In this document: positions 1-64,000 of the stretch, piece after piece
Numbering within the stretch: position 1 is the first letter of the stretch
How the letters are laid out: each line of letters starts with the position of its first letter
Origin: Tetradesmus obliquus
Taxonomy: Eukaryota > Chlorophyta > Chlorophyceae > Sphaeropleales > Scenedesmaceae
NCBI GenBank assembly: GCA_030272155.1
Contig: CP126195.1
Span: 3,951,001-4,015,000 of the forward strand
Length of the DNA stretch: 64,000 nucleotides
Direction of reading: 5' to 3'
Notes under the pieces: model-generated
What the model was told of the DNA's origin: nothing
Seen by the model: only the letters and a program-made list of their open reading frames with translations
Databases searched by the model: none
Translations under genes and position numbers: made by a program

Positions 1-622
1 ACGGGGCACAGAACTGGCACACCCAGCAACAGCTGGTGCAGCACTAGCAAGGATCAGTGCAACTTGCTGTACCATTGACTGATGGCTGAACAACAGGGTG
101 AAATCCCCAGAGTATCAGTGCTCAATGCTGAAAGCATTGCACTACAATCGCCATTGCTCCTCCTGCAGCTGGTGCACAGTGTTCCACTGCCTTGCTGGTG
201 ATTGGGTCACGCAATGACGGTCCTCATGCCATGAGCCAGCGCGCCCAGCTGAAGCGGCTTAGAAGAACAGCCTGCATGTTCACAGCAAAGAGCAGCAATA
301 AAGAGCAGCAATAGCTGTAAGTTGTGCACAAACATGCTGCACGGGGAGTGCTGTGCTGCTGCCAGCCTGCAGCGTTGAGCACCTATTGCCAGCCAAACAT
401 CCAAATGCCTGACACCTGGTGGGAGCAGCAGGGCCTGCTTGCACCCTATGCTGCACTACATTCAAAACACACATGCGTACAGCGCTTGCGGCTACTCTGG
501 TATACACGCTGCGGACAGACCACCTTACGTGCGGCTGCTGTATCTGCTGAATGACATTACACTAAACCAATCCAGCCGTGTGATGGCCAATTAGCCAAAT
601 GTGATCACCACTTCTGTGTCGC
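1..622. other. no gene recognised; 3' flank of the PsbP-domain gene
   Basis: This stretch lies beyond the stop codon of the minus-strand PsbP-domain gene. Only short overlapping reading frames without recognisable domains are present. Apart from a candidate polyadenylation signal close to the stop, I see no gene, RNA or repeat array here. Confidence 0.5.
557..561 (-). terminator. candidate polyadenylation signal TGTAA
   Basis: TGTAA on the minus strand lies about 62 bases past the stop of the PsbP-domain gene. TGTAA is the usual near-upstream polyadenylation element in chlorophycean algae. The position is plausible, but the motif is short and unproven. Confidence 0.35.
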
Positions 623-746
623 TCACCATGGGTTCTGGTCTGGTGCGATGTATGCATTGGTGGGCTCCACCAGCGTGAAGCTGTCCACTGCTGTCTTGAA
701 GCCGTCCGCCATGTCAGCCCACAGCGACTGCAGCATCAGGGATCAG

Positions 747-780
<34 letters not shown>

Positions 781-3486
781 CTTTGAGCGGCAGCTGGAAG
801 GAGCCACGCCTTGGTGAGGCTACAACCTTGCTGATGATCCAGGCAGCTGCAGGTTCCTGCAGCTTTGCAGCTTTGCGAGCATCGCCTTGATGTACGGCGG
901 CCTGGTGGCTTGTGCTCCCCTGCACCATCTGTTGGTTCTGATGCGTACTACTGGCAGCAAAGCCAGCTGCACATTCAACTGCGAGCCACGCAGCTGCCTG
1001 CTAAGCGAGGATGTGGGCTCACACACCATGCACCATCACACAGCTCCGCAAAGCCAGACAAACGAAACTGCAGTCCCGCAACCCTCTCCATGCCGCTCTG
1101 CACCCCATTCAAACACGCCCAACCCAAATCCACCAGCTGCAACAACCCCAGCCCAGCAGCAGCACAACTTGCAACAGCGCAGCCGGCCCACCTGTGGGCA
1201 AGACATGTTGAGCGTAAACAGGTAGGGCTTGCCGTCTAGGCCTGGCCGTGTGGTGGTCACTGCCAGCGCGTGGCGGTACGTCTCTGCCCTGGGGTTGGCC
1301 ACAGTGGGAGAGCCCTGCAAGCCAGCAACAAAGACACATGCAGGGCAGCCCGGGCAATAGCAAGCACACGTGAGCAACACGAGCTGTGCTGAGACCAAAA
1401 TATGCTGCATAAGTACACAGGCACTGGCCAGTTGACCACACAGGCACTGGCCAGTTGACCACACAGGCACTGGCCGGTTGAAGCAAGCACAGCACTTGCA
1501 CTTGCCGAGACCTCATGCTGGTTGGATAACTGCATACTTGGAACAATGTGCAGCAGACGTGCAGTGGCCCAACTAAAGCAGTCGGCCAGCACGATATCTG
1601 TACATGCAGGCTATCTGTACATGCAGCTCTGCAGTTGTGCCGGAGGTTATCTGTATATGCAGCTCTGCAGTTGTGCCGGATGCTGACCTGTGAGGTGTGC
1701 TCGTACACGAAGTATGTCTGCCCGTTGCGCTCCTCGGTGCGCGCCTCAATGACGTCGTTCAGTGCTGTGCGTTGCCCGCTGGACAGCCGCGCAGTGGACC
1801 TGGCGCGACACAATCATATGCAGGCGGAAGAAGGAGAGGCAGCAGTGGCATGGCTTGGCTTGGAGTGTCCATCAATCATATGGGATACATGTGCGTGCCT
1901 GTGGAAAGCCCAACGCAGCTCTGCGTAACATGTGCAGCATTACCCTTTCACAGCAAAATTGCATCACAACATACTGCTGCACACACGCACACACAGGCAC
2001 CAAACCCCACAGCCTCTGACAACCTCCCTGCGCACCTGTCCACCAGCACTGTCAGCGCCACCTCGCGCGGCCGCCACTCCTGCTGCGGCAGGTCCTTGAG
2101 CACGCCGCTGGCAGGGCCCACCGTCACGCTGGCCGTCACAAACTTGCGCAGGTCAAACAGCTCGCCCACGATGCGCTGACGCGCGTCAGCTGACAGCGGC
2201 GCGGCGCTGGAGTACTGCGGTGTGGAGGGTGGGTTGGCGAAGGTTTAGGGATGGTGAGGTAAGGTTATATGTATGTGCTGGCGGCAGGATGTGGCATGCA
2301 GGGATAGCTTAGAGTTGAAGGCTGCATTGAAACAGGGGCCTGGGAGACGCACAGTGTGGTTATTGCCTTTGCTGTTGCAAACAACTATGTCGAGCCAGAT
2401 CGTGTTATAAGCATGCAGGAAGGAAAACAACTTGGGTTGGGCTTTGCAAGTACCTTTTCAGGCGGCCGTGTGAGCGTCATTGTCAGCTGCTCCCCTGACG
2501 CGCCCTGCACTGGGTACAGGAACTTGTAGGCAAGTGTGGGGTCGTACAGTGCCTTGAAGCCCTGCGTCACGTAATAACAAACATACCACGTGGCTCAGTC
2601 AATGACCCTCTGAAACCGGCATTTGATTGTTTGAGTGGCTACATGCACACTAGTAGCGTGCATGGCGTACGCTACAGCAGACGATAGTGGATACGCTGGG
2701 TCCCTCGTGCACGCAATACCACCCTGCTGCTCAGCTGCAGTCATGAAATCGGCATCTATTTTGTTTTGTGTAGCTACATGTACACTAGTAGCATGCTGGC
2801 GTATGCTGCAGCAGACAATGCTGCTGTTATGCAGGCTGTCTCGTGCTTGTAGCACGGCCTCATGCTGCTCAGCTGCAGTCATGCCTGCTGCACAGGCAGC
2901 GGATGCAGCGGCGTGCTTGATCAAACGCTGCTGCGCTCTGACTTATCACAGTGATCATGCCTGATGCACATGCAGCGAATGCCAGGGAAGTGCATGATCA
3001 GGTGGTGCTGCGTTCTGTGCTGCTAAGCAGACACCTACCGCAGGTGCCGGCTCAGCTACTGGTGCCGCCGATTCCTGCCCTCCAAACCCGGGCAGCGAGA
3101 ATGCTGCTGCTGGCATGCATGGCACCAGCGCAGCGCCTGCTGCTGCTAGCAGTGCCTGGCGCCTGCTGCTGCTTGCATCACTGCTGCTGGATGCATCTGC
3201 ACGCATCAGGTTAGGAAAAGACGGGTTCAGGTGCACATGCATGGACACATCACCCCAGTGCAGCGACAGCAGCAGCGCCACAACTACTACTACTGCTGCA
3301 ATTTCGTGTGGCTTAGCTGACAGCGTGTGTGCAAGCTGCCAAAGTGTTACCTGGCTTTGCAGCAGCGCACTGCACGGCTGCCTGCTTCCGCCTGCCCGCT
3401 GCAGCAGGCTGCACTGCACTTTGCCTGGCCAGTGTGAAGGGCTTGACACCGCGGGGCAGGGTGCCCTGACTGTGCGCAGTCAGCAT
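623..3486 (-). CDS. PsbP-domain protein, thylakoid lumen
   Basis: Seven exons on the minus strand: 3486-3351, 3196-3039, 2561-2454, 2214-2036, 1799-1688, 1314-1192 and 727-623. All introns are GT-AG, phases close, and the product is 306 residues. The first 45 residues resemble a chloroplast transit peptide. A twin-arginine lumen signal follows (R57-R58, a hydrophobic stretch, AAAF near residue 78), so import is probably through the Tat pathway. The body matches the PsbP fold: GFKALYDPTLAYKFLYP early, a middle segment with VGPASGVLKDL, paired NGQTYFVYEHTSQ and GKPYLFTLNMSCP strands, and the family ending ADMADGFKTAVDSF. PsbP-like and PPD proteins assist photosystem assembly or stability. Which PPD subgroup this is cannot be settled by eye. 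The start was chosen because it gives the best transit peptide. The gene is divergent from the RNA-binding-protein gene 300 bp away. Confidence 0.9.
1418..1480. repeat. 23-bp minisatellite in intron 5 of the PsbP-domain gene
   Basis: A 23-bp unit beginning CAGGCACTGGCCAGTTGACC occurs two full times and once partially in tandem. It lies wholly inside an intron. Just upstream in gene sense, at 1590-1690, a roughly 40-bp segment next to the exon 5 donor is also duplicated. Confidence 0.85.
2629..2886. repeat. two diverged ~130-bp tandem units in intron 2 of the PsbP-domain gene
   Basis: Units 2629-2761 and 2762-2886 share an ACACTAGTAGC core and both end near CTGCTCAGCTGCAGTCATG. They are clearly diverged, so the duplication is not recent. 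No coding potential is seen. Confidence 0.7.
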
Positions 3487-3785
3487 TGCAATAACGTTGA
3501 AGAATGTGACGTGTAATGGGATGCGGATCCAATAGAAGCAATGCGTGTGTGCCGGCTTGGTGTGCGGTGTTTGAGCAAAGTCCAAGATCCCAAGTGGTCA
3601 GAGCACAGAGCAGGCTGGCAGTCAGCACAATCCTGCAAAAGCGCGAAAGCATTGACTTGATAGTTTGGATGCGTAGCCATGCATGGTCACTTGAGCCTGG
3701 TCAATAACGGGTCGATTCAACTGCCAGGCGCCTGGCATAAGCCTGATCTTGCTGCGTCTGCTGCAGCTCAGCACATCGAAGAACC

Positions 3786-6700
3786 ATGAATGCGGCAGAC
3801 TTTGAGATTCCTCACACCGACACGGTGTATGTGTCCGGGTTGCCCGGGAACATATCCGAACGGGATGTGGAGGAGTATTTTGGATCGATCGGCATAATCA
3901 AAACAGACAAGAAAACACGCCCACCCAGCAAGAAGATATGGCTGTACCGCGACAAGGTGACTTGAGTTGTACATGGCATGCTCTTGAGGGCAGCAGCAGC
4001 AGCAGCAGCTACTGGCGGGACGTTCACGCCATGGTCGTGCGCTGCTTTGTGATCTCGAATATGAGAGGTTATCTGAAATCTTTGGTATCTGCGTTACGTT
4101 CTCCAGGCCACTGGCGGGCTAAAGGGCGATGGCACAGTAACCTATGAAGACCCTTTTTCTGCTGCCTCAGCAGTAGAATGGTTCAACAACAAGGAGTGGA
4201 AAGGTTGGTGATGTGTCTGCAGTAAGACCTGTGCACCCGTAGTAGAGCAGCTGTGCCTCAGCTGAGTCGTGCAGCAGCACATCAGCAATGGCTGCTGTGC
4301 TATAGCAGCTGCTGCTGGGCAGGATCAAACCGTTGCTGCTGTTGCAACAGAACATCCACACTGTGTTGCATGCCGCTTATACTGTATCAACAGAAAACAC
4401 CTGCGCTATGGCCAGCGTACAGCATGTTGGCAGCACAACCCTAGGGCTGTTTGGTCTAGTAACTGCAATGATTGCTCAGTGTCATACGCTCGGCAGCAAG
4501 CTGTGCATACATCCTTACAGTGCGTGCAGCAGGTGATGGCGTCTGCTACTGCAGCTGTCGTTGTCGTCTCTCTTGCAATACACATGCTCTCTTTGCAGCA
4601 ATGCATGCGTACTGCTGTCCATGCATATGCATCTGCAGGTTCCATGCTCACTGTGCAGCTCTCTGAGCGCAAAGCAGCCGGCCCGGCCGGCTTTGGAGGC
4701 AGCAGGGGTGGCGGCGGCGGTTATGGCGGCGGCGGTTACGGCGGTGGCGGCGGTGGTGGTGGTGGCGGTTATGGTGGTGGCGGCGGCGGCGGTTACGATC
4801 GCGGTGGTGGCGGCGGCGGCGCATTCGGAGACAGTTACAACTCTGCTCCGCCGCCTGGGCAGTACGGCGGCGGCAGGGGCGGCGGCGGCGCAGCTGGCGG
4901 CGGCGACTGGAACTGCGCGTCGTGCGGCAACATGAACTTTGCTCGCAGGACGAGCTGCAACAAGTGCCAGGCTGCAAAGCCAGCCGATGGCGGCGGCGGC
5001 GGAGGTGAGCAACTGCAGCTGTGACAGGGGCTGGAACACGCATGAAGGGATGCATGGGGGTGGGCGCAGATCGTATGTGTGTATATGCAGAGGTAGTGGC
5101 ACTAGCAACCAGCGTCCCTGCCTCTTGAGCAGATGCTGGCGTTGGACAACTTGTCTTGCACAGCACGCAGTAGCAGCAGCAGCAGCAACCCCGGCTGCGA
5201 GCTGGTGTGGGGAGCTGTCGGCATTATTTTTTCGTGACTTAGGGCTTCTAGTGCCTATTCTTGAGAGCAGCTTCGCCCTCAGCGCATTCACTGATCCATC
5301 CTCTGTCACTGCCTGCAGACATACCCTGCCAACTCGTGCCTTCCCTGCAACTCATCTTGATGTGCTTTGTTGTCCTGCGCTGTGCTGCGCTGTGCTGTGC
5401 TGTGCTGTGCTGTGCTGCGGTATGACAGGTGGTGGCGGCGGTTACCAGGGCGGTGGCGGTGGCGGTGGCTTTTCAGGTGGCAAGCCCGGCGACTGGCCCT
5501 GCCCCCGCTGCGGCAACAACAATTTTGCCTTCCGTGATGCCTGCCAGAAGTGCCAGATGAGCAAGGCGGAGGCAACAGGAGGCGGCGGCGGCGGCGCTGA
5601 TTATGCTTCTGCGCCAGCAGCAGCAGCGCCGTCAGCAGCAGGTGATGCCAAGCCTCGCGTGGCAGCAGCGCCGCAGGGCCCTCCGGGCATGTTCACCGCG
5701 GGCGATTGGGCCTGCAGCAGCTGCGGCAACATGAACTGGGAGCGCCGCAGCACCTGCAACGTCTGCAACGCGCCGAAGCCGGGCACTGTGGATACACGGC
5801 GTGAGGGCCAGGGTGGAGGTTTCAAGGAACTTGATGAGGCTGAGTTGGAGGAGAGCCGGCGGCGGCGGCAGCAGTACAAGCAGGGCGGCGCGGACAACGA
5901 CGAGTGAGTAGGATGCGCTGGGGTGTGATGCGGTGCGATGCGATGCGTTGTGATGCGATGCGATGGGTTGCGTGTGGTTGAGGCAGGCAGCAGCGGCAGA
6001 GATGCGGCACAAGCTGCATTGTGTTGCTTACATGCCACATGCAATCTGCCTGGATGCACGCACATCGGCGCTTCGTCATGGGTGAGCAAAGGAACTGCTG
6101 TTGATGCTTCGTCTCTTTCAGCGATATGAGTGCTGTCCTGTTTCAGATCTGCAACTATCCTGCTGCTGCTCCTGCTGCTGCTGCTGCTGCTGGCAGGTAT
6201 GACGACTGGGGCCGCCCCAAGCGCAGCAAGAGCAGCAACGAGGAGGACAGGCGCGCGCGCGAGGCGGCAGCGCTGGCCCGGCTGCACAAGGGCGGCAGCC
6301 TGGCGCCATCAGAGCAGGTGCGATCCATGCTTCATGGCAGTTTGACTGTGTGTTAGGCTGGTTTGTGTGACTGGGTTGACTAGGTGTCGGCTGCACAAGG
6401 GCGGCAGTCTGGCGCCATCAGAGCAGGTGCGAATCATGCATGCTTGATGGCTGTTTGACAGGTTTGTTTCACAGGGTTGTCTAGGTGTCGTCTGTATCAG
6501 GGCGGCTGGCGTTGCTTGGCTGGTTGTTACTTCTGACTGGTTGACTGATTCCAAGGTTGATGGTTAATGCTTGAAGCCTGCGCCTTGTGCACGTGCGCCG
6601 CTGCGGTGGCCCCCAAGCAGTGCAAGATTCGCATAGTGCCAATGTCTTGAGAGTGGCGTTGCACTTCTCTGCTGAGCTTTACTTACCTCACTATCTGCTG

Positions 6701-7378
6701 AGTATCTTTTGCGTCCCTCTTCCTGTTGCTGCGGCTGCTCCCTGTCTTTCTTCTTGCCTGCAGGAGCGCGGCGGTGCGCAGCAGCCTGGCGAGTCAGGTG
6801 GAGGCAGGGACAGAGATGAGCCAGATTACAGCAGGGGCGCTGGCGGTGGCAGGCAGGGCGGGCGGGAGCGTGAGCGCAGCCCCGCAGGCGACAGGGACAG
6901 GCGTGGCGGCGGCAGCGGCTATGGTGGCGACAGGGGCGGCAGGGATGGCGGCAGAGATGAGCGGGGCAGGTGAGCGTCAAATGTGGAGAGGAGAGGTGGT
7001 TGCAGCAGCTTGTAGAAGCAGCAGGTTGTAGAAGCAGCAGGTTGTAGAAGCAGCTTGTAGAAGCAGCAGGCACGACTGGGGCAGGTGATGCGCGTAGTTT
7101 GCAGCTGCTGCAGTTTCCAGCGTTGAAATGGAAGCGTTGGGCAGCAGTAGCGTCTGAAACGACAGGTGGGCGGAGCAGGTCAGTGTGGGGGCTGACAGAG
7201 CTGGTCAAGACCAGGCCACTGCTGCCCTGCACAACATGCCGTCATGACATTGGGTTGCTGCTTCTGCTGCTTCTGCTGTTGCTGCAGGTCCTCTGGGCGG
7301 GACAGCAGGGACAGCAGGCGCGACCATGATGGCCGGGACAGCAGGGGCAGGGACTATGACAGGCGTGACAGGCGCTGA
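3786..7378 (+). CDS. RRM plus three RanBP2-type zinc fingers (TAF15/FUS-like RNA-binding protein)
   Basis: Seven exons: 3786-3956, 4107-4203, 4639-5004, 5429-5903, 6197-6317, 6764-6969 and 7288-7378. Phases close to a 508-residue protein. The N-terminus is an RRM of roughly 100 residues with DTVYVSGLPGNISERDVEEY (RNP2 region) and VTYEDPFSAASAVEWFN (after the RNP1 position). A glycine-rich linker leads to three C4 RanBP2 fingers, GDWNCASCGNMNF, GDWPCPRCGNNNF and GDWACSSCGNMNW, each with a second CxxC pair. The tail is acidic, then RS/RG-rich. The layout resembles metazoan FUS/EWS/TAF15 and plant TAF15-type proteins, but with three fingers. RRM and RanBP2 fingers both bind single-stranded RNA, so a nuclear role in transcription or splicing is likely (inference). 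Intron 5 contains a degenerate copy of the end of exon 5. Confidence 0.92.
5376..5419 (+). repeat. CTGTG pentanucleotide microsatellite
   Basis: A run of CTGTG/CTGCG units in intron 3 of the RNA-binding-protein gene. It ends just before the acceptor of exon 4. The same motif recurs in introns of the NIT2 gene. Confidence 0.9.
6387..6510 (+). repeat. intronic copies of the 3' edge of exon 5
   Basis: Bases 6387-6427 repeat the last ~40 bases of exon 5 (residues RLHKGGSLAPSEQ) and continue through the GT donor into the start of intron 5. A more decayed third copy lies at about 6480-6510. The spacing is about 105 bp. No acceptor site makes these copies usable as exons. Confidence 0.85.
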
Positions 7379-7642
7379 GCAGCAGCAGCAGCAGCAGCAG
7401 AGCTGCATCGGACAGGTTTCAGCAGGCAGCCAAGGGCGACTGCTGGGCAGCATCAGAAGCAGCTGCTGCAGCTGCTGATGCAGCAGCCATGCAGCAGCAG
7501 CATGGTGCTGTGTTTGTTTGAAGCGGCCCATTGTGCTCTACTGACCACGTTCTACATGCAAAGCGCTTCGTTTAGGAGTGCATGGCTGATTGTGCATGGC
7601 TTATTGTGCATGCTGTGGTGATTTGGCTGTTGTGCAATGCTT

Positions 7643-7647
7643 TGTAA
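7643..7647 (+). terminator. candidate polyadenylation signal TGTAA
   Basis: TGTAA lies 265 bases after the stop of the RNA-binding-protein gene, within the non-coding stretch 7379-8079. It is the first such motif after that stop. Confidence 0.35.
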
Positions 7648-8079
7648 CAGAGCTGATACATTTTCCCCAACCTCCACAAGTCTGCAGCACAGTCTGTCAC
7701 TTTTGTTTGCTGCAGCACAGCAGAGCCTGCTTTTCGTGCAGCTGTGGGTGTCAGGCCAACAAAGGCCAAGTGCAACAGCCAGTAAACCAAGCGCATATGC
7801 TTCAACAGCTGCGTTGCAACGTGGCAGCAGAAAAACGGATGAGAAAGGGCCTACCTCAAAAACGTGTGATACCACGCACGCAAACACATTACAGGACTGT
7901 CATTGACAGTGCCACTGGAGCCCTAGCCTGGAGCCCTGCTTAGTAGGGATTTGGCCATTTGCTGCCTCGATGCGACGCCATGCCCGGTTTGCAGCGGCTG
8001 ACACCACAGAGAAGGTCTATTAAGACAATTGAGCACGGCAAGACCGGCTCGCACGATAAAACGTTCACACGACTGCTAG

Positions 8080-11000
8080 ATGCTTGCTGGTCTCGCTCGC
8101 AGCGCGCCTTCCTGTCTCAGATCTTCGTTGCGCAGCGTAGTCAACGCCCGGAGTAACAGGTCTAGAACGCTTTGCACGCGTGCCATGGCAGAAGCAGCAG
8201 ACCCGGGGAAGGTAGGGCAGCAGCAGAAGTACAGCAGCAGTAGCAGGGGCAGTAGCAGCAGTGGCAGAAGCCAGCATCATCATTGCACCAGGCAACCACC
8301 AGTGTGCATACAATATCAACATCAACCCCACAACTGTCTACCCCTGTCATTCTTGCCAAAGCACATAGCTGCTCTGCTTCTAGCATTGGCATGGCGCACC
8401 ATTTACCTGCTGCAACTGTATTTGCACCGTGGTTTGACTGTGCAGGTCAAGGTGGCGCTGTGCCAGCTGCATGTGACAGCAGACAAGGAGCAAAACATAG
8501 CCACCGCCAAGGCGGCCATCGAGGTCAGTGCGTGCTGAGCAGCAGCAGGGACCAGCAGACAACATATTCAACACTGCCAGCTGCGAAGGAGGCAATGGAG
8601 GACTCCATGTTCATGTCAGCAGCTGCACAATAACACAAAGTAGTTTGCTTGATGCTGCTGAAGAGCCTGTGTCCGCTGCTCAGTGCTGCTGCCTTCCAGT
8701 CACTGCAGCACCAGGTGCACCTGCAGCAACTTCCCACACGAGCAGTGCACACGCTGTACCTGGAGTGCAAGAGCCTGTGCAGGCTCACGACAGACCATGC
8801 TGATGAATGCGGCACATTACAGCTGGCGCCTAGAATTTGATGTAGAGTTCAATGCGTATCTATACACACTGCAGGACGCAGCACGCAATGGAGCCAAGCT
8901 AGTGGTGTTACCTGAGATGTGGAACTGCCCCTACAGCAATGACAGCTTCCCAAGCTACGCAGAAGACATAGAGGCAGGCCCCAGCCCCTCAACTGACATG
9001 CTGGCGGCGGCAGCAGCGGCAGCAGGCGTGACGCTGGTCGGCGGCTCAGTGCCTGAGCGCAGCGGCGGCAAGCTGTACAACACCTGCTGCGTGTTTGACC
9101 ACACTGGGAAGCTGCTGGCAAAGCACAGGTGAGCGGAGCCGCGGCTGTAGCCAGCGTCCGCTGCTGCAGCTGCTGCTGCTGCTGTTTGATTGTCAAGCTG
9201 CTAATGCACTGAACCAGCTGCTGCTGTTCTGTCGAGTGGTTGCATTTTGTTAGCATTCCCTTCCTTTGACTTGTTGCTGTTACACCGCAGGAAGACGCAC
9301 CTATTTGACATTGACATCCCAGGCAAGATGACCTTCAAGGAGTCCCTCACACTCACGCCAGGAGAGGGCCCCACAGTAGTAGACACAGCAGCGGGACGCC
9401 TGGGTGTGGGCATCTGCTACGACATCCGCTTCCCTGAGCTGGCGATGCTGTATGCAAAGAGGGGCGTGCAAGTGCTGGTGTACCCAGGTGAAGATACACG
9501 GCGCTGTGTGTTTTGTGTGTTGTGTGCTGTTTCGCACGCTCTGTGCTGTGCTGTGCTGTGCTGTGCTGTGCTGTGCTGTGCTGTGCTGTGCTGTCCTGTG
9601 CTGTGCTGTGCTGCGCTGTGCTGTGCTGCGCTGTCATGTGCTGTGCTGTGTTGTGATGTGATGGGCTGGGCTGGGCTGGGCTATGCTGTGCTGGCAAGCC
9701 AACAGTTGATAAGAGTGAAAGGCGCGTTCGCATCTGCTATGACATCAGATTCCCTGAGCTAGCGATGCTGTATGCGAAGCGGCCTCAGCACCGTGCTGTG
9801 CTGCGCTCCATGGTGCGCATTGTATGCTATTCTCGGTGGCGGCCTCCGCACCGTGCTGTGCTGTTACAAGTGTCAGCTCATCAACACAGAGGTTGCCTTC
9901 GCATCTGCTACGACATCCGGTTCCCTGAGCTGGCGATGCTGTATGCGAAGCGCGGCGTGCAGGTGCTGGTGTACCCAGGTGAGCGTATCTGGGGCTTCTT
10001 TGTGTGTGCTGTGTGCTGTGTGCTGTGTGCTACATGATGCATGGTGTATGCTAAGCTCTGTGGTGGTCTCTGTGCTGTGCTGTGCGCTGTGCTGTGCTGT
10101 GCGCTGTGCTGTGCTGCGCCTTACCTCGATCATCAGCTCATAAACATAGACAACGCCTCTGCATCTGCTGTGGCATCCACCATCCTGCATGCATCACACT
10201 GCAGCACTGCATCTCTCCTACATCAATTGCTGCTGCAGCTCCTGCCTGCCTTAACGCACGCCTCCTGCATCTGCAGCACAACTCTCACATCCCCTGCTCA
10301 TAGCCACTGGCACCTCGTCACATGCATCACACTGCAGCACTGCATCTCTCAGAGGGTAGGCTACCCCACTGCCCCTGCAGGCGCCTTCAACACAGTGACA
10401 GGCCCCCTTCACTGGGAGCTGCTGGCGCGCGCCCGCGCAGTGGACAACCAGTGCTTCGTCATCACATGCTCACCAGCACGCAACCCTGATGCCAGCTACC
10501 AGGCCTGGGGCCATTCCACAGTGGTGGGGCCTTTTGCTGAAGTGCTGGCCACGACTGAGCACGAGCCCACCACAATCTACGCAGATCTGGACTTTGCTCA
10601 GGTGCGCAGTGCAGTTTTGTGTATGCTCTGTGTAGGAAGTTGCGCAATGCAGCCCACCAGCTGCTCTCTTTTTATGCTAGTTGGCGTCAAGCCAGTAGCT
10701 TCATGCGACAGCTACCAGGCCTGGGGCCACTGCACAGTGGTGGGGCATTTTGCGGAGGTGCTGACCACCTGCGCGGCGCACAGTGTGAGCACGAGCCCAT
10801 TAGGACTTTGCTCAGGTGCGATATGCACTGTATGGAACTGCACCGTTTAGATCTGCAATGAGTAGAGCAGCGGCTTGATGCTTCGTCAGTGTCAAGCCAG
10901 TAACGTCGTGCGACAGCTGCGTTGCGAAGGGGCCACTCCACTTTGGTGGGGCCTTTTGCCGAGGAGCTGGCAAACTGTGAACACGAGCCCACCACAATCT

Positions 11001-11488
11001 ACGCAAATCTGGACTTTGCTCAGGTGCGCAGTGCAGTTTTGTGTATGCTCTGTCTAGAAAGCTGCAAAATGCAGCTCACCAGCTGCTCTATTTTATGTTG
11101 GTCGGTCAAGCCAGTAGCTTTGTGCGACAGCTACCAGGCCTGGGGCCACCCACTGTGGTGGGGCTTTATGCAGAGGAGCTGGCCACCTGTGAGCACGAGC
11201 CCAAAACGGTCTATGCGGAGCTGGACTTTGCTCGGGTGTGCACTGCACTGTGTGGCATTGCACCATGTAAAAAATGGCACGACACCGCTCAGCAGCTTCT
11301 TATGCTTGACAGCGGCAAAACGGTAGTCTAAAATGACAAGTGCTTGCGGCTGATGTATATCTTGCCTGCCTTGCTTGCTTGCTGTACTGCAGGTGAAGGA
11401 GCGCCGCGCCAACCTGCCGCTGACGCAGCAGAAGCGGCATGACCTGTACGAACTAGTGGACAGGAGCAGCAGCAGCTCCAAGCAGTAG
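8080..11488 (+). CDS. NIT2: omega-amidase / nitrilase-superfamily protein
   Basis: Six exons: 8080-8211, 8446-8523, 8875-9128, 9291-9487, 10381-10601 and 11393-11488. Phases close to 325 residues, matching NIT2-type amidases plus a basic 35-residue extension that looks like an organelle presequence. An internal ATG at 8185 would give a cytosolic form. The catalytic triad is visible: E84 in [13 protein letters not shown]156 in [13 protein letters not shown], and C197 in [15 protein letters not shown]2 hydrolyses alpha-ketoglutaramate and alpha-ketosuccinamate to the keto acid plus ammonia, repairing by-products of glutamine and asparagine transamination. Intron 4 (9488-10380) holds two degenerate copies of the catalytic-Cys end of exon 4, and intron 5 holds three copies of exon 5. 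The last exon ([20 protein letters not shown]) recurs elsewhere in the window. The gene is convergent with the F-box-like gene. Confidence 0.93.
9541..9655 (+). repeat. CTGTG microsatellite in NIT2 intron 4
   Basis: About twenty CTGTG-type units with CTGCG interruptions begin some 50 bases after the exon 4 donor. Shorter stretches of the same motif recur at 9797-9865 and 10010-10115. Each follows or precedes an exon-4 copy, so the microsatellite was duplicated together with the exon edge. Confidence 0.9.
9727..9979 (+). repeat. two intronic copies of the NIT2 catalytic-Cys exon edge
   Basis: Segments 9727-9782 and 9896-9979 each encode [18 protein letters not shown], the 3' part of exon 4 around the active-site cysteine. 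The second copy continues through GVQVLVYPG and has an intact GTGAGC donor. Neither has an acceptor in a suitable place, so they look like intronic relics and not alternative exons. The near-perfect second copy suggests recent duplication or conversion. Confidence 0.9.
10710..11236 (+). repeat. three intronic copies of NIT2 exon 5
   Basis: Copies at about 10710-10816, 10907-11023 and 11127-11236 repeat the exon 5 end (original [18 protein letters not shown] through LDFAQ). Each runs on into the donor and about 80 bases of intron, including the phrase GTCAAGCCAGTAGCTT before each following copy. The period is about 200-220 bp. Frames are interrupted and no acceptors precede them. Confidence 0.9.
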
Positions 11489-12443
11489 CATGAGCGGCAT
11501 AGCACATGTACATCTAGCCAGCTGTGTTGAACGTGTCTTGCTGGTGGAGGCATTGCCTTTGTGTCCCCTGCAGTCAGGTTTGCCTGACTGCTGCGTGTGA
11601 CTAGCCAGTAGGATTTCGTCCCCCCTGGTAACAAAAAAAAACCTAGCCAGCTGTACATGTAGGTTACGCGCCACAACGACTGCCGGAGCCTGTGTGCTGT
11701 AGACATTGAAGTTTCAGAGTTTCTAAGCTGTGTTGTACTGCTGTACACTGCTGTTGTGAAGTACATCGCATTGTACTGACGACACTGACGGGTTTTCGAT
11801 GTACCTTTTCTATCTCAGAGACGTTTTCTGGGAGCAAGTAACAGCACCAGCGCCAGGGGTGCCCTTCATGACTGGCAGTTCTGCCGGCTGCGCCTGTGTA
11901 ACGGACATTGGCAGATTGTCGTCCTGGATGTATACATCTACGTGGCGTTTGTGATGCGCCTCATACGAGGCGACATGTCTTTGCTCTTGCCACGAGGCCT
12001 TGCGGCAAGGCCAAGTGTGGGCTGGCCCCCAGCCGCTGGCGGCGGGACAGTACACCAGCGTCCTTCGCCGAAGGATGGGATCCTAGCTTTGTCTAGAATT
12101 CGTCATTTTACACTGCTGTCACTGACAGTTGGTTACTGTGCAACAATTTCCAGCTGAGTGGTGGCAATCAACAAAGCTGGTCAGCTGAACGACCGATGAC
12201 AGAGGCTGTTCAGTATCACAGAAGAGTTACTTGAACTGCGGATGCAGGGGTACCAACAGGACTTTGTTACACCTGCAAGCCGTCTTTTGGAGCCCAGGGG
12301 CACTCCATCAACTTGTGCGGACAGGCACAGCGTCACCGAGCTTTTCAGACTACACACTTTGCAGCGCACAATGCAGCATGATGCTCACGCGCAGGTCTAG
12401 AAGGCGTGCTGTACCCTGCACCGCGGCTGCATGTCTGGCACAA
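11489..12443. other. convergent intergenic region between NIT2 and the F-box-like gene
   Basis: No gene is seen. Candidate TGTAA signals are at 11897-11901 (+) for NIT2 and at 12267-12271 and 12108-12112 (-) for the F-box-like gene. Part of the NIT2 3' flank (for example AGCTGTACATGTAGGT near 11650) recurs beyond the NIT2-like tail exon of copy A near 18097. Bases 12297-12322 match an element found upstream of the CS-membrane genes. Confidence 0.5.
12297..12322 (+). promoter_or_regulatory. stray copy of the CS-membrane gene upstream element
   Basis: The sequence around GGGGCACTCCATCAACTTGT then GCGGAC matches the element found just upstream of the starts of copies A, B and D. No such gene starts here, so it may be a relic of the duplicated block. 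Confidence 0.4.
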
Positions 12444-13606
12444 CTATTCGCCACGCTTCCGCAGTACATCGTCGTGCAACTCGCGGAGCTCTTTGATGCA
12501 GCGGTCGTAGCTGCCCTGCGCCTCAGCCTCTGCAAGCAGCTGCCCCGTCTGCTGACTGCTGAGCTGCTCAATCACCCGTGGCACGCAGCATAACGTCCGC
12601 AACGTCCAATGATGCGAGTAGCCCTGCGCAGCAGCAGCGCTCAGCAGCGCAACTGATTGCTTGCTGGTGAGCTGTGCTGCTGCTGGTAATCTAAACAATC
12701 TGCTTACACTCGTACAGGCCGCCTGGGTCACCGCTGCACGCAGCAGCTCAAGCAGTGCGGCGCTGCTAATGCCAGCTGCTCCGGGCAGCGAGCAGAGCTC
12801 TGCAGGCACACTGTCTCGCTCAAAGCCCGCCTGTAGCACCTGCGTCAACTCTGCACTGCTGAGCTGCTGTGCTGCTGGCAGCTTGCACAGCTCCCGCGCA
12901 CAGGGTTCGCTGCCCCTGCTGAGGGCTACCCGCACCAACTTTGCCAGTGCAGCTGTCCCGAGCTGCTGTGCTGCTGGCAGCTTGCAGAGCGCCTGCGTGC
13001 AATCTGCTTTGGGGGTGGGCACGTCGCAGCTGAATGCAGCCTGCATGAGCCCTGCTGCTGCCTCGCTGCTGAGCTGCTGCGCTGCTGACATCTCGCACAG
13101 TGCTGTTAGGTGCTGCAGATTGATCTGAGGCCATGCCCCCCAGTGCTCTATGTTGTACTTGAGCTCCTGCTGCCTCAGCACAGACCAACTCACAATCTGC
13201 TTGCGCAGTGCACTGAAGGCTGCCTGCAGAAGCTCCGCCATCGCCTCTCCGCTTAGCAGCGCTGCTGCTGGCAGCTGACACAGCAGCAGCAGGCGGTCGC
13301 TCCGCAGGTAGCCATTGCCGCAAAGAATCCGCCCAAGCATTGCTTCCAGCGTGGCTGCATCAACATGCTGCTGCATGTAGGGCAGCTCCAGCATATGTAC
13401 CTCTGCCGTGGTGTGCTGCCGCATTGCTGCTGTCAGCAGCAGCTGGCAAGCTGCTCCAGGCACAAGCAGGGGAGCTCCTGTAGCTGTGGCTGGTAGGCAG
13501 CGAGCGGCTGCTGCTGCTGTCCTTTCGTCCCTACAGTTCATGGCCAGCTGCAGCAGTTCGGCCTTATGGCCATCAACAATGGCCAGTTTGAAGTTGAACT
13601 GCAAAC

Positions 13607-13638
<32 letters not shown>

Positions 13639-14308
13639 CATACAATAGCTCATGCAAACATGCACTCAAGCCTGCTCTCATAGCAGTGTTGTTGCACAGG
13701 CGGACATGTTGGCCACACAAAGTCTTGTGCAGCCACGTCAGTATCAGCAAGCATGCGAACATTCAAACCATGCGCCTGTCAAACTGCCTTCCAGCTGCAA
13801 ACCCAACACTCACATCGGCTTTGCTGCAGCAGACAGCCACCGCTTCAGCAGGGATGTCGCTTTGTACGCCTAGCTGCTGCTGCACCTGCACCCACACCTC
13901 CACTCCTGCCACCATGCTGTCAGCTGCGGCCAGCAGCTGTGCATACGTTATGCGCATGCCAGCTTTGATCAGCTTCACAGCCACTGAATGGGGCACTGCT
14001 GGCATTTTGAGCAGCCGTGGTGTCATATCTGCTGCATTTGCAGGCGCTTTGCGCAGCACCAGAACCCCAACCCACTCTACTGCCTGCACGTCCTTCCACT
14101 GTCTGCTGGTATGTACTGTGTCTACTGCAGAGTCCAGCAGAACAAGGCTGTCGCTGCAGGCGATGGATTGGACCAGTTGCTGAAAGCTTCTGTTGCTGGC
14201 TGCCAGGCAAGCGAGGCCCTGTGGGCCTAGCTTTGAACGGAGAGGTGTCAGGTACACCAGCACCGAAGCTAGGCACTCTGTAGCTGAAGCAAGCTTCATG
14301 ATCTCCAT
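12444..14308 (-). CDS. F-box-like protein with PAAQQLS-type leucine-rich repeats
   Basis: Two exons on the minus strand, 14308-13814 and 13598-12444. They are joined by a strong GTGAGT donor and a TTTGCAG acceptor in phase 0, giving 549 residues. Residues 1-45 (ECLASVLVYLTPLRSKLGPQ, then LACLAASNRSFQQLVQ) look like a loose F-box. From about residue 270 on there are at least six repeats of roughly 35 residues with the core LCKLPAAQQLSSAELTQVLQ followed by a variable AAF segment, suggesting an alpha-helical solenoid. I do not recognise a named family. Substrate-receptor function in an SCF ubiquitin ligase is only a guess based on the weak F-box. A CAG run sits in the intron on the plus strand. 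Copy A of the CS-membrane family starts 365 bp away, divergently. Confidence 0.75.
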
Positions 14309-14560
14309 CTGCGCAAAAAATGTGCAGATTCAAATCCAATAGGTTACTGACCGGTGCAAACAAGGCGAGTACTTGTGCATCGGCGGTCCCTCAGGGTATG
14401 TTACATTTTGAACCAAGCGTATGTTGATCCCAGGGTGGTGCCACTTCAACAAGCTGCTCAGCTCTTTGCACTCAGTGCAACAAGTTGTTGTATGCCATGA
14501 AATACGTTTGAACTGCAACTGCTGCATTGTAGTACCTCGAAGTCCTCTTGTGCAGCATAT

Positions 14561-14586
14561 GGGCACTCCTTGAACTTCTGCGCACT
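14561..14586 (+). promoter_or_regulatory. conserved upstream element, copy A
   Basis: GGGCACTCCTTGAACTTCTG followed by CGCACT, 87 bases before the copy A start. It is matched at 18797-18823 before copy B and at 52519-52544 (minus) before copy D. It could be a core promoter or 5'UTR element, or simply conserved because the block was duplicated. Confidence 0.4.
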
Positions 14587-14672
14587 CCGCCCCGACACTG
14601 GCGGTGGCCCCGCCTGGCTGCTGTCATCGTTCGCAGTCGCAACTGCTGAGAACTCGTGCAGCAGACAGCAGG

Positions 14673-17328
14673 ATGCAGGAGCCGGAGCATGAGCTGGCAG
14701 TAGTGCAGCAGGTGCAGCAGGGCAGCATCACACGTGCAGGCACCAAAGCAAAGCTGACAGTGAAGCTGCCAGGTAAGTGACAATACTGATTTACAACATA
14801 TGGTTCCTCTGTTTCAGCACAGCATGCCATGCCCCGAGGCTGCAGCGGCAGCAGCAGCAGCAGCACCAGCAGGAGCAGCAGCAGCACCAGCAGCAGCAGC
14901 AGAAGCAGCAGCAGCAGAAGCAGCAGCACCACCAGCAGCAGCAGCAGCAGCAGTAGCAGAAGCACGCTTTCTCACCCTTCGTCTCTCACCTTTCCAGCCC
15001 TTTCTGAAGTCTGCTGTGCAGTGCATGGACGATGTGGCAGCTCTGCCAAACACCTGTGTATACTGCTGCAGGTGTTGCTTCAGCCAACGACGTGCAAAGT
15101 GCGCTGCACAAGCAGCAGCGTCAGCGTTGTAGTGCCAGGGCGCTACCTGCTGCAGCTGCCGCTGCCATTTTCCATCAATGACCAGGCAGAGAGCGTCAAA
15201 GTCAGCAGCAGGAAACAGCCGTCTACTCTGACAGTCACCATGGTTGTCGAGGGCGTACAACAGCAACCGGTACCCAATTTGCCAGCCCCACAGCCATCAG
15301 CTGCAGCTGCCGCTGTTTCCAGCAGGAGCATGCGGCAGCAGCAGCAGCAGCAGCAGCAGCGAACTGCAGGAGCCACCCGCAGCAGCAGCAGCAGCAGCGC
15401 ACCCGCTGATCATGAGGGACTTGCTTGAAGCGATGGCTGTAGGCGGCCCCACCTTTGGCGAGGACAGGAGCCAGTGGCTGCGTCCTTATGCCTTGGCAGC
15501 TGACTGTTTAGAGCAGGGGCCCGACCAGGCTCTGACCAGCCTGCTGTGGACGCTGTCTCTGTACGAGCTGCAATCAACCGAGCCGCAAGACCTAGTGCGG
15601 CTGACGCCGCGCAACATGGCGCTGGCGCTGCTGGCTTTGCTGCTGCGGCTCGTTCTGGAGATTATGTTATGGCCATATGTGGTGGTGAGGTGTGTAAGCT
15701 GACGTACGGATGGTGCTCTTTTGCTTGCATGCTTCTAATGCAAGTCGAGACACGGACGATGCTCTCCTGCTTGCTTACATCCTATGGATGTGGACAGTGT
15801 CACACCGCTGTGCATGAGTTAAGAGGCAAAAAGAAAGATGGAACTTGCAGGACCTTGCAGTGCTTGCTATGTGCATAAAGTGCATGTTGCGGCCATGGTT
15901 GTCGCCTGGCGTGACATGTCACAGACATACATGAAGCGTGCGACACCAGGAGCTTGCTGTGTATCTGGTGCACTATGTTGGAGGCATCGCTGTTTATAAT
16001 GCCCCATTCGCTGATCAGATGCCGCAAACATGCTGCTTATATTCTGCTGCGTGCAGGGCTACCGCATCACGCAGCTCGTTGCCTATGCGCTGGTGGTCTC
16101 AACAGCACCAGGCCGCCAGCTGAGGGCTGCATACCTTGCATACATATACATGCTGAACTGCAACAACAGCGCAGCAGCTACGGCTGCAAAGCTCTTCCAG
16201 GGGTGTCTGGTGTACAGCATTCTGTGGCTGCTTCGGGGGCACCTGCTGCTGGGCTGGGTGTGGCACTACCTGCTGTGGCCGCTGCTGCTGGGTTTGTTCT
16301 GGCGGCCGCACATCGTGACGTCGGTAAGTTGGATGCGTGCCCCGCAGTGTTCCCGGATGAGATGCGTTTGACCACGATTGCACATGCCCGCACACACTCA
16401 GCAGGCCAGGTATGTGCAACGGTCCTGACCTGGCTGCCAACGCGGCTGCAATGCACATGCAGTCTGCATGCATGTGGTGACCGGCACCTCTGCTGTGATC
16501 CACCCACCCGCTGCTGTACCAGCAGCAGTCACGTGGCGCAGTATGCGGTCTCAGCTGCACCGTACATGTGACCGGTTTGCAAGCCTGCCTGCGACTCCGC
16601 CGTTGACAACTTGTCTGATCAAAGGACGGTCTAAGTCTGTCTGCCGGTTACCTTAAACAGCACTGCATGCTGTGTTGCAGGTGCCGACTTTTGTACTGGT
16701 GTCATGTTACTGTGCCAAGACGTGTGCAAAGACACAGACCCACATAGACCACCTTGTCAACTTTATGAATGAATTCATGAAGACGCAAGTGCTGGTAGGT
16801 GATGATAGGTGCATTGCACAGGGGTGGCTGGGTACAGGGCACAGCAGCCTGGTTGGGGTGCATATGCGGCAGTTGCATGCATCCTCATCATACATCCCAG
16901 CTGCGGCTTGTGTAGTAATGGTTCTGTCTGCAGCAATCGGTACAAGCTCTGTACTGGTTGTGGCAGCGCGTAGCATTTCCACACACAATGCCCTTGCAGC
17001 GCAGCCGTCAGCACATGTGCTGTCCTTCCCAAGCCATCTCATCCACCCCTGCTGCACCACTGTTCCCTGCTCGCAGGTCTTGGTGATGGGTGGTGGGTGG
17101 CAGACAGTTGCAGCGCTGCTGATCGCGGCAAGCCTCACCCTGCCACGGCTGCCAGTGCCCCGCCGGCTCTGGCCGTTTTCTGTCGAATGGGGCAGCTGGA
17201 CGCATGCTCTCATCGCAGCAGCAAGCTTCCTGTTTCCATTCTGGACACAGCTGTGGCAGCAGCGGCTGGCAGCCTGCGTGCTGCTGTTTTTCTCTACAAT
17301 GGGCTTCAGTGCTCCTGCAGACTGCTGA
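14673..17328 (+). pseudogene. CS-domain membrane protein, copy A (probably broken)
   Basis: Five exons align with copy B: 14673-14772, 15072-15684, 16057-16323, 16681-16794 and 17077-17328. The first exon encodes QEPEHELAVVQQVQQG but lacks the upstream ATG used in B, C and D; only an internal ATG at 14673 remains. Exon 2 carries an extra base after AACGACGTGCAA (CAAAGTGCG where B has CAAGTGCG). The rest of the CS domain and the following GEDRSQW segment lie in different frames, so at least two frame shifts separate them. Exons 3-5 are open and encode hydrophobic segments. The C-terminus ends early (SAPADC), while sequence matching the copy B tail (QRAWKAQLDIFMQ) follows out of frame. Either an inactive copy or an assembly error is possible. 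Confidence 0.75.
14838..14955 (+). repeat. CAG/GCA-rich low-complexity run in copy A intron 1
   Basis: About 115 bases of imperfect CAG repeats lie between exons 1 and 2 of copy A. Copies B and C have ordinary sequence there, so this is a copy-specific expansion. Confidence 0.85.
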
Positions 17329-17529
17329 GCATTGAATCTCGATGCACAGCGCGCTTGGAAGGCACAGCTGGACATCTTCATGCAGTTGGGAGCAGCAGCA
17401 GCGCAGCACGCGCCGTGACAAGTGCATGTTGGCGTGGCCCATCAGCTGCTGCGGCTGTTCGTGTGCGCTGAGCAACTCAGCAGCAATGCGGGTGTGGACA
17501 GTCCATGGTTGGCAAGCGGACTGGGCAGC

Positions 17530-18074
17530 CTGTGCAGCGGCAGGCGCAGCGCGCATGGGGCCACATCCGTCTACACAGAGCTGGTTTGTGCCCAGGTGGG
17601 CAATGCAGGTATGTTGAGCTGAGCAGCATGTGTGGCATATCGGCTAGCGTGCGGCAGCTGGGCACCCTGAGCTTGGTGATGGTACTGCAGCTGCTGCAGC
17701 TGTAGGCGGCAAAGGCACTGAATGCGTGATTATTTACATACAGTTGTGTGGTTTAGTTTGCTGAGCTCACGCCTTGCTGCGCAGCATTGCTACGCCTGGC
17801 GGGAGCTGCATCAGGCTCTAGGTGCTGTGCTTGGCATTTTTCCATACTTATTGCAGCAAGCACGCCGCGTATGCCGCTGAGCATTGCCGAGAGTTGATGT
17901 TGTCATGCGACCGCTGCAAAGAAACAGGGGTGGCGGCTGATGTATGCCTGCTTTGCTGCTGCTGCTGCTACGCTGCAGGTGAAGGAGCGGCGCAGCAACC
18001 TGCCGCTGACGCAGCAGAAGCGGCACGACCCGTACGAGCTGCTGGACAGGAGCAGCAGCAGCGTGCAGCAGTAG
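17530..18074 (+). pseudogene. NIT2: NIT2-derived 3' fragment behind copy A
   Basis: Bases up to 17595 encode a segment ending ATSVYTELVCAQ before a GT donor, like the end of NIT2 exon 5 ([11 protein letters not shown]). After an intron-like stretch, an acceptor at 17978 opens 17979-18074, which encodes [20 protein letters not shown] and ends in TAG after SSSSVQQ, like the last NIT2 exon. The catalytic part of nitrilase is absent. The sequence upstream of 17540 (SPWLASGLGSL) does not resemble nitrilase. It may be a relic carried with the array, or a 3' extension spliced onto copy A transcripts. Confidence 0.75.
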
Positions 18075-18570
18075 CAGGGTTGGCACAGCATCAGTACAGC
18101 TGTACATGTAGGTGGCGTAGCGTATCAATCGTGGCTGCATTATGCTGCTGATTTATGGTGCGATGGACGCTGCGCTGTTGGTACCTGGTCAGTGCAGTGG
18201 GTTGCGCCATGCATGGTACAAGTGCTGATGCGCAGGAGCGGGGACTCTGGTGACAGATCATTGTTTAACAGCGCGTTGTCTCTGCGGACATTACGGGATT
18301 TTGCGGCAGACAGTTGTCACCAGGAATTATGGTGACATTGATGTCAGGTGCTTGTCATAGGGGACTCTTGCTGGAAACAGGCTGTTCAGTTGCACTGGAT
18401 GCACAGTGCCAGGGTCATGGTCAGTCACCGGCGTTGGTCGAGCTTGCAACGCTTTTGTCCTTGGGGCCAGCGTCTTTCAGACATGTGGGTACGCATTATG
18501 TTGCATTGTGCTATGGAAATGTGTTTGCCTGCAGTGTAATACTCTGTCCTCTGCTGGTGGTGGCTTGTAA

Positions 18571-18747
18571 CTGATCCCATTGAAATCACCAGGGTTGTCC
18601 AAGGGGTGGTGCTAGGGTGGTGCAAGGGTTTTGCCACATAAACAAGCTGCTCAGCTGATCATACGACTATTGGAGGGGCTGATGTGCGCGATGAGTAGAC
18701 GGTTTACGACTACTCATCGACAACCCTGGTGATCCCACTGGGATCAG
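18571..18747. repeat. 177-bp inverted-repeat (MITE-like) structure
   Basis: A 29-base arm at 18571-18599 (CTGATCCC, then ATCACCAGGGTTGTC) is matched by its reverse complement at 18719-18747 with about three mismatches. Inside, CGATGAGTAG (18689-18698) pairs perfectly with CTACTCATCG (18710-18719). No transposase is present. It could be a small non-autonomous element or a transcribed hairpin. Confidence 0.7.
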
Positions 18748-18796
18748 ACACGAAAGTAGAAGTACCGCGGTGTGCTCAAGGCGTCCTCTCACCCCA

Positions 18797-18823
18797 GGGG
18801 CATTCCGTAAACTTCTGCGGACT
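18797..18823 (+). promoter_or_regulatory. conserved upstream element, copy B
   Basis: GGGGCATTCCGTAAACTTCTGC and GGACT lie 36 bases before the copy B start codon. See the matching element before copy A. Confidence 0.4.
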
Positions 18824-18858
18824 CTGCTAATGTTATAAGGCCGTGACATTAAACTCTG

Positions 18859-21581
18859 ATGCCTGCCTCAGCAGACACAGGTCCGCAGGAGCCGGAGCAT
18901 GAGCTCGCAGTAGTGCAGCAGGTGCAGCAGGGCAGCATCACAGCTGCAGGCACCAAAGCACAGCTGACAGTAAAGCTGCCAGGTGAGTTCGCTGGATTGT
19001 GAAATTAACGTTTACTTGCGTATCACAGCACAGCAGCCAGGCCACACGATCAGGCTGCCATGTCAGCAGCAGCACGTCTGCTCACTCTTCTGCCATACAG
19101 TCTGATGTGCAGCACGGATCCCATGTTGCAGCTTTGCTGACAACGTGTGGTTGTTGCTGCAGGTGTTGCTTCAGCCGATGACGTGCAAGTGCGTTGCACC
19201 AGCAGCAGCGTCAGCGTTGCAGTGCCAGGCCGCTACCTGCTGCAGCTACCGCTGCCGTTTCGCATCAATGACCAGGCAGAGAGCGTCAAGTTCAGCAGCA
19301 AGAAGCAGCCAGCAACGCTGACAGTCGCCATGGCTGTCGAGGGCAGCATACCGCAGCAACCTGCAATGAATGCGCCGGCGCCGCTGCCGGCTGTCGCTGT
19401 TTCTTCCTGCAACAGCAGCCAAGGCATTCGACAGCGGCGAGGACAGCAGCAGCAGCAGCAGCACCAGCAGCATCGGCAGCCACCTGTAGATGCAATCCAT
19501 AGCAACAGCAGCAGCATGCCTCCTCCCATGCCCTCGCACGACGAAGTGGTTGGGGCGCTGTTAGCAGGCGGCCCCACGGATGGCGAGGACAGGAGCCAGT
19601 GGCTGCTGCCGTGTGCTGTGGCATTCGATTGGATGGATCGCGGCGGCTGCGATGCAATGGTCAGCCTGCTGTGGACGCTGTCGCTGGGCGAGCTGCCACC
19701 AGGCAAGGAGCCGCGGCACTTGGTGCGGCTGACGCCACGCAACATAGTGCTGGCGCTACTCGCGGCAGTGCTGACGATTGTGGTGAACGTGTTCGTAATC
19801 GCATATATGCTGGTGAGTGTTCAACAAAGATCTTGTGGGGAGGGCTGAAGCAAAGCAAGCAATTCAAACATTCAAGAGTTGTGTTATGTTTGCGCAGGAC
19901 TGAGCATGGGGTAAGAGGAAGCAAGCGAGTAACCCGTGGTGCCTTGCAGTGCTTGCGCTGCACCTGGTGCTGTCGCGGTCGTGTTGCTGCCTGGGCTTAT
20001 GTTGCGAGCACCAATCATGTTACATCGGGGCCTCAAAGAGCTGACATGCTGTCTCACAAACATTGCTGGGCGCATGTAGTAATTGCCGCTGTACCTTCCT
20101 TTAAATTTGCCGCAGGGCTGCTTCATCACACAGGGCTGCGCGTGTGTCTGCGTGATATCCGCCAGAACAAGCCGCCGGCTGACGCCAGCATACCTTGCAT
20201 ACGTCCGTGCGCTCAACTGCGACAACAGCGCAGCACCCACAGTGCTGAAGCTTGCGCTGTGCTGGCTCACATACAGCACGCTGTGGTGGCTGGTCAAGCT
20301 GCTGCGGGTGAACCTGCTGCTGAACTGGCTGTGGCGCAACATGCTGTGGCCATTTCTGCTGGGGCTGGTGTGGCGGCCACGCGTTGTGATAACGGTGAGG
20401 CAGAGAGATGCGACGCTGGTTGCTAGGACACGGGCAATGGTCCTGGGCTAGATGGCTGCGCTGGAAGTGACTTGCATGCCCTGCCTGCGCATGTGCTGCC
20501 TGACACCCTTGGCATTAGTGACTGCACCCGCTGCTTACTTGTTAACCATAACAATGACACCCTTGGCATCAGTGACCGCACCCGCTGCTGCCGCCAGCCA
20601 CTTGACCTATTAAAGATCAATCTGGCCGTACGCACCTGCACGATGCAGCTGGACCGGACTCGTGACAGCTACGCCAGCCAGCACCCGACTCTGTGTTTCA
20701 AACCTTGTTCACATGTGCAAGTCTCACCATCCAACTGCCTGCGGTCTTGTGCCCTGCGCTGCATGCTGCTGTGCTGCAGGTGCCATTAGCATTAGTGACC
20801 ATCTGCTGTGCCATGACATGTGTGGCAGAGTCTTATAAGGACCCTGTCTTCAGCTTTTTCGCTCAGTGCTTCATCACACAAGTAATGGTAGGTCCATGCA
20901 CAGGTGTCTGGGTGCCGAGCGCTGCAGCCTTGCCGGATGCACGTGGGGCTGCTGTTTGCATGTGCGCCACATCACACCACGCAGCGGCTGCATGGACTAA
21001 GGAAGTGTGAACAGACAGAATGCTGCTGACAGCATGGCAAGCAGGGTAGCCGACTGGGAGAGCGAATCCGACGCATCTGAATGTGTGTGTTTCTCTTGGT
21101 TTGTCGTAAAAGCTATACCCTGGCCACAGCGCCAGTCAACACCCGTGCACACAACGCTGCTGCAGCACAACAAGCACGCAGCACGTGTGCCAGCCCTGCC
21201 GAACCTCTGTCAGCCGCCCTTGCTGCACCAACGCTGTTACCTTTCCTCTGCTTGCAGATCTTGGTTCTGGGTGGCGGCTGGCAAACAGTCGCCATGCTGC
21301 TGCTAGCCACGGCCTTGCATCTGCCTCGGCTGCCGAGGCACTATTTGTGGCCGAGTTTTACATGGACTGATGCTGTGGTCACTGCCACCAGCTTCCTTGC
21401 ACCCTTCTGGCCTCTCTGGTGGCAGCGCTGGCTGGCAGCGGCAGCGCTCCTGTTGTTCCTCAAAACCTGGGCACCAGATGCGCTGCAGAAGTACAGGGCA
21501 AAGCGCGCCTGGCGGGCACAGTATGACAGCCTGATGCAGATGAGCTCAGCAGCAGTGGCAGCAGCACAGCGCGCACAGTGA
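18859..21581 (+). CDS. PIH1-type CS domain fused to a multi-pass membrane region, copy B
   Basis: Five exons, 18859-18982, 19163-19812, 20116-20394, 20780-20887 and 21258-21581, close to 494 residues (MPASADTGPQEPEHELAVV start, TGA stop). Residues 20-110 match the CS-like C-terminal domain of PIH1 proteins: KAQLTVKLPGVASADDVQV, GRYLLQLPLPFRIND and KKQPATLTVAMAVEG. In PIH1/p23/HSP20-type proteins this beta-sandwich binds clients or HSP90. A Gln/Ser-rich linker and a GPTDGEDRSQWLLPCAV segment follow, then about five to seven hydrophobic helices (NIVLALLAAVLTIVVNVFVI; VNLLLNWLWRNMLWPFLLGL; WQTVAMLLLATAL; WWQRWLAAAALLLFL) and a basic tail. I know of no named family with this fusion. A membrane-anchored co-chaperone is a guess. 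It is the best preserved plus-strand member. Confidence 0.85.
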
Positions 21582-22393
21582 CAGTTGTTCGTTGGCAGGT
21601 CTGTGATGATCGAAGCGAAGCGTGCTTGGAAGGCGCAGTTTGCAGCATGATGAAACATGAGGAAGGCAGCGGCAGCGGCGCAGCACGCACCGTGACAGTC
21701 ATGCGGCATGCTGGCGCAGCTTGCTGTGGCTGCTGGTGTGTGCAGAGCTGCTCAGCAATGCGGGCGAGGGGAGTCTGTGGCTGGCGAGCAGAGTGGGGCG
21801 CCTGTACAGCGGCAAGAACGAGCCCACATCAGTGTACGCGCAGCTGGACTCTGCTCAGGTGGGCAGTGCAGGTGTATCAGGAGAAGTAGCAGCATGAGTA
21901 GCATGTGGCCTTGCGTGCAGCAGCTTGACGGCCCAACGCTTGATGATGGTGATAGAGCTGCTGCAGCTGTGGGCGGCAAAGGCAATGAACGTGTGATGTG
22001 ACAGCAGAAATGCGGTTGCATGCATGTGCGTGTTTAGTTGGCTGCTCTTGCACCTTGATGCTGCGCAGCGTTGCTATGCCTGACGCGAGTTGGCAACATG
22101 TCATGATCGATCTGTGCTTGGCAATCTGCCTTTGCAATGCAGCCAGTGCGCTGCATGTGGTGCTGCTGAGCATTTCTATAACTTGCAAAGCAGGTGTACC
22201 ATGTGACACCCGCATGGCAATGAATAAGAAGACAACTGCAAACAGCAGTCTGCGGCTGATGGATTCCTGCCTTGCTGCTCCTGCTGCGCTGCAGGTGCAG
22301 GAGCGGTGCAGCAACCTGCTGCTGATACAGCAGAAGCGGCACGACCTGTACGAGCTGCTGGACAGAAGCAGCAGCAGCAGCGCGCAGCAGTAG
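21582..22393 (+). pseudogene. NIT2: copy B downstream relics ending in a NIT2-like tail exon
   Basis: Just after the copy B stop, bases 21613-21680 form a second, decayed copy of its C-terminal codons (EAKRAWKAQ). A frame then reads SLWLASRVGRLYSGKNEPTS and VYAQLDSAQ up to a GT donor after 21858. After an intron-like stretch, 22295-22393 encodes [20 protein letters not shown] and ends in TAG, as in the NIT2 last exon. A TGTAA at about 22631 could serve this tail. The retained open frame hints at use as a 3' exon, but no transcript is available. Confidence 0.65.
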
Positions 22394-23090
22394 CATGGTT
22401 GGCGTAGCATTGTTTGACAGAGGCATGGCGTATGGGTGCATAACAGCAGTCTAGCGACGCGTCTTGCCATCTAGGGTCCTCACTAAGATAGTAACACGTC
22501 CGTCTATGCTAGTGGAAACAACGGTTCATGACACGCCTGATGTAGAACTGAATACGCTAGTCGCGTATCTTTGTTTTTGTTGCCTGTGTGCTACATTGCG
22601 CTGCTGCTATGGGTTGAACAGGACTGTAGACTGTAACATCCAAGGTTATGCGAGTAGATGAGAGAAGCAGCAGACGCAGTACTGGCATCATGGTGGCATG
22701 TTACGTTTATAAAGCTGCTGCTCAACCATTGTCAGGGTTGTGGTGTTACAGGAGATGTGCTTGATGTTGAGCAATGCTGCTACCCGTAGGGCTGGTGGCG
22801 GTATTGCATTACAATCAGTTGAACAGACCTCTCCCAAGGTTCTGCCGCATCAAACCGCTCAGCGGCTAGCGTGACAGCTGATCAAGAGGACTATTGCACG
22901 CGCGCCACTCAAAAGCACTGTGTCCAGGTGTTTCAGGATTAAAAGTTCAAACCGTGCCATTTCACGGCTTGATGTCCACTTCAAATGTCAGACAGCCGAA
23001 GCTCGTGGACTACTGCGATGGACTCTGCCCCGGCGCGGTGGCAGTGATCACTGTCTGATACGAGTTTCAACACTGTTACTGCAGTACGTA
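22394..23090. other. intergenic region between the copy B tail and copy C
   Basis: No coding feature is recognised. The only signal noted is TGTAA at about 22631. Copy C lacks a clear match to the upstream element seen before A, B and D. Confidence 0.45.
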
Positions 23091-23745
23091 ATGCCATTTT
23101 CTGCAGACAGCGGGATGCAGGAGCCGGAGCATGAGCTCGCAGTAGTGCAGCAGGTGCAGCAGGGCAGCATCACAGCTGCAGGCACCAAAGCACAGCTTAC
23201 AGTAAAGCTGCCAGGTGAGCTCTGTGGATTGCTTGCAGGGACATCTGGAAGGCAAAACCAAAAGCTTTTACAGCTCAGCAGCAGGCCCATGCGATCAGGC
23301 TGCAGCGGCAGCAGTAAAACCATGTCTGCTTGTAGTATGCCACGTTGGCTGTTGGTCTGTTGTGCTGCCCTCGGTATATGATTTGTCAACTAAGGAGGTG
23401 TTGCTGCTGCAGGTGTGGCGTCAGCCGATGATGTGCAAGTGCGTTGCACCAGCAGCAGCGTCAGCGTTGCAGTGCCAGGCCGCTACCTGCTGCAGCTGCC
23501 GCTGCCATTCCGCATCAATGACCAGGCAGAGGGCGTCAGGCTCAGCAGCAGGAAGCAGCCAGCCACCCTGACAGTCACCGTGGCTGTCGAGGGCAGCATA
23601 CTGCAGCACTCAGCACCAAATGCATCATCGCCGCAGCTGTCGGCTGCCGCTGCTCCCTTGTCCAACAGCAGCACTGGCAGCCAAAGCATGCTGCAGCAGC
23701 GAGGACAGCAGGAGCAGCAGCAGCAGCAGCCTGCTGAAGCCATCC

Positions 23746-23803
<58 letters not shown>

Positions 23804-25642
23804 TAGAAGCACGCCTCCCACGCAGTCGTTACGGCGCAGTAATTGATGCGCTCTCGGCAGGTGGCCCCACAGACGGCGAGGACAGGGGCCAGTGGCTGCT
23901 GCCATGTGCACTGGCATTCAATTGGATGGATTGCGTCAGCAATGATGCGCTGACCAGCCTGCTTTGGACGCTGTCTCTACACGATCTACCACCACACGAC
24001 GACCCAAGGACGCTGCCACGGCTGACGCCACGCAACATCGTGCTTGCGCTGCTGGCAGCAGCGCTTCAGAATGTCTTGGGGATGGCGGTGAACTTTTACG
24101 TGCTGGTGAGCGCGCGCATTGTGCAGAGAGGATGCTTTTTGAAGCATGCAAGCAGGCTAGTCAAACGCCCAAGGTTTGTGTGTGGTGGCAGAGAGCTGAG
24201 CATGGGGTGAGAGACAGCAAGCTTGTGGCATGCATTAAGCATGTAACTTCACGGCTTGATACTGCTGATGTACTGTCTGAGGAGCATTCCTTGCAACATT
24301 TACTTACACCCACAACATAACCCCAAACATGCCGTGCTCTTGCAGGGCTATCAGGCCACGCAGGGCTGTGCATGTGCATGTGTAACAGCCGCAGGCGCAA
24401 GCCGCCAGCTGAAGCCAGCATACCTGGCTTACCTCCACACACTCAACCGGGACAACAGCGCAGCAGCCACAACCATCAAGCTCTGCCAGAGCTGGCTCGC
24501 TGTCAGCACGCTGTGGAGGCTGCTGCAGCTGCTGCGGGTGAACCTGCTGCTGGGCTGGCTGTGGCGCAACATGCTGTGGCCACTGCTGCTGGGGCTGGTC
24601 TGGCGGCCACGCATTGTGACAACGGTGAGGCACATGCGTGCAGTCCAACTTGCTAGCCAGCACACATGCTTACCCATACACATTCACATGCATATGCGCA
24701 TGTTTTGCCCCCTGTTTTCACATATACACATGTGTCAGCATAAACGCACACACACGGGCACATGCACTCAGCAGGCCAACCATGGCTGATGCTCTTGACC
24801 TAGCCAGGGTGAGTGCCAGGGTGACTGTCTGGCACATGACGTGCGCCCTGCGCATCTGCTGCCCTGCCTTGCATGCTGTGCTGCAGGTGCTGTCCAGCGC
24901 TCTAATGACTGCATGCTGCAGCGTATGGCTGGACCCACAGCTTCACCCAACAGACCCTGTCTTCAGCAAGTTGCCTTTTTTCATCAGCATGCAAGTGCTG
25001 GTAGGTCCATTGCGGCAGCGGCTGCGTGCAGAGCTCAGCAATCCGGTTGCAACAACAGGACACTAATGCAGCAGTTGTGCGGCAACTGCTGCGTATACGC
25101 CACCCAGCTGCTGCATTTGTAGAGCCGTTTTTTGATGAAGTGCGTGTGAATAATCATGTGTGTATGTGGGTGCTGACAGAATGCAGATGGCGGCATACAA
25201 AACTACTGTGGTTGTGGCGGTTGTGTCTGTATGATGAACACACTCGCGCTGCAGGAAGCAGAACGTTCGCTCACACGGGTAGTGCCTTTGCTGCACTACG
25301 CTTCCCTGCCTGCAGATCCTGGTGATGGGTGGCGGCTGGCTGACCGTAGCTGCGCTGCTGCTAGCCGCAACTTTCCACCTGCCACGGCTGCCGAAGCATC
25401 CGCTCTGGCCTCACATGGACAATTACATCAGTGCTGTGATGTCAGCTGCCAGCTTCCTTGCTCCACTTTGGCCTTAGTGGTGGGTGCGCTGGATGGCATG
25501 GTTTACGCTGGTGTGTGACCTCATAAGTTGGGCTCCAGACGCGCTGCAGAAGTACAGGGCAAAGCGCGCCTGGCGGGCACAGTACGGCAGCCTGATGCAG
25601 ATGAGCTCAGCAGCAGTGGCAGCAGCACAGCGCGCACAGTGA
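23091..25642 (+). pseudogene. CS-domain membrane protein, copy C (frame break and in-frame TAG)
   Basis: Exons 23091-23214, 23413-24105, 24346-24624, 24887-25000 and 25316-25642 align with copy B, with start MPFSADSGMQEPEHELAVV. The CS domain is intact in exon 2. The frame then runs through a long AGC/CAG run near 23745-23805 and stops at a TGA; the continuation (YGAVIDALSAGGPTDGEDRG) is in another frame, so one frame shift lies in or near the run. In exon 5 a TAG at 25475-25477 replaces the Gln codon expected after LAPLWP by alignment with B and D. Downstream codons stay conserved to QMSSAAVAAAQRAQ and TGA. TAG is an ordinary stop in neighbouring genes, so this copy is probably inactive. A sequencing slip in the triplet run could explain the first break but not the TAG. 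Confidence 0.75.
23742..23805 (+). repeat. CAG/AGC triplet run in copy C exon 2
   Basis: About twenty near-perfect AGC triplets encode polyserine in the CS-domain frame. The equivalent part of copies B and D has only short Gln/Ser stretches, so this is a recent expansion. The frame break of copy C lies near it. Confidence 0.9.
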
Positions 25643-26519
25643 CAGTTGTTTGGTGGCAGGTCTTTGATCGAAGCAAAGCGTGCTTGGAAGGCGCAACTTG
25701 CAGCATGATGAACATGAGCGCCGCAGCAGCAGCGGCAGCGGCGTGGTGCGCACCGTGAGAGTGATGCGGCATGCTGGCACGGCCCATCAGCTGCTGGAGC
25801 AGCTGGTGCGCGTTGAGCTGCAGGGCAATGCTGGTTCTTGTGAGCGCAATCTGTGGTTGGAAAGCGGTCTGTGGCTGGCAAGCGGAGTGGGAAGCCTGTA
25901 CAGCGGCAGCTGCGGCAAGCTTGGGGCCACATTTGTCAACGTGCAGCTGGACGTTGCTCAGGTGCGCAGTGCAGTGCAGGCGCATTGTGCTGCAGCAGCA
26001 TGAGTGGCATGTAGGTTACCATGCAACAGCTTGGCAGCCGAAACTTGATCATGGTAGTGCAACTGCTCCGCCTGTGGATGGCAAAGGTACTGAAAGTGTG
26101 ACATATGCCCTTGCGCGGTTTGTTGGTTGTAGTCGGCTGAGCTTACACCTTCACGTTGCACAGCAATGCTATGCATGGCAGGAGCTGCATCTTGGTTTTA
26201 AATTTTGAATGCAACCTGTGCTTGACATTTGGCTCTGCAATGCAGTGGCTGCCGACTCACTACCTCTGGCTGCTGTTTGACTAGTCAACGCAGTGCTTTT
26301 GGTTGCAACAGCAAGCTGCCTTGCTCCATTTCGGCCACAGTGGTGGCTTCCTTGGCTGGCTTGGGCCAAAGTGGCCGGGGTTGTCGTGCAGTGGGCTCCC
26401 CAGGCGCTGCAGAAATACAGAGCAAAGAGGGCTTAAAAGGCACACTTTGACGCCCTCCAGCAGATGGGCGCGGCCGCAGTGGTAGCGGCGCAGCGCGCAG
26501 CGCGACAGTGCCCGGAGGC
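25643..26519 (+). pseudogene. copy C downstream relics, including another decayed exon-5 copy
   Basis: Three relics are visible. Bases 25670-25760 repeat the C-terminal codons (IEAKRAWKAQ). Bases 25780-25961 correspond to the SLWLESG...LYSG / FVNVQLDVAQ fragment seen behind A and B, ending at a GT donor. Bases 26285-26515 are a further copy of the end of exon 5 (APQALQKYRAKRA, then DALQQMGAAAVVAAQRA) with an internal stop. Unlike A, B and D there is no NIT2-like tail exon; the position where it is expected continues into the decayed exon-5 copy. Confidence 0.6.
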
Positions 26520-27838
26520 GCGGTTGTATGTGCAGGTGCGCGTTGAGCAATGTGGGCGTGTTGGTGTTCGTGAGGGAGGTTGGGCGCTGCGATTGGCAGT
26601 CGGCATGAGCATGTGCAGCGGCAGCCCCGGCAGCAGCGACAACTTCACCAGCAGCAGTAGCAGTGCTACCCAGCAGATAGTCACCAGTGGTAGGCACCCT
26701 GGTAGGCACCTGTTCAGCTGCCGGTAGGCAATTTGTGTCTACTTCTCCGGGGTATCACCAGCTACCAGCAGCTGAGGCAACAGCAGCAGAAGCAGCTGCA
26801 GCAGGGCCCAAGTTCGCGGTGTGCAGCAGTTTTGCTGTCAGTCAGAGCACATGCGGCTGTTGCTGCTCAGCTGAGCACAGCCTTGTATTGCAGCAGGTTT
26901 TCAAGTGCTTATGGCTGCCCTCGCATTTGGAAAGATACTGTGAAAACGATCTATCAATTGACAGGCCTATATTTTTTGAGGCGCAGCGAGCTGCTCTGCC
27001 TGCCTCGGTTTGCTCAGCAACCCTTGGCAAGTCCAAGGGCTGTGTAGGCAGCGAGCACGGTACAGCTTGTACAGTACTGGAGCAGCACATACTTGTGTTC
27101 CACGTGATCCTCAAAACTACAAATACTAATATTCAACATTACGTACGCAATTGAACAATGCCATGAGGCGGGTGCTTGCCACTGCCATGACGTTGCAGGG
27201 CGTGCGAGACATAGAGCGCCAAACTCCTGTGCGTGCACTGAAGCACGTGTACAAGCCTGCTTACAGTCTGTTGATACTGAAAACGGTTTAAAAGATTTCT
27301 TGATGGTTTGTGTGTCGTTCTACAGTCATCCTACAACCCCGCCTGCCGTCTTCGATACGTCTAGGGTTGTTTCAATGCAAGCAAGTACTTGTCAAAGCAG
27401 CGTTGCATTAACTAGTCGCATGTTTTTTCAAGCACTGTTGTGATAGTATCCAGCTGAGTTTGTGGTTGCTTGGACGGTAAAGAAGCTAGCAGTCGTGTTC
27501 ACTGGCCGAGGCACCTTGCCAAGTCGGACTGTTTGGCCTGTGCTAGACAGAGTTAACCTAGGCCTGCTGCAAATATTGCGTAACCAAGTCTGAAGTCCTT
27601 ATAAGCATCATAGTTGCATGTCGAGCACCAGTCCTCAAGCCACGTACGGACGTCTGCGCATCCTCCAACTTTCAACCAAACAGCTTGCGTGCTCACGCAA
27701 CTGCTGTGCGTATTTATTTTAAGAAAAACCTCTACATCAAATATACCTAATCGACACAAGATCAACCGTGAAGCAGTTGGAACTACCCACCGCAGCAGCA
27801 ACCCCAGCTGCCTCTGCCCAGCTCTGCCAGCCTGGCAG
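26520..27838. other. intergenic region before the NRPS-like gene
   Basis: No gene is recognised. Base composition is less GC-rich and less repetitive than the flanks. The frame containing the chosen NRPS-like start stays open upstream to about 27614, so a longer first exon cannot be excluded. Confidence 0.45.
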
Positions 27839-27993
27839 ATGGGTCCACCTGATGTCGAACAGTTCTGCGGAGAGTGGCGGCCAGCGTACCTGCAGGTATA
27901 CTTGCTAACCGTTTATTTGGGTGTTTATGGGTTTGATGTACGCCTAAAGCGGTTGCATTGAAGTTCTTGCTGCCTGCAGGCCATCCTGTGCCG

Positions 27994-28026
<33 letters not shown>

Positions 28027-28415
28027 TGCTGCTACAGGGTCCCCTGCCGCCTATCAGCTCAACTTGTCATACTGCTGGCTACCCTAGTACCTATCTATCG
28101 CGTTACTCATCTCATGTTGTCAAGCTGGCTGCTGTCGCTGCTGTTGTCAATCCGCCATGTGCAGGCTGTGCGTTAGCATTGCGGTTGGGCACTGGCCTCA
28201 CGTTTCTGGCTAGTGCGCAGTACTTGAGCGCACGAATGTGCCACTTGCAACCCGCGCTACACCGCCTTGACTGATATTGCTGTTGCTCCTGCTGCTTCCA
28301 GGGTTATCTTCAGCCGTGCAGGCTTTGCTGCGTGTCTGCCGGTGTGTACACGTAGTCTCAGTGCCGCTGTGTGGGTGCAGGCTCTGTTGCTGCCCGCTTT
28401 GCTTACTGCTGCTGT

Positions 28416-28460
<45 letters not shown>

Positions 28461-31338
28461 AGGGTCCCCTCATCCCTGCCGGCTTTGCCGCCTGTGTGGC
28501 TGCCACCCCTGATGCGCCCTGCCTGGTTGCTGAAGATGGCAGCAGCATGAGCTTTGAGCAAGTTGATGCTGCTGCCACGCAGCTGGCCCGGCGGCTGGTG
28601 GCCAGAGGTGTTGGCAAGGATAGGGCAGTTGGCATCCTGTTTGACAGGCAGCCTGCTGTGGTGGTGTCCATGATTGCTGTGCACAAGGTGAGCGGTGCGG
28701 CTGCCTGGCTATACAATGATTGCTGTGGAAAAGGGCCCCAGTTCTTGAACGGGGTGTCAGCTTGCTGGCTGGTGGATGAGGCAAGGTTCAGTCCTAAAGG
28801 TGTTTTGCATTTATACGAAGTTGCTTTGGCTGTTGTGCTGTTCAACAATGGAGGTGCAACAGGTATCAGCGTTACGTATGTTTGACAAGTAAGCATTCAA
28901 CATGCACCTCACTCGTTTGTTTGTCAGCGTATGCACATGCCTTGGCAGGAGGTGAATCTAGCCACAATACAGCTGCTGCTGCTGATCTGCGCAGGCTGGC
29001 GGCTGCTACTTGCGTCACAGCATCCCAAGCCTTCACATGTCTACTCAGACCTCTAACCTATCTGTTTCTACTGTTGCTGCTGCTGCTGCTGCTGATGTTG
29101 CGACAGGCTGGCTGCTGCTACGTCCCCCTTGACCCCGGCTTCCCTGCTGACCGGCTGGCCATCTACCTTGAGGACAGCGAGGCACTGGCACTGCTTACTG
29201 AGCCTGCACAAGCCCAGCTGGCCATGAGCCTCGTTGCAGGGCTGCCGCTGAGTCCGCAGGTAAGACGCGCAAGCTAGGTTGCAGCTTACAGCAGGCCATA
29301 TGCGGTTTGGACGATGACATCAGCGTAGGCACTGTGGGTCACACCAGAAACACAACCATGTCCACCAGTGGCAGTAACACATTATCCCTTCTCCTTTCCC
29401 TGCTAGTATCATGCAGGCAATCCCAGACACTACTGCGACTGCGCCTGCTGCTGCTGGTTGCTGCTCGCCCCTGTCCCTTCCATAATGCAGATCATACTGT
29501 ACAACGATCCCACAGACCCAGCTGCCAGTGATGCCTCCATCACCCTGCCTGACCCTGCCAGCATCAGCGAAGACGATCTGGCCTACATCATGTTCACCAG
29601 CGGCAGCACAGGCAGGCCCAAGGGCGTGATGATCCCGCACAGGGGTGTGAGGGACCTGGTGGCATTCAATGTGGAGCACTTCAGCCTGAGTGAGTGCTGC
29701 TGCTTGTGCCATCAGCTGTTTTTAGCTTGTTTAAGCGTGACATGATCCCCCACAGGGGTGTGAGGGACCTGGTGGCCTTCAACATTGAGCACTTTGGCCT
29801 TGGTAAGCTCAAAACAGAGTGTACAAGATAATAAAGACAACAATTGGAGGTATGATCCGGGTGTTTTGCACTGTTTGGCTTGATCTGTGATCCTCCACAG
29901 GGGTGTGAGGGACCTGGTGGCCTTCATTGTGGAGCACTTCGGCCTTGGTGAGCCCCAAAGATTTTAAGTTCAAGGCACTAAGATTGAAGCAACCATGCTT
30001 GTGCTGTGCACTGTTTGGCTTGATCTGTGTTCCCCACAGGGGTGTGAGGGACCTGGTGGCATTCAACGTGGAGCATTTTGACCTGAGCGAGTCAGCTATG
30101 CAGCTGCTGTTGTTACTATCTGAAGGCGCTGATGTGTTATACCACAACACCACGGTGTGCTGTATACTTCCGTGAAATCTACGCCTTGCACATATCATGA
30201 TCTCCTGCAGCCTGGATGCCCTCTGCAACTGTCCATGCTGCTGCTGCCGCTGGCTTGCTTGCATGTTCCTCAACTCAAAGCGTTCTGCCTCAACTCAACA
30301 GTCTGCTTCAGCCTCACAAACGTCTCTGCTGCTGCTGCTGCTGCTGCTGTCACCACTCTGCAGGCTCCTCTGATGTGTTCTGCCTCAACTCCACGGTGTG
30401 CTTCGACTCCTATGTCACCTACGTCTTTGCAGCCCTCACGCTTGGAGCCAAGCTGGTGGTGCCAGGCCCCACTGCTCACCTGGACCCTTATGGAATGGCA
30501 GCACTCATTGCACAGCAGGGCATCAGCTGCATGGAGGTGGTGCCTGCACTGGCTGCGGAGTATTTGGGTGCTTTTAGGGAGGCAGGGGAAGCGCTCGCCT
30601 GCCTGAGGTACATGCTCACAGGTGAGACGCGTTGAGCATTCAGCGGCAGTGCTGCAACAGGTTGTACAGCTGGTACTTGTAGCATGTCCCAGTATGCTGC
30701 AGTGGTCCAGTTAGTGGCGGGGGCTGGAAGCATCAGCTGCATGGAAGTGGTGCATCAGCTGCATGGAAGTGGGAAGTGCAGTTGTGCATGGAGGTGGTGC
30801 CTGCACTGGCTGCGGAGTACCTAGGGGCGTTCAGGGAGGCTGGGGAGTCCCTTGCCTGCCTGAGGTACATGCTCACAGGTGAGACGATATTGCCAGCAGT
30901 TGGATGCAGCAGATCTGCTGCAGCGTGTTGTGATGTGACCAGCTTAGCAGGGGCAAGGGAGGCAATGATGGTGCTGGCTTGGCTGCTGTACATGCTCACA
31001 GGTGGGGCGCAATAGAACACAGCAGTGTTATGTCAACTGTTGCAGCGTGCTGCAGTAATGCTATGCTTCAGGCCAGTCAATGCAGTGGAGGCTGGGAAGG
31101 ACCTGGCATGTCAGCCTGAGGGACATGCCAACAGGTAAGGCCAGGCTACAGACAGCCTGGCTGCGTGTCAGTTCAGCAAGTGTATGGGGCGCATATACAC
31201 ATGTTGTGCCTGCTCTCCAGCATGTTGGCAGGTGAGGTGCTGCGCAGGAGCAGTATCTACAGCTATGCAAGGAGTGCTGCCCCTGCCACGTGCGTACCTC
31301 TGCGCTGCTGCCGCCACTCCACCGCTGCTGCTGCTGCC

Positions 31339-31419
<81 letters not shown>

Positions 31420-31756
31420 ACTGCTGCTACTGCCACCACCCGCCGCCTTTGCTGCTGCTGCAGGTGGTGAGGCGTTGACCCCCAAGCTTGCGGAGGAGAT
31501 CTGCGCAACGCTGCCAGGCCTGGCACGGGGCGGCCTGTTCAACAGCTACGGACCCACCGAGGTCACAGTCACGGTGAGCGCTGCGCGGCCTGCGCGTCTC
31601 GTCACGCTCTCCAGATGTCACGTCAGAGCCTGACGCTGGGCTTCACTGCTGCTGTTCTTCTACATGTGCCACCGGTTGTTGTTAGCAGCTTCACTGCATG
31701 CTGAAACACAGCTCAGACAAACACTGCATATGCGCTGCTGCTGCTGCTGCTTCCGC

Positions 31757-31796
<40 letters not shown>

Positions 31797-34700
31797 ACCA
31801 TGCATTTACCATGTCACTACCCTTCACCCAGACCATCACCGGACACATCCAGACACCCTCTGTCCGCATCCCCCTGGGCAGGCCACATGCACGTACTGCT
31901 AACATCACTGCTTCCGCTACTTGTTGATGCGTATCCTCTTGCTGCAGACCATCACCGGGCACATCCAGGCACCCTTTGGCCGCATCCCCCTGGGCAGGCC
32001 AGACCACAACGTGCACGCCTACGTGGTGCTGCCTGATGCAGCAGCAGCAACAGCAGCAGCTGATGCTGATAAGGGTGCAGAGCAGGGTTCAGCAGCAGCA
32101 GCAGCAACAGCAGATGACAAGCAGCAGCAGCAGCAGGGCAAGTGGCGGCTGGCAGCAATTGGGGAGCCTGGGGAGCTGTGGCTGTCAGGTAAGTGCAGCT
32201 TGTAACAGCAACAGTAACAGTAACAATAACAGTAACAGTAACAATGTTTCTGTCTTGCATTTGCCTTTGCACGTGATGGTTTCTGTAGGTCTTTCATGCA
32301 CCAGAGCCAGACTGGCCGGGTGCGCTATGCCACTTGCATGTGCAAGCACAGCTGCGCTATCAGCACCTACATTGCCACCACGACGATGCGGAGGATCCGT
32401 AACATGTGGTGCCCAGACTGAGCATTCACAAACCCCCATGCTGTTGCAACTGCTTTTTTCTGCCTTTCCTTTTGGCATGCATGCAGGGCCCCGCTTGGCT
32501 CGCGGCTACCGCAACCGCCCCGAGCAGACTGCTGCCGCATATGTGCCCAACCCCTGGTTCGAGGAGTCGACGGCTGCCCTGAAGAGTTGCGGCAGTGCCA
32601 GTGACGCTGCTGCTGCAGCCGCCCTGCGTGAGCACTACAGGCTGGCCTACAGGACGAGTGACCTTATTGTGATGGGAGAGGATGGCCAGGTGAGCATGGG
32701 TGCTGCTGTCTGTCCATTTGTGCTGCATCAATCGGCGCTTGCAATAACATTCCTTCTTATCCAGCCCTGTCCAATGCAGCAACAGACGTTGGCTGCCAGC
32801 ACCCGCCGGTGCCTGTCCACTCACACAAAACACATAGTGGCAGCTGCTCCTTATGCACCTGCTCGACCAAGCTGTCAAGGTACGCAATCACGCCGCCTTG
32901 AGACACGCTGCTGCTGTCTGCATGTTCTGTTGCCGCTGCCTGTGCACCAACCTTGCAGCTGGAGTACCTGGGGCGTGCTGATCGCCAGATCAAGATCAAC
33001 GGCGTGCGCATGGAGGTCAGCGAGGTGGAGGCGGTGCTGGCGGGCGCACCAGGTGCGGGCTTTGATGCAGCATACTTCAATGCACCAAGAACCTGTGAAT
33101 CCGGCCTTGCAATAAATAGGGGCATGCATGGATGTAGAGGTTAGCGAGGTGGAGGCGGTGCTGGCGGGCGCACCGGTGGGCGCTGTTGCGTGTTTGAGTG
33201 TTTGCGTGTGAATTTGCAATTGATGCATGTTGGGTTATTGAGTAGATTCCAAAGAGGTGGAGGCGGACCTAACGGGCGCATCCATTAGTGAGTTGTTAAT
33301 ACTGCTTTCGCCATGACGATATAGATAGTGGGAAGGCATGGCTGAGGCTGCTGTAACAGCTGGCAGGAAAATGCAAGGGCTGCAAGGACACAGCCAGGTG
33401 CGAGCCCGCTGCAATGCATGCAGGAGCTGCCAGCTGTCAGCAGAGCAAACTGCTGGTCAGGTAGCCTCAGCCAATAGCCGTTTGAGGGGTTACACACTTT
33501 CAAGCACCGAGAGCGGCACAATTCAACAAGAGGCAAGACAGAGGAAAGGCGAAAGCAGCAGACAGGTGCAGGCACCGGCAGCAAAGGGAAGGCAGGGGAC
33601 CAGCAATGAACAGGTCCCCAAACAAGCCTGGCGCAAGGGCGCACAACGCAGAAACAGGCAACGCAGGCCTGCAGCAGAAACACTGCAAGAGCTGCAAAGC
33701 ACCACACACTATGGGAAGCAACCAGCATCAGCACAGCTATCAAAGCTGCACGACAGCGCACCACTGTCAGACGCTGCATGGCAGCGGACATGACACTGTA
33801 ATGTAGGGGCTGCAGCGGGCAACACCATCTCGTTGCTGCAAGGCAGCATAAAACCATGAAACCCAGCGAGCGGCACAGGTTCGGCAGGAAGCGCGGCACG
33901 TTGTGCATGTTGCGCAACTACTCTGCGGCAACTGACAACCAGTGGTCAGTCACCTGAAACCAGAGGCACCCCTAGCAACACAGCCACTGCAGCGCCACCA
34001 CCCAGTGCACAATGCGGAACAGTAGCCACAAAAAAAAGGGGGCGGGAAGGGCGGGCGAGTTGCAGTTCGCATGAACAGCAACGAAACGTGCAGGGCTAGA
34101 CGCCTGCGCATGCTAAGTGGCCTTCGGCAGCAGTGAGGTAATGACGTGTTATGACTGTCACCTCACCCACTGCTTGCCTTTGACCAGGCAAGCAGGGATA
34201 CAGCTACGCTGCATTAACCGCAATGAACAAGTCCATTGCTCATTAATACTGCTTTCGCCATGACGATATAGATAGTGGGAAGGCATGGCTGAGGCTGCTG
34301 TAACAGCTGGCAGGAAAATGCAAGGGCTGCAAGGACACAGCCAGGTGCGAGCCCGCTGCAATGCATGCAGGAGCTGCCAGCTGTCAGCAGAGCAAACTGC
34401 TGGTCAGGTAGCCTCAGCCAATAGCCACATTGAAAAGACCAGTGGAACAGGAAGGGGGAGGGCTGCAAGCAGCAAGGCTTGCAGCCCACCTGGCCCGCCG
34501 CAACACGGCGCGCAGATAGAAGCCACAACACATGTGGCAGGCAAACAAATAGACGAACCCCAGCGCACACCACTAACGCAGCAAACACTCACGCTGCCAA
34601 ACCTACGCCGCTGAATCCAGGGCTGGGGCCGATAACTGCTGCGAGAAGCATCAGCCTTTGCGCAGCAAACACCTAGCTGCGGGACCAACTGCAAGCTAGT

Positions 34701-37700
34701 GCTCGATGCGAACAGCTAGCAAGGGCCAGGAACTGTGGCGCCGAGCCATAGGGCCGGTGAGCGTCGAACAAGGCAGCTGGAAGCTGTCAACCGCAAGCAG
34801 CATCAGCTCATGAAACCAAGGCTGAGCCGGCCACAAGGCACCACCACCGTAACATTTGCACGCTCTTCGCGCACTTTCTGCACAACCTGCAGCAACATTG
34901 AGGTGGTGACAGGCGGGAAAGCAAAGGCATTGCCCCAAGCAGCCCATGGCTGCAGCAGGGCATCAACGCCCCTGCTGCCAGGGCACTGGAACAAACTGTA
35001 GAAGCAGTGACAGTGCGTGTTTTCCGCCGAAGCAAACAGGTCTATTTTGTGCGGGCCCCACATAAGATCCAGCCAACTAAACATCTCAGAATCCAGGCGG
35101 TAGTCCCCATGGTCAACAAAGCGAGAAGGTGCATCAGCTCTATTAAGTTCTGATTTCACCCTGACCACCTGCAGCTGAACATGCAGATCTTCAAGCACAG
35201 ACCACAACAACCTGTACTCTACCATGAGAGCAGCGGACCGTGAAGCAAAGCGCCCCAAAACAGACTCTGTCACCGTGTTATCTTCATGCAGCCTCACCAC
35301 ACGATCGCGCACCACAGGCTCAAAAGACAGCAGAGCCATGCGCACAGCTCGCATCTCCTGCTGGTTGATGTGCATGCACGCTTCAGCAGCAGACCAGGCG
35401 CCGTGAGCAACCCCTTCGGGGCGGTCGCCCAGGACAGGCAGCACAGCGCCCCAGCCTGTGGGACATGCATCAACAAACAAATCAACAGTAGCCGGGCGCA
35501 ACCGAATAGGCGACGACAAATGCTGCACAGGGATGCTCGCCCACCACTCAAGATCACGGAAGGACTGGCGGGAGATGCTGACAGTCCCATTCCAGCCAGA
35601 AACAGACGCACAATCGTCATACAAACTACGCAGAAACAGGTTGGCCGGCATGACAGCCAGCCGCACAGACTGCGCATATCCACAAAATGCAGCCAGCTCT
35701 CGCTTTGGCGCGCGGCGCTTGTTCTGCTTGGCAGCAATAGCAATGCCGCGCGCCAGGCGGGTGAGGCGGGCAACCTTGGCTGGGGGCACACAGAAGGTGC
35801 CTTGGGCCAGGTCCACAACCAGGCCCAAATGCTCCAGCCGCTGGGTGGGCTCCCACACAGACTTGGTGGGGTGGGGCGTAAAGCCAAGCCAGTACATTAT
35901 GGATTGGATCCACTCAGCACCGGCTGCTGCTGTCTCCTGGTCAGGGAACACAAACAAAAAGTCATCCAAGTAGGGCAGTACCTTGCAGCCAACCTGCGCT
36001 ACACTGCCACGGCTGCCAGGCGCTGCAGGGTACATGGTGCCTGACGGCACACGTGTATGCGCAGGGGAGCGCAGATGCGCAACAAAAGGCCTAGTCACCT
36101 TGGTGAAGTAGTAAGGCGAGTTATTCCAGCCGAAAGGCAAGCAGTTGATCTGATAAAACTCGCCAGCAAACTCAAAGCAAAAGTAATCGACTGCGCTAGC
36201 GTGCAGAGGCACCTGATAGAATGCGTCTGCCATGTCAGCCTTGACAGCAAAGGCATTGCTCAAGTCGTAACGCTGCAAAAACCGCAGTGTCTCAAACCTG
36301 CACTTGCGGGCGACATTGAAGGTGTTGATATACTTGTAATTGATCACCAGACGCCAAGAACTGCCCTTCGGCACACAAAATGCATTAGAGCAGTATGCAG
36401 AGCGGGAGGCAAGCTTGGTAAGCACACCCAACTTGCTGAGGCGGGGCGCTTCAGTGCACAACCACCATTGCTTTTGGGCGTTGGTAGATGGCAAAGGGTT
36501 CTTGTAAAAGGGGGGCGGCGCGCGGCCACCCAGCCACTCTACAGGAACACCATGCTGCAGCCAGCTGAGCACATGCGAAGATGCACCAATGGCACGCCAC
36601 TGCTTGCCGCACAATCCTAAGCGCCTGTGCAGCGGCGTGCTTGCAGGAAAGCTGTGCACGGCAACCATGCTCAGATGTCAAGAAAAGGCACCACAATGAT
36701 GTGCCCCACACAGCTGCTTAATGACACAACAGCTGGGTGTTCAGACGAGTAGCCTAATGACTGGCCGTTACGTGGGAGCCGCCCCACACTCGCCTGCTGT
36801 GTGCGCAGGGCGCTTACTGCACTGCTGCTCCAGCAGATGTGCTGCCAGAGCCCATGCCTCCGTTGCCAGTGCTGCTGCTGGCTGTGAAAGCCTGCAAGCT
36901 GCTCCAGCCGCCTGTCGTGGCGCCCATGCGCAGCGCGCTGCCGAACTGGCGGCGCGCAATCAGGTGTGCGCTGCTGCTGCTGCTGCGACGGCGCACACTG
37001 CCAATGAGGCTGCTGTTCTCGCCATTGCTGCTGCTGCTGTGGCTTCTGGGGCTGTCAAAGCAGCCACTCAGCGCCAGCGCTTCACCTGCTGAGCTCCAGC
37101 TGCTGTTGCTGGGGCCCAAACAACCCCTCATGCTGAGGAGGTAAGCAGCCATACGTAGCTGCGTGCTGACGTGCAGCAAAATGCCGGTCTGTCGGGACTG
37201 CACTGTGAAGACAAGCTCCAGCCGCTGGTGCTCCTGCCTGACGCTGGTGCTGCTGCGGCGCCTGCTGCTTGTGTCACTTATCTACACCCCTAAGCGGAGA
37301 TAGCTGACCTTAAGAAACTGCGGAAAGCGCATTTACTCAAGCCCAGCGTGCCAAAAGGGCTGAAAGAGCACGCGACGGCCGCAGGTAGCCGTGCGTTCAG
37401 CTGCCTCTGGCCGACCTAAAGCAGGTCCTTAGTTTGTTCTCAGATATACGTAAGAACGATCTGGAGATATTCGGAGGTATTAATGGATTGATTTCAGAGA
37501 AGTGATGAAAAATAGGACGTGTGCAACACTCCAAACGCTACCGAAGTAGCGAGTCGAGTTGCAGTTCGCATGAACAGCAACGAAACGTGCAGGGCTAGAC
37601 GCCTGCGCATGCTAAGTGGCCTTCGGCAGCAGTGAGGTAATGACGTGTTATGACTGTCACCTCACCCACTGCTTGCCTTTGACCAGGCAAGCAGGGATAC

Positions 37701-40700
37701 AGCTACGCTGCATTAACCGCAATGAACAAGTCCATTGCTCATTTATTTAAGCTTCTGGGTTGTTTGGGGTTTGGTAGATTGGTGTTGTAATGATATAGTG
37801 GTGATCCGCATGGCGGCGAGCCGTGAGGTGGTGGCAGCGCTTGACAGCAGTAGGTGCGTCATGTGTGGCTGTGCATGCTGTGCAGATGACACGTGTCAGT
37901 TCAGCCGTGTCTCCAGAAACTGTGATATGATCAGCCCAATAACGCTGCGCTGCTGCCTGTTGTGGTTGTCGCAGGTGTGACGCATGCAGCAGTCAAGCCG
38001 TGGAAGGATCCAAACGGCACGTACCGCCTGGCTGGCTATGTGGCCCCTGACAGCGTCGACCTGGCGGCTGCTGAGGCGCACTGCAGGGCCAAGCTGCTGC
38101 CGGCAATGGTGAGACTGTAAACTGTCATATAACATGTAACATATGTTACATATCAACTTGCATAAACCAGCTCGTTGTCGGCAATACAAGGCCAAGTGAT
38201 TGCATGTTATCCACAGCAGGCCGGCTAGCAGCTGCTGGCTGGTGTTGCGGGCTGCAGCGCCTAGACCCTTATTTAAAACCCTGCCGCGTCAGCATCAATA
38301 GTCTTGTCTCAGCTTGACACATGCAACTGGTAAATCTGCTGTGCTGCCTCAGGTGCCTGCCAAGCTTGTGAGCCTGCCAGTCATGCCCCGCCTGCCCAAC
38401 GGCAAGATTGATGTCAAGTCTCTGGCAGAGCCGGAGTGGGGGCTGGTGCGTGGCGCCGGCAGCGGCAGCAGCAGCAGCGGAGAGATTGAGGCCCCTGAGA
38501 GTGACATGGAGGAGCTGCTGGCTGGCATCTGGTCTGAAGAGCTCAAGGTGGGGATTTGAGGTCTTGATTGTGGTTTACTAACCCCTGGTAGGGCTCAAGC
38601 TTAGGCAGTTATAGTCCACCTGAAAGCGACATGGAGGAGCTGCTAGCGGGCATCTGGTGTTAGGAGCTCAAGATGGGGACTTGAGGTTCGATATTTGTGT
38701 ACTGTTTCTAGGAATCTCTCGTACTGGCTACCATCTGGAGTGAGGAGTTCAAGGTGGGGACGCTTGCTTGTTGCCCGCAGCAGATGACCTGAGAATGGCT
38801 GCTGCTGCGCTTGCCGCTGCACTTTTGGCATGCTTGCAAGGCTGCAGCACTGCTGTGTGCTGTGACAGCTAACCATCATGATATTGTGCTGCTTGAATCT
38901 ACAAGTGTAACCAAGGGTGGTGTAATGTAACGTACATTGCGCTTGCACGGTCTGCTTGCTGCAGGTGGAGCGCAGCAGCCTCAGCACCAAGAGCAACTTC
39001 TTCGAAATTGGCGGCAACTCGCTGCGTGCCGGGCTGATCAACTCCAAGATTCGGCGCGCCACAGGCCAGGACATATCAGGTGAGCCGCATGCTGCTGCTA
39101 CTCCTGCTACTAGTAGGTGTGGGCTGTGCGCGTGCCTCTGCTGATGAATCTTAAACCTCTCAGTACTACAGCCTGGTATGATTCAGTGTGTGCTAGCACA
39201 AGACCTGACGGGCGCACTGGTGGGGCAGGATGCTCGGGCACATATGTATGCATGTATACATGTGAATACAAGCGGTGTTGCCCTTTAGAAAGCGTCACCC
39301 CCTGATCCCTGCACGTTGCCACCTGCAGGCCTGCTGATCTACCAGCACTCCACAGTCGCCGCCATGGCGGCCGCCATCGAGTCTCAGTACGGCAAGTTTG
39401 AGCTCACCGACATCGTGTCCCGCCAGGGCAGCTTCACCCCTATCAAGGCAGGCACCAGCTTCGGCCCCGGCCGCAGCGGCAGCGGCAGAAGCAGCAGCGG
39501 CAGCAGCAGCAGCGGCAGCAGCTTCACTGACTCATCACCTGACGGCCGAATGCACAGCGGCAGGGACTGGCAGGGAGGAGTTAACAGTGGTGGTGCTGGT
39601 GGTGGAGGGTTTGGGGACATTGCAGAAGAGAGAGTGAAGGCTGCTGCAGGGCTGCGGAGGCTGGGCAGCAGGCCGCTGCCGGTGTGGCTGGCGACTGTGC
39701 TGCAGATTGGCGGCATGGTGCTGCTGGGGCAGGTTGCCTACGTGTTCGTCTGCACGGCACTAGAGGTGAGCGGCGTGGCAGGCGGGTGCACCAGGACGTG
39801 ACAGCAACACCATGGGCTACATTTAGCAAAAGAGCGTGGCAGAGCATCACCTGTTGAGGTGAACCAGAAGCAACTGACTGGATAAGCAGCAGGCACTGCA
39901 CGCGCTTGAAGCTGCTGTCAAACTACACGTAGATGGCGTCACCAGCTGCCGCAGGCCGCAGCCACATGTCCGATGTTGGCCCTGACCGCTTGCTGCTGCA
40001 CCACCCTTCCCGCAGGCCACCTACTACTATGCCACGCTGCAGCCGCACATCCTCACCGTGCCCTTCTTCGCATTCGGCATGACCACATTCGGCATGGTCA
40101 CCATGCTGCTCTTCACCGTAGCCTTCAAATGGGTCATGCTCGGCAAGCAGCAGCCGGGCGTGCACGCAATTTGGAGCTGGTACTACGTACGCTGGTGGCT
40201 CGTGCGCAGCAGCTATCGCTTTTCGATCTTCTGGCTGTTCGTGCTGGTGCGGCGCACGCCCGTGATGGTGTGGTATCTGCGCGCGCTGGGCACGAAGATC
40301 GGCAAGAACGTGTCGATTGATTCGTTCAACATCTCAGATTGGGACCTTGTGGAGATTGGTGATGACACAGGTGCGTGTTGCAGCTACGTCCACTTTGTTT
40401 GATTGTTTATTTGCTGGGTGCTGCACCTAGGTTTCTGCGTGTTGTATTGTTATAGGGTTTTGCTTGTCTGCCCAGCGCATCCAGTGCCGCAGTGACGCAA
40501 CTTGCGTATCACCAAACTGTTGACACTCTAGATGACTGGTTGAGCCGTGCCGCTGCTGCTGCTGCTGCTGCTGTTGCCTGCCTTGTGCAGTGATTGAGTC
40601 TGACTCCTTCATTGACGGCTGCAGCTTCCATGCAGCCAAGGAGCCAGGGGGCAGGGGCACCATGGTGAGCCCAACTGCACTGTCGAAATTGCACCGCTCA

Positions 40701-43700
40701 ATTGCATTGTCGACATGTCCGCTGGCACAGGTCTTCAAACACCTTGGATGCGTCCTGTTTTCTGGAGCAACAGGTTGCCATCCCCCTGCAGAGCACGCGT
40801 GAAGGTCACAGCGTGGCTGAGGCCTGGCTTACCGGCGCGCCAAGCTGCCCGAACCATGCTATTAGTGTACGCTGCAGCAGCCTATCAGACATGACACCCA
40901 CCGCATGTGTATCCCCGCTGCCGCAGGTGCTGGGCCGCGTCAAGGTGGGCCGTGGAGTGACGCTGCTGCCCACCAGCATCGTGTCCCACGGCACGGTGGT
41001 GCCTGACAACTACCTGCTCACACCAGGCACAACCTCACAGCGCCTACCCCCAGGGCCAGCAGGTGGGTGCCTTGACATACACAAAATGTGAACAACAGCA
41101 TGAATGTAGTGTGTGCATTGTTCAGCCTGTAGCTGGGTGTCACAACTGCTCCAGGCTGGTGCCCTAGTATGCCAGCCTTGGCCTGCAAGTTGCAGGCGTC
41201 TCTATGAAGCATCGGTTGCTTGCTGCTGATACATTGCCACCTCAAACAACCTTGGACCAACCAGCACACACTGCTGCAGCCGTCACAGCGCGCGCAAACC
41301 TTCCACTTACGCTCAACGCCGAATCCATCCAGCCTCTGCCATGCACTGCTCTGACCAAATGTGCACAACTCTCCCCTGCCTCACTGCAGATGCAGCAGCG
41401 CACGCGCAGGTGCGCGCTGAGCACGCCATGCTGCCCCTGCCCCTCAGCCTGGCCACGGTGGTGCTGCTGCTGGCGGTCATGTCCTGCATGTGGCTGACCA
41501 TGGTGCCCAGCATCTACATCTCCCTGGAGTTTGCAAAGGAGCTTGTCGACGTGCGACTCAACACATGGGATCGGCTGATCGTGGCCTCGCACACCTGCTG
41601 GATCGGAGGGGCTTATCGAGATCCACTAGGGAAGCAGGGCGAGACGTACACGCTGTGCCACACGCTGTGGTGGGCGCTCACGATCGGGCTTGCAATCGCG
41701 CCGGTCGCTGGTTTCATCACGGCCAGCATCTACATGTGGCTGATGGTGCCGCTCAAGTGGCTGATGGTGCCCAAGATGAGCCAGGAGAAGATGCAGAACG
41801 GTGAGCCTAGGCCTGGTGCTGCGTGACATGTTTCAAGGCACGCGCGGCGCTGAGTGTGTGAGCTTGACCTGATACTCAGCGTGCAGCTGGTGTGCGTCTG
41901 ATAACCTGCCTGTCTGCATGGCGGCTGTGTCTTTCATTTGGCCATGCAGCCCGCTTACAATCAGCATTCGCTCAGTGCTGTCAACCTCAGTCAACAGGCT
42001 GCGCTGCCGAATGCTCTCGTGCGTTGTCATCCCGCCACTGCCACCTGTGGCGCTGCAGGTGGTCTGTGGCTGGCGTGGCGCCGCCACGCTTTCAAGTGCC
42101 TCATGGCGGGGCCCTTCCAGACCATCGTGTGGCAGTTCACAAGCACGGAGGTCTTCAATGCATGGCTGCGCGCGCTGGGCTCCAAGGTCGGCCGGCAGTG
42201 CTGGCTGAGTGAAATGTTCAAGTGCAGCGAGTTTGAGCTGTACGAGGTGGAGGACACTGCCAGCGTGTGCAGGTGCGGCGGATGGTTAGGAGTGCATTCT
42301 TGTGGTTCTTGCTTTCAGGGTTCACTTTTGAGATGAGCTGTTCAAGTGCAGCGAGTTTCAGCTCTACGAAGTTGAGGACACCGCCAGCGTATGCAGGTGG
42401 GGCTGATGATGTAGGGGTTAAATTGTTGTGGTTCTTGAGTTCAGGGTTTATTCTAGAAAGAAGCTGTTCAAGCGCAGTGAGTCTAGATTGTACAAGGTGG
42501 AGGACACAGCCAGCGTGTGCAGGTACGTGCGGTGAAAAACTTAGGATTCACCTTTCAGGAATTAGGCAGGCTCTCTCACCGACCCGCATGACGTGGTGGA
42601 TAGAGCCAGCGTGTGTGTCTGATATCTAGCTTGCTGGCTGCTTGAAGCTTGATTTGCTCATTTCAGGCAGATCTGCGGTCACTAAGCCTCAGTGCCATGC
42701 CATCAGGCTGACAACTGCCAACGCCCCTGCTGCTGTTTTCCTGCCCTTTTGCACGCTCCCCTCTCGTGTAGCATGGTCACCGTGTATGGCGCAACCTCTG
42801 GCCTCACCGCCCGCGTGAAGCTGGGCGAGGCGTGTGATGTCACCAACGACTGCACCCTCATGGCAGGCACGACAGTGGGCAAGAATGCATGCCTGGGCGT
42901 GTTCACGTATGGCGCGCCAGGCCAGAGCTTTGAGGACTACTCCATCACACTGGGAGGCTTCAAGCTGAGGTGAGGAGGCGGGCTGCTGGTGATCTACATT
43001 AGTCAAGCTGCCAGTTGCAATTGCGCTACGTCTAGTGAAGCACTGCTGCTTCATGTTGTGTGCCTTGATGGCTGCCAGCTGTGGCAGGTAGCTGTCAGAG
43101 GACGTCTTCAAATCATACCATGCGCGCGCAGCTGCTGGCAATGTGTATCTCAACTTCACTGGGCTGTCCTTCTCACCTCACCCTGCTGCCGCTGCTGCTG
43201 CCGCCGCCGCAACATTGATTCCCAGGTCCGGCGGCAGTGCCGCAGACATCGAAGCCGGCCTCACCTCCGGCAAGTTTGAAAACGCAGCTTCCCGCCTGCT
43301 GCCGATGTGGCAGTACGCGATCTACAACGTGCTCTACATCATCGGCGCGAATTGCATCTTCACGCTCACGAGCTTTATGATGACCGTTCCGGGAGCAGTG
43401 CTCGGCTTCTACGCCTTTTTCCACTACGGCTATTTCCTCGGCGCCGCGTTCTCGCCTGCAGTTATTGTCGGCAGCTGGGTGATATTTGTTGCGTATCTGG
43501 CGCTGTTGAAGAAGCTGGTCATGGCAGACAGCGGCGGGCAGCATGCAATTTTCAAGAGCTTCGGCGCCGGGCGCTGGCAAATGCTGTGCATCAATGCACA
43601 CATATATGCCGATTTCAACGGCTTCAAGGGCTCATTGGTGGGTGGCGGCTTGCACAGATTTCGCGGTTTGTCCCGCAGATCTTGCGCTGTGTCCCACATA

Positions 43701-44618
43701 TCTAGCTCTGTGTCCAACAGATCTAGCTTTGTGTCCCACGGATCTAGCTCTGTGTCCCACACCTCTGCGGCTGCTGTGCCGTGCATTTGTGTGGTTGAAG
43801 CGGCCACCTGGCAGATGCTGTACATCGGCTGCAACAGGCATGCATGTATTTATGGCCTAATCATCATCATAACCATGCAGAGCTTGACACCATGGTGGCC
43901 AACCCTGTTATGTACGCAGCATCTGTACAAGCGATCTGCCGCACCTGCAGCTGCAGTGCACCGGCAGCGCACACCTAACGCTTTGCTACCGCTGCCGCCC
44001 TCTGCCACCTGCAGCTTTACAACTGGTACCTGCGAGCCATGGGCACCAAGGTGGGCAACGATGTCTTCTGCCTGGGCGGCGTGGTGGCCGAATACGAGCA
44101 AGTCAGCATTGATGATGGGGCCGTCATCGCAGATGGCGCCTTCTTGTTAACACATACCGTGGAGGCGCGCCATGTGAAGATCCGGCCGATCAGGATCGGC
44201 AAGCAGTGCACGGTGGGCGCGCTGAGCGCGGTGCTGCCGGATGCAGCAATGGAGGACGGCTCCACGCTGCAGGAGATGTCACTGGTGAGCCCCCGCTGCA
44301 AAATAAGATACATGGTATTGAGGGTTTCCAAATAGACGAGACATTCTGCTGTGCTGCCAGCTTCAGCAGCACGTCCTGCTTACGGACAACCACTGATCCG
44401 GTAGTCCATATCTAACTGGTGGCTCATCAGGCGTTGGAGTAAACTTCCCTGGCGCAGGCCAACCGCTGTAAAACATGTGGTATGCCGGGCTGCACTCACA
44501 CTGCTGTGCTGTTGTATCTGACCTGCAGGTGATGAAGGGTGAGACAGTGCCGCGTGGCGCCAGCTGGGCAGGCGTGCCTGCTAGCCCAGCGCTGCCAGGC
44601 ATCAAGTACAGCCTGTGA
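27839..44618 (+). CDS. NRPS-like A-T protein with membrane acetyltransferase-like terminal region (epsilon-polylysine synthetase architecture)
   Basis: Exons: 27839-27895, 28463-28687, 29107-29259, 29491-29689, 30364-30621, 31464-31573, 31948-32188, 32487-32689, 32959-33052, 37975-38108, 38353-38547, 38965-39079, 39329-39765, 40016-40370, 40591-40664, 40927-41062, 41390-41800, 42059-42272, 42772-42969, 43226-43637, 44015-44284 and 44529-44618. All introns are GT-AG or equivalent and phases close to 1526 residues. Residues 20-600 are an adenylation domain: [11 protein letters not shown] near 180, [40 protein letters not shown], and LPNGKID with K576. A carrier domain follows ([14 protein letters not shown]642). 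From about 760, three pairs of membrane helices alternate with hexapeptide-like segments ([68 protein letters not shown]). There is no classical condensation or thioesterase domain. This matches TIGR02353 and Streptomyces epsilon-poly-L-lysine synthetase, in which the C-terminal part joins amino acids into chains at the membrane. The substrate here is unknown; the Asp in FDSYV fits an alpha-amino acid. The first exon is the least certain. Confidence 0.88.
28405..28462 (+). repeat. CTG run abutting the exon 2 acceptor of the NRPS-like gene
   Basis: About nineteen CTG-type triplets run directly into the CAG acceptor of exon 2. A similar run at 27994-28036 ends in CTACAG followed by GGTCCCCTGCC, a duplicate of the exon 2 start (GGTCCCCTCATCC). 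The acceptor region was therefore copied with its repeat. Confidence 0.88.
29742..30165 (+). repeat. three intronic copies of the NRPS-like exon 4 edge
   Basis: Segments 29742-29804, 29889-29950 and 30030-30090 each repeat CACAGGGGTGTGAGGGACCT and continue to the EHF-(S/G/D)L donor region of exon 4 (residues [15 protein letters not shown]). The period is about 140-150 bp. The third copy continues into sequence resembling the start of exon 5 ([12 protein letters not shown] against [12 protein letters not shown]). None has the rest of exon 4. Confidence 0.9.
30732..31136 (+). repeat. intronic copies of the NRPS-like exon 5 edge
   Basis: Bases 30786-30881 repeat the exon 5 end almost exactly ([20 protein letters not shown], then YMLTG) and include a GTGAGACG donor. 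Shorter, more decayed copies of the last ~50 bases are at 30950-31006 and 31086-31136. A 20-bp piece (GCATCAGCTGCATGGAAGTG) is repeated at 30730-30775. Confidence 0.88.
31316..31463 (+). repeat. long CTG run before the exon 6 acceptor
   Basis: About 120 bases of imperfect CTG triplets end 20-25 bases before the CAG acceptor of exon 6. It reads CTG on the sense strand, as in other introns of this gene. Confidence 0.9.
31735..31890 (+). repeat. CTG run plus copy of the exon 7 start
   Basis: CTG triplets at 31735-31795 are followed at 31831-31890 by a copy of the first ~60 bases of exon 7 with its CAG acceptor ([18 protein letters not shown] against [18 protein letters not shown]). Here the 5' edge of the exon is duplicated, upstream of the real exon. 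Confidence 0.9.
33126..33290 (+). repeat. intronic copies of the NRPS-like exon 9 edge
   Basis: Bases 33126-33175 repeat the exon 9 end ([13 protein letters not shown]) with a GT after it. A shorter copy is at 33256-33290 (GTGGAGGCGG, then GCGCATCCA). The DIRS-like element begins immediately after the second copy. Confidence 0.88.
33296..33479. repeat. split direct repeat A, outer copy
   Basis: This 184-bp sequence is repeated without visible differences at 34243-34426. It marks the left edge of the DIRS/PAT-like element in window coordinates, beginning TTAATACTGCTTTCGCC. Confidence 0.9.
34056..34426. repeat. fused internal B-A repeat
   Basis: This internal block joins repeat B (34056-34243) directly to repeat A (34243-34426). 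Such a junction serves as the template for circle formation in PAT-like elements (established for the family). Confidence 0.9.
34803..36668 (-). CDS. DIRS-type reverse transcriptase / RNase H
   Basis: This is a 621-codon open frame on the minus strand inside the mobile element. The reverse transcriptase palm is visible through [27 protein letters not shown] and the catalytic YLDDFLF. An RNase H domain follows with [29 protein letters not shown] and [12 protein letters not shown]. The C-terminus ([20 protein letters not shown], then [15 protein letters not shown]) is the conserved post-RNase-H segment of DIRS/PAT/Ngaro polyproteins. The protein would copy the element's RNA; integration would need a tyrosine recombinase that is not seen here. 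Confidence 0.9.
   Translation of the reverse strand: MVAVHSFPASTPLHRRLGLCGKQWRAIGASSHVLSWLQHGVPVEWLGGRAPPPFYKNPLPSTNAQKQWWLCTEAPRLSKLGVLTKLASRSAYCSNAFCVPKGSSWRLVINYKYINTFNVARKCRFETLRFLQRYDLSNAFAVKADMADAFYQVPLHASAVDYFCFEFAGEFYQINCLPFGWNNSPYYFTKVTRPFVAHLRSPAHTRVPSGTMYPAAPGSRGSVAQVGCKVLPYLDDFLFVFPDQETAAAGAEWIQSIMYWLGFTPHPTKSVWEPTQRLEHLGLVVDLAQGTFCVPPAKVARLTRLARGIAIAAKQNKRRAPKRELAAFCGYAQSVRLAVMPANLFLRSLYDDCASVSGWNGTVSISRQSFRDLEWWASIPVQHLSSPIRLRPATVDLFVDACPTGWGAVLPVLGDRPEGVAHGAWSAAEACMHINQQEMRAVRMALLSFEPVVRDRVVRLHEDNTVTESVLGRFASRSAALMVEYRLLWSVLEDLHVQLQVVRVKSELNRADAPSRFVDHGDYRLDSEMFSWLDLMWGPHKIDLFASAENTHCHCFYSLFQCPGSRGVDALLQPWAAWGNAFAFPPVTTSMLLQVVQKVREERANVTVVVPCGRLSLGFMS
37555..37743. repeat. split direct repeat B, outer copy
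   Basis: About 188 bp matching 34056-34243. It marks the right edge of the element in window coordinates and ends TCCATTGCTCATT. Confidence 0.9.
38612..38757 (+). repeat. two intronic copies of the NRPS-like exon 11 edge
   Basis: Bases 38612-38672 and 38706-38757 repeat the end of exon 11 ([17 protein letters not shown]) and the following GTGGGGA donor region. Substitutions break the frame (for example TAG within the first copy). The period is about 90-115 bp. Confidence 0.88.
42334..42615 (+). repeat. intronic copies of the NRPS-like exon 18 edge
   Basis: Copies at 42334-42392 and 42467-42523, with a fainter one near 42580-42615, repeat the exon 18 end ([18 protein letters not shown]) and the AG/GT donor. 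The period is about 130 bp. Confidence 0.88.
43673..43860 (+). repeat. 21-bp minisatellite and exon 20 copy in intron 20
   Basis: Bases 43673-43766 hold four to five units of a roughly 21-bp motif around TCTAGCTCTGTGTCCCAC. Bases 43800-43858 resemble the exon 20 segment encoding [14 protein letters not shown] (here [17 protein letters not shown]). Both lie between exons 20 and 21. Confidence 0.75.
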
Positions 44619-44755
44619 GGCTGTACAGCATATGAGGCAGCACAGCATGTGAGGCAGTACAACATGTATGTCAGCACAGTAGGTAAGGCAGTACATCATG
44701 TGAGGCAGTACAGCATGTGAAACAGTACAGCATGTGAGGCAGTACCCAGCAATCA
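44606..44755 (+). repeat. minisatellite built from the NRPS-like stop-codon region
   Basis: The final codons and stop of the gene (GTACAGCCTGTGAGG) are followed by about seven ~20-bp units of the form GTACAGCATGTGAGGCA. The coding end itself looks like the first unit, so the 3' edge of the last exon appears to have been amplified. Confidence 0.85.
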
Positions 44756-44854
44756 GCATGTGTGTGGTTCAGGTATACCTACGTAGTCCAGCAGCTAGTA
44801 TGCCATGACAATGGCAGCAACATCTGGCAGTTTGCGATGCGGGACGGGCGAACG

Positions 44855-47800
44855 CACTTGCAACACCCTTCACAGGAATCAGAGGGTGCGGGTGAATTTT
44901 TGACGGACGATCACAGCGCCACAGCTGTTGAGTGGCAAAGGTTTTGAGCAGGCATGACTGGCGTTGAGGTTATTTGGTGGAGGCGTGGACAAAAAGCGCC
45001 GCAAACTACGTGCTATTTGCATCTTTTGTGGGATGCCGTAGGTGATTGAGGCAGCAGCTGCATTTGTTGCAAGGGATATAGTGCTGGAGCCTAACCGGTG
45101 CAGCAACCTGCAACATACAAACTGTTGAGTAGATCCAATGATTGGCGAAGCCTGCACTTGGAGTATATGTTTGGCAGCAGTGTTTGCACATGCAGTGCAT
45201 CATGGAAGGTGGTGCCAAGCATTGGTTTGCTGGTTGAGGGCTCTGGGAGAAGGCTCCTGGGCAAACAGCACCTGTGTGTGTATTGTGCACCTGCTGTTGT
45301 GGTTGTTTTGAACTAGTTTCACCAGTTTTTGCCAGTTATATGGGGCTGCGCAGCATCCCGTTGCAGTCTTGTTGAGGATCCATGATGTGTTGGAGATTTT
45401 CAGTCGTAATGGCGTATGCAGGATTTGTTGCAACGGATTGGCTGACATGCAACGGAGCTGCAGCTGCAGCTTCTTGCTGCATCATGCATGCGGCCAATGA
45501 GGCAGCTTGACAGCAAACGCGTTTGTTTCTTGTGAGCCCTGCGGCTGTTTGATGTTGCATCTGGACGCTGTGCTGTTGGCTTATGCTGTCCAGCATGCTT
45601 CGCGTGTGCTGAAACCTTTTTGCGGTAGCATGCGACTGCTATGCGGGCTCTGTGGCCGCATGAGACAACAGCATTGCTACTGGCATTCGTGCCGTTTTAG
45701 GATCTGTTCTTTGACTTGTTGTTTCGGGATATTCTGCTGCAGCTGACTGCATGACCTAGAACTGCGGTTTGACACGCAGGGCCTGCACCTAATGTGGCTG
45801 CAGGCTGTCAGTGGGAGCTTTTCGCACGTGTCAGCCGTCATGGGTTTGTCATGCATGATCGGCTGCAACAGGCATCCCAGCATTGTATGTGCGGCACTGC
45901 ACTCAGGAGCACTGCTTCAGATGGAGCACACGCGCCATACGCGAGGTTGTTTTTGGTAAGAGCTGCAGTTGCCTGATGTTACATCTGGATGCTGTGATGT
46001 TGGCTTATGCTGCCCAGCATGCTTGGCATGTGCCGGGACCTGTTTTTGCGGCAGCATGCGACTGCCATGCGGGCTCTGTGGCCACATGTGACAGCGTAAC
46101 TGCTTTGCGCCATTTTGGATCTGTTCTTTGGCTTGTTGTTTCGGGTTATCCTACTGCAGTTGACTGCATGGCCTAGGACTGCGGTTTGACACGCAGGGCC
46201 TGTACGTGGATGTGGCTGCAGGCTGTCATTTAGGAGCAATTCACGTGTGTCAGCCGTCGTGTGTTTGTCATGCATGATTGGCTGCGATGGACATCACAGC
46301 ATCGGGTGTGCGGCACTGCACTCCGAAGCACTGCTTCTGATGGAGCACATGCGCCGTACACGAGGTTGTTTTGGTGAGCCCTGCAGTTGCGTGATGTTAC
46401 ATCTGGATGCTGTGCGGTTTGCTATGCCGCCCAGCATGTTTGAAGCGTGCTGAAACTTCTGAGCGGCAGTTTGCAACCACCATGCTCGCCTGCGGCCGCA
46501 TGCAGCAGCATCAACATAGTAGTACTACTGGCGTCCGTGCCATTTGGGATCTGTCTTTGGCCTGTTGTTTGAGGAGGTGCTGTTGTTTCAAACTGCATGA
46601 ACTAGAACTGTGGTTTCATACGCAGGTCCTGCAGCTGCATATTGATGCGGCTGCCGGCTGTCAGTTGTGAGCCATTCGCTGATGTTAGCCTGCATGCGTT
46701 TGCCATGCATGTGTGCATGCATTGCCTCGGATGGGGTCTGCATCGTAGCAGCGCGTGTGCAGCACTGCACTCAAAAGCACTGCTTCTAATGGATCACTTG
46801 CACCATACAGCCGCCTGCACGCTTGTTAGGCGTGTGGTGCTGTGATGGCAACACCCTTCACGGGGGCAGAGGTCGGTTTCGACTCTTGATGTGACAATCA
46901 CAGCACGACATATGTTGAGTGCAGAGGGCTTTTTCTGTGGAGGTTTGAGACACACTGGAGCAAACCACACATCACAAACGCGTATGCTTTTACTGCTTGG
47001 TCGATGTTGCGGGTGAATGAGATGGCAGCTGCATGCGTTGCTGGGGAATACCCACTAGTGTCAGCAACCTGCAACATACAGACTGTGTAGTGGATTGGAT
47101 GATTGGCAAAGGCTGCACTTGCTGCACTTGGATGATCTGTTCGGCAGCAGTGTCGGCACATGCAGCGTATCGAGGATGGCAGTGGCCAGCAGTGGCCTGC
47201 TGGTTGAGGGCCACAGGAAAAGGCTGCTGGAACACACCACCTGTGACTGCACCACACCTGCTGCTGTGCTTGTGTTGAAGTAGCTGCACCTTACACGTGC
47301 TGCTGCGCAGCATTCTGTTGCAGCCACATTGAGGATTAGGAGATGTGTTGGTAGCACTCAGGCGACATGCATATGCAGGACTTGTTACAGCTGAAGATGT
47401 ATTGATCGCGATGCAGCTGCAGCTGCAGCTTCTTGATGCATCATGCAAGCAGCAAATGCGCCGAGCTTGATGGGTCGATGAGGCTGGTTTTCGTGAGCCC
47501 TATGCAGGGCTGCATGCAGCTGCCTGATGTTACATCTGCATGCTGTGAGACTTTCTTTTGCTGACCCTGCATGTTTGACACGTACTGACTCTTTTAGCGG
47601 CAAGATGCAACTACCATGCTGGCCTACGGCCACAGGGGACAGCGTCAATATAGTAGTACTACAGGGCGTCCATGCCATGTTTTCGGGATCTGTTCTTTGT
47701 CCTGCCGTTTGACATGCTGCTGCAGCTAACTGCATGACCTAGAATTGTGGCTTGGTACTCAGGTATGGCATGTTGATGTGGCAGCCGTCAGTTGTGAGCC

Positions 47801-48010
47801 ATTCTCTTGTGTTAGCTGCATGTGTTTGTCATGCATGTGTGCATGTGTTGCCTGCATTGGATGGGGTGAGCATCATAGCAGCGCGTGTGCAGCACTGCAC
47901 TCCAGAGCACTGTTTCTAATGGATGACATGCACCGTACAGCTGCCTGCACGCTTGCAAAGCATAGTGCATGCGGCGCAGGCTTGCAGCTGCAGCTGCATG
48001 CGATGAGCAG
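44855..48010. repeat. higher-order non-coding array, order X-Y-Y-Y-X-Y
   Basis: Two unit types are diverged but alignable. X occupies about 44855-45530 and 46843-47490 (shared CAGCAACCTGCAACATACA and GCCTGCTGGTTGAGGGC-like phrases). Y begins near 45533, 45959, 46377 and 47498 (shared TGATGTTACATCTGGATGCTG; CTGACTGCATGACCTAGAACT; TTTGTCATGCATG) with a period near 420-470 bp. Stops interrupt all frames, so it looks non-coding. No transposase, terminal inverted repeats or polymerase III boxes were recognised. Confidence 0.75.
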
Positions 48011-48732
48011 GACTGTGCGCATATGATTTGCGATGTATGTTATGCATATGCGATGTTGGGCAACTGTATCTATTTGAATGCCATATGCCTGCACTTCAGT
48101 TATGTCTGCTGCTGCACGTAGGGGGATGCGGGTTGTGCTGCGTGTAAGGGAAATGTGGGGTGTGGGTGTTACTAACTAGTACGGCGTACTAGTCACCTGA
48201 CTATGCACAGTAACCCATATTTGTGCTGCCATGCCAGCAGCATGCGTAGCAGGATGGTGCACTGGAGGCCCTATATTTGGGCCTTGCAGCACGTTCAACG
48301 AACAGATGATTGTATGACTGCGAGTGCACCAAGGTAGCCCAGCATTGTGTGTAAACTCCACTTGTAGTGCTTGAACAGCTGCCGCAAAGCTGTCATGCCT
48401 GGACTTGTTGGTTACCTGAAGGTGCATGGTTCATGGGGTTGCATATGCATGTGTAAAGCACTGCGATGCTGTCTCCTCACACATTCTGCTTGTTGGGTGT
48501 TGCAAAGGTTATCCACTTGTAGAGCTCGACACTGTCGTTGGAGCATGGTTTTACAGCAGCGCCCGATGCTGCAGGTGATGGCGCCTGATCTGGTATGTAA
48601 CCCTACAACTGCCCGTCGACTGCAGTCAACATGTGCTGCAGCTTGCCAGCTGCATTAAAGCCACCTTGATGCTACGCACCCTACTGAAGTGCAAGCTTGT
48701 GCAACTGCAGCACAAGTGCTGCGCCAACCCTG
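48011..48732. other. intergenic region between the array and the copy D tail
   Basis: No gene is seen. A perfect small palindrome ACTAGTAC-GGC-GTACTAGT lies near 48175-48195. On the minus strand a TGTAA at about 48549-48553 lies about 180 bases past the copy D tail stop and could be its polyadenylation signal. Confidence 0.45.
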
Positions 48733-48828
48733 CTATTGCTGCGCGCTGCTGCTGCTCTTGTCCAGTAGCTCGTACAGGTCGTGCCGCTTCTGCTGTGTCA
48801 GTGGCAGGTTGCTGCGCCGCTCCTTCCC
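48733..48828 (-). pseudogene. NIT2: NIT2-like tail exon behind copy D
   Basis: After a CTGCAG acceptor, the minus strand encodes [20 protein letters not shown] and ends at TAG after SSSSAQQ. It is almost identical to the last NIT2 exon and to the tails of copies A and B. Upstream, near 49190-49235 (minus), a segment ending TVYAELMFVQ before a GT donor corresponds to the end of NIT2 exon 5. Its 3' flank also resembles that of tail A (GCAGGGTTGGC). The intact frame in the inverted copy suggests either a very recent origin or selection. Confidence 0.75.
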
Positions 48829-49444
48829 CTGCAGCACAGCAATGGCGGGCAAGGCAGGCATACATCAGCTAGCACGTGATATGTCTAGCTTGAGACCTGA
48901 TGATCATGATGGGCAGTGCATACTTGCCTGCTGCAGTTCACAGCAACACGCCAAGCAAAGGATGATTCCAGAACTGGATGCAGCTTGCAGCCATATAGCA
49001 ACAGTGCGCAGCGCATATGTTTGATCTCGGCCAAGCAACCACGCCATTGCTTGTACGGTTATGTGTTCAGTGCCTATCCTGCCCACAGCTATGGCAGCGC
49101 TAACACTCGCATCAAGTCGCTGCCTAATCTGCCGCATATATTGCACCGCTGCACCTGCTGCTCAAATGTGGTGCACCCACAGTGCCCACCTGAACAAACA
49201 TCAGCTCCGCATAAACCGTGTGATGGGCTCAGGCTCGCTACAGCTGCTGCCGTACTGCCTGGGCACAGCGCTTGCCAACCACAACACCATGTGACTCCCG
49301 GGCAAGGAGCTTCAGCGCCCGTTGTGGCTGAAACTGTTCAAAATCATCTTATCAAGGTGCCAGGACCCGCATGTACAAACCCTCCCTCACTTTGCTGAGC
49401 TGCTCAGCGCGCAGCATCAGGTATCCTGCTGTCTGCCGCTCTTC

Positions 49445-49493
<49 letters not shown>

Positions 49494-49717
49494 TGCATGT
49501 AAGTGTTCTGCATTGCTGCGCACCTGCTGACAGCCCCTGCAAACTGCCAAGGCTGCTGTCACGTTGCAGCCGAATGCTGTCGCTTTGCAGCCGGCTGTTG
49601 AGGAAACAGCCACACCCCGTCACGCTGTGTATGCGGCCAGCAGTACCCAAGCACACGGAATGCACCACCATGCTACTCAAACTGTGCTCGCAATGCCGCT
49701 GCCACTGTTGCAGAGCT
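48829..49717. other. copy D downstream region with CTG run
   Basis: This is the segment between the copy D stop and its NIT2-like tail exon. It holds decayed fragments of the same kind as behind copies A-C and, at 49446-49496, about seventeen CTG triplets (CAG on the copy D sense strand). No independent gene is recognised. Confidence 0.5.
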
Positions 49718-52449
49718 CTAATGCAGCTGGCTGTTGACATGTGCCCTCCAAGCCCGCTGCATGCGCTGTGCGCTGAAGAACCGCAGCATCCTGGGAACCC
49801 AGTCGAAGGCAAACCACGCCAGCCATCCGTATGCCAGCAAGCGCTGCCACCAATGCGGCCACAGTGGAGCGATGAAGCTCATGGCTGTGAGCACAGCAGC
49901 AACCCACTCGCTGAAATGTGGCCAGAGCTCATGCTTTGGCAGCCGGTGCAGCATGAAAGTCACGGCTGTCAGCAGTACAGCGACTGTCAGCCAGCCGCCA
50001 CCCATCACCAGGATCTGCAGGCAGAAACAGACACAGTCGGAGTGGAGAGCATAGTTACATGTTGGTCCTGGCTGCATCTTCGATGAACTGGACTTTCACG
50101 TCTTCACACCCCCAATATGAGACACAACCGCGCCCCCACGCAAACTTGCTAAAAGTTTGTCTCCCATGAGTTCCGCAGGTACGAGCCACAACAGGGTGAA
50201 TGCCAGGTCAGAGGACAAAGATTTGCTATGCTTTTGCACCCAGCCCCCGGCTCACTGCACCTACCAGCACGTGTGTGACGAGGCTGTCGAACAAGATGCC
50301 AAAGTCAGGGAGTGCTGAGTGGGGCTCCGGCGGCAGCAACCCACAGCACGCCGTCTCTAATACCACAAACAGCACCTGCGGCGCAGCGTGCAATGCGGGG
50401 AGAAGATGCGCGTGAGTGTGGTGTGGCGAGCCGCACAGTACACAACTGAATGTATGTGCATGCATTCCATCGTTGGCCTCACCATTGTCACAAATGCTTA
50501 GCTTCCAGAGCAAATCCAGCGGACAGGGCACCAGCACATTACACCACACCCAGCACAGCAGCACAGTCAGCAGCCGCCGTTTGACCAGCCGCCACAGTGT
50601 GTAGCTAGATACATGTGCCCAGCATGCTTAACAAGTGCCTAATATGTGCCTAACATGTGCCTAATATGTGCCTAGCATTGCTAACCGCACATCATGCTAG
50701 TGCCTCACCGTTGTCATCATGCGCGGCTTCCACACCAGCGCCAGCAGCACCGGCCACAGCACGCTGCTCCACGCCCAGCACAGCAGCACAGTCACCAGCA
50801 GCCGCGCGATCATTTGCCACAATGTGTAGCTGCATACATGTGCCTAGCATTGCCAACCGCACAGCATGCTAGCGCCTCACCGTTGTCATCATGTGCGGCT
50901 TCCACACCAGAGCCAGCAGCAGCGGCCACAGCACGCTGCGCCACAGCCAGGCCAGCAGCAGGTTCACGCGCAGCAGCTGCAGCAGCCGCCACAGCGTGCT
51001 GTACCCGAGGCAGCACTGCACAAGCTTCAGCGCTGTGGCTGCTGCGCTGTTGTCGGCATTGAGTGTGTACAGGTACTGCAGGTATGCTGGCTTGAGATGC
51101 CGGCTGGCGCCTGGGCCCTTCACACATGCATAGGCACAGCCCTGCGTGATGTTGTAGCCCTGCAGCAGCAGAAGCATGCGTTTGGTGTGAGCAATGAGTG
51201 CATACAGCAGCACAACGTGTGTGCCATGCATAGTTGTGAGTGTTCCGTTCAGATGCAACCAGCACAGACAGCATGACACTTCTGAACAGGTAAGACGCAA
51301 CACGCTGATGTTAGAAGCATCACCTTGCATGCAAAGGAGCCCCAGGTGCACAACACGCATTGCAAGGCGGCGGCGGGTTACACGCTTGCCTGTCATCATG
51401 GGACAACTCAAGCACAGCACTGCAGCACTGCGTACGTACGTGAGCAACTAGATGATGAACATGCAAAGTGTACAACAACTAAACTGCACAAATTCACCCA
51501 CCAGCGTGTACACGGCCGCCAGCAGGCTCATGCTGGTACTCAGCAGTAAGCCTAGCAGCGCCAGCACCAGGTTGCGCAGCGTCAGCGGCACCAGGTCCTC
51601 CTGCGGGTCCTCGTCTTCTGGCAGGTTGTAGAGAGACAGCGTCCACAGCAGGCTTTGCAGCGCTTCAGAAGCCCCTCCGTGTTCCATCCAGTTCACAACC
51701 AGTGCTATTGGCAGCAGCCACTCGCGCCTGTCCTCGCTGCGCATTGGGCCAACTGCCGTCAGCGCTGTTGTGATGTCCAGCTGCGCGGGCTGTGTGGCAG
51801 GCGTGCTGCCGCTGCTTTGGCTGGCTGCTGCAGGCTGCTGCTGCTGCCCACGCTGCCGCGGCGTGCTGTGGCTGCCAGTGCTGCTGCTTTCACTGGCAGC
51901 TGCGGCAGTTGATGGCTGCATGCCGGGCGCACTCGGAGCTGGTTGCTGTGGTATGCTGCTCTCGACAGCCATAGTGACTGTCAGGGTAGGTGGCTGCTTT
52001 CTGATGCTGAATTTGACGCTCTCTGCCTGGTCGTTGATTTGGAATGGCAGCGGCAGCTGCAGCATGTAGCGGTCTGGTACTGCAATGCTGACGCTGCTGC
52101 TGGTGCAGCGCACTTGCACGTCATCGGCTGAAGCAACGCCTGCAGCAGCGTACATTCAATGGTTTGGTGAAGTTCCACAGCAGACATCACAGGTCCGCAG
52201 GGTGAGCAGTCGTGCTGCTGCTGCTGCTGCTGCTACTGCTGGTACTGCTGCTGCCGGTGCAGCCTGATGTACTTATAAGACTTCAAACGTAAGAAGATGC
52301 TTGGATGTGCAGCCACCGAGCTCACCTGGCAGCTTCACTGTCAGCTTTGCTTTGGTGCCTGCAGCTGTGACGCTGCCCTGCTGCACCTGCTGCACTACTG
52401 CTAGCTCATGCTCCGGCTCCTGCAGCCCGCTTTCAGCTGGTTCTGGCAT
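49718..52449 (-). CDS. PIH1-type CS domain fused to a multi-pass membrane region, copy D (inverted)
   Basis: Five exons on the minus strand, 52449-52326, 52139-51502, 51159-50881, 50375-50265 and 50014-49718, close to 482 residues starting MPEPAESGLQEPEHELAVV and ending SQLH before TAG. The CS domain (KAKLTVKLPGVASADDVQV, DRYMLQLPLPFQIND, RKQPPTLTVTMAVES) is intact. A Ser/Gln linker leads to the EDRREWLLPIALVVNWME segment and then membrane helices (NLVLALLGLLLSTSMSLLAA; VNLLLAWLWRSVLWPLLLAL; WLTVAVLLTAVTF; HWWQRLLAYGWLAWFAF). The protein is collinear with copy B throughout, supporting both models. It lies opposite in orientation to A-C and some 24 kb from C. With B it is one of two apparently functional members. 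Confidence 0.85.
50467..50832 (-). repeat. two intronic copies of the copy D exon 3 edge
   Basis: On the minus strand, segments 50832-50706 and 50600-50467 repeat the last ~110 bases of exon 3 (GYSTLWRLLQLLRVNLLLAW region) together with the GTGAGG donor and the start of intron 3. The gene-proximal copy is the better preserved. Short CCTAATATGTGC-type repeats lie between them near 50635-50690. Confidence 0.88.
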
Positions 52450-53430
52450 GATATAGTTACTATTGCGACCTGTGAAACAACTTCACCCGTCTCGCCACGG
52501 CCACGGCTCCGGAAAAGCGTCCGCAGAAGTTCAGGGAGTGCACTAGGGCGAAACACACCAGACTATAACAATTAAGAAATGAAAAAGTGTCTAAACTGAA
52601 GGATTTAGTCCTTAGTGTTCAGCCGTCGGCTGTTGCCATGCACTGACGAGCTGACAAGCTGATGTGCAAGTGGTATTTCTGGCCGGCGTTTCTGACGGTT
52701 GACACTAGTTGTGGAACGCCAGTCTTGCGCCTTCTTAAGATATGCAATAGCTATTACCATGTTTTGTGAGACCTACTTGGAGCGAGCGCGCCCGAAACAA
52801 CTGCCAGTGACTGAGACAACAGTCACCCCAGTGACGCCTGAACACCCGGTGACTGCTGAAATTGCCTGTGATTCTCAGCTTGACTGTGAATTGGGTGACA
52901 TGTTTGCTGTGTAAAACCTGTGTATGACAGCAAGGAAACAAAACACAACTATGTATCAGCGAGGCTGGAACACCACCCTGCTGCTGCAGCATATGCAGGC
53001 AGTGCACACTGCAAGAGGCCGTGCGCAGGCAGGCTACCCGCATGATGCCACAACTGCGCCGGCTGCTGCTCTCGTCCAAGTATGTGAGCCCTTGGTGTTT
53101 GGTTTGGTGCACCATCCTGGCGCAGCCAAAGCCTCACAGAGCACGCCTGCTGGGCAGTGACACTGCCCACGCACAACCAATTGGCATGTTATTATTGCAA
53201 TAGCCTGCATGCATGCTATCGACTGTAGATTCGCCGGCAACAACTGCACCAAGCACGTCACCACAGAAAGAATGCTGGTGCGCACCCCTGCCCTGGCTCA
53301 GTAGCTGCAACCCAACAACATAATGTTTGCTCCTGGATCAACCTGAAAGATACTCCAGCACCACTTGCTGCCTGCAGCTGCTCTTAGCACTAGTCACAGC
53401 CGCCGACACTGCACTCAATCCACCACGACG
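52450..53430. other. intergenic region between copy D and the SPATA20-like 3' end
   Basis: This contains the copy D upstream region with the conserved element at 52519-52544 (minus). I recognise no gene in the rest. A 71-codon open frame at 52699-52914 (+) has no recognisable domain and was not called. Confidence 0.45.
52519..52544 (-). promoter_or_regulatory. conserved upstream element, copy D
   Basis: On the minus strand, GTGCACTCCCTGAACTTCTG followed by CGGAC lies 70 bases before the copy D start codon and matches the elements before copies A and B. Its presence in the inverted copy shows that the duplicated block included the 5' flank. Confidence 0.4.
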
Positions 53431-53439
53431 CACAGCTGC

Positions 53440-54035
53440 CAGCAGTGCCTCTCGCTTCACAGCTGTACGGGCGCCAGCTTCACCCCACCACCAGCTGCCC
53501 CCTTCCCTGGCCGTGCTGCAGCTGCTGTTGCAACATACCACCCCCAGCCGCACTCTACAATGTGCATGTTGCACAGGCAACCTTGCCATGCGGGGAGCCA
53601 ATGACAGGCTCATTGCGCAGAGAGACAAACAACAACTTGAAGCCACTCGGTGTTTTGGGAAACAGCACTGCCAAAGCTCATCCTGGACTGTGTCGCACAC
53701 GAGATCATTCCAAGCAGTCTAGCACAGCTGCCTCCCGCTTCAAAGCTGTACAGGCGCCAACTTCACGCCGCCACCAGCTGCTGCTGCCCTGCGCGGGCTC
53801 GCTGGCAGCTGCGCACGCCACACAACTTAGCCAGCTGCCATCCAACTCTTTCAACACAACTGCACCAGTCACTTCATTCGAACTTCTTTCCTCGACATGC
53901 TTACATGCAACATGCAATCACATTGTCAACAACTGTGCCCCTTCACAGCTTCACCCTGGTGTCAGCTTCACCCTGCCTGCTGCCCCCTTGCCAGGCCTTG
54001 CCGACAGCTGCTCATACAGCTTCCCAGCGCTGCTG
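53440..54035 (-). repeat. three tandem copies of the SPATA20-like gene's 3' terminus
   Basis: Segments at about 54035-53945, 53815-53727 and 53525-53440 repeat the last ~90 coding bases of the final exon ([20 protein letters not shown], then GVKLTPVKL and stop) with growing divergence away from the gene. They lie downstream of the real stop at 54190. This is terminal-exon amplification in the 3' flank. Confidence 0.85.
53901..53905 (-). terminator. candidate polyadenylation signal TGTAA
   Basis: TGTAA on the minus strand lies about 285 bases past the SPATA20-like stop, between two of the duplicated 3'-end copies. It is weak evidence on its own. Confidence 0.25.
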
Positions 54036-54189
54036 GTAGGTGTCAGCGCCCAGTTGTTGCCCAGTCAGGGCATGCAGCCACAGCTGCACCCGCTCGTCGC
54101 ATGCAAGCCACGCTTCTTCAGCACCACTTGTTGCCACCACACGTCACAGCTGGCTGCACTTCAATGCACCACGCCAGCTGCTTGCGCCT

Positions 54190-57100
54190 TTAAAGCTTCA
54201 CAGGTGTGAGCTTCACCCCGCCTGCTGCTCCTTTCCCAGGCCGCGCTGACAGCTGTTCGTACAGCTTCTCAGCGCTGCTGGTGGGTGCCAGGCAAGTGAA
54301 GTTCTGACACACAAATGCAGTCGGCTCAACCTCACCACCTGCTGCTGCGCCTGCTGCTGCTGCTGCTGCTGCCTTGCTGTAATGCGCCTCCACCATGGCC
54401 CAGGCTTCTGGGTTGTGCTGCTGCCAGAATGATGCTGACTCAGCATCTGCTTGGTCGATCAGCAGCAGGGCCTTGTCAGGGGCCCAGGCAGCATGTGCGG
54501 CGTTGAGCAGCGCCTGGGTGGCTGGCTGGGAAGGTGACCCGGCAACGATGACCTGCAGTGCATTCGTGGGTTGCGGCAGCACAGAGATTGTTACACAGGG
54601 AGCAGGCAACACAGCAAGCAGTCGGTGACATGCAGCTGGTCGTGTGGAGCACGACCAGCAGGTATCACCTCAACATTGAGCTGAAGCAGGGGTTATTGCG
54701 CAGCCTTGTGAAGTACAGGCGGCAGTCAACGACATATCCAAACCAGAGTGAATCTGCATGCCTGTGGCGACCCTGAATTGCAGTTTAGGCAAGCCGCATT
54801 CTGTAGCCGTACACACCTGGCGCAGCGGGGTGTGCAGCCGCATCCAGGCAGCAGCACACATCTGTGGCATGGCAATGCCAGCACCCTCGATGCGGTCACT
54901 GAATGCAACGAGGATGGCATCTGCACGCGCAGCGTAGCTCATGCTGGCGGTGGCCTGGCTGCTGCTACTGCTTGGACTGGCTGCATGGGCAAAGCAAGGA
55001 CAATGGTAACAGGGGGGCAAAGTGATGAGTAAGTTGTATGTTATCAGGTTGTGCCAACAGGAGTTGCAGGCCCGCCACAATGCAATGCAGCAGTATCCCC
55101 GCTCGTCCCGTGCTTCAGCTAACCAGCGGCGATGAGTGTTTCATCCGCAGCAAGCAGTGAAAAGAGCTAGCAAGCAGTAGTAGCAGTAGAGAGAGCTAGC
55201 AAGCAGTAGAAAAAGCTAGCAAGCAGTAGAAAGAGCTGGCAAGCAGCAGAACAAACTAGCACAGGCGCGGCCTCACCTCCCTGCGGCAGCAGCGCAGCCA
55301 GCCTCAGCAGGTTTGCTGCACCGATGCTGCTGGGTGCTGGCTCTGCTCCATCATAATCCTCCTTGAGCCGCAGCTTGATGGAGGGGTCGGCGCCACTGCC
55401 CTGGAAGTAGCCGCCTGTAGCAGAAACATTCAGCAAGTGTAATTTGGTTTGAAACTGAGCTCATGCTGTGTTTTGGCAGTCCTCCTGCAGCCGCAGCTTG
55501 ATGGACGGGTCCACGCCACTGCCCTGGAAGTAACCGCCTGCGGCAAAACCAGCAAAGCAAAACACCAGCATGTGCAGGTTTTGTGTGTTTGTATCTTTGT
55601 TGTTGTAGTCCTCCTTGAGCCGCAGCTTGATGGAGTTGTTAGCACCACTGCCCTGGAAGTAGCCGCCTGCAGCAATGCTTCAGCATGTTCACAATCTGTA
55701 TTACAAACATACATAGCTTTGTTGTAATCTTCCAAACAAAAGCATCGTTGTAGTCCTCCTTCAGCCGCAGCTTGATGACAGGATCAGCTCCCTGGGAATG
55801 ACCGCCTGCAGCAAAACATTGAATCACAACAAATCTGCTAGTGTTGTGTTGTTGTTGATTTTCAAATGTTTTGTCAATTGGTGTTTTTCTGCATACTCGT
55901 GTGACAGTTGCCGTCACTAAGCCATCCACTGTACGCGGATGGTCTAGCAAAAGCAACCCCGAAAGATTTTCCAAGTGCTCCTCACCGCTGCTGCCGTCCC
56001 AGAACAGGCTGTCCAGTGTGTCCTGCAGCGTCACCGCCCAGGCCAGCCAGCCCAGCCCCCCACCAGCTTCATACAGGTCCAGCAGCCCAGCGATCAGCAG
56101 CGCATAGTCATCGGAGAAGCCTGCATTCACGAGTGAGAAGCAAACGGTGAGTTATCCTTCCCCGGGTGAAACTTGCAAGGTTCATACTCCGGGGTTTTTG
56201 CCTATTACAGGCAAAGATAGCAATGTGCAGCGTATATCCCTTGAAGGGGCAGGCTGCAGAGCGCGCAACCACACGTTGGGGTAGCAGTTGTTGAAGAATG
56301 ATGTGCAAAAATTACTTCGCCCACCTTCCACCGCGCTGGGTGCCTTGCAGAAGGCCCGCCTCAGCCGCCCCTTGCTCTCATCCCACAGCTGCTGCTTGAC
56401 AAACTCAGCAGCAGCAACAGCAGCCGCCAGGTACACCTCAGGCGCGCAGCCCTCCACTGGAAAACAGGGCTGCGGCTGCGGCTGTTGTGCTGGCAGGATG
56501 CGGCTGGCCAGTGCATAGGCGCTGATGGCTTGGCCGTTCCAGGCTGTCACAACCTGCAGTGGTGGCGGCGCAAATGCACCATCATGTGGCGCAACTAAGA
56601 AGCAAGCAGATGCATGACGAGCATCATGCAGTGTTGTGAGCAGTGTGCAACCATCTGCTGTCTGCACAAGCCTTCTGCAGGAGGAGCCTGCTGACTTTCG
56701 CGTGCCTAATCGCAGCTGCTTCTTCAAACACAAACATTTGTATCAGACCTTGTCGTCAAGCGATGGCCGTGGTCGGCCTGCCCGCACATCAAACAGCTGC
56801 CGCCGGCACTCCCCCAGCAGCTGCTGCGCGCTGTCTAGCGCCAGCCCCGCCTGCTGCACGGCAGGAGCCTCGCTCAGCTGCTTGAACTGCAACAGCAACA
56901 GCAAGCAGTGTGGTGCAGCAGAGTGGGTGGTGAAAGCTGCTTGACTGCAAGGTAGGCAGCAGTGTGGCGCAGCAGTGTGAGTGGGGACAGCTCCTTGAAC
57001 TGCCATGCCGCATTCAGCTGCCGGTGGGGTGCCGCAGCAGCGCTTTGTACATGCTGTCTGGCAGTAAAAAGTTGCTGCAGCTGCTTCAGCCGCACCTCAG

Positions 57101-60100
57101 CAGCAAGCAGTGGGGTGCTGGAGTGACGATGTTGTGCTTTGTGCCAGTGCATGCGGCTGCTTGGACTGCAACACAGTGCAGTGCGGCAACAGAATTCCAT
57201 CTATGATGATAACGTTACGCTTTTGTAAACAAGCTTGCGCACCTGCATCAGCACATTCTTGCCGGTGAACTCTTGGTGGGGGTCGCTGCGGGCGCTGAGG
57301 TTGCAGTTGCCGCCCGCCTGCACACCATACACATCACCAAACACGCCCGCGCGGTCGGCTCCCAGCACTGACTTGATTTCGTATGCTGTCCACACGTAGA
57401 ATGCTCCCTCCGACTTCTTGCCTGTGGCTGTGTCGAGCGAATCAGCGTCCTGCATTGCATTTACAGCAGCAGCAGCGGCAAGATAACATGTTATTGTTGT
57501 TATGTGTTCATCAGCATTGGTAAGCAGGGCGGAGGATGGTGCCGGGCTGATCCTGTTTTGAGAATTTTGAAGAACTGAGCGCTGTGCATTAACAGTGTGA
57601 CTAACCTCCGCGCAGACACACGACAGCTGCCTGCAAACCAGAACCCAAGCTGTCGTGCTTACGCATGCATGTGCAGCCAGAGTGGCCAAGCAATGCTGAC
57701 CTTCCATGAAATGCTGCTCTGCCTCTCCCAAAGCATGCGGACAAACCCCGTGACATCAGACCATACGTTGGGCAGTGCACCTCATCGACACGCTTACACT
57801 GCAGCTATTGCTGCAGCAAACCAAAGGATCAACTCGCCAGCTGCCGCCGCCGCAGCATGCAAAACAAAACCGCAGCTCACCTCTGCAGAGTACAGCCCTC
57901 CCTCAGGGTGTGTCATGTCACGCCGCATGTAGTCCAAAACCCCACGCACCACCGTGGCATAAACCCTGGGATCCATGAGCCGCTCATTCTCCACTGCCAG
58001 ACTGCTGCAGCTGCTGCCTGCTGATGCAGTGCCATCGCCAGCAGGAGCAGCAGCAGGGCTGACAAGTGTGGCACCGGCATCAGCAGCAGCAGCAGCGACG
58101 GCTGTGGCTGGTGCTGCTGCCTGCTGCTGCTTCTGTGCTGCCAGGGTGATGCGAAAGGCATCCAGGTAGGTGAGCGCTAGCTGGGGGTTGTCTGAAAGGC
58201 AGGTAAAAGCAAGGACAGCAGATTGAGCGATAGTTGGGGAAGCGAATCTGGGATCTAGCACACGCGCAGATCTAAACGCTCTCATGAAGTTCAATGCAAG
58301 CAAGGAGATAGCTAGCTGCACAGCAGACTTGCGCCATGTACAAGGCATGTGCTGCAACACCACAATAGGCAGCGCTTCTGCTCATACCATAACTAACTCG
58401 CCCGCTTTTATTCAACAGCACCCACAGTGCCATGTGCTGCATGAAATACAATGAACTTCTAGCTGCTTGTCTCCTCTCGTTCAGACCCATTTCTAACACC
58501 CACCATACATCATCTTCTCAAAGTGTGGCACATGCCAGAACTCGTCCACGCTGCAAGCAGCAGGCAGCAAGCCAGCACAACAGCAGCAGCGACCAGCAGT
58601 GTCAGCTCACGTACCGGACGGACGTGCGACGAAGGCGAGCCCAGCTGCGCCATGCGCACCTGTGTTTGAAGATGGCCCTCGCATCCCCCGGCTGGTCATG
58701 CGACTACGTCTGACCAATGGTTTGTTCAACGGCGTTTGATCAATGCTTGCAGGCTCAGCACACACAGAAGATCATCACGCTCACCTGTATCTGCGGAAAC
58801 CTCTCCCCAGCTGGTCCGACCAGAGTCACACATTTAGGCAACAACTCAATCCACATAGTGTCGTAGGCAGGTTTGCATCTTCCAACACACAGAAGATCAT
58901 CACGCGCACCTGTATCTGTGGAAGCCGCCTCCCAGCTGGCCGTACCTTCTCGTGCACGCATTAAAACTACTGCTGAACAAAAGCTTGAATGCATGTCCAC
59001 ACAAAAATCAAGCCACCCGCATCCGCACCTGTATCTGTCGAAGCCCCCTCCCAGCTAGTCTGCCTTAAACGTCTTGGCAACAAGCCAGTGCCGCCAACCA
59101 TATGCGTGCATGCTCTATAACCTGCAAACACGCACTACAGCCGCCGCATGCGCACAGCGCACCTGTATCTGTGGAAGCCCCCTCCCAGCTGGTCATACCT
59201 CACCGCGCACCCAACAGACCAGTTGCAACAACAGCATGTATGCATGCATGCGCATTGAACACCTTTTGAGCAGTCAAGCCACCCGCGCCGCACCTGTATC
59301 TGTGGAAGCCCCCTCCCAGCTGGTCGTACATGCCGCCAGCAGCCATGGCCTGCAGGCTCTGCAGGCTGGCCGACAGCAGCTGCTGCGCCGACAGCGCCTT
59401 GCTGCTGGGCTTGGCGCCACTGGCAGCCTGACAGAACGGCACGAGAAACACAAGGAGGATATTTTGGTCAGTGCAGCAGAGTTCAGGTCTGACAGCAGCA
59501 CCAGCAGCAGCTCGTTATCCTACGGCGCTGTGCTAGCTCTCTGCACTCATGTGCAATTCAACCCAACACTGACCACGCAACATCAACATGCAACATGCAA
59601 CAACATACATCCCTACTGTGATGTTCCGTCAGAACAGCACCTGCTCTGTGGCAGCGCGCAGCAGCAGGTTGATCTCCGAGGGCCGAGGGAACTTTGGCGG
59701 CCCCCCAAAACCCCCAAGCTTTGCGTCATAGCCCTTCATCAGCGCCTTGGCGCAGCCCTGCACTGCTGCCAGCAGCCGCTTGGGGTCTGCTGCTGCTGCT
59801 GCTGAAGATGATTGGCCTGCTGGGCTGGCTGGCGGGGAGGAGGTGAGGGCCTCCAGCTGGGACATGATGGTGGAGGCCTGGCAGCAGCAGCAGCAGGAGC
59901 AGCAGCAGCAGCAGCAACAAAACACACGGAGGTTGTGAGTGAGCGTCTCCCTGTAACAGCTGATCCAACATGATTTGCTGCCATCGCAGCAACAGGGATT
60001 TGCTGCTGCACAGGAGCAACAGCATAACAACAGCAACACACCCGCAGCTCCTTCCCACCTGCTCCTCCAGCTCGCTGCGCTTGGTGCCCCACAGCTGCGC

Positions 60101-60149
60101 GATGCGCCTCAGGATGGTGGGGAAGCTGGGCATGCCGTACTGGTCAGTG

Positions 60150-60225
<76 letters not shown>

Positions 60226-60806
60226 GCAGCAGCAGCAGCAGCGCCGGCAGCAGCAGCAGCAGCAGCAGCACCGGCAGCAGCAGCAGCAGCAGCAGCACCG
60301 GCAGCAGCAGACCAGCACTTCAGCTGATACTTCTAAGTCCGGGCTAAGCCACTGTCAGCCTGCAGTGCAAGCTGCGAATGACATGAAACACAAAGCTAAT
60401 ACCGAGCTAATAGGACCTGCATGGTGCTGCTTGTACTCTGTGTACACTCGGGACCACAGCGCTCACCAGGGTAGTATGTGCCGCCGTAGAAGGGCTTGAG
60501 CTCCCCGGGGGTGAGCCACACGCTCATGGGCCAGCCACCACCACCAGTCAGCGCCTGCACAAAGGTCATCTGCAGCAGCAGGGGCAGCAGCAGCAGCACT
60601 TTCTTAGCATGCAAAGCAAAATTATGAGAGCGACTTATTGACAAGTCAATCTGCAACCTGTGCAGTGCGACCTTTAGCTAGCCATGTGGCACACAAGAGT
60701 CCAGCACACAGAAGCTGAACATCCAGAGCAGCGGCCTTGAAGGAGCTGTACAGCCGTGTGGCACTCACATACACCCGGTCCACGTCCGGCCGCTCCTCCC
60801 TGTCAA

Positions 60807-60865
<59 letters not shown>

Positions 60866-62643
60866 CAGCAGCAGCAGCGAGGTGGTGGTACATCAGCATC
60901 ACGTGCAGCAGGAGTAATGGTCACCATGCGGCATGAGGCACTGCCACATGTCTTGCTGACACATGCCAGCTTTGACAGATGCTGGTTGCTGCTGTTGCCA
61001 GCTTCATGCCGCAGCCCTGGCAACTACCAAGGTGTGAAGAGATGCTGTGCTTCTTCTATTTCAGGACATTAACATTGTTTGGCTGGCGTTGACTGGCGTT
61101 GACTTCAAACCTTGATGTTGATGAAGTGCTTGTTCATGATGGCCGCTGTCTCCTCGCTCTCAAAAGACTCGTGCTCCATCACGTGGCACCTGAAGCAGCG
61201 GCAGCAGCAGCAGCAGTAGCAAACACGCATTGACTTCATTCGCGCTATCCAACCTGCCTCAGAGCTTTGCATAACCCACTACGCTTTGTGCCCCGGGCAA
61301 TCAGCAAAGCATTGCCTGACAACATCAGCTAGTCACGGCATGCAGCAGCAATGCACGCGTGCATGTTGTAACACACGTAGGCAGCTGTCATGCCCATGCA
61401 TGAATTCCCTCTATCAAATTCCCGTGTATCTATACAGAGCAGCCGCCTCACCAGTGGCAGGTGGCGTAGCCCACAGACAACAAGATGGGCTTGTCCTGCC
61501 CATGCATGTGCTCCCTTTATCAAATTCCCATGTTTGTATACAGAGCAGCCGCCTCACCAGTGGCAGGTGGCGTAGCCCACAGACAAAAAGATGGGCTTGT
61601 CCTGCTGCCGTGCTGCCTCAAAGGCCTCCTCGCCCCAGGGGTACCACTCCACCTGCAAGCAAGCAAGCATACAACAGCAGGCATCATCAGGCGTGCACCA
61701 GCAGCACTAGCAAGCACACCAGCAGTTTCAGCAACACTGGCATGGGTTACTGATGTGCAGTGATGCAGACAGTGGTGTGTTGCGGCGGAAATGCTTCGCC
61801 ACATGCCTCAGGGTGTCGCCTACCCTGTTAGCTCTGATTGCCTACTGCGAGGTTGGATGCAGGACACCATGCCACCCCACAACAACAGCGTGCAACTTTG
61901 CAATTGCAGAGCATGTTTGATGATGGTAGTGGTGCAGTCAGGGGTACCGTTATGTGTTCGGTGACTGGCAGTTGACTGGCAGTTGTGCGTTCAGCAAGAC
62001 GTCACATAGACAACAGCTACTGCGCTTCTTCTCACAGGCAGTACATGTACAACAGCAAGCCCATGCATACAGCAATGTCAGGTTTTGGCAACAGTCTGAA
62101 AGCTATGATACATTTCAACGGGGTAGCACATGCAGCGAGGCTGCTTGGCAACCATGATGGCTGTGCCAGCAGCAGCAGCACCACCACCACCAGCAGCAGC
62201 AGCAGCTGCTGCTGCTGCAGCAACACAACTCGTGCATTCCACGCTCCATGGCTCTACATACTGCTGTGGCAGCCCGCACATTTCTGATCACGCATTTAAT
62301 GATGTGCCTCGGCTGCTTTTGAGCTAGCTGCAACTCCGGATCAGTGTCTCGGCACTAGCACTGTTTGTAGTAGAACTGCCGGAGAGGCGAGTGCTTCGCT
62401 CACCGGGTTGTGCGCATGCTGCAGCAGATAAGGGCTTTGTTCTTTTGCAAGCCTGTTTGTGTGCTTGTGCTCGCCCGCAGCTGCCTGCGATGCTGCTGCT
62501 TGAGGCATGTCGGTTGCCTGCTGCCTGCCCGAGACAATTGATCGTTGCAAGGTGCGCAAGCAAGGGTTCAAAAGCTTACGATGTGGCTGTAACGAACTAA
62601 ATGCGACTGCGCATAAGCGACGAGAGCAGCGGCAGGCCAGCAT
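54190..62643 (-). CDS. SPATA20: SPATA20/YyaL-family (DUF255) thioredoxin-fold protein
   Basis: Seventeen exons on the minus strand: 62643-62404, 61652-61558, 61189-61111, 60807-60769, 60569-60467, 60150-60059, 59877-59641, 59427-59294, 58550-58504, 58191-57881, 57449-57243, 56886-56749, 56553-56325, 56120-55986, 55414-55277, 54980-54817 and 54552-54190. They close to 916 residues. The first ~45 residues are basic and Ser-rich, an organelle presequence. Then come the family hallmarks [20 protein letters not shown], the thioredoxin-like C110-H-W-C113 in [101 protein letters not shown] and [12 protein letters not shown]. The (alpha/alpha)6-barrel region resembles N-acylglucosamine epimerase folds. 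Biochemical function is poorly defined in all kingdoms; redox or sugar-related roles are suggested. Several introns carry tandem exon-edge copies and CAG runs. Confidence 0.93.
55480..55812 (-). repeat. three intronic copies of the SPATA20-like exon 15 start
   Basis: Segments 55812-55753, 55673-55609 and 55543-55480 each repeat the first ~60 bases of exon 15 with its AG acceptor ([20 protein letters not shown]), upstream of the real exon in gene order. The period is 123-144 bp. Divergence increases away from the real exon. They lack donors and run into intron sequence. Confidence 0.92.
56930..57185 (-). repeat. decayed copies of the SPATA20-like exon 12 acceptor edge
   Basis: Minus-strand phrases like the exon 12 start (TTGCAG, then TTCAAGCAGCT) recur near 57180, 57005 and 56950 upstream of the real acceptor at 56887. 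They are linked by GCAGCAGTGTGGCGCAGCAG-type spacers. These are more decayed than the exon 15 copies. Confidence 0.65.
58779..59200 (-). repeat. four intronic copies of the SPATA20-like exon 8 end
   Basis: Segments at 59200-59157, 59064-59024, 58946-58905 and 58820-58779 repeat the last ~40 coding bases of exon 8 (around [11 protein letters not shown]) with the AG/GT donor. Together with the real exon end at 59294 they form a five-member array with spacing of 118-133 bp. Each copy keeps a GT donor at the equivalent place, so each is a potential alternative 5' splice site by sequence, though only the first follows an open exon. Confidence 0.92.
60153..60309 (-). repeat. CAG/CTG run abutting the exon 6 acceptor of the SPATA20-like gene
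   Basis: About 155 bases of triplets, CTG on the gene's sense strand, end directly at the CCAG acceptor of exon 6. The run contains four interruptions of CGGCAG/CCGGCAG type. Confidence 0.92.
60811..60876 (-). repeat. CAG/CTG run abutting the exon 4 acceptor of the SPATA20-like gene
   Basis: About twenty-two triplets, CTG on the sense strand, immediately precede the CCAG acceptor of the 39-base exon 4. A shorter run of the same polarity precedes exon 7 (59881-59915). Confidence 0.92.
61440..61500 (-). repeat. intronic copy of the SPATA20-like exon 2 end
   Basis: Minus-strand bases 61500-61440 repeat the last ~45 bases of exon 2 ([15 protein letters not shown]) plus donor and following intron, 118 bp beyond the real exon end at 61558. 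The two copies are almost identical, so this duplication is recent. The flanking CATGCATG...CCCTTTATCAAATTCCC-like intron sequence is duplicated too. Confidence 0.9.
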
Positions 62644-64000
62644 TCCTTCTGCCTGCTGTACAATTGGTACTGCAGCATGGATTAGTGCAGAGCTGTTCGT
62701 GCTTCTTTCGCTTTGCGTTCAGTCAGTGCTGCGCCGGCAAGTGACATTACATCGTATGAGTCATGGGCCACACTGTTGGTCCTTGTGTGTACTGTTCCTG
62801 CAAACCCTAAACCACAGCAATGAAGTGCAAAGCGTGCAAAAGCCCGGCAAGGTTTACAAGCGATCAAAGGAGCAAAGACAAAGCCCTGCAAGTGCTGGCT
62901 AGTTGCACACCATGTGTGTAAACATGCAGAACACGTACAGGCAGCACACCAAGGCTTTGAAAGGGCAACTTGCCCTTTGTTGGACATGCCGCAAGCGTGC
63001 ACATCACCCAGCAGGTACCACGCACCAGCAGCTGGATCCATTCTTACAGCTGCCAAGAGTGGAAAGTCCAAAACACAAGGCAACATATGATGGAAACTTA
63101 TGTAATTTCTATGTATACAACAATCTCCAGCAAAGCACGCCTTTCATTCACCCCTGCCAGCCTGGGGGTGCTGTGCACCCACAGGTACGTGACCAGCCAA
63201 TTCTGCTTGAGCTGGCCTCGCTATGCCGCACAAACATTGGTGCGATTAACTGCATTCCCCATTGCCGTGCATTCCACTTCAGCATACCAGCCACCCAGTT
63301 AAATGTGAATGGGTTTGATCAGCTGGTTCACTTGGTGCCACAACAAGTGCTCAGCTTCAAGAGCAGCACACTGCAGAACATGATCCCTGCCTCAGGCTGC
63401 AAGGCAAGCAAATCCAAAGTCCAATGACCATGCTTCTTGTGGGGCCCATTTTGCAGGGCCCTCACAACAATAGCACCATGCAGCAGCAATCAGCCGCTGC
63501 ACAATGCACAATAATTCAGCAAGCGCAACTGCAGAAGCTTCGCGATGCAGCAGCTACTCAACACCCTACAGGGTATAGCAGCAAGTTGCTTGACAGGGGA
63601 AGGTGATCGAAAGCATGCTGGCTGTCCTAAGCATCTTCATTTGCAGTCACTGCCTGTGTTGAGCTGGCTGCACAGACACGCCCGTCACCTGACTACCACA
63701 GCACACATTTGTGTGTACTGCTTAAGCTGCAGCAGTGCAGAGCCCATCAGAGACCCTGTGCCGCCTTATGGCCTGCACCTGCAAGCTGCCTTCAAAGTAC
63801 ACCGACTCCTGCTGCACTCCTGCCTACACTGTAGGACTAGTGCACTTGCCAGCTCAGAAATTTCTGCAGTACCTGACAACAAACAGCTGCCCTACCAGCA
63901 CACAAGATAATCTCGTCGCCGCAGGAAACATCAGCGCAGCCAACAAACACAGTGTAGTGCATCATCCAGTAGCATGTGGCCAGCACATCACTGTAGCATC
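62644..64000. other. 5' flank of the SPATA20-like gene; no gene assigned
   Basis: This contains the presumed promoter of the SPATA20-like gene. Several open stretches are present, for example 63182-63427 (+) after a CACAG acceptor-like site, but none shows a domain or convincing coding character. Composition is more AT-rich than the genes. Part of a further gene running off the right edge cannot be excluded. Confidence 0.4.

Follow-up and report, generated by a model that had tools for sequence, protein, structure and literature searches.

Condensation-free membrane synthetases

Among the described systems closest to the algal gene is PosA, the delta-poly-L-ornithine synthetase of Acinetobacter baumannii, whose amino-acid pocket depends on an Asp at position 1 and a Glu at position 3, both essential, and whose C-terminal module is predicted to be one domain with approximate threefold symmetry, made of six helices and three beta-helices (PMC10522769). 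As of 2023 there was no structural information on the membrane module of Pls/PosA proteins (PMC10522769). A second comparison is offered by two Pls-like genes on actinobacterial plasmids (BHT-5-2 and Kitasatospora sp. NBC_00039), in which an adenylation (A) and a carrier (T) domain come first and three membrane-helix pairs then alternate with three hexapeptide-like units, with no condensation or thioesterase domain. Then there is the fungal Epls of Epichloe festucae, compared here by description, which shows this architecture in a eukaryote, has a Lys pocket, and makes epsilon-polylysine, a demonstrated product (PMC7179176). Homologues have also been reported in Amoebozoa, Metazoa, and Alveolata (PMC10522769), and eukaryotic members of the family were thus known before. 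None of the words algae, plant, Viridiplantae, or Chlorophyta occurs in the main text of that article. A survey of algae found NRPSs in 7 of 32 species; it sought condensation domains and would therefore miss by design an enzyme that has none (PMC4661987).

An intron-rich gene and its paralogue

The DNA analyzed (the window) is a stretch of 64,000 nucleotides from Tetradesmus obliquus. Positions 27839-44618 of its + strand hold a gene of 22 exons, which join in phase, have GT-AG borders at all 21 introns, and encode 1526 amino acids up to a TGA stop. Its parts are these:

27839-27895, 28463-28687, 29107-29259, 29491-29689, 30364-30621, 31464-31573, 31948-32188, 32487-32689, 32959-33052, + strand: exons 1-9 of the whole gene
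37975-38108, 38353-38547, 38965-39079, 39329-39765, 40016-40370, 40591-40664, 40927-41062, + strand: exons 10-16 of the whole gene
41390-41800, 42059-42272, 42772-42969, 43226-43637, 44015-44284, 44529-44618, + strand: exons 17-22 of the whole gene
28463..33052, + strand: exons 2-9, adenylation core (residues 20-514), by AMP-binding and TIGR01733
30405..30419, + strand: pocket positions 1-3 (D226, S227, T230), by alignment of the pocket code
30534..30536, + strand: pocket position 4 (E269), the one acid in the code apart from D226
37975..38547, + strand: exons 10-11, C-terminal subdomain of the adenylation domain, carrying the catalytic Lys (LPNGK), by AMP-binding_C; K is code position 10
38965..39079, + strand: exon 12, center of the carrier (T) domain, by PP-binding; Ser642 codon at 39019-39021
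39329..39765 (3' end possibly 39774), + strand: exon 13, end of the carrier, Gly/Ser-rich linker, and membrane helix 1, by dN/dS and hydropathy
40016..41062, + strand: exons 14-16, membrane helix 2 and unit C1, by hydropathy and profile-profile comparison
41390..41800, + strand: exon 17, membrane helix pair 2, by hydropathy (1005-1041, 1087-1115)
42059..42969, + strand: exons 18-19, unit C2 (W1181, S1204), by column conservation and profile-profile comparison
43226..43637, + strand: exon 20, membrane helix pair 3 and conserved Lys1365, by hydropathy and profile-profile comparison
44015..44618, + strand: exons 21-22, unit C3, by Hexapep; Thr-His (His1454 at 44153-44155), Arg1459, Glu1433

The exon chain exceeds what chance would give, because a full-length paralogue on contig C7 aligns with it exon by exon and can be aligned back onto it. 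The paralogue is intact (1510 amino acids, 75% identical) and has 19 of the 21 intron positions in common with the window gene. When its protein is aligned back onto the window, 20 of 22 exons are recovered exactly; of the other two, one is off by the stop codon only and one by 9 bases at the 3' end (39765/39774). The score is 5653, as against 200 for a shuffled protein and 232 for another stretch of DNA. The sequence-only reading had taken this for a spliced nuclear gene with exons in phase, and so it has proved; it had also denied bacterial contamination, which is indeed ruled out by the 22 spliced exons, the large contig, and the intron-sharing paralogue. There are no tRNA or Rfam matches within the window.

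Between the two copies, dN/dS is 0.27 overall: 0.18 in A, 0.18 in T, and 0.39, 0.30, and 0.22 in the three successive units of membrane pair plus hexapeptide-like domain (TM-C1 to TM-C3), with 0.68 in the fast-evolving Gly/Ser-rich linker. Selective constraint in both halves argues for one working protein. Might the gene be an artefact all the same, a pseudogene, a misassembly, or neighboring genes wrongly joined? A retroelement does lie inside intron 9, and introns also hold repeated exon fragments. The idea is nevertheless scarcely credible, for the reading frame stays open over all 22 exons, the paralogue, on a different contig, repeats both the A-T-membrane order and the intron positions, and dN/dS is far below 1 in the A-T half and the membrane half alike. 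The window holds a genuine nuclear gene, with constraint on each of its halves.

Relationship to the Pls/PosA family

Pfam finds, above cut-off, AMP-binding (residues 29-364, 3e-70), AMP-binding_C (504-576), and PP-binding (613-678, 3e-11) in the N-terminal half and Hexapep (1466-1498) at the C-terminal end; by itself it sees a hexapeptide unit only in C3. TIGR01733 matches the adenylation domain at 7.7e-100. Hydropathy of the C-terminal half gives six membrane segments in three pairs (approximately 780-809, 822-850, 1005-1041, 1087-1115, 1305-1331, and 1339-1370), and there is an extra borderline hydrophobic segment within the A domain (84-102). In the C-terminal half of the paralogue only four regions rise above the same threshold. 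TIGR02353, the Pls/PosA model, matches the region after residue 760 in three stretches (E=3.7e-60), yet at 204.1 bits the window gene falls 219 below the curated cut-off of 423.1, and the C-terminal part of the paralogue also misses it, at 207.3 bits. The C-terminal parts of bacterial and archaeal relatives score 562-760 bits, above the cut-off in seven of seven tested.

A profile built from the two algal copies was compared with one of 41 bacterial and archaeal sequences, drawn from the best 80 of 587 confirmed relatives plus plasmid loci. The match (Prob 100, E=1.1e-67, 615 aligned columns) spans columns 58-746 of 752, starting at the second helix and running to the end, and covers all three units. 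The algal gene thus belongs to the Pls/PosA superfamily in the broad sense: its membrane module is homologous across all three TM-hexapeptide units, A-T precedes that module in one chain with neither condensation nor thioesterase domain, and the paralogue aligns end to end. The domain order first read from the bare sequence, adenylation and carrier followed by three membrane pairs alternating with hexapeptide-like units, is confirmed by Pfam, hydropathy, and profile-profile comparison together, and the anticipated matches to the AMP-binding, PP-binding, and TIGR02353 profiles are all there, the last far under its cut-off.

The gene does not have the makeup of a multimodular NRPS, since Pfam finds no Condensation domain in it. 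An exon-by-exon search for PF00668 gave no match in the 104.7 Mb assembly; it was positive in 4 of 14 control genomes. With the algal module as query, a sequence search of the PDB returned only carrier-domain matches and a few that are hexapeptide-type or related.

I lean toward the view that the product of the window gene is a working NRPS-like synthetase with one module, bound to the membrane and of Pls/PosA architecture, A-T-(TM pair-hexapeptide unit) x3, that the gene is one of two copies in the alga, and that its lineage has moved far from every bacterial and archaeal member sampled. The cytosolic A domain would activate a single amino acid with ATP, which would then be held as a thioester on the T-domain Ser642, after phosphopantetheinylation. 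These two steps are proposed because the motifs are intact: the catalytic Lys and the T-domain Ser are present in both copies, the Ser also in all 54 relatives (from the best-80-of-587 sample plus plasmid loci). On the model of Pls and PosA, the C-terminal module would join aminoacyl units onto a chain at the membrane, with the C3 His as a possible general base, and the product would exit across the membrane. A candidate phosphopantetheinyl transferase is found at C3:6378177 of the assembly (PF01648, 33 bits where the cut-off is 25, E=3.7e-6), a match that reads through one stop codon.

The amino-acid pocket

Of the 80 best relatives kept, 50 were extracted to thin near relatives, and the alignment holds 49 of these (the fragment L028 was left out) plus five of six Pls/PosA plasmid loci (L004, with a split annotation, was left out). 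Relative L082, listed with a 42% segment, turned out to be a bacterial C3 fragment.

The pocket code is DSTELGSVTK in both algal copies. Asp226 is kept at position 1, as in PosA, but position 3 is Thr230 in both, where all 47 of the relatives whose pocket is complete (best-80-of-587 sample plus plasmid loci) have Glu; the combination of Asp and Glu seen in cationic homo-polyamino acid synthetases is broken. Set beside the PosA code, DMEHNGTVSK, the alga has Thr in place of the essential Glu221 and a Glu at the position of His260. What amino acid might such a pocket accept? Six of ten residues are shared with DSECYGGVTK, the code of an A domain from Bdellovibrionales that activated L-arginine (PMC10522769), five of ten with the ornithine-assigned code DVGEIGSIDK (PMC3992020), and six of ten with DMEHNGSVTK, found in three Bacteroidota relatives of the best-80-of-587 sample and near the ornithine code of PosA. 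These likenesses do not discriminate between substrates. Ser at position 2 (a roomy pocket by the PosA rule) and the acid at position 4 are slight hints of a basic amino acid with a long side chain.

The sequence-only reading had likened the gene to an epsilon-poly-L-lysine synthetase, which might be of bacterial origin, as in Epichloe. The domain order is identical, and the fungal gene is a eukaryotic precedent (PMC7179176), but the suggestion is very improbable. The Lys pocket of the two actinobacterial plasmid genes is DAESIGTVVK, the Glu essential in PosA is gone from the alga, and TIGR02353 gives 204 bits where the Streptomyces gene gets 661 for its C-terminal part. The algal protein is approximately 26% identical to that Streptomyces plasmid gene (26-27% over the two actinobacterial genes), whereas Epls is 51% identical to Pls of S. 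albulus (PMC7179176), and in the tree the alga stands outside the actinobacterial group, subject to a warning of long branches. It differs from the plasmid genes also in its 22 exons, longer linker, and inserts in the A domain. A canonical synthetase is rejected on the pocket and the TIGR02353 score: most likely the algal enzyme is not one, and, given the changed pocket, its product is probably not polylysine.

Replaced residues in the membrane module

Identity to the relatives is 21-28%, so some of the column assignments that follow may be wrong. Of the columns conserved to 90% or more among relatives (sampled from the best 80 of 587, plus plasmid loci), the alga keeps 10 of 12 in TM-C1, 11 of 28 in TM-C2, and 18 of 33 in TM-C3. 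In C2, W1181 replaces Glu and S1204 replaces Asp; in C3, Leu1452 replaces Gln and Ala1458 replaces Asp; and position 1390 has lost a Glu. Each of the five replaced residues is found in 54 of 54 relatives (best-80-of-587 sample plus plasmid loci), and each replacement is present in both algal copies. Lys1365, Glu1433, His1454, and Arg1459 are retained, and both copies have the C3 Thr-His, Arg, and Glu, of which Thr-His and Arg are conserved among PosA relatives. Only part of the fixed C2/C3 polar residues of cationic homo-polyamino acid synthetases is therefore kept, and, with the rest replaced in both copies, polymerization may have been lost or altered.

With the pocket Glu lost, the TIGR02353 score low, and fixed residues replaced, an algal poly(amino acid), foreseen from the sequence alone, is a hypothesis and not a consequence.

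An alternative view is that the protein is a membrane aminoacyl transferase that passes a single unit to a lipid head group, a polyamine, or a glycan by a hexapeptide-type acyl transfer, making no polymer. Replacement of fixed C2/C3 polar residues in both copies, with the C3 His kept and selection persisting, speaks for this view, and the predicted beta-helix packing of the module has been likened to that of sugar-nucleotide acyltransferases (PMC10522769). I regard the view as unlikely: the characterized members named in PMC10522769 make homopolymers, and the recognized neighboring genes, a carbon-nitrogen hydrolase and a RanBP2 zinc finger, point to no acceptor. These recognized neighbors, a minority of the window's other coding segments, are ordinary, and a gene cluster was also rejected.

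Origin of the two halves

Scored with a profile built from 16 NRPS A domains, the algal A domains reach 418-420 bits; with one built from 16 Pls/PosA domains they reach 337-340. Held-out controls sort correctly: 29 of 29 Pls/PosA domains favor their own profile by 95.9 bits or more, and all 16 NRPS domains favor theirs by 85-268 bits. By sequence, the A domains of linear gramicidin synthase LgrA and of GrsA are among the top-scoring solved structures, the lead of LgrA being a sum over two A domains; GrsA (1amu) scores 199 bits, the epsilon-PL synthase 7wew 127, and 8g95/8g97, which I take to be PosA, 119/117. Modules of the LgrA/GrsA type operate with condensation domains, unlike the alga, in whose genome none was found. 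In the A-domain tree the alga groups with NRPS domains (SH-aLRT 100).

All this would suit a chimeric gene, in which an ordinary NRPS-type A(-T) was joined to a Pls/PosA-type membrane module or replaced the one it had, and this would account for the odd pocket. Against it, 10 of the 16 NRPS domains in the profile were picked for their similarity to the alga, and AU tests do not reject trees in which a single branch sets the alga and Pls/PosA apart together (p 0.28 and p 0.376). A chimera is a real possibility, if somewhat short of probable; the gene may instead descend from a stem lineage that branched off before the Pls/PosA pocket became fixed. The chimera is a question of origin, compatible with a working synthetase of Pls/PosA architecture.

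The membrane module places the algal genes outside the sampled bacterial groups, at the end of a branch of 3.7 changes per column that calls for a long-branch warning. Removing six actinobacterial rows lengthens the branch to 4.6 and makes the placement no clearer. A cyanobacterial or plastid origin is unsupported. In the phylum of cyanobacterium L007, 41 of 292 genomes match the algal profile at E<=0.001; three have matches in open frames of more than 1100 amino acids, and the remaining matches fall in frames of 58-475 amino acids, with E of 1.4e-8 or weaker. Viral contigs gave 25 pattern matches and no relatives.

What an algal synthetase would mean

I suggest, tentatively, that the algal genes form a clade of their own among membrane synthetases that have no condensation domain, one where the Glu that binds the substrate in the sampled family was moved or lost and the polymerizing site was rebuilt, and which makes an undescribed amino-acid polymer or conjugate. 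If that is true, this polymer chemistry reached algae by a route separate from the fungal transfer, and two copies of it have been retained. If the enzyme works, it would give an algal nonribosomal amino-acid polymer or conjugate from a single gene, one easy to express and assay. With pocket and fixed residues changed and both copies under selection, the alga would offer a natural experiment on what catalysis by the Pls/PosA module needs.

Two copies of one gene

Rebuilt from the sequence, the exon chain comprises 22 exons at 27839-44618 (+) and encodes 1526 residues; all 21 introns are GT-AG, the joins are in phase, and the chain ends in TGA. The sequence-only reading had given the same exon count, phase and length. 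A 17-nt tandem repeat at 44605-44762 runs from the gene's last codons into the 3' flank. The following Pfam domains lie above cut-off in the protein, and TIGR01733 (NCBIfam) is also matched over its cut-off.

Residues 29-364, AMP-binding
Residues 504-576, AMP-binding_C
Residues 613-678, PP-binding
Residues 1466-1498, Hexapep

The earlier claim of kinship to TIGR02353 (Pls/PosA) stands: three stretches of the protein match (NCBIfam, E=3.7e-60), but at 204.1 bits they fall short of the curated cut-off of 423.1. By hydropathy, the C-terminal half has six hydrophobic segments forming three pairs, and four regions pass in that of the paralogue on contig C7. Profile-profile comparison of the two algal copies with 41 bacterial/archaeal relatives gives an alignment of 615 columns (Prob 100, E=1.1e-67) that begins at the second helix and extends across all three units of helix pair and hexapeptide domain.

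The assembly (104.66 Mb, 17 contigs, with the window on C5) yields six TIGR02353 matches, three in the window gene, two at the C7 locus and one, weak, on C14; the last 119 residues, used as query, give seven matches, at the C5 and C7 loci only. Spliced alignment of the C7 stretch produces 23 exons, with all introns GT-AG, and 1510 amino acids, with a homologous first exon and a stop immediately after the final residue. Nineteen of the window gene's 21 introns are identical in position and phase to those of the paralogue and one more is offset by two columns; intron 8 is absent from the paralogue, which has two introns that the window gene lacks. In the reverse alignment, of the C7 protein to the window, 20 of the 22 exons come out unchanged; exon 13 possibly ends at 39774 rather than 39765, and the last exon differs by the stop codon only.

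The copies are 74.9% identical over 1499 pairs. Between them dN/dS is 0.274 overall, 0.184 in the adenylation domain (A), 0.181 in the carrier domain (T), 0.679 in the linker, and 0.386, 0.300 and 0.222 in TM-C1, TM-C2 and TM-C3. By these values purifying selection has acted on both halves since the duplication, and it is chiefly this that points to a working gene whose halves belong together. That the host is a green alga fits both the intron structure and three closely spaced matches on C17 to the RuBisCO small subunit, whose gene is presumably nuclear in green algae.

An altered membrane module

Taken across its full membrane module, the C7 copy has at most 25.6% identity to any of 54 sampled relatives (49 bacterial/archaeal sequences from the best 80 of 587 matches, and five Pls/PosA plasmid loci), though single stretches are higher, a C3 segment of about 110 residues reaching 42% with one relative, L082. 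The algal pair lies outside all 54, its branch measuring 3.7 changes per column and carrying a long-branch warning, so that its position is no guide to origin. Of the columns at least 90% conserved among relatives, the window gene keeps 61 of 76 in A, 9 of 11 in T, 10 of 12 in TM-C1, 11 of 28 in TM-C2 and 18 of 33 in TM-C3. Both copies retain Lys1365, Glu1433, Thr1453-His1454, Arg1459 and Glu1502. Five residues fixed in 54 of 54 relatives are replaced in both: Glu by Trp1181, Asp by Ser1204, Glu by Leu1390, Gln by Leu1452 and Asp by Ala1458; a few further substitutions are confined to one copy. With TIGR02353 the paralogue's C-terminal part reaches 207 bits, against 562-760 for the same part in all seven relatives tested. 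The module thus has the family architecture with fixed residues altered, and the altered form has been maintained by selection.

At a Pseudonocardia plasmid locus outside the 54, L004, an AMP-binding protein (4043-5329) adjoins a Pls/PosA protein (5626-8016) as separate annotated genes, either a broken gene or a version split in two.

The adenylation domain

The algal A domains score 418-420 bits with a profile of 16 conventional NRPS domains, 10 of them chosen for similarity to the alga, and 337-340 with a profile of 16 Pls/PosA domains. As controls, held-out domains favour the profile of their own kind: all 29 of the Pls/PosA domains by a margin of 95.9 bits or more, and all 16 of the NRPS domains by 85-268. 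Among solved structures LgrA comes top, with a score summed over two A domains; GrsA scores 199 bits, the epsilon-polylysine synthase 7wew 127, and 8g95/8g97, which I take to be PosA, 119/117. A tree splits 45 Pls/PosA domains from NRPS plus alga (SH-aLRT 100); AU tests do not reject a grouping of the alga with Pls/PosA (p 0.281; p 0.376). The algal domain thus looks NRPS-like and lies outside the sampled Pls/PosA domains; it may be a replacement or may belong to a stem lineage.

The ten pocket positions, located through what I take to be the GrsA motifs, read DSTELGSVTK in both copies. Relatives including L036 and L042 read DMEHNGTVSK in these columns, the code printed for PosA (PMC10522769). 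All ten positions are present in 47 of the 54 bacterial/archaeal relatives; position 3 is Glu in every one of the 47 and position 4 in none, the algal residues being Thr230 and Glu269. In PosA, Asp217 and Glu221 (positions 1 and 3) are most important, mutants lacking activity, and His260 (position 4) makes no contact with ornithine or lysine (PMC10522769). Position 2, which is Ala where Lys is bound, Met in PosA and Phe with diaminopropionate, affects chain length (PMC10522769), and by this rule the algal Ser suggests a substrate with a long side chain. The algal code shares six of ten positions with the Bdellovibrionales code DSECYGGVTK, found in an A domain that activated L-arginine (PMC10522769), and five with DVGEIGSIDK, assigned to ornithine (PMC3992020). 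It is too much to ask such resemblance to discriminate, since DMEHNGSVTK, from three Bacteroidota relatives, also shares six. My guess for the substrate, a weak one, is a long basic amino acid.

A possible mechanism

The intact motifs suggest that an amino acid would be activated and then loaded on the T domain; the genome has a candidate phosphopantetheinyl transferase, with one stop codon within its match. The membrane domain of PosA is predicted to carry three left-handed beta-helices on top of six helices, in a packing of roughly threefold symmetry like that of sugar-nucleotide acyltransferases (PMC10522769). I propose, on the PosA model, that the algal module would carry out condensation, with the C3 His as a possible general base, and that the product may cross the membrane. 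Given the loss of several fixed residues, a rival to be taken seriously, if on balance unlikely, is that the enzyme transfers a single unit to some other acceptor.

Introns and neighbours

The window holds these further features.

33296-37746 (-), DIRS-like retroelement in intron 9, by reverse transcriptase match and split direct repeats
15442-17295, 19543-21494, 23839-25555 (+) and 49772-51816 (-), four copies of a hydrophobic protein family, on both sides of the gene
8914-10595, carbon-nitrogen hydrolase with repeated exon pieces
5434-5904, RanBP2-type zinc-finger protein

In the retroelement's ORF (34803-36677) the reverse transcriptase match exceeds its cut-off, and those to RNase H and Dam-methylase fall below theirs. 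One pair of the element's split direct repeats, at 33296 and 34243, measures 184 nt and is 100% identical; the other, at 34056 and 37555, measures 192 nt with 99% identity. The insertion looks recent, and it is specific to the window copy, since the corresponding C7 intron has 468 nt. Tandem-repeated exon fragments occur in adjoining introns (29630-30098, 30528-31143, 31829-32001, 38494-38687, 42210-42534), and the paralogue's introns have many of their own. Such fragments may have been left behind as introns grew by tandem duplication, or may be alternative exons that go unused. The third hydrophobic-family copy (23839-25555) has an in-frame stop in one segment. Three segments of the family gave no Pfam match, and a search of the 40 kb surrounding the C7 copy (E<=1e-4) did not find the family.

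Place among known synthetases

A fungal synthetase, Epls, produces epsilon-polylysine; it shares 51% identity with Streptomyces albulus Pls and was described as the first eukaryotic gene of its kind (PMC7179176). A 2023 survey counts fungi, Amoebozoa, Metazoa and Alveolata among the holders, and its main text has no instance of the words algae, plant, Viridiplantae or Chlorophyta (PMC10522769). An algal NRPS survey sought condensation domains and so would have missed this gene (PMC4661987). The papers found on poly-L-lysine synthetase and algae showed no algal gene by title or start of abstract; I do not claim priority. Read from its sequence, the architecture is that of the Pls/PosA family, membership failing by the curated cut-off and by the pocket; the gene itself is real, constrained and duplicated.
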